This document shows, one piece after another, positions 1-64,000 of a stretch of DNA of 64,000 nt. This DNA comes from Candidatus Gastranaerophilales bacterium (GTDB lineage Bacteria > Cyanobacteriota > Vampirovibrionia > Gastranaerophilales > Gastranaerophilaceae), in contig CALVEH010000003.1 of assembly GCA_944326545.1 (NCBI GenBank), positions 186,001-250,000 on the forward strand, given 5' to 3'. Positions within the stretch are counted from its first letter, which is position 1, and each line of letters starts with the position of its first letter. The notes below the pieces were generated by a model. It ran no database searches. It was given only the letters and a program-made list of their open reading frames with translations, and was not told the DNA's origin. Made by a program: the position numbers and the translations under genes.

Positions 1-1
1 A

Positions 2-940
2 GCAAATAGCATTAATGATGAAATAGCAACATTAATGGCGGAAGACGGAGAAACATATACTCCTGAAGAAGTAACAGCAGATGACGAAGCTCCCGCAACT
101 GCAGCTCAAGAAGAAAGCCAAACTCAAAATTCTCAAGCACAAACGATAGCAGATACAAGCAACAGTTCTTTTGGTACAGAAGCTGGAGCAGCTGAAGGAA
201 TGTCTATGGGCGGCGGAATGGATGGAGGAATGCAAACCTTTGCAATGAACTCTCTTCCATCACCTGGAGGACAGACAGCAGCGCCAACTTCGGAAACAGG
301 TGTGGCAGCACAAAATAATGCCAATAATCAACAAAACACAGCACCTTCACAAGATAACAAAAAGCCACAAACAAATGAACAACAAAATGCATCTAATCAA
401 ACTAACAATAGATCTGGAAATTCACTAAAAGCTTTTGGCAGTTCACTTGTACAACCCAAGGGCGGTAAAAACGCAGACAAAATTAATGAACTTATGTCGG
501 ATGTTGATTCAAAAAAATCATCAATTCAATCTAACACAAGCAAAATTAGTTCACTAAGAACATCAAGTCAAAGCCTTCTATCTTCAACAATGGCATTTAC
601 AACTAAAACACAATCAACTGCAGCCAGTAAGAAAGCAACAAGTCAAAGTGGACAAAAAGCTGCACAAACTGCTCAAACAATAGGAGCTGTAACAACAACT
701 ACAGGTGGAGTAGTAACAGCAACTGGCATAGCCGCGCAAGCGTTTGCCTGGACATTTATCCCAGGAAAAACGACGGAGATGATTGGTGTAGCGACGACAA
801 CTGCGGGCGGAGCAACAACATCCGCTGCTACTATAGCTCAAGGAAAAACAGCTGAAGGTATACAACAAGCAGGTCAAACAACAAGTAGTGCATTAACAAG
901 TTTAGCGAACCTAAAGAAAAGTGGTTCAACATTGTCATAA
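2..940 (+). CDS. Low-complexity Ala/Gln/Thr/Ser-rich protein, 5' end outside window
   Basis: The reading frame is open back to base 2 with no stop, so the ATG at 35 is probably internal and the gene starts upstream of the window. The visible part runs from an acidic stretch through a Gly-Met-rich patch and a long Gln/Asn/Ser/Thr-rich stretch. It ends in a Thr/Gly/Ala-rich weakly hydrophobic segment (about residues 215-270 counted from the ATG at 35), with amphipathic helices before it. I recognise no domain. The composition suggests a surface or secreted protein, but that is inference. A strong terminator follows directly. Confidence 0.75.
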   Translation, partial: ANSINDEIATLMAEDGETYTPEEVTADDEAPATAAQEESQTQNSQAQTIADTSNSSFGTEAGAAEGMSMGGGMDGGMQTFAMNSLPSPGGQTAAPTSETGVAAQNNANNQQNTAPSQDNKKPQTNEQQNASNQTNNRSGNSLKAFGSSLVQPKGGKNADKINELMSDVDSKKSSIQSNTSKISSLRTSSQSLLSSTMAFTTKTQSTAASKKATSQSGQKAAQTAQTIGAVTTTTGGVVTATGIAAQAFAWTFIPGKTTEMIGVATTTAGGATTSAATIAQGKTAEGIQQAGQTTSSALTSLANLKKSGSTLS

Positions 941-969
941 AATAAAATTACTTAATACACTATTAATCA

Positions 970-1010
970 AACCTCTAATCTCTTAACTTAAAGAATTAGA
1001 GGTTTTTTTT
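970..1010 (+). terminator. Rho-independent terminator of the preceding plus-strand gene
   Basis: A perfect 10-bp stem (AACCTCTAAT at 970-979 with ATTAGAGGTT at 995-1004) is followed by a run of eight T from 1003. The stop codon of the convergent ROK gene (983-985) lies in the loop. On the minus strand there is no T run, so it serves the plus strand only. Confidence 0.9.
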
Positions 1011-1969
1011 AATTTTTGCGTATCTTCTAAAAAGCAAGCACCAACTACACCTGAAAAATCACCTAGTTGTGCTTTTTTAAATTGTATTTTAGATGCAGGA
1101 ACAGGCAACGCTTTTGCTTTAGCCTTTGTTATTGTTCTTTGATAAAACTCATCAACTGCATCTATTAGACCGCCCCCCATAACAATAAGCTCTGGATTGT
1201 AAAAATTTATTATTGTTGCGAGTCCGTTAGAAAGATAATCAGACGCTTCAAACAAAATTTGAGTTATAAGTTCATCTTTATGCTCTAAAGCTTTTCTTAT
1301 CATTTTTGAGCTAATAGCCTTATCATCACGCATAAACTCTGTAATCACAGAAGAACGCCCTTTTTTCAACGCCCCCATAATTCTTGCTTCTATAGCAGTA
1401 CGAGAAGCATAAGCCTCAAGACATCCGTTAGCACCACATCCACACGGACGGCCACCGGCATCAACTATAATATGACCTATCTCACCGGCTGTCCCAGTTG
1501 CTCCATGACGGACTTGTCCGTTTTGAGCAATACCTGAACCAATACCTGTACCAACAAAGATACAAACAAAATCACTAAAGCCTTTGCCTGCCCCAAATTT
1601 CATTTCGCCCAATGTTGCAATTTCTACATCATTTCCTAAAAAAGTTGGAATATAAAATTCTCTTTCCATTAAAGCTTTCAAATTCAAATTCTCACAATTT
1701 AAATTTGGAGCTGAAATTAAAATACCCTTTTCTCTATCGACTTGTCCCGGAGCACCTATACCAATAGAATCAATTTGTGCAATATCAAACTTAGAATTTT
1801 CCAAAAGTTCTCGAATAGATAACTTTATTTTTTCAACAATGGACTCTGCATCTTTTTCTTTTCCTGTCTTTTGTTTAATAGAAAAGAGAACTTCACCGCT
1901 ACCTTTATTAACCAATCCTGTTAATATCTTAGTTCCGCCTAAATCAATTCCTATTGCATAGTTTGGCAT
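983..1969 (-). CDS. glcK: ROK-family sugar kinase (glucokinase-like)
   Basis: Predicted cytoplasmic ATP-dependent sugar kinase that would phosphorylate glucose or a related hexose. The 328 residues match the usual ROK length. Visible motifs are the phosphate loop DLGGTK (9-14), the catalytic Asp in GND (D114), VGTGIGSG (about 139-146), the ExGH sugar-binding motif (E163, H166) and the CxCGxxGC zinc site (C176, C178, C183). It has no N-terminal winged helix, so it is a kinase and not a ROK repressor. It starts at ATG with GGAG seven bases upstream and has its own extended -10 promoter. Substrate is not provable from sequence; N-acetylglucosamine or mannose kinase is possible. Confidence 0.88.
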   Translation of the reverse strand: MPNYAIGIDLGGTKILTGLVNKGSGEVLFSIKQKTGKEKDAESIVEKIKLSIRELLENSKFDIAQIDSIGIGAPGQVDREKGILISAPNLNCENLNLKALMEREFYIPTFLGNDVEIATLGEMKFGAGKGFSDFVCIFVGTGIGSGIAQNGQVRHGATGTAGEIGHIIVDAGGRPCGCGANGCLEAYASRTAIEARIMGALKKGRSSVITEFMRDDKAISSKMIRKALEHKDELITQILFEASDYLSNGLATIINFYNPELIVMGGGLIDAVDEFYQRTITKAKAKALPVPASKIQFKKAQLGDFSGVVGACFLEDTQKLKKTSNSLS

Positions 1970-2000
1970 ACATTACTCCGATAAACTGAATATATTAATG

Positions 2001-2009
2001 ATTATAGCA
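2001..2009 (-). promoter_or_regulatory. Extended -10 promoter for the ROK kinase gene
   Basis: On the minus strand this reads TGCTATAAT, an extended -10 element (TGn then consensus TATAAT). It lies about 32 bases upstream of the ATG at 1969. I see no convincing -35 hexamer, which is typical of extended -10 promoters. Confidence 0.55.
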
Positions 2010-2013
2010 TAAT

Positions 2014-2574
2014 TCAAGCTCTTATACTAAATTCGCATCCACAGTATTGCTGACGATAAAAATTATTTTTCTTTGCCAGTTGCATTGTTTTCAAAAAGCC
2101 GTCTTGTTTTTTAAAATCAATATCTACAAATTCTACACCATATTTTTTTGCAGCATTGTAGCCTGCAATAAAAACATTTTTTGAAACCTTATGAGGACTA
2201 ACTGTAAGCGTTGTCGTAAAAAACGGAATATTCATATCTCTTGCTTTTTCGGCAGCTTTATCAAGACGAAATTCAAAACATTTGTTACAACGCTCTCCTT
2301 TTTCAGGTTCACTTTCTAAACCTGCAATGTACGCACGCCAATGTTCTGTATCATAATCACCAATAGAATAATCGTAGCCTTTTTCTTCACAATAGCGAAT
2401 CAATTCATCTCTACGCCTTAAATATTCAATTTCCGGATAGATATTAGGATTATAAAACCAAACAAATGGTTCATATCCTTTTTGATCAATATTTTTCAAA
2501 GCTTCAACAGGATAAGCCATGCAAACAGCACAGCACGCATGCAAAAGTATTTTAGGTTTATCATTACTTTTCAA
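2014..2574 (-). CDS. queH: Epoxyqueuosine reductase QueH
   Basis: QueH performs the last step of queuosine synthesis, reducing epoxyqueuosine in tRNA to queuosine; it is the cobalamin-independent alternative to QueG. Family features are visible: HACCAVC near the N terminus (C14, C15, C18), RCNKCFEFRL in the middle, TTTLTVSPHK, and a C-terminal YCGC. These cysteines bind an iron-sulfur cluster and a mononuclear iron in the known family. Length (186 residues) is normal. The start is TTG at 2574, overlapping the end of the upstream VKOR-DsbA gene by 11 bases, so the two are probably translationally coupled. Confidence 0.92.
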   Translation of the reverse strand: MKSNDKPKILLHACCAVCMAYPVEALKNIDQKGYEPFVWFYNPNIYPEIEYLRRRDELIRYCEEKGYDYSIGDYDTEHWRAYIAGLESEPEKGERCNKCFEFRLDKAAEKARDMNIPFFTTTLTVSPHKVSKNVFIAGYNAAKKYGVEFVDIDFKKQDGFLKTMQLAKKNNFYRQQYCGCEFSIRA

Positions 2575-3760
2575 CTGCGCCTGCCTTTATCAGCTTAGCC
2601 TTAAGCTCTTCATAAGGGATTATACCAACATGGGTTTCCATATTTATTCTAATTGCAGGAGTACCGTCAATCCCTAGTTCAATTGCTTCTTTTATTTCTT
2701 TTTTTAATTCTGCACTAACTTTTTCTCCATGTGCATCTGACTTAAGTTTTTCAATATCTAAGCCTTTTATATCTTTTGCAGCTTTAAGAACATCTTCTTC
2801 ATCGACAAACTCTTTGTCAAAAAGCATGTTATTCATATCCCAATATTTACCTTGCAAACCTGCAGCTATAGCATACTGAGATAACAAACAAGAACCAGGG
2901 TGCATTTGGCTTTTCATCATTGGGTTACAGTCCATATCAAGAGGCAAATTATGATGAACAACTTTTATATTTTTCAACTCGCTTACGGCTCTATGCATCA
3001 TAGTATTTAAAACAAAACAATAAGGACATTGATAATCAGTATATTCATGAACAACTAAAGTTGCTTTCTCATCACCTAAGATATTTCCTGTTACAGAACC
3101 ATAAGAATTTGCTTTTTTAGAATATTCTTCTTGCAACTTTACCTGAGGAGCCAAAACATTACTGATTGTTGTATAAGTCAACACACCAGCTGCTAAAAAA
3201 ACAAGAATAGTAAAAAGAATGGCATATCTTTTTACCTTCAATCCGGCAATTAAATCTTTTGCACTAGTTATAACAACAGAAAACAGATTTTCACCTTTAG
3301 GCTTGGCAACCAGAGCAAGTACAAGGTTCAAAAAATAAGTAAAAAAGCAAAGTACACAAACCTTTTGTATTTCAAATACTGACAAGCAAGCCAAAGACAT
3401 CGAGATAACAAAGGCAATTTCGCCAAGCGCACACATATATGATTCAGGATTTTTAAAAACATCAAAATAAGCAAAAATCCTAAAGCCTTTAATTTCTATA
3501 TTTTTAAGTTTATCAACAAAAGTAAAAAACAGAAATACAAAGTATAAAAACAGCCCCCAAAAAGCCAAAGGAATACCAAAGAATTGTGAATGAGTAGTCT
3601 TTGCAACACCATCACAATCTATAAAATCATTTATAGAGCAAAAACTCGGCATTGCGTAAGGATTAAAATTCACATTCCAGTATATAACAGCTAACTTAAG
3701 CGAAGTAATAAAGCCTACGATAGCAACTAGAGTTAAGGTTATTCTCTTTGCTAGATTCAT
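2564..3760 (-). CDS. VKOR-DsbA fusion, disulfide bond formation protein
   Basis: Membrane oxidase fused to its thioredoxin-like partner. Residues 1-150 are a vitamin K epoxide reductase domain with several membrane helices, the loop cysteines C41 and C49 and the active-site CVLC (C135, C138). A further membrane helix lies at about 178-200. Residues 225-398 are a DsbA-like thioredoxin domain with CPYC (245-248) and a cis-proline segment (GIDGTPAIRI). Quinone would oxidise the VKOR part, which oxidises the DsbA part, which puts disulfides into exported proteins. Such fusions are typical of Cyanobacteria and some other phyla, which supports the lineage guess. It lies in one run with queH and the O-antigen ligase-like gene. 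Confidence 0.92.
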   Translation of the reverse strand: MNLAKRITLTLVAIVGFITSLKLAVIYWNVNFNPYAMPSFCSINDFIDCDGVAKTTHSQFFGIPLAFWGLFLYFVFLFFTFVDKLKNIEIKGFRIFAYFDVFKNPESYMCALGEIAFVISMSLACLSVFEIQKVCVLCFFTYFLNLVLALVAKPKGENLFSVVITSAKDLIAGLKVKRYAILFTILVFLAAGVLTYTTISNVLAPQVKLQEEYSKKANSYGSVTGNILGDEKATLVVHEYTDYQCPYCFVLNTMMHRAVSELKNIKVVHHNLPLDMDCNPMMKSQMHPGSCLLSQYAIAAGLQGKYWDMNNMLFDKEFVDEEDVLKAAKDIKGLDIEKLKSDAHGEKVSAELKKEIKEAIELGIDGTPAIRINMETHVGIIPYEELKAKLIKAGAVEK

Positions 3761-3762
3761 TT

Positions 3763-5148
3763 TTATACCTCTATATTCTCAATCATTTTTTTATGAACAA
3801 CAGCAGATGACATGGCAATCATTGTCCAGAATAAAAACTGAACCTGTGGTCTAAAATATATTGTATCAAACATACCGTGCATCATCACACCCAAAACTAC
3901 CAATATTGAACCACAAACTATTGCCTTATCAGATAAGCAATTCGTACAATTTTCTGATCTAATAAAACTATAACTATCCCATAAAAACCATCCAATAAAA
4001 ATAGCAAAAGCTAACAAAGCAAAAATTCCAGCCTCTACAGCAATTTCTAACGGCACTGAATAAGTACTTAATGCATCAAAACCTGTAATCATGTACAAAC
4101 CGTAAATTTCTCGGAATGTTTGATTACCTGCTCCTATTCCTAAAAACCAATTATCACAAAACATTTGTATTGAAGAATGATAAACATTCATTCTAAAAGA
4201 TGTAGAAGAATCGCCTCTTAATAAGAATATAGAAAAAATACGTTTGGTTATCTTAGGGACCGCTATTAAAACCAAGACAAACATAGAAATTATAGCTGCT
4301 ATAACTTTATGCCATATAGACTTAAGCCTTACTGAAAATTTAAAATCCGAATTTATAATAACAGTCACAACAAAAATCATACCTGCAATTATTGCAGCCA
4401 AGCCCAAATAAGCCCCTCTGCAACCTGTTGCAAAAACAGCAAAAGTAGAAACAAAAAAAGAAAGCAAAGTAAAACACAAAGCTTTATAATTTTTATCTAC
4501 TAATGATATAGCAACAGAAGAAATAATAAAAGGTATTCCCACAATAAAGAAGCCACCCAGCAAATTGGGATTATACGGTTTAAGAGTGCCATATGCTCGT
4601 GCTATTGCATCTTCAGGGTTAATATATCTAGAATCTTGCCAAGTAGATATCTGCTCTACTCCGGCAAAATTTTGATAAATAGCAATAATTCCTTCTACAA
4701 AACATAAGCCAGACACTAACAAAAGAATATATTTTATTTTGCTCTGATTTCTTTGAAAATAATTCACCACACTAAAATAATAAAATATGTAGATAACAGT
4801 TTTCAAAAAGCCATGTACACTTTGAGAAACCAAAGTAGAATTAACAGTACTAATAAAGCAAATTAAAAAATAGACTAATATCGCAGCATCAAAGCCTGTC
4901 AGCATAACTTTAGTATTCTTTTTAATAAAAAGTTTAAGAATAGATAACACTATAACCAAAATAGCAAGCATACCTATTTGCTCACTTTGCATAAAAGTAG
5001 AACAAAGAAGGGTAATACCAACCAAAATCAGCACTATATCATCTATCTTACCCAACAAAAAGCTATTGCCGGTAAATTTTTCAATTTTATTTTGAAAATA
5101 AAACGAAAAGTTATTAACTAAATCCAGAATCGCACTTCGAATAATCAT
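3763..5148 (-). CDS. O-antigen ligase / WaaL-Wzy family membrane protein
   Basis: Polytopic membrane protein of 461 residues with about ten to twelve hydrophobic helices. Family signs are the FATGCRGAYLG segment after mid-protein and a periplasmic loop with NWFLGIGAGN, as in Wzy_C / O-antigen ligase proteins. The same family contains the cyanobacterial protein once named IctB. The likely role is transfer or polymerisation of surface glycan. It lies 2 bases upstream of VKOR-DsbA and 2 bases downstream of the DUF4330-like gene, so it is part of one operon. Confidence 0.8.
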   Translation of the reverse strand: MIIRSAILDLVNNFSFYFQNKIEKFTGNSFLLGKIDDIVLILVGITLLCSTFMQSEQIGMLAILVIVLSILKLFIKKNTKVMLTGFDAAILVYFLICFISTVNSTLVSQSVHGFLKTVIYIFYYFSVVNYFQRNQSKIKYILLLVSGLCFVEGIIAIYQNFAGVEQISTWQDSRYINPEDAIARAYGTLKPYNPNLLGGFFIVGIPFIISSVAISLVDKNYKALCFTLLSFFVSTFAVFATGCRGAYLGLAAIIAGMIFVVTVIINSDFKFSVRLKSIWHKVIAAIISMFVLVLIAVPKITKRIFSIFLLRGDSSTSFRMNVYHSSIQMFCDNWFLGIGAGNQTFREIYGLYMITGFDALSTYSVPLEIAVEAGIFALLAFAIFIGWFLWDSYSFIRSENCTNCLSDKAIVCGSILVVLGVMMHGMFDTIYFRPQVQFLFWTMIAMSSAVVHKKMIENIEV

Positions 5149-5150
5149 AT

Positions 5151-5756
5151 CTATTTTCCATCAATTTTCAACGATGAGTTTTTTGTAGGATCTTGAGTAT
5201 CTCTAGCCTTTTGTTCTTTTTTGGCATCCATTAGCATTTGTTTAACCAAAGCCATATCTTTATCTTCCAATAGCTTAACATTAGCAATAGTACCACCTAA
5301 TCGATAATTAAAGCCTTCCAAAACAATAGGCAAACCTATTTTCAACTTGTTTCCGCCGACGACAGGGCCATCCTTAGTTATTTTTGCATCGTCAATCAAT
5401 GTTATAACAAAATCATACTGATAAGGTGCTGAATAATCATCTATAACCTGGAACGGCTGTTTAGCATCATTAACCGGAATGACTATCTTTTTAGGCTGGT
5501 ATACAAAATCAATGATTTGTAATTTTGTATATGGCACATTTCTTATAGTAATAAAGGTTTCATCACCAACTTGAAAAGGTACATAAGAATCAGTAAAAGT
5601 AACCCCTCTTAACATAACTTGAAATGCAATTTTTCTTGTTGCTTCAACAGGTGACTTAGAAAACTTATTCTTATTAAAAAGTACTAATACAAAAATTATG
5701 GCAAGAAAAATAACTCCAAAAATCAGTACATAATCAAATGGTTTTAATTTTTTCAT
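5151..5756 (-). CDS. DUF4330-like single-pass membrane protein
   Basis: A membrane helix near the N terminus (about residues 9-30) is followed by a beta-rich domain of about 170 residues with repeated valine/isoleucine strands. The layout and the RGVTF...RNVPY segment resemble DUF4330 proteins, which I recall mainly from Cyanobacteria. Function is unknown; the neighbours suggest the envelope. ATG at 5756 is preferred over the TTG one codon earlier, because AGGAG then lies six bases upstream. Confidence 0.7.
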   Translation of the reverse strand: MKKLKPFDYVLIFGVIFLAIIFVLVLFNKNKFSKSPVEATRKIAFQVMLRGVTFTDSYVPFQVGDETFITIRNVPYTKLQIIDFVYQPKKIVIPVNDAKQPFQVIDDYSAPYQYDFVITLIDDAKITKDGPVVGGNKLKIGLPIVLEGFNYRLGGTIANVKLLEDKDMALVKQMLMDAKKEQKARDTQDPTKNSSLKIDGK

Positions 5757-5807
5757 CAAAGACTCCTCATTCTATCTATAAAATAACAATCATTTTATTA
5801 CTGATAC

Positions 5808-6869
5808 CTATGCCTTAATAGTATAGTTGTCCATATCTAATTTGTTCAAGTTTTTTAATATTTCTTCAATTGATGTAGTCGCACAACCAAAAGATCTTAT
5901 CACTATACTTGCAGCAATATTGCCAATAATCGCTGCATATTTTGGCTCTGCACCTGCAGCCAAAGCAAGAGTAAACGAAGCAACTACTGTATCGCCGGCC
6001 CCAGTAACATCAAATACGCTTGTCTTATTAAAGACAGGAACATCAGTATGTTCTGTTTTTCCTTTTTCAAATACAGCCATACCATCGCCGCCTCTGGTCA
6101 ATAAAAGGACCTCTGCATCAGTTATGTTTAAAATATCTGCACCTGCGCTATTAAGAGTTTTTCTATCTCTAATAAAATAGCCTACAGCCTTTTCGCTATC
6201 TGGCTGATTTGGTGTGAGAGCATAAACTCCTTTGTATCTGTGCATATCTTTTTGAACATCGGCAACTAGAATTTTACCGTGTTTTTTACAAAGTTTAACT
6301 GTTTCTTGAATTACTCTGTCAGTTAAAAGACCACAGTTGTAGTCAGATAAAATAACGGCATCATGAACAGGAACTGCGCGTTCAATACTATTAATCAATT
6401 CATCTTCAACTTCTACAGATGGCGGCTGTTGATTTAAACGGTCAATTCTAACGACCTGCTGTGTTACAGAATGAAAACTCGAACCAGAAATTCTTGATTT
6501 AACAGTTGTAGGGCGCCCTGAGTCCTTGACCATATATTCTGTATTTATACCAACTTTGTTGAAAGCATCTAAAAGCATTGGACCATAATGATCATCACCA
6601 TAAAGCCCAATTGCTGAAACTTTACCACCATTTATTGTCGCAAGGTTATGAGCAGCATTTGCAGCCTGTCCTAGTATTATTTTTGTATTAGAGTGTCGCA
6701 AAATAAGAACAGGAGCTTCTCTAGAGATTCGCTCCGTTTCACCATAGACCATCTCATCTATGCCCATATCCCCTATTATAAGAACTCTTGGTTCATTCAA
6801 TTTATGTATGTATTCTTCCAATTTTTGTTTGTCAAAATCAAAACACGGAAAGCATTGCCCATCTGTCAT
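5808..6869 (-). CDS. rfaE1: D-glycero-beta-D-manno-heptose-7-phosphate kinase (RfaE1/HldA type)
   Basis: PfkB/ribokinase-family kinase that phosphorylates heptose-7-phosphate at C1 for ADP-heptose and LPS core synthesis. Visible features are the N-terminal GDMGIDEMVYGETERISREAP substrate segment, a GQAANAAHNLA helix, and DVTGAGDT (287-294) with the catalytic base D293. The C-terminal nucleotidyltransferase of bifunctional HldE is absent, so this is the separate kinase form (353 residues). It supports a Gram-negative outer membrane. Divergent from the gene at 6976. Confidence 0.85.
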   Translation of the reverse strand: MTDGQCFPCFDFDKQKLEEYIHKLNEPRVLIIGDMGIDEMVYGETERISREAPVLILRHSNTKIILGQAANAAHNLATINGGKVSAIGLYGDDHYGPMLLDAFNKVGINTEYMVKDSGRPTTVKSRISGSSFHSVTQQVVRIDRLNQQPPSVEVEDELINSIERAVPVHDAVILSDYNCGLLTDRVIQETVKLCKKHGKILVADVQKDMHRYKGVYALTPNQPDSEKAVGYFIRDRKTLNSAGADILNITDAEVLLLTRGGDGMAVFEKGKTEHTDVPVFNKTSVFDVTGAGDTVVASFTLALAAGAEPKYAAIIGNIAASIVIRSFGCATTSIEEILKNLNKLDMDNYTIKA

Positions 6870-6975
6870 GATTCTCTCCTTACGAATTTACATCCTCGAT
6901 TAATATTTTGATATATATGTAGTATAATATAAATAGTTTAACATAAAAAAGATTAACAAAGGATAGCGAACCTTT

Positions 6976-7551
6976 ATGCCAGAAAACCCAAACGACAAAG
7001 AAATGGATTTTGATGAAAAAAAAGAAATTGAAAAGTTGCAAGCAACAATAAGAAGCATGAGTAATTTTTCAAGTGACGAAGAGGGTTTTATTTCGCAAAG
7101 CCCAAGAGCATTAATGGGAGGAAGTCCTTTTGATGCACTTGAGCAGAACGAACAAGAAGAATTTGATCCTTACGAAGCATTAGAACGTCCACTGGTAAGA
7201 AACAAAGGCAAAAAATCGAAAAAATTTGTTGTTATGGTTGAAGCCGAAAATGTAGATTTTTTTGATAAAATACCGATGGAAGAAAGAACCAAGTTGTTCA
7301 ATCAACTCTTATCCGATTATCAAACGAATTTGGCAGATAAAAACAAAAAGGAAAAGTTTTTAAAAATAACAAAACATTCGATAGTTGCAATGATAACGAT
7401 TTTGATTACACTACCCATAATGTTTGTTGTTGTAAAAAAATCAATACAACTTACTATCAAAAATTATAAAGATGTCCAGTATAATTTTGAAAAATTATAT
7501 GAAAGTAAAAATCAGAACAGATTTAATAATGTTCACAAGACTATATATTAA
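6976..7551 (+). CDS. Hypothetical acidic protein with one C-terminal membrane helix
   Basis: 191 residues. The first 125 are highly charged and predicted disordered, with no domain I recognise. A hydrophobic helix lies near residues 136-155, followed by a basic tail, so most of the protein probably faces the cytoplasm with a tail anchor. A TATAAT at 6923-6928 with a weak TTAATA 17 bases earlier is a candidate promoter. The next gene starts 9 bases after the stop, so the two are likely co-transcribed. Confidence 0.7.
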   Translation: MPENPNDKEMDFDEKKEIEKLQATIRSMSNFSSDEEGFISQSPRALMGGSPFDALEQNEQEEFDPYEALERPLVRNKGKKSKKFVVMVEAENVDFFDKIPMEERTKLFNQLLSDYQTNLADKNKKEKFLKITKHSIVAMITILITLPIMFVVVKKSIQLTIKNYKDVQYNFEKLYESKNQNRFNNVHKTIY

Positions 7552-7560
7552 AGGTTTTTA

Positions 7561-8217
7561 ATGATTACAAACAGTAAGATAAAAAAAGAAATTAAATTTT
7601 CAAACAAGTTGTTTTTTGTTGGGATTTCGTTGGGTTCCAACTCGACAAACGAAACAGGCGTAGCTATTTTAGACAGAGATTTAAAAATAATAACTCTGGA
7701 CAAGCTATTTTCAATGGAAGATGTAAGATTCTTTCTAAAAAGACTCGTTGGAAAACAAAATGCTATTATTAATATCGCACTTCCTGAAAACCCTCAAATG
7801 CTAAATGCAAAATGGAAATTAATCTCAAGAGAATACCAGCTTATACAAAGCAACAGGCTTATTGATCAAGATAATGACTGGATACAAAGATACTCTCATA
7901 GAGGATGCGACCACTTTTTAGAATTAAAAGAAAGTGGCATTGACATATTCAGATACGATATCCATGAATTAAAATCAGCTTTAGGTCTATCTGGAATTTA
8001 CAAAGATCGTTCTCCTGTTGACTGCAAAGCATTGCAAAGCGCATTGAAATACAAATTTGGAATTCGAGCATTACCATCAAACATGCTGCCTGTATCGCAA
8101 CTTGAAGCCATTTTAGGGGCCTATTTAGGTTTGATTATGGCTGATGATTCAACCGGATATAACTGTAAAATCAAAACTGAATACCAAAATATAGAAGTTA
8201 TTGGAATTGATTTATAA
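7561..8217 (+). CDS. DUF429-like protein (possible RNase H-fold)
   Basis: 218 residues. It begins with a beta-hairpin of the kind FVGISLGSNSTNETGVAIL, which resembles the first strands of ribonuclease H-like folds. Later come a central NIALP element, an RGCDHFLE segment, and a C-terminal AILGAYLGLIMAD helix. This order resembles DUF429 predicted nucleases, but the first acidic residue expected in such a fold is not clear, so activity is uncertain. Probably co-transcribed with the gene before it. Confidence 0.6.
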   Translation: MITNSKIKKEIKFSNKLFFVGISLGSNSTNETGVAILDRDLKIITLDKLFSMEDVRFFLKRLVGKQNAIINIALPENPQMLNAKWKLISREYQLIQSNRLIDQDNDWIQRYSHRGCDHFLELKESGIDIFRYDIHELKSALGLSGIYKDRSPVDCKALQSALKYKFGIRALPSNMLPVSQLEAILGAYLGLIMADDSTGYNCKIKTEYQNIEVIGIDL

Positions 8218-8225
8218 AAAAACAC

Positions 8226-8253
8226 TTTACAAAAAAAAATCAGCATGTATGAT
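8226..8253 (+). promoter_or_regulatory. Candidate sigma-70 promoter of tRNA-Ala
   Basis: TTTACA (8226-8231), a 16-base spacer and TATGAT (8248-8253) sit about 38 bases before the tRNA. The spacing and position fit a dedicated tRNA promoter. Confidence 0.5.
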
Positions 8254-8290
8254 AATAATTGTCGCTGATAGAGTGACACAAAACCCGAAA

Positions 8291-8363
8291 GGGGGATTAG
8301 CTCAGCTGGTAGAGCACCTGCTTTGCACGCAGGGGGTCAGGAGTTCGAATCTCCTATCCTCCA
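8291..8363 (+). tRNA. tRNA-Ala (anticodon TGC)
   Basis: A full cloverleaf of 73 bases can be drawn. The acceptor stem GGGGGAT pairs with ATCCTCC and includes the G3:U70 wobble that marks alanine tRNAs. The D arm is GCTC...GAGC, the anticodon stem CCTGC/GCAGG encloses TTTGCAC (anticodon TGC), and the T arm AGGAG/CTCCT encloses TTCGAAT. The discriminator base is A. The 3' CCA is not encoded. The 3' end and its flank seem to be an integration hot spot. Confidence 0.97.
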
Positions 8364-8373
8364 ATTTTAAAGG

Positions 8374-8400
8374 AAGAGACCGATTAGAGTCTCTTTTTTT
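8374..8400 (+). terminator. Terminator after tRNA-Ala
   Basis: The stem AAGAGAC (8374-8380) pairs with GTCTCTT (8389-8395), followed by T residues to 8400. A near copy of this hairpin lies at 20195-20220, where no intact gene precedes it. Confidence 0.8.
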
Positions 8401-8570
8401 ATGCCTAAATTCCCGCTGTTTGTGCGTTTTGAGGAAAAGCAGAGAATAGCTTTTTGCTGTTTTTTGAGAATTTTTCTTTAATTAAAGCAAAATTCTCTTT
8501 TGGCTAATAAAAAGAGTCCATTCCTATAACATAGATATAACTAGTGTTTTCAGATTAATGGTCATAGGTT
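8374..8570 (+). repeat. Dispersed flank repeat, copy 1 (beside tRNA-Ala)
   Basis: Non-coding segment related to two others. Its first half (terminator plus the CGCTGTTTG area) matches 20195-20335. Its second half, including TTAATTAAAGCAAAA (about 8478-8492) and CCTATAACATAGAT further on, matches 17825-17945. Alignment by eye gives roughly 70-80 percent identity. Such copies next to a tRNA suggest successive insertions at one site. The rest of the 8571-8981 gap has no gene that I can see. Confidence 0.6.
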
Positions 8571-8981
8571 TGTATTTCGAATACTAGGATTTGAATTTAA
8601 CCTGTGTCTATAGGTCTATATATTTATTTCCCCTAAATTTTTCAAATAATCCTTGTTTTCTTTAATGGCTTTTTTATTGCCGGAAATTAAGTATAAAGAA
8701 TGCTGAGAAAAATAATACTTTGTCAGTTTTTTCATAAATTGCGTTGTAAAAATCATAACAAATCTATTATAAATAGTCTTTATTAGTTAACTGTTATATT
8801 ATCAAATAAATCAAATTGAAATTAAAACATTTACAAGTAGATAAGTGAAAGTTATTTGGTTATGCTCTATAAAAATAACTCAAAAATTGTAAAAATTTTT
8901 CATAAAATTATAAAATACTAGCAAATATAAATATTTATGATTTTTGAATGACTAAATAGTTAATCATAATTAGGTGACATC

Positions 8982-10469
8982 ATGAAAGTATATTTAAACA
9001 CTACAACAAAAGCAAACTATTCTAACAATTTAAACAGGTATAACAATACAAACAAACCTTGTTTAACGTCTTTTCAAAACAGCGACAAATTAGAACTTTC
9101 AAGCAAAACTAATCCGAACCTCTCTTTTAAGGCAACTTTTTGGAAACACCTTTCTGCAGGAATTTCAGCAGGTGCAGCAAGCGGTGCCGCCATAGGTACT
9201 AAAGTCGGTGGTGTGATTGATTTAGGAACTGCAGGAGCAACTGTGGGTGTGCCTACAGCTACTGGTGCGACTGTCGGAAGTGTTATAGGCGGTGTAACAG
9301 GTGCAATTGGTGGAACAATCTCATACTTTACTAGCAAAAGCCGTGAAGAAATAAAAAAAGCCGCTGCAGAGGAAGCAGCCAAAATACAAAAAGAAAAAAA
9401 TGCACTTGAAGCAAAAGCAAAAGCTCTTGAAGAACAACAAAACATTGCAGATGCAAAAAATCAAGAAGCCTTAGAGAAAAAACAAGCTCAACTTGATGAA
9501 TTAAAAGAACAAAACAGAATTTTAGAAAAATATGCGGTCAAAAAATTTGAAGAAGCTAACGGTGTCGGTTTGGGCAGAATCGCAGGGTATTATGAAGATA
9601 AAAATCTTCTAAATGTTACTTTTATTTCACCATATAAAAAAAGCTTTAACCCAGAAACAAAATACGAATCTTACAATATTCCTAATGGTGTTTTGCTATA
9701 CGGTACTTCAGGAAACGGCAAAACAACATTAGCTGAAGGAATTATTGAAGAATTGATGAATACAACAAATACAGTGTTTTACAATTTATCAGATTTAAAA
9801 AGATCACAACTTGAGGATAAACTCTGTGAAATAAAAGAAAAAGCTCAACAAGATTGGGAAAATGACAACAAAAGAACAATTATATTTTTAGATGAATTTG
9901 ACGGTTTTGCTCCAAATCCAAGTATTTTTAAAAGAAAACTTCAAGGCGATGATACCGAAAATCCATCAAACGGCTATCTAAAAAACTTTATGAATGATTG
10001 TAATAAGTATGGTATAACCATAATTGCAACAACAAACTATCCGAGAAATATCGAAAAACCGTTCATAGACAACGATAGCAGATTTTCTGTAAGAACAGCA
10101 ATAGAACCGCCGCAAGCTGAAGATATTACACAAATTTTAAATTACTATCTTGAAGGAGTAACAGATGATACAGTTAATTTGGAAGAAATTACAGATATTT
10201 TAATCCAAAAAACAGATAAGGATAAAGCTATGTATTCTTCTTCAAAAATCGAAAAGCTTGCAGAAAAAGCAAAAGATAAAGCTAAAAAAGAAAAAAGATT
10301 TGTTTCACAGGAAGATTTATTAAAAATAGCAAATAAAACCAATCCAAATATTGATAGTGATGATATAGAAAGCTTCAAAGAGGATTTTGAATTTATAACT
10401 AATATGACTTATGAAGAATATCTTGAAGAAAAAGAAGAAAATAAACAACAAGAAAATACAGAGGAATAA
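8982..10469 (+). CDS. AAA+ ATPase with glycine-zipper and coiled coil
   Basis: 495 residues. Order: N-terminal Asn-rich segment with the SFKA motif (48-51); a Gly/Ala-rich hydrophobic glycine-zipper-like region (57-112); an Ala/Glu/Lys coiled coil (120-190); an AAA+ domain with Walker A GTSGNGKT (241-248) and Walker B IIFLDEFD (300-307); and an acidic Lys/Glu tail. The AAA fold resembles FtsH/proteasome-type unfoldases, but no protease domain follows. The glycine zipper suggests membrane contact. It is the first gene of a four-gene operon (3-base gap to the next). Function unknown; probably remodels or exports a partner protein. Confidence 0.85.
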   Translation: MKVYLNTTTKANYSNNLNRYNNTNKPCLTSFQNSDKLELSSKTNPNLSFKATFWKHLSAGISAGAASGAAIGTKVGGVIDLGTAGATVGVPTATGATVGSVIGGVTGAIGGTISYFTSKSREEIKKAAAEEAAKIQKEKNALEAKAKALEEQQNIADAKNQEALEKKQAQLDELKEQNRILEKYAVKKFEEANGVGLGRIAGYYEDKNLLNVTFISPYKKSFNPETKYESYNIPNGVLLYGTSGNGKTTLAEGIIEELMNTTNTVFYNLSDLKRSQLEDKLCEIKEKAQQDWENDNKRTIIFLDEFDGFAPNPSIFKRKLQGDDTENPSNGYLKNFMNDCNKYGITIIATTNYPRNIEKPFIDNDSRFSVRTAIEPPQAEDITQILNYYLEGVTDDTVNLEEITDILIQKTDKDKAMYSSSKIEKLAEKAKDKAKKEKRFVSQEDLLKIANKTNPNIDSDDIESFKEDFEFITNMTYEEYLEEKEENKQQENTEE

Positions 10470-10471
10470 AT

Positions 10472-11074
10472 TTGTCCACACCTGTTTATAAAGACTTTTA
10501 TAGACACTTGGCATCAGTTGATAAAACGAATTATCAACTGCCTGCTGCTGCGAAAAAAAAGCAAAAATATATTATGCCACTAACTCTTGCAGGAACAGCA
10601 GTAGGTATTATTCAACCTTCTTTAAAAGTCAGTAAAAACATAAACATGCAATACGCTGTTTTTGCAAAAGAAAAGCTAAAACAATTAATGACAGCAGAAT
10701 TTGACCAAGCACACAAGCATCAATGCATACCAAGATTCAACAAAAACCCGATTACACATATAAAACAAATCCAAAACAGCATAAAAAATTATGATGAAGA
10801 TATCTTCAGTTATCAGGAAAGTCTTTCTAAGTCAAAAAATAACATTGAACTTGAAAAAGCAATTATAAATACTCAAAAGAAAAAACTCCAACTTCAACAG
10901 TTTCTGGCTGAGTATAAATATATTTTTGAGGATATAAACTTGCAATTTAAAGCAAAAATGAATGAAAGATTTATGAAAAAAACTATTAGCGGAATTTTAA
11001 TTTGGTCTACAATTGGTACTCTTGCCGGAATTGTATTAGATAAAATAAAAGAAAAAGGCTCAACTACAAAATGA
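10472..11074 (+). CDS. Hypothetical protein with two hydrophobic segments
   Basis: 200 residues. A short hydrophobic segment near residues 32-48, a central charged helical region with coiled-coil character, and a second hydrophobic segment (about 171-187) with a GTLAGIVL core. The start is TTG at 10472, supported by AGAGGA about seven bases upstream. Its last 4 bases overlap the next gene as ATGA, so translation is coupled. No family recognised. The context suggests a membrane adaptor for the AAA proteins on either side. Confidence 0.65.
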   Translation: MSTPVYKDFYRHLASVDKTNYQLPAAAKKKQKYIMPLTLAGTAVGIIQPSLKVSKNINMQYAVFAKEKLKQLMTAEFDQAHKHQCIPRFNKNPITHIKQIQNSIKNYDEDIFSYQESLSKSKNNIELEKAIINTQKKKLQLQQFLAEYKYIFEDINLQFKAKMNERFMKKTISGILIWSTIGTLAGIVLDKIKEKGSTTK

Positions 11075-12000
11075 AAATCTGTTCAGTACAAAATACAATA
11101 AGACAATATCAACCTTCTTTGTCATTTAAAGGAAAAACCATAAATGGTCACTATTATACCGATCAAGAATACGTTGATGCGCTAAAATATAAATCATACG
11201 GACATGTCGATTATTCATACTTTGTTGACAGATATGGTTTTTTTGAATATGTCTTTACAAAAAATCCAGAAAGACACGCTAATGAAGTAAACAAGTGTAT
11301 TAATGATATTAAAGAAGAGGAAAAACAAAAAAATGCTATAAGAGAAGAAAAATTAAGAGCAATAGAAAAAGAAAAACAAGAATTATCAAAAAAAATAGAA
11401 GATATTGAAAAAAAAGAAAAAGAAAGAAAAAAAATCATAGAAAAATATGCCAACATTGATAAAAATACAGAACTATTATCGTGCGGTTTGTCGCAAGAGA
11501 ACATAGAACAACTATCTGAAGAACTTTTCCAGCCTTATGGAGAAAGTGTTGCGAATGAGGAGCAATACCCTAATACGCCTAATGGCTTACTTATACAAGG
11601 TGACGATTCAGCACAGAACGAAAAAGCTGCAAAAGCTATTGCCCGTCAAATACAACAGGAAAACACAATATCAAATGTACAACAAATAAATTTTGATGGA
11701 AATATTGAAAAATTCCAAAATGATTTAAAAAGAATAAAAACAATTGCAAGTCAAAATTACTCTCAAAAGAAAGAAATGACTGTAATATATATACCTGATT
11801 TTGATAAAATTGCACTAAAGCCTAACAAAGCTGATTACAGACCCGAATTAAACAGTTTTTTAAAAGTTTATATGTTAAATTGTGCAAAAAACGGATGCAT
11901 TTTATTGGCAACAGCCAAAGATGAAGAAAAAATAGAATCTCCGTTTTTGATAAATAATAAACGATTCGGTATCATTGTAAATTTAGAAAATGAGGATTAA
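11071..12000 (+). CDS. Degenerate AAA-type protein (pseudo-ATPase)
   Basis: 309 residues with the SFKG motif (18-21), a strong Lys/Glu coiled coil (80-125) and a C-terminal domain that aligns with the AAA+ domain of the first gene in the operon. The Walker A position reads GDDSAQNE (177-184) where the active paralog has GTSGNGKT, so the lysine and threonine are lost. Walker B reads VIYIPDFD, with Pro-Asp in place of Asp-Glu. It should not hydrolyse ATP and may be a regulatory or structural partner of the active ATPase. It overlaps the previous gene by four bases. Confidence 0.75.
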   Translation: MKICSVQNTIRQYQPSLSFKGKTINGHYYTDQEYVDALKYKSYGHVDYSYFVDRYGFFEYVFTKNPERHANEVNKCINDIKEEEKQKNAIREEKLRAIEKEKQELSKKIEDIEKKEKERKKIIEKYANIDKNTELLSCGLSQENIEQLSEELFQPYGESVANEEQYPNTPNGLLIQGDDSAQNEKAAKAIARQIQQENTISNVQQINFDGNIEKFQNDLKRIKTIASQNYSQKKEMTVIYIPDFDKIALKPNKADYRPELNSFLKVYMLNCAKNGCILLATAKDEEKIESPFLINNKRFGIIVNLENED

Positions 12001-12001
12001 G

Positions 12002-15000
12002 ATGAGAATTACCCTAAATTTAAGCCATGAAAATACCAAGGCAATAAAGAAAAAAAGCTCACTTAATTTACAACAAGTAAAAACAGTACCAATAAATTAT
12101 GTTAATACAAACAAGGTTACATTGAGCAGTTTTATATTTCCTGCAACAAAAATATCTTTTGGGCAAAATCAATTTCAACCTGATGAAGATAATGCTCTTT
12201 TTAATGAAGAAGATGCAACCAGCTTTAGCATAAAACTCTTTAACAACATAAACAAATTTTTGTCACAATATAAAAACAAAACGCCTGAATCTGAATCATT
12301 ATACCTGTTAAATCAGGATAAAAAAGACAAAGCAATTTCAACAAAAAATATAACAATAATGAATAATGCTTCTGCAAAACAAGTAAATGCAGAACTTGTA
12401 GATATGTTTAACTTTGCATCGGCAAATAAAATTCAAACAAATATGAATACATATCTTTTTGATAATTCTACTGCTGATGAAATAAAAGCAAAGAAAATTT
12501 ATCTTTCAGACAAAGCTTTTTCTTCAAAAAACGAAGCAGAGACAGTCTGGATTAAAGACAACGCAACAGCTGAAAACATTACAGCTAATAATGTTTATCA
12601 AAGGAATAACTCTAAAACTAATACAATTTTCACAAAAAACTTTTTTGCAGCAGACAATATTAACTGTGAAAATTTAACAGCCAACAACATTTTGCTTAAA
12701 AACTCTGCTAATGTTCAAAATGCAATTATAGAAGACGGAGAAGTTGTGCTGTATAACGATGCAAAAATTAATAATTTAAATACCCAAAATTCCAAAATAA
12801 TATTAAACCAAAATACATCTATTCAAAACATTACATCTGAAGATAATCTTACAATTACAGGCAACGGAACTATCGGTGACGTAGTTATAAAGGGCTCTCA
12901 TTTATTTCTAAACGGACCGATAAGGATAAACGGAAAAATTAGATTTGCAACTCCTGACGGAGTAGTAATAGCTCAAAGGGGCAAACAAAATATATTTCCT
13001 AAAATTGATTCATCAATGGTAGAAAGCGGGATACTCCAATTTTTAATCAGTGATAAAAATAATGTATATTTAGGAAACCCTGGAGATGTTTTTGCGTCAG
13101 GTTTAAGCATTCTGGGCAATAACATAGCAGAAGAAAAGAATAAAGAACAAATTCCAGTCTATTCAAAAGACAGCACTATAATCTCAGAGATTAACAATAA
13201 TCCCGAAATAAAAAGTCTTTATGTGGATTTTTATAAAGACAATCTGCAGTTATTATCAAATGATAACAAAGCAAAAGTTTTCTCTTTGTTCTGGACAAAA
13301 AATGCAAAACTGGGAGAAAAAAAGCTTGCAGACATATGGATGGAAATATTGGACAAACAACCAGAATCAATACCAGATACACAAAAAACTTATAAAATAA
13401 ACAATCTTACTGATGGTGAAAGAAAACTTTTATTAGAAAAAACGACCCTTTACTGGTTCAAAAACATTTTGCCTCAAATAATAAAAGAACAAAATTTTAA
13501 TGATTTTGATTGTTACAAACAAAATTTGGATACAATTGAAAAATTGTTAGATAATTTAGAGCAAAATAAAGAAAATATCCCAAAGATCTTGAGCGATAAC
13601 AAAATTTTGTATGAAAAACTCAATTCACTACAACTTGATAACCAATCTCTTTTTGACTTTTGGTTAAAAAACGATAATCCAAAATTTACTCAGGATATAA
13701 AAACAGAAAGATTAAAAAAACAGCATTTGAATGAACTTCTGGCAAGTAAACACAGACGCAAAAAAATTATTAATATAACTCAAGACGAACTAAAAAATCA
13801 AAAGAACTTTATAAAATCTTATGAATTTGCCTGTGATGATTTGATTAAAAACGAACCTGAACTTGATAAATTACAGCAAAAATTGCTTGAAAAGTACAAA
13901 AACAGCAAAGTGTTCTACCAAATTATTTCAGAAACATCAAATAAAACAAATGATACAAAAAAAATAGAAATTGAAATAATAAAAATCTTGCAATCTTTAA
14001 CTAATGAATACAGACAATTATCTATTGATGCAAGAAAAAACATATTCGACAAGACCTTGAATGTAGCACATGTAATAACTGCAAAACCTAATACAGAGTT
14101 AGACAACTACGTAAACTTTGTATTCACAGCTCTATCACAAAATGTCCACACAATGCCAAAAAAAGATCTGTTTGATTTTATAAATGATACCAATGCATTC
14201 AAAAACTTTGTAAGCAAAAATTCTGCATATTTTAGTGACTATTGGCTGGATATGGTAAAAAACGCATATCGGTTTTATGACACAAAAATGCTTGATATGA
14301 TTACAAAAAACAATCTTAAATTGTTATATTCAAATGAACAAAATAAAAAAAATGCCTCAAATAAAATTGTAAAATTTATAAACACTCTACAAAAAAATTC
14401 AGCTGATACAATAGAACAAAAAGAATTTATATCTCGTTTTAAAGATAATATCAATTTTGAAAAATTGATGAATAATACTGGCATAGAACAGAAAAAAGCA
14501 CTAACTGAATTGTTAATGACAGAAGTTATAAACGAAAACTTATATCTAAATCGTCTTAACTCTTACCCACAAAGTATTACAACGGATTCAGTAAAAGAAA
14601 ACTTGGATTTAACTGACAAATACCTTGTTCTGATAGACAAAGACTATTCAGACATGTCTATTCAAGAAAAATACAAAACTATTTCAAAAGTACCTGATGA
14701 AGAATTCAGATTAATGAACAGATTAATTTTTAATGATTGGAAAAAACACGAACTTCAAAATCTTTTAAATAATAAGTTTGTATTAATGCAGCTTGAATAT
14801 AATGCAAATGCCCAAAGTAAAAATATAAAAGATAATTTAGAAACAATAAATAGCAACCTTAACAATATAAGAATAAATATTGCAGGTCAAAATTATACTT
14901 TACAGGAAATGGCCGCAAACCTAGATACTCTTGTTAATATAAGTCAAAAATCTTTTAAGGAACTATATTTCATAGGTGAAAATATTGAGGCTATAAACAG

Positions 15001-15388
15001 TAATACACAGAGCATAAAAGCAAACACAAGAGCAGTTTTGTATGCAACCATGCAAAACTCAAAATTTAGAGATCCTGAATTGTCTAAAACAATTGAAGAA
15101 CTGCTTCCTGTTGTAGAAAGAGGTTCTTTTTCTGACTTTTTATCAGAGGTTGAAAAAAAATACCAAAAAATAAAAGATGAAAAAAAGAAAAAAGAACTGA
15201 AACAAATTGCAAATCTTGCAATGCTTGCAGCATCCGCTTCCTGTATTGGATATATTGATCCATCATTTATAACAGGTTTTTTAGGCGGTGGAGACATTAT
15301 CACTCATGCAATTTCAGCAATAAAACCAATAGCAGACACACTAAAACATGTCGCTATTTTCAAAGCTGCAACAACAGGAATGAAATAA
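12002..15388 (+). CDS. Large protein with beta-helix-like region and helical C-terminal half
   Basis: About 1129 residues. The ISFGQ motif is at 51-55. Residues about 100-320 form short repeated strands rich in Asn, Ile, Ala and Thr (units such as ENLTANNILLKNSA) ending in a smooth IRINGKIRF strand. This looks like a beta-helix or bactofilin-like solenoid. The remaining 800 residues are Lys/Asn/Glu-rich helices with a Gly-rich hydrophobic patch near the C terminus (GFLGGG). ATG at 12002 is preferred over 11990, since GAGGA lies just before it. It is last in the AAA operon and is the likely client or structural partner. Confidence 0.7.
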   Translation: MRITLNLSHENTKAIKKKSSLNLQQVKTVPINYVNTNKVTLSSFIFPATKISFGQNQFQPDEDNALFNEEDATSFSIKLFNNINKFLSQYKNKTPESESLYLLNQDKKDKAISTKNITIMNNASAKQVNAELVDMFNFASANKIQTNMNTYLFDNSTADEIKAKKIYLSDKAFSSKNEAETVWIKDNATAENITANNVYQRNNSKTNTIFTKNFFAADNINCENLTANNILLKNSANVQNAIIEDGEVVLYNDAKINNLNTQNSKIILNQNTSIQNITSEDNLTITGNGTIGDVVIKGSHLFLNGPIRINGKIRFATPDGVVIAQRGKQNIFPKIDSSMVESGILQFLISDKNNVYLGNPGDVFASGLSILGNNIAEEKNKEQIPVYSKDSTIISEINNNPEIKSLYVDFYKDNLQLLSNDNKAKVFSLFWTKNAKLGEKKLADIWMEILDKQPESIPDTQKTYKINNLTDGERKLLLEKTTLYWFKNILPQIIKEQNFNDFDCYKQNLDTIEKLLDNLEQNKENIPKILSDNKILYEKLNSLQLDNQSLFDFWLKNDNPKFTQDIKTERLKKQHLNELLASKHRRKKIINITQDELKNQKNFIKSYEFACDDLIKNEPELDKLQQKLLEKYKNSKVFYQIISETSNKTNDTKKIEIEIIKILQSLTNEYRQLSIDARKNIFDKTLNVAHVITAKPNTELDNYVNFVFTALSQNVHTMPKKDLFDFINDTNAFKNFVSKNSAYFSDYWLDMVKNAYRFYDTKMLDMITKNNLKLLYSNEQNKKNASNKIVKFINTLQKNSADTIEQKEFISRFKDNINFEKLMNNTGIEQKKALTELLMTEVINENLYLNRLNSYPQSITTDSVKENLDLTDKYLVLIDKDYSDMSIQEKYKTISKVPDEEFRLMNRLIFNDWKKHELQNLLNNKFVLMQLEYNANAQSKNIKDNLETINSNLNNIRINIAGQNYTLQEMAANLDTLVNISQKSFKELYFIGENIEAINSNTQSIKANTRAVLYATMQNSKFRDPELSKTIEELLPVVERGSFSDFLSEVEKKYQKIKDEKKKKELKQIANLAMLAASASCIGYIDPSFITGFLGGGDIITHAISAIKPIADTLKHVAIFKAATTGMK

Positions 15389-15397
15389 AAATTTTAA

Positions 15398-16000
15398 CTA
15401 ACACAAAGCAAACATAGAGTTATTTAAGAAAGCTACCTCAGGCTTTTCTATATCAAGATATCCTAAATTTACAGAAGTTTGCTTCAGGTCTGTAAGCATA
15501 TTTGTGTTGTCTTTAATATATATTTTTAAATCATCGCTAAATTTTGATTTGAAAAATTTATTTATATTATTGATACAGTCAAAAACATTTGTATTGGCTT
15601 GAAAAAGTAAAACATCAGGCATCATTACAGGTCTGTAATAAGGTGACGAAACAGTTGCTATTGAATTTTGTTTTTTTTGTTCAAGTGTAGATACTATTGT
15701 AGTCAGTTTTTTAAAATCGTGCGGGGTATTGAAATATTTACTTTCTGCCAATTCTCTAAATGCAGGAGTTTTGATATATTTTTGTACATAATACGCCTGA
15801 TTTGATCCATCTAGACAATCTTGAACCGCTACCAATTTTGCGTATTCCTTTTGTTGAAGTAAATTTGTCTCGGTTCTCTCATTATAAGAACCAATATTTA
15901 AACTTTTAAGCAAGTTATCAATCGGATTTGGCAATTGCTGTACAGGTGTCATTATATAATTAGTTTTAAATTTATGCATTTGAATTGTTTGTGTCAGCAT
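15398..16000 (-). CDS. Hypothetical protein, partner of the HExxH protein
   Basis: 200 residues, mostly helical, without a signal peptide, membrane helix or recognised motif. Only one base separates it from the upstream metallopeptidase-like gene, so the two form a pair. It converges on the 1129-residue gene with a 9-base gap. Possible roles as chaperone or inhibitor of the peptidase are guesses. Confidence 0.6.
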   Translation of the reverse strand: MLTQTIQMHKFKTNYIMTPVQQLPNPIDNLLKSLNIGSYNERTETNLLQQKEYAKLVAVQDCLDGSNQAYYVQKYIKTPAFRELAESKYFNTPHDFKKLTTIVSTLEQKKQNSIATVSSPYYRPVMMPDVLLFQANTNVFDCINNINKFFKSKFSDDLKIYIKDNTNMLTDLKQTSVNLGYLDIEKPEVAFLNNSMFALC

Positions 16001-16001
16001 A

Positions 16002-16889
16002 TTAACCTCCTGCTATATTATACCAGGCATTGTTAACAAGATCAGCCAATTTTTTATCATGTTTCCCTTCCTGATAAAAAGGATTTTGTGTAACTTTCAG
16101 CGTGTCAGGATCTAAAACATCTATAACCTCTTTTGTTATAGTTTCTGCAATAAGTTCAAATGGATTTCCTCCTTGTATGGAACCAGAGCGTAGTCTTCTG
16201 CCTGCAGCATATTCACTGATCTCTTTTTTTATTATTTCCCTTTGTTGCGGAGTATATCTTGAAGATTGCATTTGTTTTAGGTGTTCTATTCCTGAAACAT
16301 AAGGATTAGGGTCATAATATGCCCCATTAAACGTATTGTATCTTTGCAATGTTTTGGTGCATGTTCCGTCATATCCAAATACTTTATATAACAAATCGTT
16401 ATGAATATTGTGAACCCATTCATGCATTATTGTATGAAGAAAATGATTTGTTGAATTAAATCCTGAACGATGTTGAGACTCGGCCAGTACATCCATTTCT
16501 GCCAAAGTTTTCATTTTTTCATTATTGTAAAATATAGATCTGGATTCATATATACCTTTGCCTGAAATAATTCTTTCTGAATCTGGCAAGCAAAAACCGA
16601 GACAACCTGTATTATTATAATCAATCAAGTCCCAATCGTGGTACACTGTCAAACTTGGAGGCTTTGCTCCAAAAGGTAATTTGTATTTAGTAGTTAATGT
16701 TTCAAAAATATCATTAACAATACCGCAACAATATGCAATGGCTCGGTTGTTTTTAAAATCTGCATTAACGCCTTGTTTTTGAAACAATTTCTCTATACTT
16801 GCAGCAGAGTACTGTGCTGCTTGAATTTTTATTGTTTGTGTCAGACCAGCTTTAAATGAAATTCTTTGCGGATTATTTTTTATTTTCAC
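16002..16889 (-). CDS. HExxH metallopeptidase-like protein with SFKA motif
   Basis: 295 residues. The SFKA motif is at 11-14. HEWVH at 156-160 is a standard zinc-binding HExxH, set in a helix (LHTIMHEWVHNIHND). A downstream NPFELIAET (E245 and E249) supplies a plausible third ligand, as in many Glu-zincins. There is no classical signal peptide, so export would have to use another route, perhaps linked to the SFKA tag. Substrate unknown. Confidence 0.7.
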   Translation of the reverse strand: MKIKNNPQRISFKAGLTQTIKIQAAQYSAASIEKLFQKQGVNADFKNNRAIAYCCGIVNDIFETLTTKYKLPFGAKPPSLTVYHDWDLIDYNNTGCLGFCLPDSERIISGKGIYESRSIFYNNEKMKTLAEMDVLAESQHRSGFNSTNHFLHTIMHEWVHNIHNDLLYKVFGYDGTCTKTLQRYNTFNGAYYDPNPYVSGIEHLKQMQSSRYTPQQREIIKKEISEYAAGRRLRSGSIQGGNPFELIAETITKEVIDVLDPDTLKVTQNPFYQEGKHDKKLADLVNNAWYNIAGG

Positions 16890-17038
16890 TTTAATTCCTC
16901 TGATATTTTAAGTTGAAAAAAAATAATTTTTGCGGATATTTTGTATTAATTTTAACAATTGTTAAAATTAATACAATAAAATAACAAATTTAAAAAATTT
17001 TAAATATTATACAAGTAGTATTAGAAGAGAGGCGGAAT

Positions 17039-17542
17039 ATGATAAAAGCAATTTCTTTGGTAACGAATTATGGATTAACTAAAACGACATCAAAAAAAAC
17101 TATTCAGCACAAATCAAATTATCAACAATCACAGATTTCTTTTTCCGGAATAATGGATAACCCTGAAGCAAAACGAGTTACAGATGCAAACGGAAATACA
17201 TACATAATTGAGTCTGGAGGCACTCTTGTAATACATAATAGTGACAAAGAAAACAAAAGAGGAGTTCAAAATACACTAACAGGTGCAGGTGTTGGGGCAG
17301 CTGGTACTTCCGTAGTTAACAAAAAAGTAAACCAGAATAATACTCACGGGCAAGCCACAGACCAAGATGACAAAACACCTCACGAATATACCAAAAATGA
17401 AACAGATAAATTTGACGATATTAAAAATACTGATTCTTCAGATGATATAAAAGATGAGTCAGATTATGATCTTGATACAGACTATGATGATGACGATGAT
17501 GATTCTATTTTTGACGATTCACATCCGATTTATGAATTCTAA
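17039..17542 (+). CDS. Hypothetical SFSG-tagged protein with Asp-rich tail
   Basis: 167 residues. It has an N-terminal basic/Asn-rich segment with ISFSG at 33-37, a short glycine-rich stretch (GAGVGAAGTS) and a very acidic Asp/Ser/Lys tail that includes a run of five Asp. No domain recognised. GAGAGG precedes the ATG closely. The tag links it to the other SFK-type proteins nearby. Confidence 0.6.
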   Translation: MIKAISLVTNYGLTKTTSKKTIQHKSNYQQSQISFSGIMDNPEAKRVTDANGNTYIIESGGTLVIHNSDKENKRGVQNTLTGAGVGAAGTSVVNKKVNQNNTHGQATDQDDKTPHEYTKNETDKFDDIKNTDSSDDIKDESDYDLDTDYDDDDDDSIFDDSHPIYEF

Positions 17543-17663
17543 ACCTTACCTTTTAAAATTATTTACTAAAAAATTTAAAACATCACAAAAATCTTGAAAT
17601 AGCTAAAAAAGCAAATGAAACATTGAAAAATATTTTTAACAAATAACAAAATTACGGCAATTC

Positions 17664-17706
17664 AGAATAGGAACAATGATAAAAACCTTGTTCCTGTTCT
17701 TTTTTT
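17664..17706 (+). terminator. Rho-independent terminator
   Basis: A 13-bp stem with one mismatch (AGAATAGGAACAA at 17664-17676 against TTGTTCCTGTTCT at 17688-17700) continues into a T run to 17706. It probably serves the gene ending at 17542. Confidence 0.75.
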
Positions 17707-17824
17707 ATCTGTACAAAGTATATAAAGCAGATCACTTACAAGCTTTTTAAGTTCTTCTTGCCTTTCATAGTCAACTTTTTGTGCTTTATTTGTGTTTTTT
17801 ATTTCTTTGATAGAGAATGACTTT

Positions 17825-17945
17825 TTTTTGACTTTTTAGGATTTTTTATTAATTAAAGCAAAACTCTCTTTTAGTTAATAAAAAGAGTTATTTCCTATAA
17901 CATAGATGTAATTGGTATTTTGGCTTAATAGCCAGAGGTTATCTT
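17825..17945 (+). repeat. Dispersed flank repeat, copy 2
   Basis: Closely resembles 8465-8575. The shared landmarks are TTAATTAAAGCAAAACTC, TAATAAAAAGAGT and CCTATAACATAGAT. With copy 1 it brackets the 9-kb block that holds the AAA operon. Confidence 0.6.
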
Positions 17946-18131
17946 TCGCTTACTTGAGAAAAAGGATGTTACAAATTTATGTCTAAAAAAAAGAAAATAC
18001 AAATAAGAGTATTTAGAACATTTTTACATATTCACAATCAAGTAAAAATATATTATTAGGCATATTAGGTCTAATTATGTACCCTATATTTTAAAATTTG
18101 AATATTTATTAGAGTAGTCATTAAATTAAGT

Positions 18132-18240
18132 GTGTCAGATTGCTAAGAACACTTTGAAAACAGCTGATATAATTGCAAGACAGTGAAATACATACACGTA
18201 TGCAATATACTAAAATGGGAAAATCTTTGGGCATTTTTCG
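18132..18240 (+). pseudogene. Decayed coding remnant, copy A1
   Basis: About 65-70 percent identical by eye to 20059-20172. A shared frame begins with the peptide KNTLKxxDI, and a second frame carries KMGKxLxI, with stops and shifts between. Both copies look like the same 3' gene end after decay. The original gene is not recognised; an integrase tail is possible. Confidence 0.35.
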
Positions 18241-18515
18241 TTTGTCGTATATCGAAATTTTACAAATAACCACGTGGTTTTTACTTTTTATATGTGTATA
18301 TATTGCTATTAGAATATGCTTTAGCTATTTTAAGTTAATCTAATCCAAGTAAATTAAGAGATTTCTGCTACTTCATTATCTTGGATTATTTTTACGTAAC
18401 AAAAGAACCCTTTTTATAGTACTTAATTATACTAATAATAAAAGATTTGCTTTTGTATGCTTATGATTGGCATAATTGATAAATAAATTTATATTTGTGA
18501 TTACGATTAGAATTT

Positions 18516-19955
18516 TTAAGAAGAAGTATTATTTACTGATTTTATAAATAAATCAGTAGGAGTTTCTATATTTCCAAATTTTTCAAGAATTTCTATAATT
18601 TTATTTTTTACATCATCAAATGTTATTGTTGATAAATCATTCGAAAACTCATATTTTACACAAACTGCAGGATAAATATAAACTTTCTTCCCCTTATATT
18701 CTTTTAAATTTTTGATTACTATATTGTAACTATCTTTAAAGTTTTTCTTTAAAAAATCCAATAATTCCTTGTTATCACGAATATTTTTTACATCATGTGC
18801 TTTCCATAGTTGTTTATATATTGTTGAACAATCTTTAATAAAGGAACAGTTATTTGTTACAACAGCAAAGTTACATATAGTTGGATAACCTGCTCCATTT
18901 TTTATATAAGGAGTAAAGCAAAAGCTATAACCTTTTTTTGTTAACTCATCCCAAAATTCTGATTTATTAAAATTTTCATTCTCGAACCAATTTGATTTTG
19001 CTTTTGTTATCCCCATGTAAAGTTGTATATTTAGTTTTTTGTTTACCATAGGAAAGTCTAGTTCAGTAAAAAAAAGATTAGAGTATTTGCTTTGTAAATC
19101 TATCGCACAAGCCCAATTATAGCCTTTAATTTTAATATATTCTTGGTTAACAATTTTCTCTAAAATATTCTCTTTAACAAAATTATTAAAACTGTTTTTT
19201 AAAATTTTGTGGTATTCCATTAAATGATAAACAGCTTCTTTTTCATCTTCCTTTAATTCTTCAATATCTAAATTCCACATTTTATCAATGAATTCGGGAT
19301 TGTTTTCATAAAATGTTTTTATATTATCATCTATTTTATTATATTTTTTATCCAAAATTTCTACATATTGATTTAATAGAATAGAGCTTATTTCTAAACT
19401 ATTTTTCTTTTCCAATATTTTTTTTAAAATATCTAAAATATCGTTATATGAAACAAAGTTGTATCCGCTATATCTTCCTTCTGTAGAATCAAAGCCAGAT
19501 GGTTTGGATAAATCTAAAAAAACTAAATATTTATGCTTTTTAGATTTGTATTTATCTTCAATAAATCGTTTATAATCTTGACATTGATTATCATGTTCAA
19601 ATGATCCATATTTGTTTTCTATTACACATACAAAATCCTCTCCAGTAAGCAAAATATCTATTCTACCAACTCTTTTTTTATGATTTTTTATTATTTCTAT
19701 TTTTACTTCAGATTCAATTTCAATATTTTTATTAAAAAATTCTAATGGAAGTTCAATTTTCGCCTTATCTAAAAATTTTTTTAAAAACTCAGTACCAATA
19801 TTATGAGATGCATTTTTATCAAAAAGCCAAGTTAAAAAATTAGAATGCCTAATTTCATAATTATCAACACGTAATATTTTAAAAATATTACAATCTTTTT
19901 TTCTTTTTTCTTCAAGTTCCTCAACTAATTTTTCAAAGTTATCATTTTGTGTCAT
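18516..19955 (-). CDS. PD-(D/E)XK nuclease family protein (PDDEXK_4-like)
   Basis: 479 residues. The N-terminal part has EIRHSNFLTWLFD (34-46), then GRIDILL with D100, then CVIENKYGS with E113 and K115. Together they give the Asp...Glu-x-Lys core of PD-(D/E)XK nucleases. I recall this N-terminal arrangement from proteins annotated PDDEXK_4 beside restriction or defence genes. The C-terminal 300 residues are uncharacterised and could bind DNA or a ligand. It stands alone between two non-coding, repeat-containing stretches, which suggests a mobile defence cargo gene. Confidence 0.75.
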   Translation of the reverse strand: MTQNDNFEKLVEELEEKRKKDCNIFKILRVDNYEIRHSNFLTWLFDKNASHNIGTEFLKKFLDKAKIELPLEFFNKNIEIESEVKIEIIKNHKKRVGRIDILLTGEDFVCVIENKYGSFEHDNQCQDYKRFIEDKYKSKKHKYLVFLDLSKPSGFDSTEGRYSGYNFVSYNDILDILKKILEKKNSLEISSILLNQYVEILDKKYNKIDDNIKTFYENNPEFIDKMWNLDIEELKEDEKEAVYHLMEYHKILKNSFNNFVKENILEKIVNQEYIKIKGYNWACAIDLQSKYSNLFFTELDFPMVNKKLNIQLYMGITKAKSNWFENENFNKSEFWDELTKKGYSFCFTPYIKNGAGYPTICNFAVVTNNCSFIKDCSTIYKQLWKAHDVKNIRDNKELLDFLKKNFKDSYNIVIKNLKEYKGKKVYIYPAVCVKYEFSNDLSTITFDDVKNKIIEILEKFGNIETPTDLFIKSVNNTSS

Positions 19956-20058
19956 AAGATCTACTCGTATTCATTAACATGTCTTCTAATTTTCTAAGTA
20001 TTTTATTCATCTTATAATTTGAATTTATTATATTATAAAAAGAGAGCATTAGTTATGG

Positions 20059-20172
20059 TGTTCGAATGATAAGAATACCTTAAAAGCTCTTGATATAACT
20101 AAAATATAGAGCAATACTGTAAATACATAGGATGATAAAATGGGGAAATTTTTGGACATTATTTCGACTCTC
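20059..20172 (+). pseudogene. Decayed coding remnant, copy A2
   Basis: Counterpart of 18132-18240. In one frame it reads KNTLKALDITKI, stop, SNTVNT, stop, then DDKMGKFLDIIS. Two in-frame stop codons break an otherwise protein-like sequence. It runs straight into the flank repeat with the terminator, so the lost gene once ended at this site. Confidence 0.4.
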
Positions 20173-20194
20173 GTTTTATCCACCAATAAATATG

Positions 20195-20345
20195 AGAGAC
20201 CTAAAAAGGTCTCTTTTTTTATGCCAAGATCCCTGCTGTTTGCGCGTTTTACCAAACATCAGAGAATCTCTTGTTTCGATTTTTCAAAGATTTTTCATAA
20301 ACTTAATCAAAATTCTCTTTTGGCTAATAAAAAAGGTCCTTTTTG
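20195..20345 (+). repeat. Dispersed flank repeat, copy 3, with orphan terminator
   Basis: Begins with a terminator hairpin (AGAGACC 20195-20201, GGTCTCT 20208-20214, T run to 20220). It then matches the sequence after tRNA-Ala (CTGTTTG, GCGTTTT, CAGAGAAT, AAAATTCTCTTTTGGCTAATAAAAA). Copy 1 lies directly behind a tRNA; here only a TTCGACTC stretch at 20163-20170 recalls a tRNA T arm. Confidence 0.6.
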
Positions 20346-20380
20346 TGTTTTAAACTCATATTTTATGCTAGTATTTCAGT

Positions 20381-21193
20381 ATGGGCAATGTAATTATAGA
20401 TTTATTTAGAACTGACAAACAAGCATTAGCGTTGTTTATTCAAGCTGCTGCTACTATAATGATAGGTTTGCTGGCCTGGACAGCCGCTAATGGGCAGAAT
20501 AGAATTGCTGAAAAATCCGAGAGAAAAGAATTATTTAAATTGCGATATAAAAATCTTTATCAAGAAGCTAATTTAATGTTTGCAAATTGCAATGAATTAG
20601 TATGTGAATATAGTGATATAATTCATTCACAATCAAAAAAAGCTAAGAAAAAAAATAAATCAACTATTCAACATATTCAATCTAGGTATTTTGAAATAAA
20701 TGAAGAATTTAACAAAAAAATGCAATTTAATCAGTTTTTAATTAAACCAAAAGATTTTGATAAATTAGAAACATTTTGCGAAGAGTATCTGATTGAAGTA
20801 AAAAAATATCTCTGGGATGAAACAGATAATCAGATTTGTAAAAATTATGAGGTTGCAATAAGATATAGCGAGCATCGTAATGTTATCCAAAAAATTTTAA
20901 GACCTTATTTGTTGCATGAGAATGAAAATTTCTTATCATTTTATAGTTATAAAATTTTTAAATATTTAAAAAATCATATTCATTTATTTTTATTAGATTA
21001 TTTCCCAACTTTTTTTGAAATATTTGGAACCATTTTACTTGCAATAATGCTTTTGGGCGGTCTTGCATTTGGACTTTTAGAACTTTTAAAAGAAGTTTTA
21101 AAAGCTCCTATTTCAATAAAAAATAAGAAATTTAATATGAAGTTAAAAATGAAATCAAAATATTTACAACGTAATAGACCATGGCCTATCTAA
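20381..21193 (+). CDS. Hypothetical two-pass membrane protein
   Basis: 270 residues. A membrane helix at about 18-36, a long charged helical middle region (about 45-190), and a second strong membrane helix (about 212-235) with a basic C-terminal tail. No family recognised. It lies between the flank repeat and the serine recombinase, to which it is convergent, so it is probably cargo of the mobile element. Two-helix membrane proteins of this shape occur among abortive-infection effectors, but nothing here proves that. Confidence 0.6.
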   Translation: MGNVIIDLFRTDKQALALFIQAAATIMIGLLAWTAANGQNRIAEKSERKELFKLRYKNLYQEANLMFANCNELVCEYSDIIHSQSKKAKKKNKSTIQHIQSRYFEINEEFNKKMQFNQFLIKPKDFDKLETFCEEYLIEVKKYLWDETDNQICKNYEVAIRYSEHRNVIQKILRPYLLHENENFLSFYSYKIFKYLKNHIHLFLLDYFPTFFEIFGTILLAIMLLGGLAFGLLELLKEVLKAPISIKNKKFNMKLKMKSKYLQRNRPWPI

Positions 21194-21213
21194 ATATTAC
21201 ATTTTTATTTATC

Positions 21214-22791
21214 TTATACATACTCATCTGCCGTCTCAATAAGTTTCTTCACATTTAACTCAGGATCTTGAGTTCCGTTCATTATGCTTTCTATAATTTC
21301 AGGTGGGAGAAATCTTAGTTTTCGTAATCTTTTATTGTTTCCATTTCTTGCTTCTTTGGGCAAGCGTCTTTCGGCACCGAGTTTGTTGTACCAAAAACTT
21401 TTTACAACAGCTTGAATAAGCTTGATGTCATAATTGGCTTTATCAGGAATGATTATTTTATTTTGTCTTTGCGGTGTTACAGATATTTGTACATTTTGTT
21501 CTCTTGATATACTAAACTCATCTTCAGGGGAATATTTAAAACTAGCATTAAACGCTATTGTCGCGAAATGCTGAATTATATAATTTATATCATAGCTTAT
21601 AGTGATTGAGTTCAACTTCAAATCAACGCTTTTGACTACAGTTCGGATAAATACTTTGTCAGGATTATAGTCTTGTATTTCTTTGAGTATTAGATTTTGT
21701 TGTTCTATGGAGTAATTTTCTAAATATTTTTGAATAAATAGAGTGTCTGCTAATAACTTATCTAGGTCATCTTTTACATACTGTTCTATTTCGCCTGCTG
21801 AAATTTTAGTTATTTCCCCACGTTCATATTTGCTAGGGTCTTTTAATGCAGGGCTTATGTAATATCTGTATAGCTTGTTGCTGCTTTTGCTATAACTTGG
21901 ACACATTTTATTCCCTTTGTCATCACGCAGTAATCCGGCTAAAAGAGTTCCTGTTTTTGCGTTTGTTGAGTGTTTTCTGGCAACAGCATTTAATTGCAAT
22001 AAATTTTGAGCATCATTAAACAATTCTTCTGAAACAAGTGGCGTATGTTGTGCCTCATAGACTTTGTTTTTATATGTAATTTTACCTAAATATACCTTGT
22101 TACCTAGTATGCAATATAAATTTGCTTTAGAGATGGGTTTACCTGCTCTTGAAAGAATGTTCTTTGATTTTAAAATCAGTATAAGATTGCTAACATTTTT
22201 AACTTTTAAATATTCTTCAAAAATAATAGGGATATTATCACAGAATGGTTCTTCGGGGTGTAGCATATGTTGTTTATTTTTAACGTATCCGTAAGGCGGA
22301 GCTCCGCATAACCAGAGCCCTTTTTGTCTTGAGGCTTCAAATTTGTCTCTTATTCTTTCGCCTGTAACTTCTCTTTCGAACTGCGCAAATGATAAAAGAA
22401 TGTTTAATGTGAGCCTGCCCATTGATGTAGTTGTGTTGAAATGCTGAGTAATAGATACAAATGACGCGTTATGCTTTTCAAAAACTTCAATAATTTTTGA
22501 AAAATCCATTAATGAACGAGTGAGCCTATCAACCTTGTAAACAACGACTATATCTATTTCATCATTTTCTATATCTTGAAGTAACTGCTTAAATGCAGGT
22601 CTATCCATTGTTCCACCTGAGTAACCTCCATCGTCATATCGGTTCTTTGATAGAACCCAACCTTCGTGCTTTTGTGATTTTATGTATGACTCACAAGCCT
22701 CTCTTTGTGCATCAAGTGAATTGAAATCTTGTTCTAGTCCTTCTTCTGTCGATTTTCTGGTATAAATTGCACATCTGATTTGTTTTTTCAT
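21214..22791 (-). CDS. Large serine recombinase (site-specific integrase)
   Basis: 525 residues. The N-terminal resolvase domain has YTRKSTEEG with the catalytic S14 and the conserved VVYKVDRLTRS and FARFERE-like helix (FAQFEREVTGERIRDK). A recombinase domain follows (about 165-270) with PPYGY, then a domain with a long helix and a basic tail. Such enzymes integrate and excise mobile elements and are frequently found with DUF2924 genes in prophage-like elements. It overlaps the DUF2924 gene by one base (TAATG), so they are coupled. The attachment sites are not certain; the recombinase may not act at the tRNA. Confidence 0.92.
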   Translation of the reverse strand: MKKQIRCAIYTRKSTEEGLEQDFNSLDAQREACESYIKSQKHEGWVLSKNRYDDGGYSGGTMDRPAFKQLLQDIENDEIDIVVVYKVDRLTRSLMDFSKIIEVFEKHNASFVSITQHFNTTTSMGRLTLNILLSFAQFEREVTGERIRDKFEASRQKGLWLCGAPPYGYVKNKQHMLHPEEPFCDNIPIIFEEYLKVKNVSNLILILKSKNILSRAGKPISKANLYCILGNKVYLGKITYKNKVYEAQHTPLVSEELFNDAQNLLQLNAVARKHSTNAKTGTLLAGLLRDDKGNKMCPSYSKSSNKLYRYYISPALKDPSKYERGEITKISAGEIEQYVKDDLDKLLADTLFIQKYLENYSIEQQNLILKEIQDYNPDKVFIRTVVKSVDLKLNSITISYDINYIIQHFATIAFNASFKYSPEDEFSISREQNVQISVTPQRQNKIIIPDKANYDIKLIQAVVKSFWYNKLGAERRLPKEARNGNNKRLRKLRFLPPEIIESIMNGTQDPELNVKKLIETADEYV

Positions 22792-23036
22792 TAGGCTACT
22801 CCCAAAAATTTCTTACCATTCCATCGGATCCCTGTAATCTTATTTGCAATTGCAGAAAGGCTCTTGTATTTTTCACCATTAAATTCGTAACCGTCATTTA
22901 AAACGATTACTGTGTAACGCTTGCCTTTAAACTCTCTGACTAATTTTGTGCCATCGGCAATTGAGAGAACATTTGATTCTTTCTCTACTTTTTGTGTTTT
23001 GTCGTATTGTTCAACGAGTTTGTTAATTTTGCGCAT
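22791..23036 (-). CDS. DUF2924 protein, N terminus cut off by an in-frame TGA
   Basis: The 81 residues contain the DUF2924 core: LVREFKGKRYTVIVL, then GYEFNGEKYKSLSAIA, then ITGIRWNGKKFLG. The frame continues upstream to an ATG at 23108 with AGAGG seven bases before it, interrupted only by TGA at 23070-23072 between KRIKE and EQKYRPLS. A tryptophan codon (TGG) at that place would restore a 105-residue protein. The ATG at 23036 has no ribosome site. The gene is therefore probably a recent pseudogene or relies on weak reinitiation. Confidence 0.75.
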   Translation of the reverse strand: MRKINKLVEQYDKTQKVEKESNVLSIADGTKLVREFKGKRYTVIVLNDGYEFNGEKYKSLSAIANKITGIRWNGKKFLGVA

Positions 23037-23182
23037 AACATCTCGAGAAAGTGGGCGATATTTTTGTTCTCATTCCTTAATTCTTTTTTCAAAACTGTTT
23101 AATGCCATACAGGTACCTCTTTTTACGTTAAGGTACTTGTATATATCGCTCTGTATCGACTAAAAATCAAGTGTTTAAAATC

Positions 23183-23470
23183 TTATTTATAACTGCCGAC
23201 TTTCCTACCATATTTGTCGTATTCAGTTATTCTTCCTGATGAATCTTTTTTGAATGAGCCTACTTTTTGACCGTATTTGTCGTACTTGTTGTATCCGATT
23301 GAGGTCTTTTTGTATGAGCCTGTTTTAGATCCATACTTGTCATAAGCATTGTAGCCTGAAGATGTTTGCTTATAAGGACCAGCCTTTTGACCATAACGGT
23401 CGTAAGAATTAACTGCAAAAGCTACATTTGCAAAAGATAATGTTAAACATAAAATTAAAAACTTTTTCAT
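23183..23470 (-). CDS. Secreted YDKYG-repeat protein, short copy
   Basis: 95 residues. A signal peptide (about 1-19, ending AFA) is followed by tandem units of about 20 residues of the form YDKYGxKxGSYKxTxxGYN, ending YDKYGRKVGSYK. The signal-peptide DNA (23401-23469) is nearly identical to the paralog at 34492-34902, so one copy arose from the other recently. The Tyr/Gly/Lys repeat resembles toxin-like YD or matrix repeats only superficially. Function unknown; an exported adhesive or cell-wall-binding peptide is possible. Confidence 0.75.
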   Translation of the reverse strand: MKKFLILCLTLSFANVAFAVNSYDRYGQKAGPYKQTSSGYNAYDKYGSKTGSYKKTSIGYNKYDKYGQKVGSFKKDSSGRITEYDKYGRKVGSYK

Positions 23471-24167
23471 AATTGTTCCTCTTATAATAAATTATTCTAT
23501 TATATCAAAATCATTGCTAAATCTTGAAATTTTTAATAATTTCAGAAATCATCTCTTTTTATTTACAAAAAAATTCAGTTACTATAGCTGCACTGAAGTA
23601 ACATTAATTATTTATTTTTTTCAAGAGAAATTGAGATTTCACTCGTTTATATATAATAAAATACTCTAAGTTGTGGCCTAAACTTGTTTGAAATAATTAC
23701 CAAACTGTTTGACTTTTGTATCTAGCATGTATTTAAAGTCATATTTAAAAACTATTTAAGAAGCTAATGTTACTTTCTGTAAATAAAAAACATTTATGCA
23801 TTAAGAAATCTACATGATGTGCTTATTCAAGGACTAATGTTAGCAAATAGTTGATAATTCAAGTGCCCAATTAGCGTTTATTTTTATTTTAATCATTTTG
23901 TTATAATATAAAAAGTACAAAGGTATTTGTTATGATTATTAAGAAAAAATATGTGGAACACCATGTTGTTTTATAATATTACCATTTAGAAACATCCTTA
24001 AATAGTCTTTTCTAAAAAACAGAGTTTACAGAAGATTTTTCAAGATACAATCTTTCAATAAATCTGTTTCACAAATTGCACCATATAAAAAACTTATTAG
24101 TTTTAGCACGTAAAATCAATTAAATAAAGAATTCTAAAGAAAACTTCTAAATTATTTTGCAATTATA
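23471..24167. other. Gap of about 700 bases without a credible gene
   Basis: Very AT-rich. The only notable item is a 14-codon open frame after ATG at 23932 preceded by an AT-rich TTATAATATA box, which may be the start of a lost gene. No RNA gene or clear hairpin terminator was seen. Confidence 0.4.
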
Positions 24168-26471
24168 TTAATTATTATCTTCAATTATAGGCAACCCAAG
24201 AGCTTCTGCGTGTTTTTCATCAATTTTTCTTATAAACGAAAATAATTGTTTTATTTCAGATGCCCCAACGCATAATTTAAAAGGTTCCAAAGCATCTAAA
24301 TCATCTATTTCGTCAGTATGACAACTTGCATTTGCAATATTTTCTAAATATCTATATTTATTTGTAGAAGACTCTTTAAATACTTTTTCAAATTTTGCAA
24401 ATAAAGTATCTTCATAGGGAGCTTGATATGATAAGAAAATTTCAAAAATTTTACGGATAGCAACACCTATTTCAATGTTATTTGTTGTAGCTTCATCTTC
24501 ATATGCTTTTTTAAGTTCTTCAATTTTTGCTAAATACTCAGATTGAAACTTGATAAAATGATTTGTCGCATTAATTATGTATGAAGAATTTTCATCCTTT
24601 TTTATTTGATAAATATGAAAAGAATCTTTAACATCTTTATTTTTATGTTTTAATATGTCCCTTATTTTTTTAAAGAAGTAAAAATTGTGTGTTAATATGA
24701 ATAGTTGTTTGAATTCGGTGGGTTTTCTAAATCTTTTACATAATAGTATTAATAAATTGTATAAATAATTTTGGTCTAGGCTTGAAACTGGGTCATCAAT
24801 AACAATAATACTACGCTTTATGTCAAAGTCTTTATCTTTAAGTGTTGCCAGAAAATAACTAAATGCAATTACAGTTTTTTCACCTTCACTCAAGTGTCTT
24901 GCTTCTTGTCCATCTTCTCGTGTAATTTTGTAATTCTTCTCAGGTTCAACAAAATTAAATTTGAATTTTTTGCATGAAAAAATAGTTTCTATATAGGTTT
25001 CAATTTCTTCAATGGCTTCTTCTTGGTTTTCTAATTGATTATTTAAGATTTTCAGTTTATCTTTTATTTTATTTGATAAATCTTCTGCTTTAGAAACTTT
25101 TTCTCCATATTCTTCAATTTGTGCAGATAGCTTGTTTATATTTTCCTCTTCTTTTTGAATATGGTAATTTTCAACTTCAATAAAGGCGCTATTTTTTTTA
25201 TTCTCTATAGAACTGATGTCAGCATTATTTTTATCAATTAAATTTGAAAAATTTATTATTTCGTTTTTCAAATTTTTAATTGGTTCATATTCGTACTCTT
25301 GAAAATTTGTATTTGAATAATCTAATTCTTTTTGTTTTAAATCATGCAATATTGATGACAGTCTGTCCTCATATAATTCTTTATATAATATTATACCCTC
25401 ATCTTTAAGTCTTTTTGCTTGGCTCTTATATGTATCTAAAAATTCTAATTCAGATATATCGCCAAAAATACTCTTTAAAAAGTTTGTTTGCCTAGACTGT
25501 TCTAATTTATCTTCAATTAGAGCTTTAACCCTTTTAAATTGATTGTCAAATTTTTCAAACTCATCATCTTTTGCAATAATTGCATTTAATTCTTTAAGTT
25601 TTTCTTCCCAATTAGGAATAGGGCTATTACAAAAGAAGCATCTATTGTCATTGTTTTTTATATCAAAATTTTTTCCTACGGTTATCCAATCAATTATTTC
25701 TTGCTTTAAAGTTGAACCTTTTCTTGAAATTGATGTCTTTAAAATGTCATTTACGCTTGTTAATTCTTCTTCAGTTAATATTATATCTGTTTGGTTTCTG
25801 TATTTTATAGGTTCCATAACCTTTTGTTTATAAGTCTTTTTTGCAATTTCAAAATTCTCATCTGATACTAATTCAGTAGACTTATTATATGCAGATACAG
25901 CACTTTTAAATTGGACATTTTTGTACTTATTCGAATCAAGGCTTAATTCTTCTCTTATTTCTGCTGCTTTTTCTCTAAATATACTTTCATATTTAGTAGT
26001 TGCTTCTACTAACTTAGTCGAATATATATATTTATCCGTAAGTTCACCTTGAATATTCTTTTCATATAATTTATTCAAGTGTTCATTTAATCGAACTATT
26101 TTTTTTCGTAATTCTCTCCTACCTTTACCAAAATCAACTGAGATTGGAGAGATTTCATTTTCTTCAAATTTTAATTCTGTACTAATAAAATCAGAATTAA
26201 AAACTTTTATTTGATCGGTATAGTCTGCAAATGAACTTATAATAAAATTGTCATCTAACTCTATTTTAAAATCTTCTTGATAACCATCTGCCCTGAATTC
26301 AGAAGGAATTCCACAACCCTGCGATAAATATTTTAAAAATCTTGAAAATGTAGTTTTACCTGAACCATTATATGCAAAGAAAAGATTATATTTTGTAAAA
26401 GGTAATAAATCTTCTTTAGCTGCAAATGATTTAAATGAACCAAAATTATTTAAATTAAGTATTCTTTTCAC
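24168..26471 (-). CDS. AAA_13-type ATPase, RloC-like candidate anticodon nuclease
   Basis: 767 residues. ABC-type ATPase split by a coiled coil: Walker A YNGSGKTT (34-41), zinc-hook-like CFFC (278-281) at the coil apex, signature LSEGEK (527-532), Walker B IIVIDDPVSSLD (555-566) and a THNFYF switch (594-599). The C-terminal domain has R673-x3-E677 in IRKIFEIFL and H718 in SCHTDE. This resembles the Arg-Glu-His triad of PrrC/RloC tRNA anticodon nucleases, whose nuclease domain is HEPN-like. RloC differs from PrrC by carrying the zinc hook. If it is right, the protein cleaves tRNA upon DNA stress or phage infection. Non-nuclease AAA_13 proteins share part of the pattern. Confidence 0.8.
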   Translation of the reverse strand: MKRILNLNNFGSFKSFAAKEDLLPFTKYNLFFAYNGSGKTTFSRFLKYLSQGCGIPSEFRADGYQEDFKIELDDNFIISSFADYTDQIKVFNSDFISTELKFEENEISPISVDFGKGRRELRKKIVRLNEHLNKLYEKNIQGELTDKYIYSTKLVEATTKYESIFREKAAEIREELSLDSNKYKNVQFKSAVSAYNKSTELVSDENFEIAKKTYKQKVMEPIKYRNQTDIILTEEELTSVNDILKTSISRKGSTLKQEIIDWITVGKNFDIKNNDNRCFFCNSPIPNWEEKLKELNAIIAKDDEFEKFDNQFKRVKALIEDKLEQSRQTNFLKSIFGDISELEFLDTYKSQAKRLKDEGIILYKELYEDRLSSILHDLKQKELDYSNTNFQEYEYEPIKNLKNEIINFSNLIDKNNADISSIENKKNSAFIEVENYHIQKEEENINKLSAQIEEYGEKVSKAEDLSNKIKDKLKILNNQLENQEEAIEEIETYIETIFSCKKFKFNFVEPEKNYKITREDGQEARHLSEGEKTVIAFSYFLATLKDKDFDIKRSIIVIDDPVSSLDQNYLYNLLILLCKRFRKPTEFKQLFILTHNFYFFKKIRDILKHKNKDVKDSFHIYQIKKDENSSYIINATNHFIKFQSEYLAKIEELKKAYEDEATTNNIEIGVAIRKIFEIFLSYQAPYEDTLFAKFEKVFKESSTNKYRYLENIANASCHTDEIDDLDALEPFKLCVGASEIKQLFSFIRKIDEKHAEALGLPIIEDNN

Positions 26472-26513
26472 AATATTACTCCTTATAAGCTAATAATATC
26501 ACAGAAAAATTTA

Positions 26514-26900
26514 TCATTTCATATCTTCAGGATACATAAGCCATAAGGTAATCCCGCTTTTAACGGCAACGGTTTTGACTCTGTTTATGTATTTTTCACT
26601 TTTTTCAAGATTTTCTACAATTAAAACAATGCCGGGTTTCTTTTTTAGCACTTCTCCATAGTAAAGTGCTTGTCCAATAGATTCTGCCCACTTTGGTGCA
26701 AAGTCAAATTCTATTGCATATGTGTTGGTAACACAATCCACTCTGGCCTTGTCTTGCAAAACTACTTCCATTGTTCCACAGTGTGCATCACACCAAACTT
26801 TTTGATAATCTTTTTCAAAATAAAGATGGCTTTTTGATGTTTGAGCAAAAGCACAAGTAGAAGATATTAATAATGTCAGTAATAATGTGTAAAACCTCAT
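26514..26900 (-). CDS. Small exported protein with a nuclease-like DxAIEFDFA motif
   Basis: 128 residues. A signal peptide (about 1-19) is followed by a compact domain with RVDCVTNTYAIEFDFAPKW and GIVLIVEN. The Asp, then Glu-x-Asp and Lys order looks like a small PD-(D/E)XK-type fold; I recall similar short exported proteins in other Gram-negatives. Two further cysteines (CDAHC) could form a disulfide. It sits between the RloC-like gene and a structured leader, on the minus strand. Function unproven. Confidence 0.65.
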   Translation of the reverse strand: MRFYTLLLTLLISSTCAFAQTSKSHLYFEKDYQKVWCDAHCGTMEVVLQDKARVDCVTNTYAIEFDFAPKWAESIGQALYYGEVLKKKPGIVLIVENLEKSEKYINRVKTVAVKSGITLWLMYPEDMK

Positions 26901-27028
26901 GTAATCTATTTTAGCATCTAATTGGCATATAAAAATATTAAAAAATAATTAATTTTTGAATATTTAATAAAATTTCAAATAATAATATAGTTGGTGTTAC
27001 ACACCTCCTGACAAGGTATAATTTAAGA

Positions 27029-27135
27029 ATTGTGCCTACTGCAGGGAGTAGCAAAAGCGAAGCAGTAGCACCGCTGTATCCGTATTAATTTTAAATATTT
27101 GTTTTTCGTCAGACTCAATTTTGAGTCTGTTTTTT
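27029..27135 (+). ncRNA. Candidate small RNA or attenuator leader
   Basis: A TATAAT box at 27017-27022 is followed by a hairpin with a 10-bp stem and one bulged C (GTGC-C-TACTGC at 27032-27042 with GCAGTAGCAC at 27062-27071). Then comes an intrinsic terminator (CAGACTC 27110-27116, GAGTCTG 27123-27129, six T). A transcript of about 107 bases would end 28 bases before the next gene. The -35 region is poor. It may be a free small RNA or an attenuator for the two genes downstream. Confidence 0.45.
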
Positions 27136-27162
27136 GTTGGAAAACAATGGAAAGGACTATTT

Positions 27163-28530
27163 ATGCAATACTTAAACAAACTACTTTTGTGTGTTGAAAA
27201 AGATTCAACTATCTTTAAGAACCAAGATTTGAATTTTATTGTAGGACTCACTAATACTCAAATCAAAGACCTTAAAAAACACGCAATTACAAATGAGCTG
27301 ATTAAAGAAGAAAAAAAAGAATACTTTTTAACCGAAAAAGCTCGAAATTATTTGAAAAATAACCCATTTGAATCTTGGTGTAGTGATGAATTTCCTAAAC
27401 GACCTGAAATTAATCTTGAGTATTTAAAACTTGATAAAATGCCACCGACCTTGACTAAAGCAATAAGATGTCTTGCAAGACACTTGCTTGAGGGTGAGGA
27501 GTTAAAACAAAACTCGACAGAAGCGTATTTAGTAAAAGAGCTATTGTCTGACGATTCTAGTTGCAAAGAAATAAAAAACGAAATTGAAGAATATATCTTG
27601 CAAGGCAAAAAAGTTAAATTAACAGACCTGTTTGATAAGTTTATGTCTTATGGCCTGACAAAATCTATCGTGGCTGTTTTGTTACTTGATGTATTAGCAA
27701 AAAACAAAGATATTCTTGCAATTTATGAAAAATTACAGTTCCAATTAAAACTCAATCAGCTTATGTTTGATAGGATGATATTCTGCCCACAGAACTTCGA
27801 AATTCAAAAGACAATAATGGAATACTTGCCTATACTTGAAGATATTTCTCTCGTTTTATCAGATAAGCCGACTAAAAATATTTTAGATATTACGAAAGCT
27901 CTTATATATTTTATTAGAGACTTAGAAAAATATACTCTAAACACAGAAAGACTTTCTAAAAAGACGCTGAGATTTCGTAATGTAATAATGAACGCTAAAG
28001 ACCCGATAAGCCTTTTTAATAGAGATATTCCAAAGGTTCTGACAGGTAAAATGCTTTCTGACTGCGATAGTGAATTTTTGCAAAATTACATAAATTCTAT
28101 TGATGAACTTAAAAACGCAACTAAAAATATGGTGACAGAAATCAATAACTTCTTTTTTGAAAGCTTTAAAAGCAAAAACAGACAAGAGCTTACCTGTCGT
28201 TTTGAAGCAATAAAGGAATACATTGGCGAAAAAGAGCTAAAAATCTTGTTTAATAATGTTGTAGAAAAAGAAGCTGATGATATCTTGTGGATTAATAGAA
28301 TTGCTACGTTCATTAATAAATCAAGAGTGCCAAAAGATTGGTCTGATGAAGATGTTGCTGATTTTAAGGTTAAAGTAAAAGACTTAGCTTTGAGATTCTA
28401 CGCTTTAGAGGCTACTGTTGGAACTTCGAACCTTGGACAAAGCAAAAGTTTTGATAAGCTGATTAAGCAGATTTTATCACTGTCAAAAGCTGAACAAAAC
28501 GTGATTTTAAGAAAAGTTGTTAACGGTTAA
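27163..28530 (+). CDS. Uncharacterised helical protein paired with a PP-loop enzyme
   Basis: 455 residues. The N-terminal 70 residues look like a winged helix (TNTQIKDLKKHAITNELI...YFLTEKARNYL). The rest is helical with no motif I can name. ATG at 27163 is preferred over the frame's earlier start, because AAAGGA lies just before it and the earlier start lies inside a terminator. It is followed after 25 bases by a DndC-like gene, with AAAGGAG between, so the two form a module. It resembles a fragment of larger helical proteins found with sulfur-modification or BREX-type ATPases, but I cannot confirm this. Confidence 0.6.
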   Translation: MQYLNKLLLCVEKDSTIFKNQDLNFIVGLTNTQIKDLKKHAITNELIKEEKKEYFLTEKARNYLKNNPFESWCSDEFPKRPEINLEYLKLDKMPPTLTKAIRCLARHLLEGEELKQNSTEAYLVKELLSDDSSCKEIKNEIEEYILQGKKVKLTDLFDKFMSYGLTKSIVAVLLLDVLAKNKDILAIYEKLQFQLKLNQLMFDRMIFCPQNFEIQKTIMEYLPILEDISLVLSDKPTKNILDITKALIYFIRDLEKYTLNTERLSKKTLRFRNVIMNAKDPISLFNRDIPKVLTGKMLSDCDSEFLQNYINSIDELKNATKNMVTEINNFFFESFKSKNRQELTCRFEAIKEYIGEKELKILFNNVVEKEADDILWINRIATFINKSRVPKDWSDEDVADFKVKVKDLALRFYALEATVGTSNLGQSKSFDKLIKQILSLSKAEQNVILRKVVNG

Positions 28531-28555
28531 TTATTGTTAAAGGAGATTTGAAGAG

Positions 28556-29353
28556 ATGGAAAATAAAAAAGAATATCATATATTGAGCTTGAGCGGTGGG
28601 AAAGATTCCACCGCTTTAGCATTTTTTATGAAAGAAAATATGCCTGAAATCTTTGAAAAACTCGAGCTGGTTTTTTGTGACACAGAATGTGATCTTCCTG
28701 AAACGTACGACTATCTTAATAAAATTGAAATTTTTCTTGGTAAAAAGATTAGAATAATAAGAGCTGAGAAAAATTTTGAGCACTTGATTCAGATATATAA
28801 AAATCTACCTGCGCCACATAGACGATGGTGTACTGTAGAAATGAAAACTAAGCCTTTTAGTAAATATCTCCATTCGATTCATGCAGCGGCAATAAAAAAT
28901 TTGTATGTAGGTATTAGAGCAGACGAAGCTCATAGAGCAAAACCAGAAAACTTTCAAGGAAACGACATCAAGCAGCTATATCCGTTTATTGAATATAGTA
29001 TTAATAAACAAGATGTTGAAGAAATTTTAAAGAAATCAGGAATAGGACTACCAGCTTATTATTCTTGGAGTGGTCGTTCCGGTTGCTATTTCTGCTTTTA
29101 CCAACCGAAAATAAGTTGGCTTCGACTACATGAAAAGCATCCAGACCTATTTAAAAAGGCTATGGAATATGAAATAGATGATGGAGTAAATAAAATTGGT
29201 TGGAATATGGATATGCTTTTAAGGGAACTTATTTTGCCTCAAAATATTGAAAAAATTAAAACAAGTTACCTGAAAAATAACGACAAGAAACAAAATAAAA
29301 AAGAGTGTCATTGCAATCTTATACAGTGTTATTCTGACCGTCTTAGTCGATAA
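28556..29353 (+). CDS. PP-loop enzyme of the PAPS reductase / DndC type
   Basis: 265 residues. The ATP pyrophosphatase loop SGGKDS is at 13-18. Further on come FCDTECDLPE, RRWCTVEMKTKP and a CxxC pair in SGCYFCFYQP. The family adenylates or sulfur-activates substrates, as in CysH, and DndC uses it for DNA phosphorothioation. The cysteines support an iron-sulfur cluster or sulfur relay. DndB, DndD and DndE are not adjacent, so classical phosphorothioation is not shown. Its 3' end overlaps the convergent SNase-PLD gene by 25 bases. Confidence 0.8.
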   Translation: MENKKEYHILSLSGGKDSTALAFFMKENMPEIFEKLELVFCDTECDLPETYDYLNKIEIFLGKKIRIIRAEKNFEHLIQIYKNLPAPHRRWCTVEMKTKPFSKYLHSIHAAAIKNLYVGIRADEAHRAKPENFQGNDIKQLYPFIEYSINKQDVEEILKKSGIGLPAYYSWSGRSGCYFCFYQPKISWLRLHEKHPDLFKKAMEYEIDDGVNKIGWNMDMLLRELILPQNIEKIKTSYLKNNDKKQNKKECHCNLIQCYSDRLSR

Positions 29354-31338
29354 GCTTTAGAATAGTCAAACCCTGCACAATCAGGATCTTGAGCATCATA
29401 TTTCCAATCGTGATCATTGTCTAATCCATCATTGCAAGAATTTCCTGAATCTGGGCTTTCTGCTTTTGGTGTGCCTGTCAACCATTTATTAGGAATATCA
29501 TTCCATAATGTTTCAAAAATTTCTCTTGCTTGTGCGGCGTGTTTGTTACTCTCTATAAAAACAATATTCTCATCATTCTTTTCTGATGCTGTTTTGGTTG
29601 CATTCATTGAACCTACGGTTACTAATTTATCATCAATAATAATTGTTTTCATATGCATTTTACCAGTCCAATTCTCAACTTTTAGGGGAATACCCATTTC
29701 TCTTATTTTTGTATGTTTAGAGTATTTTTCATTGGCAGCAGATGCACATGTAATAACTTTTACATCTACGCCCCTTTGTTTTGCCTTTGAAAGTGCTTCG
29801 ATAACTCTATCGTGAGTTAGAAAAAACATTGACACATATGCATACTTTTCAGCAGAATCTATCTTATATACCAACTCATCGATAATATCAGGATTAGGAC
29901 AAAAATATACAGACAAAATAGAACCATCATCCAATTTTACATTTTTGATATGATAAGGGACTTTTGCGTAATGAAATTTCCCTGCGTACATCTGTTTGGC
30001 TTCTTGAATATATGCATAAGTAATTTCAGGAGAAACAATTAAGACATTTAAGTTGCAATTTAATCCGCCCGTACCAGAAGAACTTAAATTTGTCGATCCT
30101 GTCCATACTCTGTTTTTACCAAGAGTAACAAATTTATTGTGCATTATATTACCATTGTAAGTTCCCCTTTCAGCATTCCGCCCTGCTGCTGTATCTTTAA
30201 TAATTCTATCAGCAATAGCTCTATCTACTGCATAATCAGTTTTCCAACTTCCAAAATCTCTCATTGCATAAAATGTATCTTTATAAACACTTCTATTATA
30301 GATATCAACATCTGCAATACCAAAGATTTTGTTCTTACGCTTTTGCGCTTTTATAAATGCATTAACTATTTCAGGTTGTTCTGCTATACCATAAGTCGCA
30401 AGATAAATATCCTCACCTTTCAATTTATTCAATTCATCAATTAAAACCCTACCTGATATAGTTCTGGTTTTGTCTGATGGGAACATATTGTATTGAATTG
30501 GGCTGTTGAATAGCAATATTACACTTGTTTTTATTTTTTGTTTTTTATTTGCATCAATATTAGGAACTATTTCTACCGAATGCTTATAAGGAGTTTGGTA
30601 TATGTCAAAATCTTCTTTAAGTTCCTGTCTAATAGCATTTTTTTCACTATCTTTGCATTCAAAACAGCAACAGGATGGTTTGTACTTTTTACTCCAAAAA
30701 TTAGGTTGCTGAACTAATTCTGCTTTACTTGCCATCCAACCATATTTACAAGAAGTTTTGTGATACTTGCCTGTTTTTTTATTTAATACAACCAAATTGA
30801 GCCTGTGTGATTTTTTTGCACAGGCTTTTATTTTATCTATATTCTCGTAAGGCTTTAATTGGTCAGCAATATTTGATTGTTGGTAAACAGTTGCAAGACC
30901 AGCTTTCAAAACCTCTTGCTCATAGTTTTTACATTTGCCATTTTTGTTGCAGTCATAATAAATCGACATCAAATGTCTGTTATTTTTATCAAACTTTTCT
31001 TTTGCAGTATATTCTGCTTTTACGTATTTATTCAATAATTCTTTTTTAGCGAACTCTTTCCCGTAATACCCAAGCCCTAAAGCTTCATCTTGAGAGAGGT
31101 TATAGTTTTTAATTTGATAATCTAAAAAAGCACCTGTTTTAGTTTCAAACGTATCAATACCGTTGATTCTTACTTTTTCGTTTTGCTCGGCAATTCCGTT
31201 ATCATTAAAATCAACATATACCGTATCGCCGTCTATAATTTTGATTACCTTATGAGAAAACGTTTGTGCATTTGAATGATTAAAACACAGTATAGTTGCA
31301 AATATTATAAAAATAACGATTTTGTTTTTCATCAGCAT
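29329..31338 (-). CDS. Secreted SNase-phospholipase D-like fusion nuclease
   Basis: 669 residues. Signal peptide about 1-24. The staphylococcal nuclease domain (about 26-160) has IDGDTVYV and VRINGIDTFET, keeping the Arg, Asp and Glu of the active site plus a later NNRHL arginine. It also has a cysteine-rich link (SCCCFEC). Two PLD-type halves follow: the first HKD motif is HNKFVTLG, where the Asp is Gly, and the second is HMKTIIID with GSMN. The C-terminal tail has CNDGLDNDHDWKYDAQDPDC, a calcium-binding-like Asp loop closed by cysteines. Likely an exported DNase or DNA scavenger; a PLD lipase is less likely. Confidence 0.85.
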   Translation of the reverse strand: MLMKNKIVIFIIFATILCFNHSNAQTFSHKVIKIIDGDTVYVDFNDNGIAEQNEKVRINGIDTFETKTGAFLDYQIKNYNLSQDEALGLGYYGKEFAKKELLNKYVKAEYTAKEKFDKNNRHLMSIYYDCNKNGKCKNYEQEVLKAGLATVYQQSNIADQLKPYENIDKIKACAKKSHRLNLVVLNKKTGKYHKTSCKYGWMASKAELVQQPNFWSKKYKPSCCCFECKDSEKNAIRQELKEDFDIYQTPYKHSVEIVPNIDANKKQKIKTSVILLFNSPIQYNMFPSDKTRTISGRVLIDELNKLKGEDIYLATYGIAEQPEIVNAFIKAQKRKNKIFGIADVDIYNRSVYKDTFYAMRDFGSWKTDYAVDRAIADRIIKDTAAGRNAERGTYNGNIMHNKFVTLGKNRVWTGSTNLSSSGTGGLNCNLNVLIVSPEITYAYIQEAKQMYAGKFHYAKVPYHIKNVKLDDGSILSVYFCPNPDIIDELVYKIDSAEKYAYVSMFFLTHDRVIEALSKAKQRGVDVKVITCASAANEKYSKHTKIREMGIPLKVENWTGKMHMKTIIIDDKLVTVGSMNATKTASEKNDENIVFIESNKHAAQAREIFETLWNDIPNKWLTGTPKAESPDSGNSCNDGLDNDHDWKYDAQDPDCAGFDYSKAYRLRRSE

Positions 31339-31640
31339 TATTATATATAAAAATCAAACTGCTTACTACGCTTTTAAAAGAGCTGTTCTTACGTGCCATT
31401 CCAAACTTGTTTTTAGAATTTCCCTTGATTTTAAAGGATTTTGAGTACATTAATCGCTCTTTTTTTGAGAAAAATCAAGCCACAAAAAAGGCCGTTCATT
31501 TAATATAAAGCAATTTTTTATAAAGTCTAAAAAAGCCTAAAAAATATTCATAATATTTTTCGGGGAGTATAAAACGTTTTCTTTATATTAAAAAAAGAGG
31601 AATTTTTTTGGTAGTAGTTAGGCCTCTTTTGGAGAATATC
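31339..31640. other. Non-coding stretch upstream of the ParB-methylase gene
   Basis: AT-rich, with no credible frame. GGAG at about 31630 serves the ATG at 31641. Short T- and A-rich hairpins are possible, but none is convincing as a terminator. Confidence 0.4.
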
Positions 31641-32927
31641 ATGGAAAATACAAAACCCTCTCAAATTCAGATCTCAAGCAGAGTTGTACGTATGGTTGAG
31701 ATTAGAATGCTTAAGCCTTATGCACAAAATCCACGTGTGCATAGCGTAAAACAAATTGAAAAAATCAAAAAAAGCATTCAGCAATTTGGCTTTACCGCAC
31801 CAATTCTTGTTGACAACGAAATGAATATTGTTGCCGGTCACGCTCGGTATGAAGCGATGAAACAGCTAAACGCTGTTCAGATTCCGACAATACAGCTTGA
31901 AAATCTCACGCCTGAGCAAATAAAAGCATACCGGCTTGCCGATAACAGAATAGCAGAAGACAGTGAGTGGGACAAAAACCTTTTAAAAATCGAATTTAAA
32001 GAGCTGTTAGACCTAAACTTTGAGGTTATCGATACAGGTTTTGAAATACCTGAAATAGACAGTCTTACGTTTGAATTAATAAGTGATGAAAATAAAGAAG
32101 ATGAAGACTCGGAAGTCTGCTCACTTTTGGATTCAATACCGCATCGGGTACAAAAGGGCGATGTATGGGCACTTGGAGAACACAAGCTTATTTGCTCGGA
32201 TGCTTTGAATCAAGGTTCTTTCGATAGTTTGCTACAAGGAGAAAAAGCAGAAATTGTCATTACAGATCCGCCTTATAACGTAAAAATAAAAGGTCACGTA
32301 TGCGGCAATGGAAAAATAAAGCATAAAGATTTTACAATGGCATCAGGTGAAATGACCGACAAAGAATTCTTTGAGTTTTCTAAAACCTTTATGACAAGGC
32401 TAATTGAAAACTCTACTGACGGAAGTTTGCACTATATCTTTATTGACTGGAGAGGCATAAAGACTTTTCTAAATGCAGGTGAACAATACAAAGCATTAAA
32501 AAATATTTGCGTTTGGGACAAAACGACTGGAGGAATGGGATCTCTTTACAGAAGCCAACACGAGTTTGTCTGTGTTTTTAAAAATGGCCAAAGTCCGCAC
32601 ATAAACAATATTCAGCTTGGCAGTAAAGGCAGATACCGGACAAACGTATGGTCTGTTAAAGGAATGAATGTACAAAACAAGCAAGCCAAGGAACTGTTCA
32701 AACTTCATCCGACTGTAAAACCCGTAGGACTTTTAAGTGATATTTTACTTGATGCGTCATCTCCGGGTGGCATTGTCTTAGATACATTTGGCGGAAGCGG
32801 TTCAACTTTAATAGCTTGTGAAAAAACAAAACGGAAAGCCAGAATCATAGAAATTGATGAAAGATACTGCGACGCCATATATATAGATGGGAAAAATTTA
32901 CAGGAGAAAAAGCAAATTTGGTTGTGA
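31641..32927 (+). CDS. ParB-like nuclease domain fused to DNA methylase
   Basis: About 428 residues. The N-terminal ParB/Srx-like domain has LKPYAQNPRVHSVKQI, then VDNEMNIVAGHARYEA, as in phage ParB-methylases. The C-terminal N-6/N-4 amino-methyltransferase has TDPPYN and, after it, HPTVKPVGLL and LDTFGGSGSTLIA (permuted beta-class order). It is typical of prophages and mobile elements, where it methylates DNA without a cognate nuclease. ATG at 31641 with TTGGAG is preferred over an upstream TTG. The next gene follows after 15 bases. Confidence 0.88.
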   Translation: MENTKPSQIQISSRVVRMVEIRMLKPYAQNPRVHSVKQIEKIKKSIQQFGFTAPILVDNEMNIVAGHARYEAMKQLNAVQIPTIQLENLTPEQIKAYRLADNRIAEDSEWDKNLLKIEFKELLDLNFEVIDTGFEIPEIDSLTFELISDENKEDEDSEVCSLLDSIPHRVQKGDVWALGEHKLICSDALNQGSFDSLLQGEKAEIVITDPPYNVKIKGHVCGNGKIKHKDFTMASGEMTDKEFFEFSKTFMTRLIENSTDGSLHYIFIDWRGIKTFLNAGEQYKALKNICVWDKTTGGMGSLYRSQHEFVCVFKNGQSPHINNIQLGSKGRYRTNVWSVKGMNVQNKQAKELFKLHPTVKPVGLLSDILLDASSPGGIVLDTFGGSGSTLIACEKTKRKARIIEIDERYCDAIYIDGKNLQEKKQIWL

Positions 32928-32942
32928 AAGAAGGTGATAACA

Positions 32943-33359
32943 ATGAAGAAAGATAATTACGATGTTGGTTACAAAAAACCTTCTAAAAACACTCAGTTTA
33001 AGCCAGGTCAATCAGGCAATCCTAAAGGTCGTCCTAAAAAAACGACTAACATGCACGAGGCAATAATCGACAATCTGGGTAAAAAAATAAAAATAAAAAA
33101 TCCCAACGGAAAAGTGGAAAATGTGTATGTTTTTGTAGCACTTGCGCGTATGCTTATAAAATCAGCAATTGATGGTAATAAATTTGCAATACAATTTTTA
33201 TTAGAAAAAGCATACTATTTGCAAATTATAGAGCCTATAGCAGAAAAAGAAGAACCTGAAGTCGACCAGGATAAAAAAGAAGAGCTTGAAAAATTCGTAA
33301 AAGAACTGTTGTACGAACGTACAGTAGGGAAAAACGAACCAAGTCAATCAAACGATTAG
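32943..33359 (+). CDS. DUF5681 phage-type protein
   Basis: 138 residues. The N-terminal FKPGQSGNPKGRPKKT is the hallmark of DUF5681, a short basic motif found in phage and mobile-element proteins, often near terminase genes. The rest is helical with an acidic tail. ATG at 32943 with AAGGTG upstream is preferred over GTG at 32934. It supports a phage or ICE origin for the 31.6-34.5 kb segment. No terminase or capsid gene accompanies it. Confidence 0.8.
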   Translation: MKKDNYDVGYKKPSKNTQFKPGQSGNPKGRPKKTTNMHEAIIDNLGKKIKIKNPNGKVENVYVFVALARMLIKSAIDGNKFAIQFLLEKAYYLQIIEPIAEKEEPEVDQDKKEELEKFVKELLYERTVGKNEPSQSND

Positions 33360-33461
33360 CCACGCATAATAGATGCAACCGACCTTAACCGACAACAAAT
33401 AGTAACAAACGACCTAAAACAGATATAACAGACAAAACAGAATAAAAACGGAAACAGAGAG

Positions 33462-33484
33462 AGCAGGGGCAGTTTGTCCCTGCT
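33462..33484 (+). other. Strong hairpin between DUF5681 and helicase genes
   Basis: AGCAGGGGC (33462-33470) pairs with GTCCCTGCT (33476-33484) with one G-U pair and a five-base loop. No T run follows, so it is not a classical terminator; it could be a processing site or protein-binding site. The 33360-33609 gap otherwise holds no gene. Confidence 0.5.
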
Positions 33485-33609
33485 ATTTAAAATAATTTTG
33501 CACAACTAAAAATAACCGTCTTGACTTAGTGCTATAACAGAGCGTCAATACAACACAACGTCCGTTTTTGACATATTGATTTGCTAATTTAAAAAAGAAA
33601 GGATACACT

Positions 33610-34485
33610 ATGAGCGGTTTTGATTTAATAAAGAATGAAATCTCTAATGTTTACGATTCTATAGAAAAAAGTTACTACAACAAAGGTAAAATAACGGGGC
33701 TTCATACAGGTTTTCATCATATAGACACCCTTTTATGTGGTCTACAAAAAAGCAATCTTGTTGTTATAAGCGGACGTCCATCTATGGGAAAAACTTCGTT
33801 TGCTCTCAACATAATTGAAAAAGCTGCCTCAAAATACCATACAACAGCGGCAATATTTTCATTCGAAATGTCAAAAGAAATACTAATAAAACGTTTGCTA
33901 TGTTCTCAAACCAAAGTTAACAGCATAAAGCTGCGCTGTGGAGATTTAGAATACTATGACTGGAAAGTAATTGCTGAAACGCTGGACAAGTTATCAGATG
34001 CGCCTATATACATCAATGATTCAGTGAGCTTATCAGTTTTGGAATTATGTGAGGAGTGCAGAAAGTTAAAAAAAGAAATGCCTGCTTTGAGCTTAGTTTT
34101 AATTGACGGTTTTGAACAGGTAGCACAATATGCCCCAACAACGGATATAAAATTTTACTGTTCACCTGCTTACATTTTAAAAGAACTAGCAAAAGAACTT
34201 GATATCGTTATCATCTTGACGTGTCAATTATCTCGAGGCCTGGAACAAAGACGAGATAAACATCCAAGTCTTTCTGATATAAAAAATCCAATTCTTGAGC
34301 AAATTGCAGACGTTGTAATGTTGATTTATCGAGAAAGTTATTACTACAAAGATGAAGAAGTTGACAAAAACAAAGCTGAAATAATCGTAGCAAAGCACAG
34401 AAACGGACCAACTGGCTGTGTTGATTTGCACTTTGATGCATCACAAGCCAGATTTCAAGACATATCTACGAACAATAAAGCTTAA
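33610..34485 (+). CDS. DnaB-like helicase C-terminal domain protein
   Basis: 291 residues corresponding to the RecA-like C-terminal half of DnaB. Features are TGLHTGFHHIDTLLCGL, Walker A GRPSMGKT (55-62), IFSFEMSKEIL, the LVLIDGFEQ Walker B region, ILTCQLSRGLEQR and a C-terminal arginine-finger segment. The N-terminal primase-interaction domain of full DnaB is absent. Probably a mobile-element replication helicase or a domesticated relative. Confidence 0.85.
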   Translation: MSGFDLIKNEISNVYDSIEKSYYNKGKITGLHTGFHHIDTLLCGLQKSNLVVISGRPSMGKTSFALNIIEKAASKYHTTAAIFSFEMSKEILIKRLLCSQTKVNSIKLRCGDLEYYDWKVIAETLDKLSDAPIYINDSVSLSVLELCEECRKLKKEMPALSLVLIDGFEQVAQYAPTTDIKFYCSPAYILKELAKELDIVIILTCQLSRGLEQRRDKHPSLSDIKNPILEQIADVVMLIYRESYYYKDEEVDKNKAEIIVAKHRNGPTGCVDLHFDASQARFQDISTNNKA

Positions 34486-34491
34486 GCGGAA

Positions 34492-34902
34492 TTATTTATA
34501 ACTGCCGACTTTTCTGCCGTATTCATCATACCTTGTAACTCGGCCTGATGAATCTTTTTTGAAAGAGCCGACCTTTCTTCCATATCTGTCATACTGTGTA
34601 GTTACGCCGTTAGAATTTGTTTTGTAGCTACCTGTTTTTTGACCATACTTGTCATATGTGTTATATCCTGAAAACGTCTTTTTATAGCTTCCGGTCTTTT
34701 GACCGTATTTATCGTACTTGTTGTATCCGCTTGTTGTCTTTTTGTATGAGCCTGTTTTAGAGCCATACTTATCGTAAGAATTGTAGCCAGAAGTTGTTTG
34801 TCTGTATGAGCCAGTCTTTTGACCGTAACGGTCGTAAGAATTAACTGCAAAAGCTACATTTGCAAAAGATAATGTTAAACATAAAATTAAAAACTTTTTC
34901 AC
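34492..34902 (-). CDS. Secreted YDKYG-repeat protein, long copy
   Basis: 136 residues. The same signal peptide as the short paralog (23183-23470), then four units of 20 residues such as YNSYDKYGSKTGSYKKTTSG and two more diverged C-terminal units (YDRYGRKVGSFKK, YDEYGRKVGSYK). The coding DNA repeats with a 60-base period. The two copies differ by about two units, as expected from repeat expansion or contraction. Convergent with the helicase gene. Confidence 0.8.
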   Translation of the reverse strand: MKKFLILCLTLSFANVAFAVNSYDRYGQKTGSYRQTTSGYNSYDKYGSKTGSYKKTTSGYNKYDKYGQKTGSYKKTFSGYNTYDKYGQKTGSYKTNSNGVTTQYDRYGRKVGSFKKDSSGRVTRYDEYGRKVGSYK

Positions 34903-34934
34903 ACAAAACTCCTTTTTATTTATTATAACGAATT

Positions 34935-36083
34935 TTATAATAAATTGTTTAGATATTTTTTTATTCTTGCATTTTCTGTTGCTAGGTATATTGTTTCATC
35001 GTTAATATATTCTGGGGATAATCTAGGTTCTTTTCTTCCTTTTGGGTTTGATTGTATAGTAACATACTTATTTGCTAAGTTTGGAAATATTTTAAAGTCT
35101 TTATTTGATGAATTCTTTTTAGATCCATGGTGAGGAATTTGCAAAATTTGAACATTATTCAAAACTGAGACATAGTGAGTCTGGAATTTTTCAAAAGCTT
35201 CTTTATGTTTAAAGTTAAAATCACCTGTATGCATCCAACCACAACTTTTAGAACCATCTGACGGGCCTGAATATAAACATAATGATGACACATTTAGTTT
35301 ATTTTCCAATTCTTTTCTTAGCTGACTATTTATATTATCAAAATTTATGTCATATATGCTATTGTATCCACTTTGTTGAATACTTTCACGTAAGTCATTT
35401 GGTATGTTAAAACGATGATAAAATGGTTTTAATATCCACGAACAATAATGTACATCAAATCTAAAATTTTGATTATGACTAAATGTTTTAATTTCAGGAT
35501 TACCATTATTAATGCTTTTTGCTTCTGGAATTGAATAGCCATAATTGTATTTCAAAGGCTTATTTGTATTTTCATAATCTAAGGACTTTGATTTATCTGG
35601 TTCATCTAGTTTATCTGTAACATATTGAATGTCAAAATAACCATCAAAATATAAATACGGATTTGTTAAAATAGCAGTATATCTTTTATCTAAAATATTT
35701 AACTTTAAAATTAAATCCTTTTCAGCTTCATCCATATATGGCATTACCAGAACAGGTGAAGAATCTAGCTTTAATCTACATTTTTCTAATTTTTGTTTTA
35801 AAAACTTTAACCCACTAATATGGTCTTTATGAACATGAGATATAAAAATATAAATATAGGTTAATGGAGATATTTCATTTGTAATCTTTAATATATTTAT
35901 TAAATTGTTTATTGAGCTTTCTAAATATGTTTGTTGTATATTTCCACAATCATATATATAGGCAAAAGTTTTGGTTTTAGACTTTTGGGATTGTTGATAT
36001 TTAATCAAACCTAAGAACAAACCTCCTTGTCCTACAGGAAAGATTATATTCTCTACTGGGAAATGTAATTCATTAAAAAGCAA
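34935..36083 (-). CDS. Metallo-beta-lactamase-fold hydrolase (ComEC-like domain)
   Basis: 382 residues. HVHKDH (83-88) is the zinc-binding HxHxDH motif. Further features are a mid-protein MPYMDEAEK, TGDFNFKH and PHHGSKKNSS, which supply later metal ligands and match the soluble MBL part of ComEC/Rec2 proteins. Soluble MBL proteins of this kind occur in defence islands. The start is TTG at 36083, supported by a perfect AAAGGAGGT six bases upstream. The start lies within the 3' end of the small gene before it. Confidence 0.8.
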   Translation of the reverse strand: MLFNELHFPVENIIFPVGQGGLFLGLIKYQQSQKSKTKTFAYIYDCGNIQQTYLESSINNLINILKITNEISPLTYIYIFISHVHKDHISGLKFLKQKLEKCRLKLDSSPVLVMPYMDEAEKDLILKLNILDKRYTAILTNPYLYFDGYFDIQYVTDKLDEPDKSKSLDYENTNKPLKYNYGYSIPEAKSINNGNPEIKTFSHNQNFRFDVHYCSWILKPFYHRFNIPNDLRESIQQSGYNSIYDINFDNINSQLRKELENKLNVSSLCLYSGPSDGSKSCGWMHTGDFNFKHKEAFEKFQTHYVSVLNNVQILQIPHHGSKKNSSNKDFKIFPNLANKYVTIQSNPKGRKEPRLSPEYINDETIYLATENARIKKYLNNLL

Positions 36084-36298
36084 TAATAACCTCCTTTTAT
36101 AAAAACATTTGTTGGAGTAAGCCTTTTTGTAACTATTGCCAGTGAAAGAGAAGTGTTTTTTCTTTTTATTATATCATTCATTTTTAATAGTATTTTATTA
36201 TCTTCTCTTGCTCCTCTGAATAATGAAACTCTATTTTTAAAATTTTCTGCGATGTATTTTCTGTTCAGTTTGTCATCTTCAAATGCACTTTTAACCAT
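36053..36298 (-). CDS. Small protein upstream of the MBL gene, uncertain
   Basis: 81 residues, charged helical first half and a short hydrophobic C-terminal end. It overlaps the MBL gene by 31 bases and contains that gene's ribosome site. Its own ATG has no clear ribosome site, so it may be a remnant or a short accessory subunit. No family recognised. Confidence 0.4.
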   Translation of the reverse strand: MVKSAFEDDKLNRKYIAENFKNRVSLFRGAREDNKILLKMNDIIKRKNTSLSLAIVTKRLTPTNVFIKGGYYCFLMNYISQ

Positions 36299-36467
36299 TA
36301 CTTATTAATGCCGTTCCCAAAATAGAATAACTAAAAAGATTATCTAATAATTTATTGGTTTGATATTATTTTTTAATATTAAATTAATGTTTTAAGCACA
36401 AAACGCTTTACAATTCATCATAATAAGAATTTTCATGCTAATATGGATATACAAGTGAGGGTTAGTT

Positions 36468-38831
36468 ATGGCTTTAAAACTGGAAGTGCAGATTGATGGT
36501 AATAAAATTTATTCTCCATTAAGAGATAAATGGCTTGTGTTAACACCGGAAGAACAAGTTCGACAAAATTATATTTGTCGATTGGTAAATGTTTACGGAT
36601 ATAGCCTTGAACAAATGGACGAAGAATTAAAAGTTAATAATTCGCACAGAGGTCAGGGAAAAGCCAGAGCAGATATTGTTATTTGGAAATCTAAAGAAGA
36701 CAAGCAAAAAAACAGAGCAGCTTTTATTGTAATCGAGTGTAAAGCCGAAACCGTTAAAATTCAACAGCAAGATTATTATCAAGGTGCAAATTATGCAGCA
36801 TGGTCTGGTGCGAGTTTCTTTGTAACAACAAATGCTAAGGAAACTAAATTCTTTAGAGTTGATAAAGATTCTATGCCAAAAGATTTGGATGAAATTATTG
36901 ATATTCCAAATGCTTCAATAATCAACGACCAAAAGAAGATTGATAAATTATTATCTCAAACAAAAGCTTTTTCTAGAGATGAATTTGCAAAACTGCTTTT
37001 TAAATGTCATTGCATTATTCGAAACAATGACAAACTTTCTCCAGAAGCAGCATTTGATGAAATAAGCAAAATCTTATTTATGAAAATAAGATATGAACGT
37101 AATCCGGATGAAGATGTATTATTCTCTTTAGAAAAATTTCAAAAAGATGAAAGACATTTTGAAAAAAATATTAAAAAGCACTTACCATTAGAAGCTCAAA
37201 TACCTTACATGCAATATTTGTTTAAAGCAACAAAAGACGAGTTTGCAGACGATAAGTTATTTGAACCTTATGAAACAATTAAAATTAAGCAATATAGCTT
37301 TGAGCAAATTGTAAAAGAACTTGAAAAATATAATCTTTCAGCAACATTTGATGATGTAAAAGGTATAGCATTTGAACAATTTTTAGGAACAACTTTTAGA
37401 GGTGAATTAGGACAGTTCTTTACACCTCGTACAATAGTAGATTTTATGGTAGAAGTCCTTGACCCTCAAGAAGGTGAAACGATTTGCGATCCTACCTGTG
37501 GTTCTGGTGGCTTCTTAATTAAGGCTTTTGAATATGTTAGAGATAAAATCGAAAAAGATGTTGAACAATATAAAAAAGATTTAAAAGCTAAGCTTTTTAA
37601 TGCAGAATATGAAAAATTGTCAGAAAAAGAACAACTTGAAGTTGATGAAAAATATAATGATTTTATTAAAAAACTATCAATTGATATAAGTGTACCGAAC
37701 AAAGCTTATCATAAACAATCTGAAGCAGAGAAAAATAGAAGAATCTCTAGACTGTCATCAAACTGCATATATGGTACTGATGCAAACCCAAGAATGGCAA
37801 GAACATCAAAGATGAATATGATAATGCACGGGGATGGTCATGGCGGAGTTCATCACCACGATGGTTTAATCAACGTAAATGGAATTTTTGAAAATAGGTT
37901 TGATGTAATTCTTACAAACCCACCTTTTGGAGCAAGAGTTGAAAAAAATCAAACTTTAACCTCTACTGATATTGATATACCTATAAAATTAGATTTATCA
38001 AATAAAAATGATGAACAGATAAAGAAACAGATAAACTCAATAGACAATGATCAGTTAAAAACAAAATTATTGCATTATTATGAACGTTATGGAATTGAAT
38101 ATTTGCAAAAATTAAATCAATTGAATGACGATATTGATAAAAAACAAAAAGTTCTCGATAGGTTTAAATTAGGTAAAGTAAGTGGCTTGACTGAAGTTCT
38201 ATTTATGGAAAGATGTTTAAATCTTTTAAAGCCTGGTGGCAGAATGGGAATTGTTCTTCCAGAAGGAGTTTTAAATAATTCCAATTTGCAAAAAGTTAGA
38301 GATTTCTTTGAATCAAGTGCCAAAATTCTTTTGATTACATCAATTCCACAAGATGTATTTATAGCTTCCGGTGCAACTATAAAACCAAGTTTACTCTTTT
38401 TTAAAAAGTTTACAGAAGAAGAAGAAAAGCAATACAATGATATTGTAAATCAAGTAAAAAAAGAAATTGATGATAAATATAAAATTGAGATATTGGAAAT
38501 TGATAACCAACTTTCTAACGATAAAAAAGCTCATCAAAAAGCTTTAAAAGAAATAGAAAAACGAAAAGAACAAGAATTTGAAACAATAGGTCGAGAAAAA
38601 ATTAAAGAACTTTTCGACTATCAAATCCCAATAGTTCAAGTTGAAAAAGCAGGCATAACAACGACTGGCGCAAAATGTGAAAATGAACTTGTTGATGTTG
38701 CCAATGAATTTAAAACATATCGTCAAGAAAATAATTTATGGCAAGATAACAAATTAGATGTTTCATACAAGCTTGTAAATAATAACTTGGTGCGAGTAAT
38801 AAACGGTGAGGAACAAGTTATTGATGAATAA
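36468..38831 (+). CDS. Restriction-modification protein: nuclease domain fused to N-6 DNA methylase
   Basis: 787 residues. The N-terminal HsdR-like nuclease domain has ARADIVIW (D69) and FIVIECKAE (E90, K92), the PD-(D/E)XK core. A HsdM-type helical part follows, then methylase motif I DPTCGSGG (341-348) and motif IV NPPF (484-487). The C terminus is a coiled coil. There is no translocase (DEAD) HsdR gene nearby. With the S-subunit gene that overlaps it, this is the layout of BcgI-like type IIB enzymes, where one chain both cuts and methylates. A type I methylase with a vestigial R domain is the alternative. First gene of a seven-gene run. Confidence 0.85.
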   Translation: MALKLEVQIDGNKIYSPLRDKWLVLTPEEQVRQNYICRLVNVYGYSLEQMDEELKVNNSHRGQGKARADIVIWKSKEDKQKNRAAFIVIECKAETVKIQQQDYYQGANYAAWSGASFFVTTNAKETKFFRVDKDSMPKDLDEIIDIPNASIINDQKKIDKLLSQTKAFSRDEFAKLLFKCHCIIRNNDKLSPEAAFDEISKILFMKIRYERNPDEDVLFSLEKFQKDERHFEKNIKKHLPLEAQIPYMQYLFKATKDEFADDKLFEPYETIKIKQYSFEQIVKELEKYNLSATFDDVKGIAFEQFLGTTFRGELGQFFTPRTIVDFMVEVLDPQEGETICDPTCGSGGFLIKAFEYVRDKIEKDVEQYKKDLKAKLFNAEYEKLSEKEQLEVDEKYNDFIKKLSIDISVPNKAYHKQSEAEKNRRISRLSSNCIYGTDANPRMARTSKMNMIMHGDGHGGVHHHDGLINVNGIFENRFDVILTNPPFGARVEKNQTLTSTDIDIPIKLDLSNKNDEQIKKQINSIDNDQLKTKLLHYYERYGIEYLQKLNQLNDDIDKKQKVLDRFKLGKVSGLTEVLFMERCLNLLKPGGRMGIVLPEGVLNNSNLQKVRDFFESSAKILLITSIPQDVFIASGATIKPSLLFFKKFTEEEEKQYNDIVNQVKKEIDDKYKIEILEIDNQLSNDKKAHQKALKEIEKRKEQEFETIGREKIKELFDYQIPIVQVEKAGITTTGAKCENELVDVANEFKTYRQENNLWQDNKLDVSYKLVNNNLVRVINGEEQVIDE

Positions 38832-40191
38832 TAATGCTTTTTCATATTTGAATTTTATTCACTTTTCACAGCTTAATCTTTGGGATTTTAAACGTTATAT
38901 TTCAAAAGTTGTAAGCTCTAAATATCCTATAGTTAAGTTAGCAAATTTTATTAATGAAGAAAATAAAAAAATTAAGCCATTTGATTTTCCAGAAGAAAAA
39001 TTTGAAATTCTTGGGGTAAATAATAAAAAGGGTTTGTTTGATGCTTATATAGAGGATGGTAACAAAATAAATCAGCCATATAAAATTGTTGAAAATGGGT
39101 TTCTTGCATACAATCCATACAGAATAAATGTTGGTTCAATAGGATTAAAAACAAAAGAACAAAAATATAAATACATAAGTCCTGCTTATGTTGTATTTAG
39201 CTGTAAAAAAGATTTATTACCTGAATTTTTGTACATTCTTTTTAGAACAGATAAATTTAATGAGCTAATAAGAGAAAATACAACAGGTTCTGTAAGACAA
39301 ACATTGTCTTTTTCTTCTATGGGACAAATTCAAATACCTCTTCCCTCACTAGAAAAACAAAAAGAAATTGTAGATAGATACAATGCAAAAATAAAACTAG
39401 CAGAAGAACAAGAAAAAGAAGCCAAAAACCTTGAGCAAGAGATTGATGAAAAATTTTGTTTTATGTTGGGTATTAAAACAAATATTCGTAAGATTAATTT
39501 GGAAAAACAAACAAAAGGAATGAGATTAATACATTTTAAAGATACGTGTAGGTGGGATTATTTTTATTTTAATGAAGGATTCGCGCTTATTGATAAATGT
39601 TTATCTGAAATCAAGTTTGATTGTGTAATATTTGAAACGATAATAAAACAACTAATTAATGGAATTGATTCAAGAAACTATATAAAAACAGGTATACCCT
39701 ATTTAAGAGTTGCAAATATTAAGCCAGATCGGATATGCTTAGATGACTTAAAATATATTGGCGTGACAAATAAAAATAAAAAAGGTAGAGTGAAAAAAGG
39801 AGAAATACTTATTACCAGAAAGGGAACTTATGGCAATGCTGTAGTAGTTGATCAAGAAATGGAAGATAAGCAATGCGTAATTAGTTCTGAAGTTTTCAAA
39901 ATTAGTTTAAAAAATGACAAATATCAAATTAATCCATATTTCCTATCATATTACATTAATTCAAGAATTAGTAAAATACAAATGGAAAGAGTTAAAACTC
40001 GTGGCATCATGGGTAGTCTAAGCCAAGATGCTCTAAATAGTTTAAAAATAGCTATACCAGCTATAGATGTACAAAATGAAATTGTTGATACTATTACAAA
40101 ATTAAAAGCAAAAATTGAGAAATTAAATAATTTGGCAGAGCAAAATCGCCAACTTGCCCAAGAAGAATTTGAAAAGGAGTTGTTTGAATAA
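38824..40191 (+). CDS. hsdS: Restriction-modification specificity (S) subunit
   Basis: 455 residues with two target-recognition halves. The first ends in IPLPSLEKQKEIVDRYNAKI and a Lys/Glu helix; the second ends in IPAIDVQNEIVDTITKLKAKI and a C-terminal helix. This is the usual HsdS duplicated design (TRD, spacer, TRD, spacer). ATG at 38824 overlaps the methylase stop by 8 bases; GTG at 38806 in the same frame is less likely. The S subunit sets the DNA site of the fused nuclease-methylase. Confidence 0.9.
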   Translation: MNNNAFSYLNFIHFSQLNLWDFKRYISKVVSSKYPIVKLANFINEENKKIKPFDFPEEKFEILGVNNKKGLFDAYIEDGNKINQPYKIVENGFLAYNPYRINVGSIGLKTKEQKYKYISPAYVVFSCKKDLLPEFLYILFRTDKFNELIRENTTGSVRQTLSFSSMGQIQIPLPSLEKQKEIVDRYNAKIKLAEEQEKEAKNLEQEIDEKFCFMLGIKTNIRKINLEKQTKGMRLIHFKDTCRWDYFYFNEGFALIDKCLSEIKFDCVIFETIIKQLINGIDSRNYIKTGIPYLRVANIKPDRICLDDLKYIGVTNKNKKGRVKKGEILITRKGTYGNAVVVDQEMEDKQCVISSEVFKISLKNDKYQINPYFLSYYINSRISKIQMERVKTRGIMGSLSQDALNSLKIAIPAIDVQNEIVDTITKLKAKIEKLNNLAEQNRQLAQEEFEKELFE

Positions 40192-42227
40192 TGGATTTTT
40201 ATTCAATATTTTTAGATTATTTTCAAAAATGTGTTAAAGATAATTCACCAATAGTACTTGAAGAAATGATTGGGATGGCTAATGGTAAGGAACAGTCTGC
40301 TAATTCTGCATTAGAAGAATTAAGCCAAAACGGTCTTATTAATTTAAAACCTAAAATGAATGTATTTCAGCCAGGAACAAGATTAGAAAATTTTGAAAGC
40401 ATAACTTTAACGGAAAAAGGGTTAAATGAAATTAAACAATTAATATCGGAATCAACAAACAATAACTCTTTCAAATTATTAAATATTTATCTTGATAATT
40501 TTAAAAATTTAAAAAATATAAAAATTGATTGTTCAAATTTTAACAACTTTCTTCTAGTAATTGGAAACAATGCAAGTGGGAAAAGTAACATATTAGAGGC
40601 TATAAGTGCAATTTTTACTGAAGTTTACACTAGAAAAAGAATCCCAAACTTTAAATATGAATTAACCTATCAAATTAATGATAAGGAAATTACAATAGTT
40701 CGTACAAATGATTCTCCTTCATATAAATTAAATGGGAATTTTTGTACAAAACAAAAAATAATAGAAGAAGATTTATTACCATCAAAAATTATTGCTTTAT
40801 ATAGTGGGGAAGAAACAAGACTTTGGGAAGAATACTATGAAAAGTTTTATTTTCAATATTTGCGCGATTTAACAAGTGATACTTATGATACTTTTGGACG
40901 GAAAATGCTTTATATTAATAAATATTATTGGAATATAGCATTGTTAATTCTGATGATATCACAAAGTAAAGAGCATACAGATTTTATTAAAAATAAATTA
41001 AAAATAGATACGAATACTGTAAATATAAAAATTGATTTTAATATAGAGTTTTTAAAAAATAATAAAAGTAAAGAACTTAAAGGATTTATTCATGAAATTA
41101 ATCCCAATTCAGAAGATATTAAAACATATACTTTAGAAGAATTAAAAACAATTATTACGCCAGAATATGATTCAGAACATCAAAGATACATAGAAAAGTA
41201 TTCTTTAGAACAAATTTTTGAAATATTATTATATGCTTCGTTACCTAAATACAAAAGAGCTTTTAACAATATTGAAATTTTATTTAATAATGGTTTATCT
41301 ATAAGATCATTAAGTGAAGGAGAAAAAAAATATATATTAATCTATACCGTAGTTGATATTTTAGCTGATGAAAAAACTTTAATTTTAATGGATGAGCCAG
41401 ATGCACATATTCATGAATCAGGAAAAGAAATTATCTGTAACTTGTTTGAAAAATATTGTAGTGAATATAATCGTCAAATAATTATAACTACTCATTCTCC
41501 AACATTAGCTCATTGTTCAGAAGATAATCATATATTAATGCTTGAGAATAATTCTGGAGTTAGTTCTATTATAGATGATAATAGGATAGATAAAATTAAA
41601 AAACTTACGGGTGGAATTTGGACAGCAACTCAACAAAATATTTTCTTGAATTCTAACAATACACTAATACTTTTTGAAGGTATAGGAGATATTAAATATT
41701 TAAAAACAGCTTTAAAAATCTTTAAAAAAGATTTCTCAAATCTTAATAATATAGATTTTTTACCTTTTGGTGGAGCCCAAAATGCTTGTGATTATATTGC
41801 AGAATTACGAGAAATAGCAAATAATAGTAAAAAAATAATAGTTATTTTTGATAGGGATGATGAAGGTCAAAAAGGTATGAAAAAATGTTTACCTGATGGT
41901 ACCTTTGAACAAGGTAGGCTAAATACAGATACATACTTATACAATGATATAATATATTTAATGTTACCTAAAACAACAAACCACAATGATGATAATTTTT
42001 TAATTGAAGATTATTTTTCTACTGATTTAAAGAAAAAAATTGCACAAGATAAAATTGATGAAGCAAATGGAATTTTTAATTTATACTCCAAAGACTTAAA
42101 AGGTTATATCAAAAAAGAACTATCTAAAGAAGAATATCATACTATTGACAATATGCAAGGATTTAAAGTTTTGCTTACAAAAATACAAAATATTATTAAA
42201 GATAACGAGACTTTAAAACAAGTTTAA
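40191..42227 (+). CDS. OLD-like ATPase with winged helix and TOPRIM domain
   Basis: 678 residues. An N-terminal winged-helix region (about 1-85), an ABC-type ATPase with Walker A GNNASGKS (125-132), signature LSEGEK (374-379), Walker B LILMDEPDAH (397-406) and TTHS (434-437), then a C-terminal TOPRIM with FEGIGD (E496) and FDRDDEG (D554, D556). This is the OLD-family nuclease order plus an unusual N-terminal DNA-binding domain. TAATG overlap with hsdS couples the two genes, so it probably belongs to the restriction system, perhaps as an extra nuclease or regulator. Confidence 0.85.
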   Translation: MDFYSIFLDYFQKCVKDNSPIVLEEMIGMANGKEQSANSALEELSQNGLINLKPKMNVFQPGTRLENFESITLTEKGLNEIKQLISESTNNNSFKLLNIYLDNFKNLKNIKIDCSNFNNFLLVIGNNASGKSNILEAISAIFTEVYTRKRIPNFKYELTYQINDKEITIVRTNDSPSYKLNGNFCTKQKIIEEDLLPSKIIALYSGEETRLWEEYYEKFYFQYLRDLTSDTYDTFGRKMLYINKYYWNIALLILMISQSKEHTDFIKNKLKIDTNTVNIKIDFNIEFLKNNKSKELKGFIHEINPNSEDIKTYTLEELKTIITPEYDSEHQRYIEKYSLEQIFEILLYASLPKYKRAFNNIEILFNNGLSIRSLSEGEKKYILIYTVVDILADEKTLILMDEPDAHIHESGKEIICNLFEKYCSEYNRQIIITTHSPTLAHCSEDNHILMLENNSGVSSIIDDNRIDKIKKLTGGIWTATQQNIFLNSNNTLILFEGIGDIKYLKTALKIFKKDFSNLNNIDFLPFGGAQNACDYIAELREIANNSKKIIVIFDRDDEGQKGMKKCLPDGTFEQGRLNTDTYLYNDIIYLMLPKTTNHNDDNFLIEDYFSTDLKKKIAQDKIDEANGIFNLYSKDLKGYIKKELSKEEYHTIDNMQGFKVLLTKIQNIIKDNETLKQV

Positions 42228-42295
42228 TTCTAATTATTAAATATTAGGGAATCACTTTAGTAAATTTAGATATTAAATAAATTTGAGTTTAACCA

Positions 42296-43432
42296 ATGAT
42301 AAATGACAAGCTAAGTAATTTAATAAAAGAAATAAAAACTATTACTGGCAATGATTTTTGTCTCGAACTTAGCAAAATTAAGATAAAGGATAATTATTTT
42401 TTAACAAGAATTCAAACTTCAGAACTTTTTAAAAAATATACATTAGATAAAGTAAAACGTCTTTATGATACTTATAAAGATGATGCTTATCAAAAAAAGA
42501 TTATTTTAGAAGATATTAAAAAACTGTTTTTTAATAATTGGGATGGAGCTTATTCTGAATTAACCGCATATGATTTACTAAATTTAATTTTTGATAATCC
42601 ATGTAAAATTCAAATTAATAATATAAAAAAAGAACATACTTTAGCAAAACATTGTAAGAATTCAGAAGTTTCTGATATTGATGGATATTTAGAAGATGTA
42701 ATTTGTTTTTTTGAAGTAAAAACACTTAGGTCTCGCTTATATGAATTGATAAATAAATTAAAAAGTGAATTGGAGTCTCGCAGTGAAAATGAGTGTTTTA
42801 TTATTCAATCTGACTATCCATTATCGATAGAAATAAGTAGTGATAAATCATACTCAGCATTAAAAAACGAAATCCTTAATGCCAAGCGGAATAAAGAAAG
42901 ATCTTTATCATCCAAAACAATCAGAGGGCTATTTTTTAGATTTTATTATGAAAGACAACCTGTCTTAATTGAAAGTCATAATTGTGAAACTAACTATCAA
43001 ATGGCCAAAAGATTAGAGACATTACCATTGAATCAATATAAACAGTATGTTGATGGACAATTTATAAAAGCTTATGTCTGTAATGGGCTTAATTTGAATA
43101 ATAATTTAATATGCAATGAAGAATTTTTTAGAGCATTAGCAAGACGCGTTTTTTGCAGATTAACAAAAGTAGAAGATGTATTTGACGATAATTCAGAATT
43201 ATCAACAGCATTTATTGCTAAACATTTAAGTGGATTGTTGTTTATCGTTGATTTATCTGCAAATATTCAAAAGAAAATAGATAATCCAAAAGATTTATAT
43301 GAAGTTTATTTGTATTCAAACCCTAACGCAGAATTTACTAATAGATTAATGGGTTTTATAAATTTTCAGTCTAATTTAAATATGAAAAACATTAAAAATA
43401 CTTGTGATGACTTTGAATATGATAACTATTAA
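42296..43432 (+). CDS. Candidate PD-(D/E)XK nuclease
   Basis: 378 residues. E88 in AYSELTAYDLL, then D127 and D129 in VSDIDGYLEDV, then FEVKT (E140, K142) make a convincing PD-(D/E)XK core. The C-terminal 200 residues match nothing I know. It follows the OLD-like gene after 68 bases in the same operon, and may be an additional restriction nuclease. There is no clear ribosome site before ATG. Confidence 0.7.
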   Translation: MINDKLSNLIKEIKTITGNDFCLELSKIKIKDNYFLTRIQTSELFKKYTLDKVKRLYDTYKDDAYQKKIILEDIKKLFFNNWDGAYSELTAYDLLNLIFDNPCKIQINNIKKEHTLAKHCKNSEVSDIDGYLEDVICFFEVKTLRSRLYELINKLKSELESRSENECFIIQSDYPLSIEISSDKSYSALKNEILNAKRNKERSLSSKTIRGLFFRFYYERQPVLIESHNCETNYQMAKRLETLPLNQYKQYVDGQFIKAYVCNGLNLNNNLICNEEFFRALARRVFCRLTKVEDVFDDNSELSTAFIAKHLSGLLFIVDLSANIQKKIDNPKDLYEVYLYSNPNAEFTNRLMGFINFQSNLNMKNIKNTCDDFEYDNY

Positions 43433-43478
43433 TATATTGTTGTGAGGAAGTTGATTATAACAAATTTAAAAGAAAACT

Positions 43479-44240
43479 ATGAGCTGTAAATTTTGTAGAC
43501 AAGAAAAGAAATTAATAAAAGCACATATTATTCCAAGAAATTTTTATTTAGCAAGAAAAAATGACAAATATATATGCATTAATTCTAGAACTGGGGAATA
43601 TACCTATCAACAGCAGGGTGGGTATGATTCGAATATTTTATGTGGGGATTGTGATAACCATACCTTAGGAGAATTTGATAAAGAAGGTTATAGAGTTTTA
43701 TTTGGTGATTTTAATAAATATCAATATGTACAAACCTATCCTCAAGGTAAAATTTATCAGCTTGATAGTAACAATTTTGATTATACAAAACTTCGAAATT
43801 TTTTTATTTCAATTCTGTGGCGAGCTTCTATCTCTCAATTAGAAGAATGGTCAAATATAAATCTTGGAGGCTATGAAAGAAAAGCACTTAATATATTAAA
43901 AGGAAAAAGAGAGTATCCAGAGCTATTCAAAATTTTAATCTACAAAAATAGTCTTACCGAAGACATAAATCAAGAAGTTCTTATTGTAAAGGGAAAAACT
44001 TCAAAATATAAAAAATATGTCATTCAAATGGCAGGCTATCGTGTTGAGGTTATGGTTGATTCAACGAGAATTACCAATAAATATAAGTTGCAATATGAAA
44101 CATATTTTTTAAATCCTACTTATGCCCATATTATTGAAACTCCTGAAGTTTCAAAACGAATAAAACAAGAATATAATATTAGAATGAGAAAATTATACGA
44201 AAAAGGGTTTGTCCCACCAAAACCACCTGGTGTATATTAA
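43479..44240 (+). CDS. HNH-like zinc protein
   Basis: 253 residues. CKFC (C3, C6), KAHIIP (H16) and ILCGDCDN (C55, C58) resemble the zinc-bound HNH core, with the histidine before an Ile-Ile-Pro as in several HNH relatives. The rest is mixed with a Pro-rich C terminus. It lies in the restriction operon with a 46-base gap. Nuclease activity is plausible but not proved. Confidence 0.65.
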   Translation: MSCKFCRQEKKLIKAHIIPRNFYLARKNDKYICINSRTGEYTYQQQGGYDSNILCGDCDNHTLGEFDKEGYRVLFGDFNKYQYVQTYPQGKIYQLDSNNFDYTKLRNFFISILWRASISQLEEWSNINLGGYERKALNILKGKREYPELFKILIYKNSLTEDINQEVLIVKGKTSKYKKYVIQMAGYRVEVMVDSTRITNKYKLQYETYFLNPTYAHIIETPEVSKRIKQEYNIRMRKLYEKGFVPPKPPGVY

Positions 44241-44266
44241 ATAACTTGACTAGCGATGATGTTTAA

Positions 44267-44563
44267 GTGATGAATACGACACCTAGAAAAGGAGGTCGTC
44301 TGGAAGAAAGTTTTGTTGTAAACAAGAAAGAATTTGAGTTTTTAAAAACACTATCAGAAGATATTTATAACACAATCATTGTAGTCGATTATTTTGTATC
44401 AAATCCGTCAAATATAGAAGAATTGTGGAATCTTTCACCAATTATAAAAAGTCTAAGGAAAGATTCTGATAAGTTGAGTACATTTTTTATTAACTATAGA
44501 ACTGAAGATTCTATCTCTGATGAGTCTTTAAGCTTTGGGATAAAATATGATTCTAAAAAATAA
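44267..44563 (+). CDS. Hypothetical small protein in the restriction operon
   Basis: 98 residues, mainly helical, no recognised motif. AGGAGG at about 44288 lies inside the frame, so the real start could be a later codon; no better start codon is obvious. It overlaps the next gene by 17 bases. Confidence 0.5.
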   Translation: MMNTTPRKGGRLEESFVVNKKEFEFLKTLSEDIYNTIIVVDYFVSNPSNIEELWNLSPIIKSLRKDSDKLSTFFINYRTEDSISDESLSFGIKYDSKK

Positions 44564-44780
44564 ACTTACTCGTGAGACTTTAGAAATAACCTACCCAGAA
44601 TTTAGAAAAAAATTTGCTGCAGATATACAAACAGCTTTTGAAAGTTATCGCAGAACACAATTAAATAAGTATTCTTATAACTTTAAAGATGACAACTCAA
44701 TGGAATACAATTTCTACTTCCAATTACAATGGGACTTTAATCACTTTGGAAATTCTAATTGGTATATTGAGAAAATGTGA
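44547..44780 (+). CDS. Hypothetical small protein, end of the restriction operon
   Basis: 77 residues, no signal or motif. Overlaps the previous gene by 17 bases in a different frame, which suggests coupling, and converges on the HNH gene with two bases between stops. Aromatic-rich C terminus (FYFQLQWDFNHFG). Confidence 0.45.
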   Translation: MILKNKLTRETLEITYPEFRKKFAADIQTAFESYRRTQLNKYSYNFKDDNSMEYNFYFQLQWDFNHFGNSNWYIEKM

Positions 44781-44782
44781 TA

Positions 44783-45853
44783 TTACTTGATAAAAATATT
44801 TTCTCTATGGTATTTTATATATTTTTTTTGCTTATCAGAAACAATGCTTATACAACTATCTTCATTTATATTTACAAGAGCCTGTTCCTTCTCATTTAAT
44901 TCTTTTGAAATTAAAATTTTTCCATTATCATCAAATGAAATTAAACCTTTATCAAACAAAGCATCATGCATTGAACAAAGTAATAATATATTTGCATCAT
45001 CTAGTTTTTCAAAATTGTCAGATTTTGCCCAAGGTTTAATATGACTTGCTATTAATAATCTATTATGACTTAGCCCACAAATTTCGCACTTACCTTTTCT
45101 TTTAATAATATCCTCTCTTAGTTTTGAATGACCAAGACGGACTTTTATTAAAGCTTGTTTTTCTGTTTCTTTTTCTTCTGAACGTTCAATTTCTTCTATT
45201 ATTTTTTTATTTTCTCTTTCCTTGAAAGTATTAATAAATTTACTAAATTGAAAATTATTTAATTCATATTTATTACTTTGGTTTATATCTATACCCCATT
45301 CCGGTTCAGATTTTAATCCTTCATAATCCTTATCTTTAAGAATATTCCATTTGCCTGTATTCCATTCTGATGTTGGGATTAAATATAAACTCATAGGTTG
45401 TTCATTTTGCCATTCCACAAGGGCAATTAAAATATTATCTGATAATTCAGGGATTTCTGATTTGGTTACGAATGTATAATTTTTATTATAAGTTCTACAT
45501 TTTAATAAATATTTGTTATTACTAAGGTTTATCTCATAAAACGAATTTTTTAGACTTTTATATTCAATATCGTTTTTTGATAACTGCTTTTTTAAAAACT
45601 CGTTTGATATTTTATTTTTATAGATAGTTGCACTATCAGTTGCACTATCATTATTCAATAAATACTTTCTATTTACAAAAATTTTAAATTGTTTTAATGC
45701 AGAAATAACTACATTATGTGATTTAGCACCAAGCTTGGATTTTGCCCCAGAAGGTTCATATAAATTTATTATTGAATCAATATTTTCGGCAAGTTGTTCC
45801 CAAGTAATGTTTTCAATCTCGCAAACAAAATCTATTCTTTTTTTTATAGTCAT
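44783..45853 (-). CDS. HNH_2-type restriction endonuclease, frameshifted at its 5' end
   Basis: 356 residues from the internal ATG at 45853. The C-terminal HNH has KCEICGLSHNRLLIASHIKPWA, then ANILLLCSMHDALFDKGLI, the HNH_2 pattern (CxxC, SHIKPW, LLC...HDxLFD) of Eco29kI-type and related proteins. The true start is probably ATG at 45941, with AGGAA eight bases upstream. From there the frame reads MDNIKSSFQEFLIKQGY up to an A8 tract (45838-45845) that shifts it by one base. With seven A the frames join smoothly. Cotranscribed with the DUF262 gene 16 bases upstream. Confidence 0.8.
   Translation of the reverse strand: MTIKKRIDFVCEIENITWEQLAENIDSIINLYEPSGAKSKLGAKSHNVVISALKQFKIFVNRKYLLNNDSATDSATIYKNKISNEFLKKQLSKNDIEYKSLKNSFYEINLSNNKYLLKCRTYNKNYTFVTKSEIPELSDNILIALVEWQNEQPMSLYLIPTSEWNTGKWNILKDKDYEGLKSEPEWGIDINQSNKYELNNFQFSKFINTFKERENKKIIEEIERSEEKETEKQALIKVRLGHSKLREDIIKRKGKCEICGLSHNRLLIASHIKPWAKSDNFEKLDDANILLLCSMHDALFDKGLISFDDNGKILISKELNEKEQALVNINEDSCISIVSDKQKKYIKYHRENIFIK
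45838..45845 (-). other. A8 homopolymer that breaks the HNH gene (possible phase switch)
   Basis: Eight A on the minus strand, directly after TAT GAC TAT. Removing one A joins the N-terminal 30 codons (from 45941) to the HNH frame. Long A tracts slip in replication and in transcription, so the gene could switch on and off. A sequencing or assembly error is the alternative. Confidence 0.65.
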
Positions 45854-45957
45854 ATACAGTGCTTGGATTCCCTGAAGGAGTTGTTATTTTATAACCTTGT
45901 TTTATTAAAAATTCTTGAAAACTTGATTTTATATTATCCATTCAAAACATTCCTACA

Positions 45958-47769
45958 TCATATTGAGTAATAATAATTTTTAATTTTTTCTGCCATCATT
46001 TTGCGACGATTTTGCAAGAATGTTTCATAATCACAGGCTTGCATTGTATAAATACTTTCAGGGATACAATTGATTTTTAGATTATTCGTTAAATCATGTT
46101 CATTCAAGATTGTACCAACGCAACATTGACCTTTTATGCATTGTTCCTTTGCTTTAGCAAAATATTCATTTGGAGCTTTTTTCCCAATGGAAATATTTAC
46201 ACCTGTATCAAGATAAGTATAGTTCGCAACTTGATTATATTTTGCTTTATCTTTATATCCATTTTGTTTCAAATATTCTTTTGGAAAAATGTGATGTACA
46301 TCACCCATAACCGAAATTAAATCAGCAACTTTTGTTGTATTTGAAAATAACGAAGCTTCAGCATTCCATACTTGTGCAGCGATATAAGTATTAAAATATG
46401 GACTATTAATAGAAGATGTCTCTAAATTCTGTACTAAACCAACTGTCCAAAATGTTTCAGATAATTCAGCTTCTTCTACTTCCTTAAAATATTCCTTAAA
46501 TCCTTTTGTTGCTATGCTTCTTAGATCTTTATCCATTTGAGACTCAGGAGAGCCTATGTATCTACTTGTCAATGTCGACATAATAAACCATTTTTGGACA
46601 AGACGTTTTACTTCTATTTTATCAATATCTTTTGAATTACTTAGAAGTAAATACAATGTATATGCAAAATCTAAAGTCATTTGAGAATTTAGTAATTTTT
46701 CGCTTATAAATCCACAAGCTTTTATTGCAAGTACAAAGTTTTTAAAATTATATTCGTTCATAAAATTTTTAACGCCTGCTGTTAACTTGGCAAAACTTTC
46801 ATCAGCAATTTCTTCTTTGTATGTTCTTGTTTCAAAATCTCTACCTGAAAGCAAACTTACTAAATCACCTAATTTACCTCTACCAAATTTATGCATTAAG
46901 CAAACTCGCAACATATCATTATATTCAGGATCATAGATTGCTTCTTTATCATCTTTTAACCATTTTAATAAACTTGCAAATTCGGATTTCATAAATTCAT
47001 CATCTGTTGCCGATAATTTTTCATAAAAATTAGGGTCAACAGCTAAGTGACAGAAATAATCAATTGCTTTTCTAAGAATATTGCCACCATATTTTGAGTC
47101 AGCAGCAATTTTTGACATTGCGAAGTCTGCTTCATTCAGACGTTTACCTTGAGAGTTGATTCTTACAAATATTTCAGTAACTTCATTTATATCCAAGTCA
47201 GGAACTAAAATAATTGTACCCATTTGACAAGTCCTGATATCAAATAATTTTTGAATGGCCTTACTAACTATGTCACTTGATGCATCTGGATTATTATTCA
47301 TATATTCTTGAATATAACTATAAGAACTAAAATCAGGTTTAAAAACTACTGAAATATCTGGAATCCAATTTTTACTTTTTACATGAGCAGGAGTTTGAAC
47401 GGCAAAACGTTCTTCATCATCTTTAGCTAAAGGATTAAACGCTATTTTATATGCTTTTTGTTCGTAGTCCTCTGTTAGAATTTGTTGTCCGGCAAGTGCA
47501 GTCATTAAAGCAGTAACACGTTGCTGTCCATCAATTAATATTTTTGTTCCGCCCGCTTCTCTGCCATCTTTTAAGCGTACAGTTGGATTTTGCCATATGA
47601 TTAAATATCCCGTTGGATAACCATTATACAAAGAATCAATCAAATCTCTTACGTTCTTAGGTTTCCAAACAAATGGCCTTTGAATTTCAGGAATAGAAAT
47701 TTCACCGCTATTAATAAAACCTAATATGTTATCTACTGAATATTGTGCAACAGAATATTTATTAACCAT
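45958..47769 (-). CDS. DUF262 / GmrSD-like endonuclease
   Basis: 603 residues. The N-terminal DUF262 (ParB-like) domain has PEIQRPFVW (27-35) and ILIDGQQR (77-84), the nucleotide-binding motif of GmrS. Near the C terminus DVHHIFPK (490-497) and following Asn residues fit a DUF1524-type HNH nuclease. A single-chain GmrSD-like protein is therefore likely; this family cuts modified phage DNA (type IV restriction). Divergent from the membrane gene at 47996. Confidence 0.88.
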   Translation of the reverse strand: MVNKYSVAQYSVDNILGFINSGEISIPEIQRPFVWKPKNVRDLIDSLYNGYPTGYLIIWQNPTVRLKDGREAGGTKILIDGQQRVTALMTALAGQQILTEDYEQKAYKIAFNPLAKDDEERFAVQTPAHVKSKNWIPDISVVFKPDFSSYSYIQEYMNNNPDASSDIVSKAIQKLFDIRTCQMGTIILVPDLDINEVTEIFVRINSQGKRLNEADFAMSKIAADSKYGGNILRKAIDYFCHLAVDPNFYEKLSATDDEFMKSEFASLLKWLKDDKEAIYDPEYNDMLRVCLMHKFGRGKLGDLVSLLSGRDFETRTYKEEIADESFAKLTAGVKNFMNEYNFKNFVLAIKACGFISEKLLNSQMTLDFAYTLYLLLSNSKDIDKIEVKRLVQKWFIMSTLTSRYIGSPESQMDKDLRSIATKGFKEYFKEVEEAELSETFWTVGLVQNLETSSINSPYFNTYIAAQVWNAEASLFSNTTKVADLISVMGDVHHIFPKEYLKQNGYKDKAKYNQVANYTYLDTGVNISIGKKAPNEYFAKAKEQCIKGQCCVGTILNEHDLTNNLKINCIPESIYTMQACDYETFLQNRRKMMAEKIKNYYYSI

Positions 47770-47995
47770 ACTTAACTCCTTTTATACAAGAGTATCACAA
47801 AGCAAATTTGAATAATACAAGCATAGTAAAAAAGGAATTTTTTAGTTTTTTATCGTTAGTTATGTACAAAAAATAAGTACAAAATGCCAACATAAACCAA
47901 GAGTGCGAAATATTAAAAAGAATTAACAGGAGAAACTTATCGATACACATTCTTACTGCTTTTTTATAAAATATCAAAATAAATAAGGTTGAATT

Positions 47996-48667
47996 ATGAA
48001 TTATAAATTAAGATTTATTGATATTGCATTATTGTTATGTTTAATTGTTTCTATATTTATCTTTATTCAAGGCCTGTTTGCCTTTATTAGTCCTAATTTT
48101 ATATTCTGCATTTTAGCAGTAATGCCTTGTTTTATATTACTCTTTATCAGATTTGTTGCTTTAAGATACAACTGGAACAAGGTACTAACCAATATTATTA
48201 TCGTGTTTATTGTTATAAGTACTTTGTTATATTGGCTTATACTTGAATTTATTCTTCATATTCAGTATTTCCCTTCTAAACTTAATTACCAAAATTCACT
48301 AAATACATTAAAAAAAAGAGAAGGTATTGAAAAATTAGCACATTTCCCTAAAAAAATTCCATCACAAGCTCAAAATTATTTTATGCAAATAGAAAACTCC
48401 TTTGATGGCTATGATATGGACTATTTAAGCTTTGAGATTGACAAGCCGTATATTGATAAAACATTCAATTATTACCAAAAGGACTGTTCTGTTATAGATA
48501 CATATAGGAATTTGTATGATAAAGGAATAAGAATTTATATAAACTTTTTAAATGATAACGATAAAATTTGTTTATTAAAAAAAGAATCTCAAGATGAAAA
48601 TTATACATCTGGTATAATATTTGGACATAAGAATAATAAAATCTATTTTTTCTATTCAATTGACTGA
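47996..48667 (+). CDS. Membrane protein of a tandem family, copy 1
   Basis: 223 residues. Three membrane helices (about 8-30, 36-54, 64-88) then a soluble domain beginning FPKKIPSQAQNYFMQIENSF and ending with a hydrophobic KIYFFYS strand. The soluble domain matches the next gene (FP..IP..A.NY..Q.E.SFDGY, IDK.YID, TSG). No named family. Its position at the island's right end, beside defence genes, and its tandem copies suggest an immunity or sensor role, but that is inference. Confidence 0.6.
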   Translation: MNYKLRFIDIALLLCLIVSIFIFIQGLFAFISPNFIFCILAVMPCFILLFIRFVALRYNWNKVLTNIIIVFIVISTLLYWLILEFILHIQYFPSKLNYQNSLNTLKKREGIEKLAHFPKKIPSQAQNYFMQIENSFDGYDMDYLSFEIDKPYIDKTFNYYQKDCSVIDTYRNLYDKGIRIYINFLNDNDKICLLKKESQDENYTSGIIFGHKNNKIYFFYSID

Positions 48668-48739
48668 TAATTTTTAACCAAATACAAAATACAAATTTAG
48701 ATTATTTACAGATAATTAAAAATTTTATATATTTATACA

Positions 48740-49657
48740 ATGAATAAAATAATCTTTGCTATTTTAGCTTTAATTATTTCAAGTAATATTATTCCTAGCA
48801 CTCTTTTGGGAATAATAGGTGCGATTATCTTTTGGGATGGTGGAGCAGAACATTATTTCCTTTTATTTGTTTTCCTTGCTTTGTTTATAAATTTGGTCTT
48901 TAAGATAAGCGTATTACCGATAATTTTTGAAATTCAAAAAAAATATAAAATGAAAGCTTTGGCTTTTTGGGAAAACTTAGCAAATAATAAAAAATACAGA
49001 ATCACAATGCTTGTTATTTCCGCTATTTTGGATTTTATTGTATTGATTTTGAACATTAATATATTTGAAAAATTTGGCATTATAACTTACATTCTTATCG
49101 GTGGTGGGTTCTTGTTAAGTTATTGTTCATTGTTAGCTTGGCTCAAACTTTCTAAATCAAAATATTCATCTTGTATTTTGAACATATTTAAAACCTTTGT
49201 GCTCATTGGATTACTTATATTTTTATTTATAGGTGTAGCGATATTTAATTCTCTAAAAGACAGAGATATAAAGGTTTCAAAATATCATGAAATGTTAAAA
49301 GAAATAAAAGCAGACACAAAAAATGGAGATTTTTCATTTTTTCCTCAAGAAATTCCAACAAACGCCACAAACTATTATTTTCAACTGGAAGACTCTTTTG
49401 ATGGATACAATACACATTATGTCAGGTTTGATATAGATAAAGAGTATATCGATAATGTGTTAAAAAACAGCAAGTGTGAAATATTAACAACTAAAGATAA
49501 AATAAGTAACTATAACGTTAATATTTATCCGTCTGAATTACAAAATGCTGATAAGATTTGTATTTTACACAAGAGCACTCAAGACGATAGATATACGTCA
49601 GGGGTTTCTGTTTATAATGACACAAACACGATTTATTTCTTTTTTACAAATTTTTGA
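48740..49657 (+). CDS. Membrane protein of a tandem family, copy 2 (full length)
   Basis: 305 residues. Four to five membrane helices in the first 180 residues, then the same soluble domain as copy 1 (FPQEIPTNATNYYFQLEDSF ... DTNTIYFFFTNF). It is the most complete member and the best model of the ancestral gene. Separated from copy 1 by 72 bases. Function unknown. Confidence 0.6.
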   Translation: MNKIIFAILALIISSNIIPSTLLGIIGAIIFWDGGAEHYFLLFVFLALFINLVFKISVLPIIFEIQKKYKMKALAFWENLANNKKYRITMLVISAILDFIVLILNINIFEKFGIITYILIGGGFLLSYCSLLAWLKLSKSKYSSCILNIFKTFVLIGLLIFLFIGVAIFNSLKDRDIKVSKYHEMLKEIKADTKNGDFSFFPQEIPTNATNYYFQLEDSFDGYNTHYVRFDIDKEYIDNVLKNSKCEILTTKDKISNYNVNIYPSELQNADKICILHKSTQDDRYTSGVSVYNDTNTIYFFFTNF

Positions 49658-49743
49658 TTTTGGCTACAAATAAAAAAATGCATTAGTTTTATATTATGTG
49701 CTAACAAAAATACTTTTTTATTTTGATTAGTTATAATTTAAAT

Positions 49744-50295
49744 ATGAAAATTTTAAAATTTTTAGGGCTAATTTTATTTAATATAGTGTATTTATGCATT
49801 AATTTTTTTCTTTGTTATAAATTTTATGAATGGATTTATTATGATGGTTTAGGCATACATGTATATATCGATACATTAGAAGGTTTCTATATTCTTTTAG
49901 GATGCATTCTTTGGATATGGATAGTTAAGTTCGCTTTGTTTCCGGCTTTATTAATGATTGGAAGACAGATTAAATATACAAAAGCAACAGTCAAAAAAAT
50001 AGAAAACAGCATTAATGACAATAGCTGGATTGTTACTCAAGCTTTAATTTTTGACTGTATTTTATTATTAGGTGCTTCTGTCTTAACAGCAAATGAAAGA
50101 TGTTATGGTTTTTTCATGCTGATTCTAGTATTTATTCTTTGTGGAGGGGGAGTGCTTCCTGCTTATTTAAGTATGCTGCTTTGGAGTTTGATGAATAACG
50201 AGGATACTCAAAAAGTATTATAATTATATTTTGAAATGTTAAAAAAAACGAAATCAGACACAAACACCATTTATTTCTTTTTTGCAAATTTTTAA
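49744..50295 (+). pseudogene. Membrane protein of a tandem family, copy 3, truncated
   Basis: The membrane part is open from ATG at 49744 to TAA at 50221-50223 (159 residues) and aligns with the first 150 residues of copy 2. In the same frame after that stop the sequence continues EMLKKTKSDTNTIYFFFANF and stops at 50293-50295. It thus joins the start (HEMLKE...) and the very end (DTNTIYFFFTNF) of the copy 2 soluble domain. About 100 codons are deleted. The gene has lost its soluble domain and is decaying. Confidence 0.6.
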
Positions 50296-50350
50296 TTGTT
50301 TAAAGTAACGATTTTATATTCGCTGTTTGAGTCTCAAAACAATTCAAAAA

Positions 50351-50488
50351 TTCCCTGCTAATTCCCTGTTTTTTTGTTGCAGGGAATTTGATATAAAGCC
50401 TTGCTATACCAAGCGTTTGTCAGGGTAAAAACATAAAATTCTCTGTTATTTTTTTTATTTTCCCTGTAAATAAGCCAAAAACAGGGAA
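50351..50488. repeat. Five TTCCCTG heptamers in both orientations
   Basis: TTCCCTG occurs at 50351-50357, 50362-50368 and 50460-50466, and its complement at 50380-50386 and 50482-50488. Two pairs form hairpins (AATTCCCTG 50360-50368 with CAGGGAATT 50380-50388; TTCCCTGT 50460-50467 with ACAGGGAA 50481-50488). Clustered binding sites of this type suit recombinase arm sites, an origin, or a regulator. Just upstream, CGCTGTTTG (50321-50329) is also found after tRNA-Ala (8414-8422). Confidence 0.5.
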
Positions 50489-50538
50489 TTTGTACAGAGC
50501 CTCTTGCTCATCAGACCGCTTACACCAATTTTAAAAGT

Positions 50539-50561
50539 AAGAGCCGAAAGGCTCTTTTTTT
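50539..50561 (+). terminator. Terminator at the island's right boundary
   Basis: AAGAGCC (50539-50545), loop GAAA, GGCTCTT (50550-50556), then a T run to 50561. The upstream sequence CCAATTTTAAAAG (about 50524-50536) resembles CCAATTTTAAAGG at the end of tRNA-Ala (8361-8373). It may be an attachment-site remnant. Confidence 0.75.
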
Positions 50562-50616
50562 ATTATTGATTAATAAGATATCTGTTATTAATAGAATTAA
50601 TAAGATTATTAAAAAA

Positions 50617-52221
50617 CTATCTTATTTTAATAATTTGTGGGCGTATCCATTTTTGTGTAACCTCTGCAGTATCTTTGTCAGAAGCAGGAAATCCTCCAAT
50701 AATCATTATTTTATTATTATTGTTATCTAAAAATGGAATAAACTTGGCACCCAATGATTCTCGTAAAAGTTTAGGTCCGAGCTTTACCTTATCTTTTTTA
50801 TAATCGTATATTACAGTATTTAAACAAGCTTTACCGGCAATTTCTTTGGCTTTTAAGTTTAATGATGCATCAGAAAGATGCATAGAACCGCAAGTTATCA
50901 AAAATCTATATTCAGATAAAGGTACTATGTTAACTGCATTTGATTGTGAAAATTCTTCTATTTTTATACCTAGGTGTTCCTGTAATACATTTTTTAATTT
51001 AGCTATTGTTTTTCGATTTTTCCATTTTTCTTGTGAACTTACTTCAGAAAATTGATTAGTTTTATTGTTAAAAGTATATGTATAATTCTCTGTTATAAAC
51101 ACTACATCATTGTTGGGTAACTTTATATAAAACAAATAGTGTTCCATTTCCTTAAGTGGAGGTAGGTTATAAAAGGCATTTTTTGTTGGATCATATACCA
51201 ATATTGACTCTAATTTTGCATATAAATTTTCAGAAAATAATTCCTGAATAGAAGATATCTTATCATTTCTATATCTAATAGGAACAATCATTTTTCCATT
51301 ATCTAAAACAATAAAATCTGCAGGTAAAGGCATGTGCTTTATGCTTTGAGGCAATTTAGGTAATTTTGTAAGAAAATTTTTCTCTACATTATATAAATAC
51401 AATTGATATTTTAGTCTTTCTTCTCTTGATAAATAAGTATTATTTCCAACTTTCCTATCATTTTCCCCAAAGAATTTCTTAATCTTGTTTTCAAATATTA
51501 AGTAATTGGGTAAATAGTCCGTTATATATAAATAATTAAGATAAGGATAATTATTTATATAAGTTGTCTTCAAAAAGTACTTATCGCTATTTTGAAATCT
51601 TTTAGTTTCGAGATTGAATGAAAATATGGGATTGTTTTGGGTGATAAATACAGGATTTTTGTACTTATCTTCAGTTATTACATAAGGTTCTATATCTTTA
51701 ACCATTATTGAATTCATCTTAACAAATTTATTTTTTTCAACATCGTAATATTCATAGCAAAGATCTGTCTTATATTCTCCCCCCATACAAGGTCTGCAAA
51801 AAGATATCTTATAAATATTGTTATTGCTTGCTCTATATGCAGTATCTACGGGCGTCAAATAATAATTCATCTTCGGTCCCAGATATATGCATACATCCCT
51901 ACCAACACATGACAAAAATTCGTTTGACTTAACGAATAAACTTACATATTTTATGCCCACTGTTGTGAGTTGAAATAACAGACATATTGATATTACTGAC
52001 ACACAAAAACGGCGATATGTTAAAAGTGTTTTCTCTCTTTTATATCGCTTTTTATCTTCCCAATAATGTTTATCTTTCCACTCATCAAATTTTACATACC
52101 TATCCGGATCATCAAATACACTCTCATCTACAGGTTCAGGTTCTTTTCCCCATATTTTTTTGCACAACTCTTTTATATTCTTTTTAGTAAAAAACTCCTG
52201 TATAGTTTCAATCAAGTTCAT
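50617..52221 (-). CDS. Single-pass membrane protein with kelch-like repeats
   Basis: 534 residues. A charged N terminus, one membrane helix (about 68-90), then a large domain with recurring strand pairs such as VYDPTKNAFYNLPPL and a C-terminal NKIMIIGGF. The repeats resemble kelch/galactose-oxidase-type beta-propeller blades but are diverged. The domain probably lies in the periplasm or outside. Ligand unknown. Confidence 0.6.
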   Translation of the reverse strand: MNLIETIQEFFTKKNIKELCKKIWGKEPEPVDESVFDDPDRYVKFDEWKDKHYWEDKKRYKREKTLLTYRRFCVSVISICLLFQLTTVGIKYVSLFVKSNEFLSCVGRDVCIYLGPKMNYYLTPVDTAYRASNNNIYKISFCRPCMGGEYKTDLCYEYYDVEKNKFVKMNSIMVKDIEPYVITEDKYKNPVFITQNNPIFSFNLETKRFQNSDKYFLKTTYINNYPYLNYLYITDYLPNYLIFENKIKKFFGENDRKVGNNTYLSREERLKYQLYLYNVEKNFLTKLPKLPQSIKHMPLPADFIVLDNGKMIVPIRYRNDKISSIQELFSENLYAKLESILVYDPTKNAFYNLPPLKEMEHYLFYIKLPNNDVVFITENYTYTFNNKTNQFSEVSSQEKWKNRKTIAKLKNVLQEHLGIKIEEFSQSNAVNIVPLSEYRFLITCGSMHLSDASLNLKAKEIAGKACLNTVIYDYKKDKVKLGPKLLRESLGAKFIPFLDNNNNKIMIIGGFPASDKDTAEVTQKWIRPQIIKIR

Positions 52222-52332
52222 CTTTCACTCTCCACTATTAGGCATGCTATTTTTTCACATCAGTTTTTTACAATTTTACTGTTTTTTTTTAATGTTTGTA
52301 TATAAAGTTTTCTGGAATTATTAAACTTACAA

Positions 52333-52371
52333 ATATCGTATTAATTGGGATTCATCCAACTAATACGATAT
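52333..52371 (-). other. Long hairpin after the minus-strand CMD-cupin gene
   Basis: ATATCGTATTA (52333-52343) is perfectly complementary to TAATACGATAT (52361-52371), and an inner TGG/CCA extends the stem. It lies 31 bases after the stop of the CMD-cupin gene. No T run follows on the minus strand, so it may protect the mRNA 3' end or terminate in a non-classical way. Confidence 0.5.
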
Positions 52372-52401
52372 CTTATTTTGACAATTAATAACAATTTGAA
52401 A

Positions 52402-53271
52402 TCATTTTAATTTGTTATACACATCATCAGCCACAGACTCAAGCCATTCATTAGATGTTTCTTCACCGTCTATTTCAATAGCTAAATGAGAGAACCAAGA
52501 GTCTGGTGCTGCTCCGTGCCAGTGTTTTACGTTGGCAGGTATGTTAATTACTGTACCCTCTTTGATTTCAACAGGATCTTTACCCCATTCCTGATAATAT
52601 CCTCTACCGCCTACACCAATGAGCATTTGTCCACCGCCTGATTTTGCTTTGTGTACATGCCAGTTATTTCTGCATTTTGGTTCAAAAGTTACATTATATA
52701 TTTTCACTTGTTCAGTAGAAACAGGAGCTAAATAGCTTTGTCCTATAAAATATTTTGCATACGCATTATTTGGCTCACCGATAGGGAACATTATTGTTTT
52801 GGCATATTGATCTTTTGGAGAAGCTGATACAGAATCATCAGTCCAAACAGTCTTAGCCAAATTGAATGCAGCCCAAGCCTTTGGCCAACCTGAATAAAAA
52901 GCATTATGAGTTATTATCGCAGCAATTTCTGCCTTAGTTACACCATTATTTTTTGCATTTTGCAAATGATATACAAGAGAATTATCTGTTATCCCCATAG
53001 ATATAAGAGAAACAACCGTTATGATACTTCTTGTTTTCAAATCAATATCCTGATTATTCCAATTTTCACCAAACAATACATCATCATTAAAATGAGCAAA
53101 TTCAGGAGAAAAAGAGCCTAACTGAGCTTTACCTGCTGTTTGTGTAATTTTTTTCATATTTGTTCCTTTCGTACTATTAGCTTTCGCAAAACAAGGATTA
53201 AAAGCCAACATGAAAAATGCAACAATAGTTATTGAACTTATAAAAATTTTTTGTACCGTCAAAAATCTCAT
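52402..53271 (-). CDS. Exported carboxymuconolactone decarboxylase-like and cupin fusion
   Basis: 289 residues. Signal peptide about 1-30. A CMD/AhpD-like domain (about 65-150) with LKTRSIITVVSLISMG and AAIITHNAFYSGWPKA, lacking the AhpD CxxC pair. Then a cupin domain (about 185-275) with WHVHKAKSGGGQ and VKHWHGAAP giving the His metal ligands. Such fusions accompany oxidative or quinone-type detoxification. Last gene of the hydrolase operon, 5 bases after the monooxygenase gene. Confidence 0.85.
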   Translation of the reverse strand: MRFLTVQKIFISSITIVAFFMLAFNPCFAKANSTKGTNMKKITQTAGKAQLGSFSPEFAHFNDDVLFGENWNNQDIDLKTRSIITVVSLISMGITDNSLVYHLQNAKNNGVTKAEIAAIITHNAFYSGWPKAWAAFNLAKTVWTDDSVSASPKDQYAKTIMFPIGEPNNAYAKYFIGQSYLAPVSTEQVKIYNVTFEPKCRNNWHVHKAKSGGGQMLIGVGGRGYYQEWGKDPVEIKEGTVINIPANVKHWHGAAPDSWFSHLAIEIDGEETSNEWLESVADDVYNKLK

Positions 53272-53276
53272 TTTAG

Positions 53277-53690
53277 CTATCTCCTTTTAAAAATCTTGTT
53301 AAAATTCTTTTGGCTTAGTTGATAATTATCAATTAACTCTAGTGACTTTATCATATGAAAAGTACCTTTTTTATACTTTTCAAAATGCTCAGATTGAATA
53401 TGTAAATTGTATGCTTCTTGATTCTTATATATCTCTAAGATCCTAATTTGGTTATTATCTTTAATCTGAATCATTGGATAAATAGCAATAACACCTTTTT
53501 CCTTAGCGACAGAAGATTCTGCAACTTCTTTAGCAAAAGTAATATAATCATTAAGATACTGCGGATAAATTTCAACTTCCGAAATTCTTACAATCATATC
53601 ATTATTGTTGTTCGAAAAATCATTTGCCATTGTCGTTGAATTGAAAAACATTAAGAGTGACAAAAATACTAATATTTTATAAATCTTCAT
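53277..53690 (-). CDS. Exported antibiotic-biosynthesis-monooxygenase-like protein (YgiN type)
   Basis: 137 residues. Signal peptide about 1-22, then the ABM ferredoxin-like fold: MIVRISEVEIYPQYLNDYI, VIAIYPMIQI, RILEIYKNQEAYNLHIQSEHF. Family members oxidise quinols or are dimeric barrel proteins without cofactor. It starts directly after the stop of the upstream hydrolase gene. Export to the periplasm is unusual for YgiN-like proteins. Confidence 0.8.
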   Translation of the reverse strand: MKIYKILVFLSLLMFFNSTTMANDFSNNNNDMIVRISEVEIYPQYLNDYITFAKEVAESSVAKEKGVIAIYPMIQIKDNNQIRILEIYKNQEAYNLHIQSEHFEKYKKGTFHMIKSLELIDNYQLSQKNFNKIFKRR

Positions 53691-54725
53691 CTATTTCAAA
53701 TTTTCCTTATAGAATATTTCAATCTTGTCAAAAGGAATTTTTCCCAAATTATCATATAGATCCACGTGATTTGCGTCTTTTACTATAAAAAGTTCTTTAT
53801 TATCTCCTTTTAATTTGTTATAAGCAGTTTCTGAAAAATATCTGCTATGAGCATTTTCGCCATGTACAATTAAAACAGGTGTTTTTATTTCATGTGCATA
53901 AGCCAATATTGGAGAATTTATCAATGATAAGCTGGATGTATAGTTCCAATTGCCATTTGAGTTTATAGAACGAGAATGAAAACCTCTTTTGGTTTTATAA
54001 TATGACCAATAGTCTTTAACAAATTGAGGCTCGTCTCCCTTCAAAGTCTCAGGTAAACCATCAGCCTTTGTGTAAGTATTATTCTTAAAATCAACAGTTC
54101 TTACTTGATTGAGTTTCTCTTTCATTTGATAACGAGCAGACTCATCAATTGAATCATTGTACCCGTAAGCAGAAACACGGGTCATATCGTACATTGTAGA
54201 TGTTACAGTAGCTTTTATTCTTGTATCAATTGCTGCAGCGTTTAATGCAAAGCCGCCAAATCCGCAAATACCCAATACACCTATTTGTGATTCATCTACA
54301 TTATTTTGAGTACTTAAAAAATCAACTGCTGCAGAAAAATCCTCGGTATTTATATCAGGTGAAGCAATATTTCTGGGCAATCCGGAGCTTTCACCTGTAT
54401 AACTTGGGTCAAAAGCCAAAGTTATAAACCCACGTTCAGCAAGGGTTTGTGCGTATAAGCCTGATGCTTGTTCTTTCACTGCACCGAACGGACCGGAAAT
54501 AGCTATAGCAGGATACTTAATAGATTTTTGAATATTTTTAGGAATATACAAGTCACCAACAATAGTTATGCCGAATCTGTTTTTAAAACTTACTTTCAGG
54601 ATATCAACCTTATCTGATTTAGGAAAAACTTTATCCCAAGAAGTTATATTTTTTGCTTGTGCCATATTATTAGCTCCCATAAAAATAACCGCGGATAAAA
54701 GTACAAGAAAAATTTTATTTAACAT
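53691..54725 (-). CDS. Exported alpha/beta hydrolase with Cys nucleophile (dienelactone hydrolase-like)
   Basis: 344 residues from ATG at 54725, which has AAGGAG upstream; the frame extends upstream to 54911, but that part lies in the previous gene. Signal peptide about 1-24 (ends AQA). The nucleophile elbow reads GICGFGG, giving Cys where lipases have Ser. A DGxPxTL region and a late VHGENAHSRYF then DANHVDLYD supply Asp and His. The paralog upstream is cytosolic. Substrate unknown. Confidence 0.85.
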   Translation of the reverse strand: MLNKIFLVLLSAVIFMGANNMAQAKNITSWDKVFPKSDKVDILKVSFKNRFGITIVGDLYIPKNIQKSIKYPAIAISGPFGAVKEQASGLYAQTLAERGFITLAFDPSYTGESSGLPRNIASPDINTEDFSAAVDFLSTQNNVDESQIGVLGICGFGGFALNAAAIDTRIKATVTSTMYDMTRVSAYGYNDSIDESARYQMKEKLNQVRTVDFKNNTYTKADGLPETLKGDEPQFVKDYWSYYKTKRGFHSRSINSNGNWNYTSSLSLINSPILAYAHEIKTPVLIVHGENAHSRYFSETAYNKLKGDNKELFIVKDANHVDLYDNLGKIPFDKIEIFYKENLK

Positions 54726-55674
54726 CGTTATTCTCCTTAATATATTGAGTAAAAAACTGTACAAGTTTTTGTACAACCTGATTAACAAATTGAGGTTTGT
54801 CATACAAATCAACGTGGGTAGCATCTTGTATAACAAAAATTTCTTTAGGCTCAAGAGCTTTGTCATAACAATCTTGTGTATAAAATAATGTATCAGCCTT
54901 TGAACCCACAATTAGCAATATAGGTCGCGGAGAAACTGTTTCAATATGAGCAAAAGCATCCCAAGCAGCTAATTTATCATTGCTTGAAACAAGGTACCTG
55001 TTTACTGATGTAGGATAAAAACATCTTTCTGTGCGATAGTACTCACTAGCTTCTTTTGAAATCACTGACGGAGCATTTTTAATTTCTTCTTCCGTTTCAG
55101 GAACATACTTCCAATATTTAGGTTCAGCACCTTTTGCTTCTTGTGTTCTTGCTTCAGCAACTTCTTTTAAAAGTTTTTGTAAGAAATTTTCTTCATTAAC
55201 ACCCGGGAATCCGTTTTTTGCACTATCACCAACATCCCAAGTACTTATGCCTGCTGCAGCTTTTATACGAGCATCTGTTTGAATAGCGTTCATAGTATAA
55301 CCACCACCGGCACAAACACCCATAGCGCTTATTTTTTCTTCATCTACATAAGATAAAGTTGTAAGAAAATCAACAGCAGAGCGTATATCTTCAACACGTG
55401 ATGTCGGGTCTTCCAAGTATCTTGGCAAACCTTCACTTTCACCTTGATGACTGGCATCAAAAGCTAAAGCAACAAACCCGTTTTGTGACAGATTCCACGC
55501 ATACAAAGATGAACATTGTTCTTTAACGCCACCCCCTGGATGCGTAACAACCACAGCCGAATACTTTTTGCATTCATCAAAATCTTTTGGCAAAAATAAT
55601 AGGCCAGCAATATTTAAATTAAATTTTTTAAAAGTAACTTTTTTACCTTCTTGATAGTGAGTATCATACAACAT
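54715..55674 (-). CDS. Alpha/beta hydrolase with Cys nucleophile, cytosolic paralog
   Basis: 319 residues, no signal peptide. HPGGGVKEQCSSLYAW forms the oxyanion part, GVCAGGG is the nucleophile elbow (Cys), and DATHVDLYD carries the catalytic His. It aligns along its length with the next gene, so the two are duplicates with different locations. It overlaps that gene by 11 bases. The family is dienelactone hydrolase / YcjY-like. Confidence 0.85.
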   Translation of the reverse strand: MLYDTHYQEGKKVTFKKFNLNIAGLLFLPKDFDECKKYSAVVVTHPGGGVKEQCSSLYAWNLSQNGFVALAFDASHQGESEGLPRYLEDPTSRVEDIRSAVDFLTTLSYVDEEKISAMGVCAGGGYTMNAIQTDARIKAAAGISTWDVGDSAKNGFPGVNEENFLQKLLKEVAEARTQEAKGAEPKYWKYVPETEEEIKNAPSVISKEASEYYRTERCFYPTSVNRYLVSSNDKLAAWDAFAHIETVSPRPILLIVGSKADTLFYTQDCYDKALEPKEIFVIQDATHVDLYDKPQFVNQVVQKLVQFFTQYIKENNDVK

Positions 55675-55685
55675 ATAAAATCTCC

Positions 55686-56264
55686 TTATTTTACTTCAAC
55701 AGCTTTTATAACCTTGGCAGGATTCCCTGCTACAATGACGTTATCGGGAACATCTTTTGTCACAACGGAACCTGCACCAATAATTGACCCGCTACCGATA
55801 GTAACACCGGGAAGAATTATCGCACCTGAGCCTATCCATACATCAGAAGCGATTTTTACCTTTTGAGCAGTCATTGACACACGTTTTTGGGGGGATAAAT
55901 CGTGGTTTAATGTTGCAATAATTACGCTGTGTCCGATTAAAACATTATCACCAATTTCTATTCCTGCCTGATCTTGAAATTTACAACAAGCATTTATAAA
56001 AACATTTTTACCTACAGTTATATTGATTCCGCATTCTGTATAAAAAGGTGGGAACATTCTGAATGTTTCATCAACTTTTTTGTCGGTTAGTTGAGAAAAC
56101 AAAGCTCTTATTTCTTCTTGCGTATGGTATTTGGTATTCAGCTCCATCGTGATTTTTCTTGCTGATTCACTCAGCTCAAAAAATTTATCTAACACGTCAG
56201 AACCTTCTGCAATATAAGACTCTTTAGACATATACTCGAGAAATTCTTTGTTATTCATAAGCAT
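55686..56264 (-). CDS. Sugar O-acetyltransferase (maltose/galactoside acetyltransferase family)
   Basis: 192 residues. Left-handed beta-helix hexapeptide repeats: [54 protein letters not shown], then GSVVTKDVP. The N-terminal Mac domain is present ([18 protein letters not shown]). Acetyl-CoA-dependent acetylation of a sugar or amino sugar is expected. First gene of the operon opposite LysR; AGGAG precedes it. Confidence 0.88.
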
Positions 56265-56330
56265 TATCTCCTTATGTATAAATTCATTATTTACCCCGTT
56301 TTTTAAAATAGCAAATACTTATATTACATC

Positions 56331-56359
56331 GTTTGTAATGCTTGACAAGCATTGCAAAC
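56331..56359. promoter_or_regulatory. 29-bp palindromic operator between LysR and the hydrolase operon
   Basis: Two 14-base arms (GTTTGTAATGCTTG and CAAGCATTGCAAAC) flank a central A with one mismatch. It overlaps the LysR -35 element. A second, smaller dyad, ATTAC-N7-GTAAT (56323-56339), fits the T-N11-A LysR box. Autoregulation and control of the divergent operon are expected. Confidence 0.75.
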
Positions 56360-56371
56360 ACAAAATATAAT
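56342..56371 (+). promoter_or_regulatory. Consensus sigma-70 promoter of the LysR gene
   Basis: TTGACA (56342-56347) and TATAAT (56366-56371) with an 18-base spacer. The expected transcription start, about seven bases downstream, falls on the ATG at 56378, so the mRNA may be leaderless. Confidence 0.8.
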
Positions 56372-56377
56372 AAAAGT

Positions 56378-57286
56378 ATGGAAATCAGGGTTTTAAAATA
56401 CTTTTTAACAGTTGCACAAATCGGTAATATAACTAAAGCTGCAAACTCTATGCACCTTACACAACCAACTCTGTCCAGACAACTGCAAGATTTAGAAAAA
56501 GAATTAGGTCAAAAGCTTTTTATTAGAGGAAATCACAGTGTTTCTTTAACCCCTGAGGGAATGATTTTAAGAAAACGAGCCGAAGAAATAATAGAACTTG
56601 TTGAAAAAACAGAGAATGAATTTTCATCAATAAAAGATACCGTATCAGGAGATATCTTTATCGGTGCCGGAGAAACAAAATCCATAAAACTAATTGCAGA
56701 TATTATGAGCAACCTTAACAAAGAATACCCTCAAATCAAGTTCCACATAGTTTCAGGCGATAGCGAAGATTTATCAGAAAAACTTGATAAAGGATTATTA
56801 GACTTCTGCATATTTATACAACCTTTTGATGTCGAGCAACAGTCACAAAAATACGACTATGTAAACCTTGGAGAAAAAGACGTTTGGGGAATTTTACTGA
56901 GAGAAGATGATCCTCTTGCCCAAAAGAAAAGCATAAAAGTGAACGATTTAATAAATTTACCGTTATTAATATCAAGACAAGCTATAAAAAAATCTTTCAC
57001 AAACAACCCCATTTTAAATTGGTTTGGCAAAGATTTGGAAAAACTAAATATAGCAGGCACCTACAACCTTATCTATAATGCAGCTATTATGACAGAAAGC
57101 AAAATAGGCTACACACTGGGATTAGACAGACTAATAAAAGATACAGTCGACAGCCCTCTTTGTTTTAGGCCATTATGTCCTAAACTGGAAGTAGAAATTA
57201 ATATTGCCTGGAAAAAAGACCAAGTATTTTCAAAGCCGTCAAAACTTTTTTTAGATGAGCTACATAAAAAATTTAAGCAAAATTAA
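56378..57286 (+). CDS. LysR-family transcriptional regulator
   Basis: 302 residues from ATG at 56378. N-terminal winged helix with FLTVAQIGNITKAANSMHLTQPTLSRQLQDLE (helices 2 and 3), then a periplasmic-binding-like effector domain from about residue 95. Typical length and order. The frame is open upstream to 56342, but that part contains the promoter. It should control the divergent operon and possibly yjbQ, which follows after 12 bases. Effector unknown. Confidence 0.92.
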   Translation: MEIRVLKYFLTVAQIGNITKAANSMHLTQPTLSRQLQDLEKELGQKLFIRGNHSVSLTPEGMILRKRAEEIIELVEKTENEFSSIKDTVSGDIFIGAGETKSIKLIADIMSNLNKEYPQIKFHIVSGDSEDLSEKLDKGLLDFCIFIQPFDVEQQSQKYDYVNLGEKDVWGILLREDDPLAQKKSIKVNDLINLPLLISRQAIKKSFTNNPILNWFGKDLEKLNIAGTYNLIYNAAIMTESKIGYTLGLDRLIKDTVDSPLCFRPLCPKLEVEINIAWKKDQVFSKPSKLFLDELHKKFKQN

Positions 57287-57298
57287 AGGAGTTTATTT

Positions 57299-57712
57299 AT
57301 GAAATTTGCAACTGAATACTTATGGTTCAACACACAAAACCACAGAGAATACATAAACATAACCGATGAAGTAGAAGAAATTGTTCAAAAAAGTGGTATT
57401 AAAGAAGGCATGGTACTAGTATCAGCGATGCATATTACAGCAGGTATCTATGTCAATGATGCAGAAAACGGGCTTATTGCAGATATAGACAAATGGTTAG
57501 AAGAAATTGCGCCTTTTGATATAAACTACAACCACCATAGAACAGGTGAAACAAACGGTGACAGCCATTTAAAAAGCCTCGTTATCGGACATGAAGTTAT
57601 AGTACCTATAACAAACGGTCGTCTTGATTTTGGCCCTTGGCAACAGATATACTATGCAGAATTTGACGGACAAAGAAGAAAACGTGTTATAGTTAAAGTA
57701 ATGGGTGAATAG
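57299..57712 (+). CDS. yjbQ: YjbQ family protein (UPF0047)
   Basis: 137 residues. Conserved [36 protein letters not shown] and [16 protein letters not shown], the full UPF0047 pattern with its metal-site histidines. The E. coli member has weak thiamine-phosphate synthase activity; the physiological role is unclear. AAAGGAG precedes the ATG, right after LysR. The next gene starts one base after its stop. Confidence 0.93.
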
Positions 57713-57713
57713 A

Positions 57714-58625
57714 ATGAAAAAACTTTTAATCATACTGCTTTTAACAAGTTGTTTTTCTCTATCAGCTTTTGCTGCAAAATACAAAATAAACACAAGTGGA
57801 AAAGTCACCGCACCTAACGGCAAAAGCCAAAACAGCAGTGTATTAAATAACCCAACAAATTTTTATAATAACTATAGTGCAAAAAATTATGTTAATTCAC
57901 AACAAGTAACCAAAATACCTATCGGAACAATCGACATAGTAATGGATTATTCGGGGAGTATGTACTACTGGATAAACGAAGCTAAAAAAACAATGTCTAT
58001 GATTGTTTCTCAACTTCCTACAACTACAGCTATAGGGTTTAGGGTTTTTGGTCATAATTCAGGAAACAACCCATACACCCCGGTCCTTGCCAAAGTAAAA
58101 GAAATAGCACAAACAAAAAGCGGAAAATATAAAGTAACAGCGTCTCAAGACTCTTATCTTGGAAATGTTTCAGGAGGATGTTCAGCGACATCACAAATAA
58201 TTCCTGTTAAACAAAATAACGCACTAAAAGTTTTAAGCGGAATGAATTCTGTTAATGTAGGAGGAGCCACCCCACTAACACTTGCGCTAAAACAAGCTGT
58301 TGAATTTGATTTTTCAGGTCTTTCAACAACGTATCCTAAAAAAATAATTTTAATAACTGACGGTGGAGAAAATTGCGGAGGCGACCCTTGTGCATACGCA
58401 GCAAAACTAGCCTCTGAAAGAAAAGATATTATCGTAGATGTCGTTCTTGTCTCTTCATACTATACAGAATTGAAGTGTCTTGCAAACGTTACAGGTGGAA
58501 AGTTCTACACCCCCCAAACACCGATGGATTTTAGCTCAAATCTAATTGAATCTGTAACCCAACAAGCAGCGCCTCAAAATTCTACAGATGATAAATCGCA
58601 AAAATACGAGTTCATAAACGATTAA
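57714..58625 (+). CDS. Exported von Willebrand factor A protein
   Basis: 303 residues from ATG at 57714. Signal peptide about 1-20 (ends AFA). VWA domain with the MIDAS motif DYSGS, the threonine in GGATPLTLAL and the Asp in ITDGGENCGG, so metal binding is intact. Two extra cysteine pairs (ENCGGDPC) may form disulfides made by the VKOR-DsbA system. Probably binds a ligand in the periplasm or at the surface. The start is ATG, not the GTG three codons earlier. Convergent overlap of four bases with the next gene. Confidence 0.85.
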   Translation: MKKLLIILLLTSCFSLSAFAAKYKINTSGKVTAPNGKSQNSSVLNNPTNFYNNYSAKNYVNSQQVTKIPIGTIDIVMDYSGSMYYWINEAKKTMSMIVSQLPTTTAIGFRVFGHNSGNNPYTPVLAKVKEIAQTKSGKYKVTASQDSYLGNVSGGCSATSQIIPVKQNNALKVLSGMNSVNVGGATPLTLALKQAVEFDFSGLSTTYPKKIILITDGGENCGGDPCAYAAKLASERKDIIVDVVLVSSYYTELKCLANVTGGKFYTPQTPMDFSSNLIESVTQQAAPQNSTDDKSQKYEFIND

Positions 58626-59560
58626 CGTAAATCAATCTCAAAATTACCGCCATACATTTTAAAAGAAAAAGACAACGTTTCACCTTTATAAGCAACAGGA
58701 GGAGGATTGTATGCGGGTGTTTGCATTACAGCCGCATAAACAGCATCGTTTACACTGTCGTTTTGAGATAACTTGGTAAATTTACGATCAATCAGCTTGC
58801 CGCTTTTGTCTATTTTGAATGTAACAACACAGTTCCCATCACCAACAACTGAAGCAAAATTAACATTAGCAGCCATTTTATTTCTTAACGCAATTTTGTA
58901 ATTTAAAAGTTCTTTTTTTGCCGCTACATAATCTATAGTCTTTGGCTTTGTTACAGTACTGGCAGTTTTGTTTACAGTTTGTTTTTTTACAACAGGCTTA
59001 TTTGAGACATTTGTATTGATTGTATTATTTGACGGATTATTTTTAGCTATTACCGTCTTAGGTTTATTATCTTGCTTTTGTACTCCTGTCACATTTTGTG
59101 TAACAGGAGATTTTTCAGAAGTATTTTCACTAACATTAACATCATTACGTGAAAGTTCTTTTTCAGAAGTCGTTTTATTAGGATTTTCCTTCCATATTTC
59201 GTCTATTTGCGGAATATCTACAGTTTTTTTACTAACAGATACTTGTTGATTTTTATTCTCGATATTAGACTTATTATCCTCTTTATTATCTTTCCCAATA
59301 AAAATAAAAGAGCATATTGAAAGTATAATGCAGAAAATAAATATAAGCACAGAGGGTAAATCATTGCTTTTGTTAGCAATTACTTTTTCGCTATCAGGTT
59401 CAAATTTATCTTCATCTTGATAGTTTAAATTCTGTTCAAAATCAAACTGAAAATTGCTTAACTCCTCAATATCTGGAATTTCTTCAAAAACATTATTTCC
59501 GCAATCGCAATACTCTGGTTTTTCTTTATAAACTTGAGAACAATCCGTACATCTGTACAT
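58622..59560 (-). CDS. Zinc-ribbon membrane protein with TonB-C-like end
   Basis: 312 residues. N-terminal zinc ribbon (CTDC, then CDCG), an acidic linker, one membrane helix (about 69-87), a long Asn/Thr/Lys-rich periplasmic linker, and a C-terminal domain with NCVVTFKIDKSGKLIDRKF and AYNPPP that resembles TonB/TolA C-terminal domains. It may bridge the envelope. Last gene of the five-gene envelope operon. Confidence 0.75.
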   Translation of the reverse strand: MYRCTDCSQVYKEKPEYCDCGNNVFEEIPDIEELSNFQFDFEQNLNYQDEDKFEPDSEKVIANKSNDLPSVLIFIFCIILSICSFIFIGKDNKEDNKSNIENKNQQVSVSKKTVDIPQIDEIWKENPNKTTSEKELSRNDVNVSENTSEKSPVTQNVTGVQKQDNKPKTVIAKNNPSNNTINTNVSNKPVVKKQTVNKTASTVTKPKTIDYVAAKKELLNYKIALRNKMAANVNFASVVGDGNCVVTFKIDKSGKLIDRKFTKLSQNDSVNDAVYAAVMQTPAYNPPPVAYKGETLSFSFKMYGGNFEIDLR

Positions 59561-59562
59561 AT

Positions 59563-60303
59563 TTAATTCCTTATTTTTTCTATATCTTTATAATCTTCAG
59601 GGCTACTGTATTTTGTAGAGTCAGCAATTTTCCACGCACCGGAAACATTTGTTGTTATTCTATTTGAGCCGTTTGGAAACACTAAAATATCTCGTCCTTG
59701 ATAACTTTTTATAACAGGGGCAATATACTGTATAGCATAAGGCGTATACTGTGGCTGATCTGACCAAGTTTGCAAGTTAGTCACCTTGCCGTACTTATCT
59801 ACTTCAAAAGCGAACCTAAAAATTGTACCATACGGAACATCAGGCAATTTAACATCCTTCATTATTTGATTTTGCAAATTAGAACGCCATTTGTTCCATA
59901 AAACAACTTCTGCTGCTTGCTCTTGTACCTGTTTTTGTTGTTGAACAGCCTTAGGCTGAGTTTTTTGTACATTTTGAGTAACTGTTTTTACCTTAGTATT
60001 TGTTAGGTTAACGCCTTTATCAACCGCTTTTATTGGTACTTGTTTTATAGAGACATCTGCGGCTTTAAATTTATTTGTGTCAACCAACTTCATATCAGGC
60101 TTTTTAATTTGTTTAGTTGATTTTGTATTATTGACTTTTACAGGAATATTTTTTGTATCAACAGTTTTCACATTAGACACAGATACTTGATAATCTGAGT
60201 CATACACAAATGTTCGTCCGTGCATTTTAGGGTTAAAAACACAAACACCCAAAGTAGCTAAAGCCAATATAACAGCAACAATTGTGAAAAATAATCTGTA
60301 CAA
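59563..60303 (-). CDS. Membrane-anchored TonB-C-like protein
   Basis: 246 residues. N-terminal membrane helix (about 3-23), a Lys/Thr/Val/Gln-rich linker (about 40-130) and a C-terminal domain with FRFAFEVDKYGKVTNLQTW, resembling a TonB/TolA C-terminal domain. Two bases separate it from the next gene. Probably a periplasm-spanning partner of the protein encoded downstream. Confidence 0.7.
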   Translation of the reverse strand: MYRLFFTIVAVILALATLGVCVFNPKMHGRTFVYDSDYQVSVSNVKTVDTKNIPVKVNNTKSTKQIKKPDMKLVDTNKFKAADVSIKQVPIKAVDKGVNLTNTKVKTVTQNVQKTQPKAVQQQKQVQEQAAEVVLWNKWRSNLQNQIMKDVKLPDVPYGTIFRFAFEVDKYGKVTNLQTWSDQPQYTPYAIQYIAPVIKSYQGRDILVFPNGSNRITTNVSGAWKIADSTKYSSPEDYKDIEKIRN

Positions 60304-60313
60304 AACAACCTAC

Positions 60314-61912
60314 CTACTCTCTATCAAATTTTGATAACAAACCGTCACAAGCAAATATTTCAAACTTAGTCTGGCTTAACATATAAGTTTCTGCAATCAA
60401 AAGAGCAGTAGGCACAAGAGCAGCAACAGAGCTCAATAAAATACCGTTTAAATCACCGCCTATTTCTTGCATAAAATAAGATATATTCATCGAAAATTCA
60501 ATAAATATAATACACAGACCAATAATAAAAGAACGACGCATATCAACATCAAGCTTTTTAACACCTTGAAGTCCGTATATCTCAACCCCGTGTTGAAGAT
60601 AGTTGCTAAAGCCATCATTCTTTAAAACGTTAGAAGCTTGAATCTTTTTGTTAGTCCAAAAAGCATTGACGAAAGCAAAAAATGCAAAAACAATCATAAA
60701 TGAAGCCAAAACAAGAAAAACAGGACTAAATCTTAAACCTGAAATTCTTACCCAGCCGGCTGCGTCAGGGAAACACATTGCAAGAGTATTTGAAACGCCA
60801 TAAGCTAAAAATGGAGCGGTAAGAATACCCAAGATAGTTTCTCCAACTGATTTTATCTGCAAATTGAATAACTTATCTTTTATTTGCGATATTTTTCCTT
60901 TTGTCAAATTATTTATGTATCTTTCTATCCACAACTGGTATTCTTTTATAACTTGTTCAAAATCTTCTCTATACTCATATTGGCTAAGCTCTTTAGACAT
61001 AGAAACGTTATTGCTTTTAAAATACCCGCAAGCAAGTGCCAAAATAACACAAGCAGAAGTAAAGAAAAAAGACATAAACACCGCAAAAAATGGCATTGTA
61101 CCGGGGGCAAAATAATAAAGAACGTTTATAAAGTAAACCCCGGCATAAAATAAAGAAGATATTGTAATAAACAATTTTTCAGCAATGTTAGAATCAGCAG
61201 AGCTGTTACCCAGTTTGTTTTGCAAAAACAGATACATACCCTGTTTTAATACAATCCCAATACCATAAACTATCAAAGAATAAACAAATAAAAGTTTTAT
61301 ATTCACAGGCAGTTGTATAATAGAGCCTGATTCTTTTAAAGGTAATCCGGTAAGATAATTAGATACCCCAAATGCAAGTATCATAGAAGCAAGAAAAAGC
61401 CCTATATGTAAAACTATACCAGCCTTAGAGTTCATAGAGATTTTGTGTTTTAAATCGTTTATTGAATAAGAAATTTGCTTTATTATTGCAACTCTGGCTT
61501 CTTCAATTTCTGATTTTCTTTTTTCTATCATTAACTTTGCTGCAGCATTAACCTGTGTTCCATAGAGATTTTTTATGTCCTGCTCTGAAATATTTTCCAA
61601 AACAACTTTTGAAGGTTTTTTTTCGGCATTAACTCTGACTGATATAAATTCATCAGAATCTTTCAACATAATTTTGCACATCTTGTCAACCTCTAGAGTT
61701 TGTGGCAAAGGTTGACCTTTAAAAAGAAATTTGTCGCCCCCAAATTGGTTTAATATCTTACACTTTTGTGATTCTTCATCATACTGAACACTTAGCATAT
61801 AATCAAAACCCAAATCCAATTGAACATCAAAACCTTCTTTTGATGATATATTTATAATCTTTTTATCCTCAAAAGTTTTTTCTCCATTTTTGGTAATTAT
61901 GCTAAATGACAT
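60314..61912 (-). CDS. Multi-pass membrane protein with an FHA-like N-terminal domain
   Basis: 532 residues. Residues 1-95 are beta-rich (SSKEGFDVQLDLGFDYMLSV) and could be an FHA-like or other beta-sandwich domain; I am unsure. At least eight membrane helices follow from about residue 165 (LFLASMILAFGVSNYLTGL and later pairs). No transporter family recognised. It is the central membrane gene of the operon and may be the energising or scaffold component. Confidence 0.7.
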   Translation of the reverse strand: MSFSIITKNGEKTFEDKKIINISSKEGFDVQLDLGFDYMLSVQYDEESQKCKILNQFGGDKFLFKGQPLPQTLEVDKMCKIMLKDSDEFISVRVNAEKKPSKVVLENISEQDIKNLYGTQVNAAAKLMIEKRKSEIEEARVAIIKQISYSINDLKHKISMNSKAGIVLHIGLFLASMILAFGVSNYLTGLPLKESGSIIQLPVNIKLLFVYSLIVYGIGIVLKQGMYLFLQNKLGNSSADSNIAEKLFITISSLFYAGVYFINVLYYFAPGTMPFFAVFMSFFFTSACVILALACGYFKSNNVSMSKELSQYEYREDFEQVIKEYQLWIERYINNLTKGKISQIKDKLFNLQIKSVGETILGILTAPFLAYGVSNTLAMCFPDAAGWVRISGLRFSPVFLVLASFMIVFAFFAFVNAFWTNKKIQASNVLKNDGFSNYLQHGVEIYGLQGVKKLDVDMRRSFIIGLCIIFIEFSMNISYFMQEIGGDLNGILLSSVAALVPTALLIAETYMLSQTKFEIFACDGLLSKFDRE

Positions 61913-61921
61913 AAAAAACTC

Positions 61922-62590
61922 CTATCTTCCAATAGCTTCTAATAATTTTCTTTGAGATTTTGCAACAGTCTGTTCATTTACAATTATCAACTTTTTTTCA
62001 CCAAGAACTGGTGTTAACTTTGTTTTAACAAAATCTAATTTTTCAGGATGTGCATATACAAACATCATTGAGATTTCTGGGATATATTTTTTTATATTTT
62101 CAACATTTGTCGGCAGTGTTTCCCAATCAATCTGTTTTGCCGCATCACCTTCGTTTTCCAAATCGCCAATAACAACTATAGATGGTACATAGCCCTCTTT
62201 TTTCATATTCAATGCGTGTTCAAAAGCTTTTTTTATTGCCTCTCCGTAGGCAGTACCATACTCAGAACTGTCGTATTTTGTAAACTCGGCAAGAGTTTTA
62301 TTAATAGAGGAATTATCTGTTGGAACACCCTCATATATCAGATACGAAGACTCTGAAACCTTTAAAATCTTTATACTGTCTTCAGGATCCAAGATATTGC
62401 ATATTGATTTAAGATATTCAATCTCCTGAGCCAATTTAGCTTGATTAGAAGCAGAAGAATCAACAACAAAAATAACTGAAGCAGGATGAAAATCGTCAAT
62501 TTCTATATTTTTAAACGCAACAAATAAAAGTTTTAAAACAATCGAACAAGCAAGTATCAATATTCCTGATATTATTAATCTTTTATTCAT
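61922..62590 (-). CDS. Membrane-anchored VWA protein
   Basis: 222 residues. An N-terminal membrane helix (about 5-27), then a VWA domain with DSSAS (MIDAS), a threonine in YGTAYGEAIKKA and the later VVIGDLENEGD. The MIDAS motif is intact. With the other VWA protein in this cluster it forms a pair that could bind each other or a shared ligand. Nine bases separate it from each neighbour. Confidence 0.8.
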   Translation of the reverse strand: MNKRLIISGILILACSIVLKLLFVAFKNIEIDDFHPASVIFVVDSSASNQAKLAQEIEYLKSICNILDPEDSIKILKVSESSYLIYEGVPTDNSSINKTLAEFTKYDSSEYGTAYGEAIKKAFEHALNMKKEGYVPSIVVIGDLENEGDAAKQIDWETLPTNVENIKKYIPEISMMFVYAHPEKLDFVKTKLTPVLGEKKLIIVNEQTVAKSQRKLLEAIGR

Positions 62591-62599
62591 TCATTTCCT

Positions 62600-63637
62600 T
62601 TAGTAATTTAATATAACGTTAACGGGTTTGTCTAAAACTGCTTCCACATCAGTAAAGGCAGGAATCTCAGCATCAACACCTTTTGCAACCGTAGAAGATA
62701 CAAGCCCTGTACCGCCACCAACGCTTGCTCCTATTATAGCACCCTGTGCAATATTTGAAGAATCCCCGAAAGCAACAGCAAAAAGTAAACCAATTACAGC
62801 ACCTACCGCTGCCATCCCAACAGTGTTTATTATAACACTTTTAAACTTTCCGTCATTTGTAACATTAAAAGCTATTTTCTCAGTAGAGAGTAAAAGAGTT
62901 TTGCCTTGTGGAGTAACTATTTTATTAAATTGAAACTCAACAGAACCATTACGAGAGCCCATCTTTGCAGGATTTGCTTTTGATAAAGTTCCATATAAAA
63001 TGCTTCCTTGTGGAGCAACAACAAAATCTTTATACATCCAATCTTGCTTTAAAACTGCTGTTACAATATCGCCCTTCTGTGCTGTAGCAGTGTTTATAGA
63101 GTTTTGCAGATAAACATCAAGCTTTTCACCTCTGCCGATTTTTCCAACAAAACCTTTTAACGTTGTAGGGCTTTGAGGTTTTTCTGCAACCTTATTAACA
63201 GCAGGCTGTTGTTTTGGTTCTTCAAAATTGTAAACCTTTTTTTGACCGGTAATAGATCGATAAATAATATCTCCGAAATTTGCCAAAAGCATAGAATCTT
63301 TTGATTGTTCATATTCTATATTATTTTTTTTAAAAGATTTTAAAATAGTCTTATTCAGTTTTTTATTTTTATCATTGGATTCGTAATAATAAAACAGGTT
63401 TTGACCGCTTTGCTGAAAAACTATATAAGCAAAGTTGTCTTTATTTTTTTTGGAAATTGCCTGTATTGGATTTTTCTTTGCTATTTCAAAATTTTCCTCT
63501 GTTAAGATATTTTCTACTTGAGAGGATATTGTATTTTTATCGGCATTTTTCAAATAATACAATTCTTCAAAAGCAAAACAAGCATTTGTTGATAAAACAT
63601 AAATTATACAAATTATAAAAGCTAAAAACTTTCTCAT
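62600..63637 (-). CDS. Exported protein with VirB10/TrbI-like barrel features
   Basis: 345 residues. Signal peptide about 1-22. An alpha/beta domain (about 25-135), then a region with GDIVTAVLKQDWMYKDFVV and PQGSILYGTLSKANPAKMGSRNG, a pattern that recalls TrbI/VirB10 or OmpA-like proteins. It ends with a Gly-rich hydrophobic stretch (about 270-320) of glycine-zipper type. First gene of the envelope operon. Exact family uncertain. Confidence 0.65.
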   Translation of the reverse strand: MRKFLAFIICIIYVLSTNACFAFEELYYLKNADKNTISSQVENILTEENFEIAKKNPIQAISKKNKDNFAYIVFQQSGQNLFYYYESNDKNKKLNKTILKSFKKNNIEYEQSKDSMLLANFGDIIYRSITGQKKVYNFEEPKQQPAVNKVAEKPQSPTTLKGFVGKIGRGEKLDVYLQNSINTATAQKGDIVTAVLKQDWMYKDFVVAPQGSILYGTLSKANPAKMGSRNGSVEFQFNKIVTPQGKTLLLSTEKIAFNVTNDGKFKSVIINTVGMAAVGAVIGLLFAVAFGDSSNIAQGAIIGASVGGGTGLVSSTVAKGVDAEIPAFTDVEAVLDKPVNVILNY

Positions 63638-63832
63638 TCAAATATCCCTTACTTCAACTCTTTAGTAGTGTTTAATTATGTTAAACCATAACTGCTTATG
63701 CATTTTAGGTTCTACAAGATATAAAAAACTACAACTCAAAAACACAAAAGCTACAATCAAAAACATAAAATCTTTGTACTCCCAACATTAACCGGCACAA
63801 ATAAAATTATGCTCAACTAACATCACACAAAG

Positions 63833-63862
63833 ATTATACTATAAAACGAAATATTAACTCAA
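63833..63862 (-). promoter_or_regulatory. Candidate promoter of the envelope operon
   Basis: On the minus strand TTGAGT (63857-63862) and TATAAT (63833-63838) are 18 bases apart. It would leave a leader of about 190 bases before the start at 63637. No gene lies in the 63638-63898 gap. Confidence 0.5.
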
Positions 63863-63898
63863 CAAAGGATAAAAGCTAATTTAACAGGGGAAAATACG

Positions 63899-64000
63899 CT
63901 ATGCAATAACGTTTAATTTGCTGCCTTGCTTTAAATTTTCAGCCTTAGATTTTATAGACGAGGCTTCAGCAGCAACTTTGTAATCTTGAGCAGAAGGATC
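63899..64000 (-). CDS. C-terminal end of a gene running off the right edge
   Basis: A minus-strand frame is open from base 64000 to a TAG at 63899-63901 (33 codons). It reads DPSAQDYKVAAEASSI and on to KLNVIA. Helical, no motif; product unknown. Confidence 0.45.
   Translation of the reverse strand, partial: DPSAQDYKVAAEASSIKSKAENLKQGSKLNVIA

Follow-up and report, generated by a model that had tools for sequence, protein, structure and literature searches.

Why a compact bacterial operon should keep, beside an AAA ATPase with intact catalytic motifs, a second AAA subunit stripped of those motifs is the question raised by a locus of a Candidatus Gastranaerophilales bacterium (contig CALVEH010000003.1, positions 186,001 to 250,000; this whole stretch of 64,000 nucleotides is the window referred to below). 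Four co-directional genes on the forward strand form a tight operon there: P1 (8982-10469, 495 aa), an AAA ATPase; P2 (10472-11074, 200 aa, TTG start); P3 (11071-12000, 309 aa), the dead AAA subunit; and P4 (12002-15388, 1,128 aa), a giant partner whose start is placed at 12002 rather than 11990, in agreement with its relatives. The initial annotation had recognised this operon, and of the gaps of 3, -4 and 1 bases that it reported the last two stand, while the first is 2 bases. It overlooked that three further genes (15398-17542) belong to the unit: P5 (15398-16000, reverse strand, 200 aa), P6 (16002-16889, reverse strand), encoding an HExxH zinc-peptidase-like protein, and P7 (17039-17542, forward strand, 167 aa with an acidic tail). 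The gene order of the resulting cassette is P1-P4, then P6-P5 on the opposite strand, then P7. Promoter and terminator scans yielded nothing above chance level, and a tRNA was the sole match of the Rfam search.

P1 comprises an N-terminal tag, a glycine-rich hydrophobic stretch, a coiled-coil-like stretch and an AAA domain with its lid. It scores 61.8 bits against the Pfam AAA family PF00004 (E 1.2e-16), for which the cut-off is 21.2 bits, and carries the intact Walker A (GTSGNGKT, aa 241-248, 9702-9725) and Walker B (IIFLDEFD, aa 300-307, 9879-9902) motifs that had been annotated, as well as an arginine finger, R367 (10080-10082), assigned from the family alignment column. By sequence the AAA domain is nearest to CdvC, Vps4 and p97; among PHROGs the top match is a clamp loader (5e-13), and NCBIfam and the PDB both place CdvC and VCP-like ATPases first. 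The glycine-rich stretch (aa 59-116, 9156-9329), which had escaped attention, is Gly-zipper-like and weakly resembles RTX N-terminal and YiaD glycine-zipper families, with scores below the cut-off; judged from these features, it is a probable membrane contact.

The third gene encodes a protein of the same family: P3 lies above the Pfam AAA cut-off (24.0 versus 21.2 bits) and shares 32% identity with P1 (E 6e-14). It consists of the tag, a long helix (66-127) and an AAA large domain (130-309). The Lys and Thr of Walker A and the Asp-Glu pair of Walker B are gone, as described earlier, leaving the degenerate sequences GDDSAQNE (11599-11622) and VIYIPDFD (11782-11805). The pairing of the two subunits depended on P3 having an AAA fold, and the structure prediction, which is confident (pLDDT 79 overall and about 90 within the AAA part), bears this out: the model matches p97 D1 with a Z of 16.5 and an rmsd of 2.7 over 165 residues. 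Since this match aligns P3 133-309 with p97 201-373, P3 ends where the p97 lid domain begins. The chain, lacking P-loop, Walker B and lid, terminates 11 residues past an arginine, R298 (11962-11964), which occupies the invariant column of 14 dead subunits. Both the absence of the lid and the retention of the arginine finger by P1 and P3 alike had been overlooked. The dN/dS of P3 is low (0.18-0.23 against the homologous genes of genomes G169 and G099), and the dead subunit is therefore maintained.

We fetched and read 60 loci from about 50 Gastranaerophilales genomes. A dead subunit was present in 43 of 57 loci with a scorable AAA domain, a count that gives no unbiased frequency, the loci having been picked by their AAA match. 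Of 192 genomes sampled from the order, 51 encode P1-like AAA proteins. A profile built from 14 dead subunits found matches in 63 genomes, all of them Gastranaerophilales, out of 386 sampled across the phylum, some of these matches being live subunits; all relatives in the collection searched are metagenome-assembled genomes of Candidatus Gastranaerophilales. At four loci (L135-L138) a single AAA protein of another family (GPPGCGKT) lies between conserved flanks, accompanied by a membrane-like protein tagged "VAFG" but by no dead partner.

Live and dead subunits turned out to be conserved in mirror image. In the live subunits the Gly and Lys of Walker A, the Glu of Walker B and the Asn of sensor 1 are near-invariant. 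In 53 dead subunits these positions are scrambled, and the domain is conserved best at the arginine finger (51/53); among the 14 used for the profile, most of which are only 15-22% identical to P3, R298 is the sole invariant residue. The ATP-binding subunits of the same loci, 61 after three unrelated AAA proteins had been dropped, lack the finger in 39 cases and keep it in 22, so that at most loci it is missing from the live subunit or from one of two live subunits. Furthermore, 11 of 54 dead subunits from several lineages, P3 included, end 7-16 residues past the finger, whereas live subunits extend at least 91 residues beyond that position. The finger arginine is missing from two dead subunits, those of G170 and G044.

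A quick tree places the dead subunits in one large group plus separate cases; among the latter are P3, next to P1, and the dead members of the G117 and G105 loci, next to their own live partners. The origin of the dead subunits takes six changes by parsimony, at least two of which are forced by strong branches. Dead, finger-keeping partners thus arose more than once. A cluster-level Fisher test of the finger pattern gave p 1.7e-4, a value that overstates independence because finger loss among the live subunits needs only about five changes on the tree.

The simplest reading of this mirror-image conservation is a shared ATPase site in which the dead subunit is the finger donor. We therefore propose, with a probability of roughly two in three, that P1 and P3 assemble into a hetero-oligomeric AAA machine in which the finger of P3 completes the ATPase site in trans, with P4 as the switched partner. 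P1 would bind ATP through Walker A and B, sensor 1 and the lid, while P3, unable to bind nucleotide but keeping its AAA large domain just through the arginine finger, would reach with R298 into the ATP-binding site of the adjoining P1, which would render hydrolysis responsive to the docking of P3. As P1 has a finger of its own, hydrolysis in this cassette does not strictly depend on P3, which may instead cap or regulate the P1 oligomer as an arginine-finger donor. We infer oligomerisation, catalysis in trans, membrane attachment and the roles of P4-P7 from sequences and predicted structures.

The initial annotation had instead suggested an ATP-driven assembly, remodelling or export machine for the giant protein. 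In its strongest form this would be a threading unfoldase or an assembly or export motor in the style of p97, FtsH or Vps4 that acts on P4, with P3 as structural filler. The kinship of the P1 AAA domain to CdvC/Vps4 and p97, the hydrophobic segments in P1 and P2, and a P4 that is transferred with the AAA genes and at other loci has its helical part joined to AAA subunits all speak for such a motor. However, P1 lacks the aromatic-hydrophobic-Gly pore loop 1, as do 62 of the 66 live subunits listed. Of the four pattern matches two are unconvincing; the other two, KWIGE in L081 and GYVGD in L139, are canonical loops of AAA proteins unrelated to the family and serve as positive controls. Neither an export signal nor a channel was found when looked for, and a mere filler would not keep its finger above every other residue. 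Nor does this family carry a finger in every ATP-binding subunit, as classic threading AAA proteins do, P1 itself having one. Because pore loop 1 is missing from P1 and nearly all live subunits, we did not adopt the export or unfolding reading, which we regard as unlikely; a conditional ATP switch is the likelier fit.

The nearest known AAA domains, those of CdvC/Vps4, Msp1 and p97 D1 (by sequence for P1, by structure for P3), belong to homo-oligomers with pore loops, and we know of no dead partner subunit in these systems. Parallels for a split site come from other systems. Clamp loaders such as E. coli gamma/delta' and RFC include finger-giving subunits that have no working P-loop. In clamp loaders and ORC, an AAA subunit lends its arginine finger to the subunit before it, whose ATP site is thereby made complete (PMC8121543); the finger offered in trans by P3, a partner with no ATP-binding motifs and a conserved finger, would be analogous. 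Nevertheless, P1 and P3 differ from clamp loaders in sequence and fold, which place them in the p97/Vps4-like group, in their hydrophobic segments and long helices, in the missing lid of P3 and in a cassette devoid of DNA-linked partners. Pex1/Pex6 is a hetero-oligomeric classic AAA complex in which one partner performs most of the hydrolysis and the fingers are needed for assembly (PMC4490564). The proposed P1/P3 oligomer would resemble this heterohexamer in its mixed composition; unlike the double-ring Pex1/Pex6 with its pore loops, P1 and P3 have single AAA domains and no canonical pore loop, and the P3 partner is without lid or P-loop. The catalytic principle is already known, whereas the literature searched contained nothing on this P1-P7 system and seemingly no account of the family, its partners or its repeated evolution.

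What the AAA pair might act upon is indicated by P4. In the AlphaFold2 model, aa 150-358 (12449-13075) form a right-handed beta-helix, in line with the repeated-strand region described before, which matches antigen 43, HxuA and tailspikes with Z values of 9-11.5. Its pLDDT is mostly 60-87, and the model as a whole is of low confidence (pLDDT 59), with no Foldseek match below E 0.001 when searched entire. The conserved core is the helical part (aa 385-1128, 13154-15385), whose helices span about 385-1125, roughly 740 residues instead of the 800 first reported. In G170 and BRZ_DL_bin59 this part is joined to a dead AAA domain, and the order of live AAA, small protein, membrane protein and dead AAA plus P4 helical part is that of the window with P3 and P4 joined. 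The dead subunit of G170 fused in this way is one of those without the finger. In G104 the helical part is joined to the live AAA instead. Since the helical part is fused to dead or live AAA subunits elsewhere, P4 is probably a partner of the AAA ring bound to the assembly, and the coupling of the pair to the giant protein that had been suspected is supported by these fusions. The N-terminal module of P4 varies, being a beta-helix in the window and HEAT-like repeats, a call that is a reading of the repeat pattern, in the G002 and G009 proteins; separate ankyrin proteins adjoin other AAA pairs. P4 may therefore be pictured as docking on the AAA assembly by its helical part, with the beta-helix as a recognition or scaffold arm, and ATP hydrolysis would switch or release it.

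P2 carries the two hydrophobic segments already annotated (aa 33-49 and 172-189), which enclose a helical middle. Together with that of P1 they could tether the assembly to the membrane. For P2 and the small membrane proteins of G090 and G155, which are alike in gene order and layout, a profile comparison gave no homology (probability 8%), and we do not propose a common origin.

The conservation of these genes together, on which the initial annotation had also staked its case, was confirmed. A block of 8.73 kb (8836-17564) that spans the seven genes shares 91.7% DNA identity with G169, a member of a different genus, and from 8873 on 89.9% with G099. The two flanking genes in the window have identities of 66-69% to G169 and 74-79% to G099, and their homologues sit elsewhere in these two genomes. 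As the cassette is 90-92% identical while flanking core genes are only 66-69% identical in the other genus, it was recently transferred as one unit, and it is under purifying selection, with dN/dS values of 0.11-0.38 for its genes against G169 and G099. A fifth complete cassette with 79-87% protein identity and different neighbours was found at L151, and an older version with 38-53% identity in G076. Five complete cassettes were found in all, along with divergent triads of live AAA, membrane protein and dead AAA of about 30% identity; G154, of the same genus as the window, has P2 and a truncated P3 only. The stretch at 8626-8728, just upstream of the block, shows 78% identity with the 3' end of a gene for an M16 peptidase (942 aa) next to the cassette in G076, and this stretch is a probable gene remnant.

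Downstream, at 18516-32927, lies a mobile or defence-like island with a PD-(D/E)XK nuclease (PDC-S26-like), a large serine recombinase, an AAA_13 protein, a PAPS-reductase-like protein, a PLD/SNase protein and a ParB-N/DNA methylase. The idea that cassette and recombinase constitute one integrative element at tRNA-Ala was rejected: the limits of the shared block, 8836 and 17564, fall short of the serine recombinase, and no second copy of the tRNA-Ala end was found in the window. At two other loci (L073 and L076), clusters of three live and one dead AAA subunit adjoin phage terminase and endolysin genes, and some AAA clusters may ride on prophages.

Mobility of this kind invites the view that the genes are a mobile anti-phage or inter-bacterial conflict cassette, in which the repeat protein is the sensor, the AAA pair the switch and P6 the effector. 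Patchy occurrence and horizontal movement, a repeat module that differs from locus to locus, and the serine recombinase and PDC-S26-like nuclease in the downstream flank are all compatible with it. P1 also shows weak similarity to IetA and TRIP13, but these are generic AAA scores. With IetAS the cassette has in common an AAA protein, a protease and a mobile context; the similarity of the AAA protein is generic only, the cassette enzyme is a zinc enzyme, and evidence for defence was not found. Against PADLOC, P1 gave weak matches of a generic AAA kind, P2 a single weak one and P3-P7 none. Among 110 sampled flanking proteins of other loci, five PADLOC families were represented by one protein each and none recurred, so that a defence-island context was rejected; these flanks consist largely of housekeeping genes, along with a small number of integrases and terminases, and no relative of P1 or P6 was found in viral contigs. 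Taken together, we view a conflict function as a tentative option.

P6 is zinc-peptidase-like by sequence, with HExxH and a conserved third ligand: H156, E157, H160, E245 and A248 are invariant in eight members, and comparison with PDB sequences gave no convincing match. P6-like genes occur beside AAA pairs more widely than any other neighbour (12 loci); the family reaches up to five copies in G158, many of its genes having no AAA pair nearby. The invariant HExxH and distal Glu, joint transfer and recurrence beside AAA pairs could point to an AAA protease in which a P1/P3 ring feeds P6, a split analogue of FtsH, with which the cassette shares an AAA domain, a zinc peptidase and membrane-like segments. 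In FtsH, however, AAA and HExxH occupy one chain, whereas P1 and P6 are separate genes, P6 being optional and on the opposite strand; several genomes have P6-like genes away from any AAA pair, most AAA pairs are without a P6-like gene, and the pore loop is missing. We judge such a protease improbable, and P6 is as likely to be a client or effector as the protease of the machine.

Under the preferred reading of P1 and P3 as a switch with a shared site, a further feature of the cassette calls for comment. Five of its seven proteins carry an N-terminal tag, [ILV]SF[KGS][GA]: P1 (LSFKA, aa 47-51, 9120-9134), P3 (LSFKG, aa 17-21, 11119-11133), P4 (ISFG, 12152-12163), P6 (ISFKA, 16848-16862, reverse strand) and P7 (ISFSG, 17135-17149). 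The tag lies within the first 55 residues, preceded by an N/K/S/T-rich, disordered-looking leader, and is found on non-homologous proteins; within the order it is frequent in the vicinity of AAA pairs. Statistics were drawn from 464 kb of the genome and the fetched loci. In relaxed form the tag occurs in the first 75 aa of 65 of 124 AAA-family proteins (52%), compared with 12 of 472 of their own internal windows (2.5%) and 12% of distant neighbours; likewise, an M[KRQ][IV] start is found in 61/124 AAA-family proteins versus 6/208 distant neighbours. This enrichment, and its presence elsewhere on an amylase-like protein and on ankyrin proteins, would accord with a sorting or export system for tagged proteins, with the AAA pair as energiser or as a tagged client. 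On the other hand, only about 2-3% of the sampled proteins of the genome bear the tag, tagged proteins also occur in loci without an AAA pair, and the tag could equally be a docking motif. A sorting system energised in this way thus seems to us rather doubtful, and the tag may be a sorting or docking signal. One protein with hydrophobic segments (L098:17857-19272) contains the SFKG motif several times inside the chain, which favours a docking motif over a cleaved leader.

Active sites split between AAA subunits have been described chiefly in machines of replication and of organelles. One bacterial order with dozens of divergent live/dead AAA pairs is a natural experiment in which a dead subunit has been cut down to its catalytic finger, and the proposal makes a sharp and cheap prediction, namely that R298 is the contribution of P3 to catalysis. 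More speculatively, these could be order-specific, membrane-linked two-key ATPases, in which lid-less finger donors were produced by repeated duplication and decay of a motor and were combined with exchangeable repeat giants and a shared sorting tag into a new mobile cell-surface or conflict machine. In either case, the cassette and its N-terminal tag would represent an unstudied mobile system of common, hard-to-culture gut bacteria.
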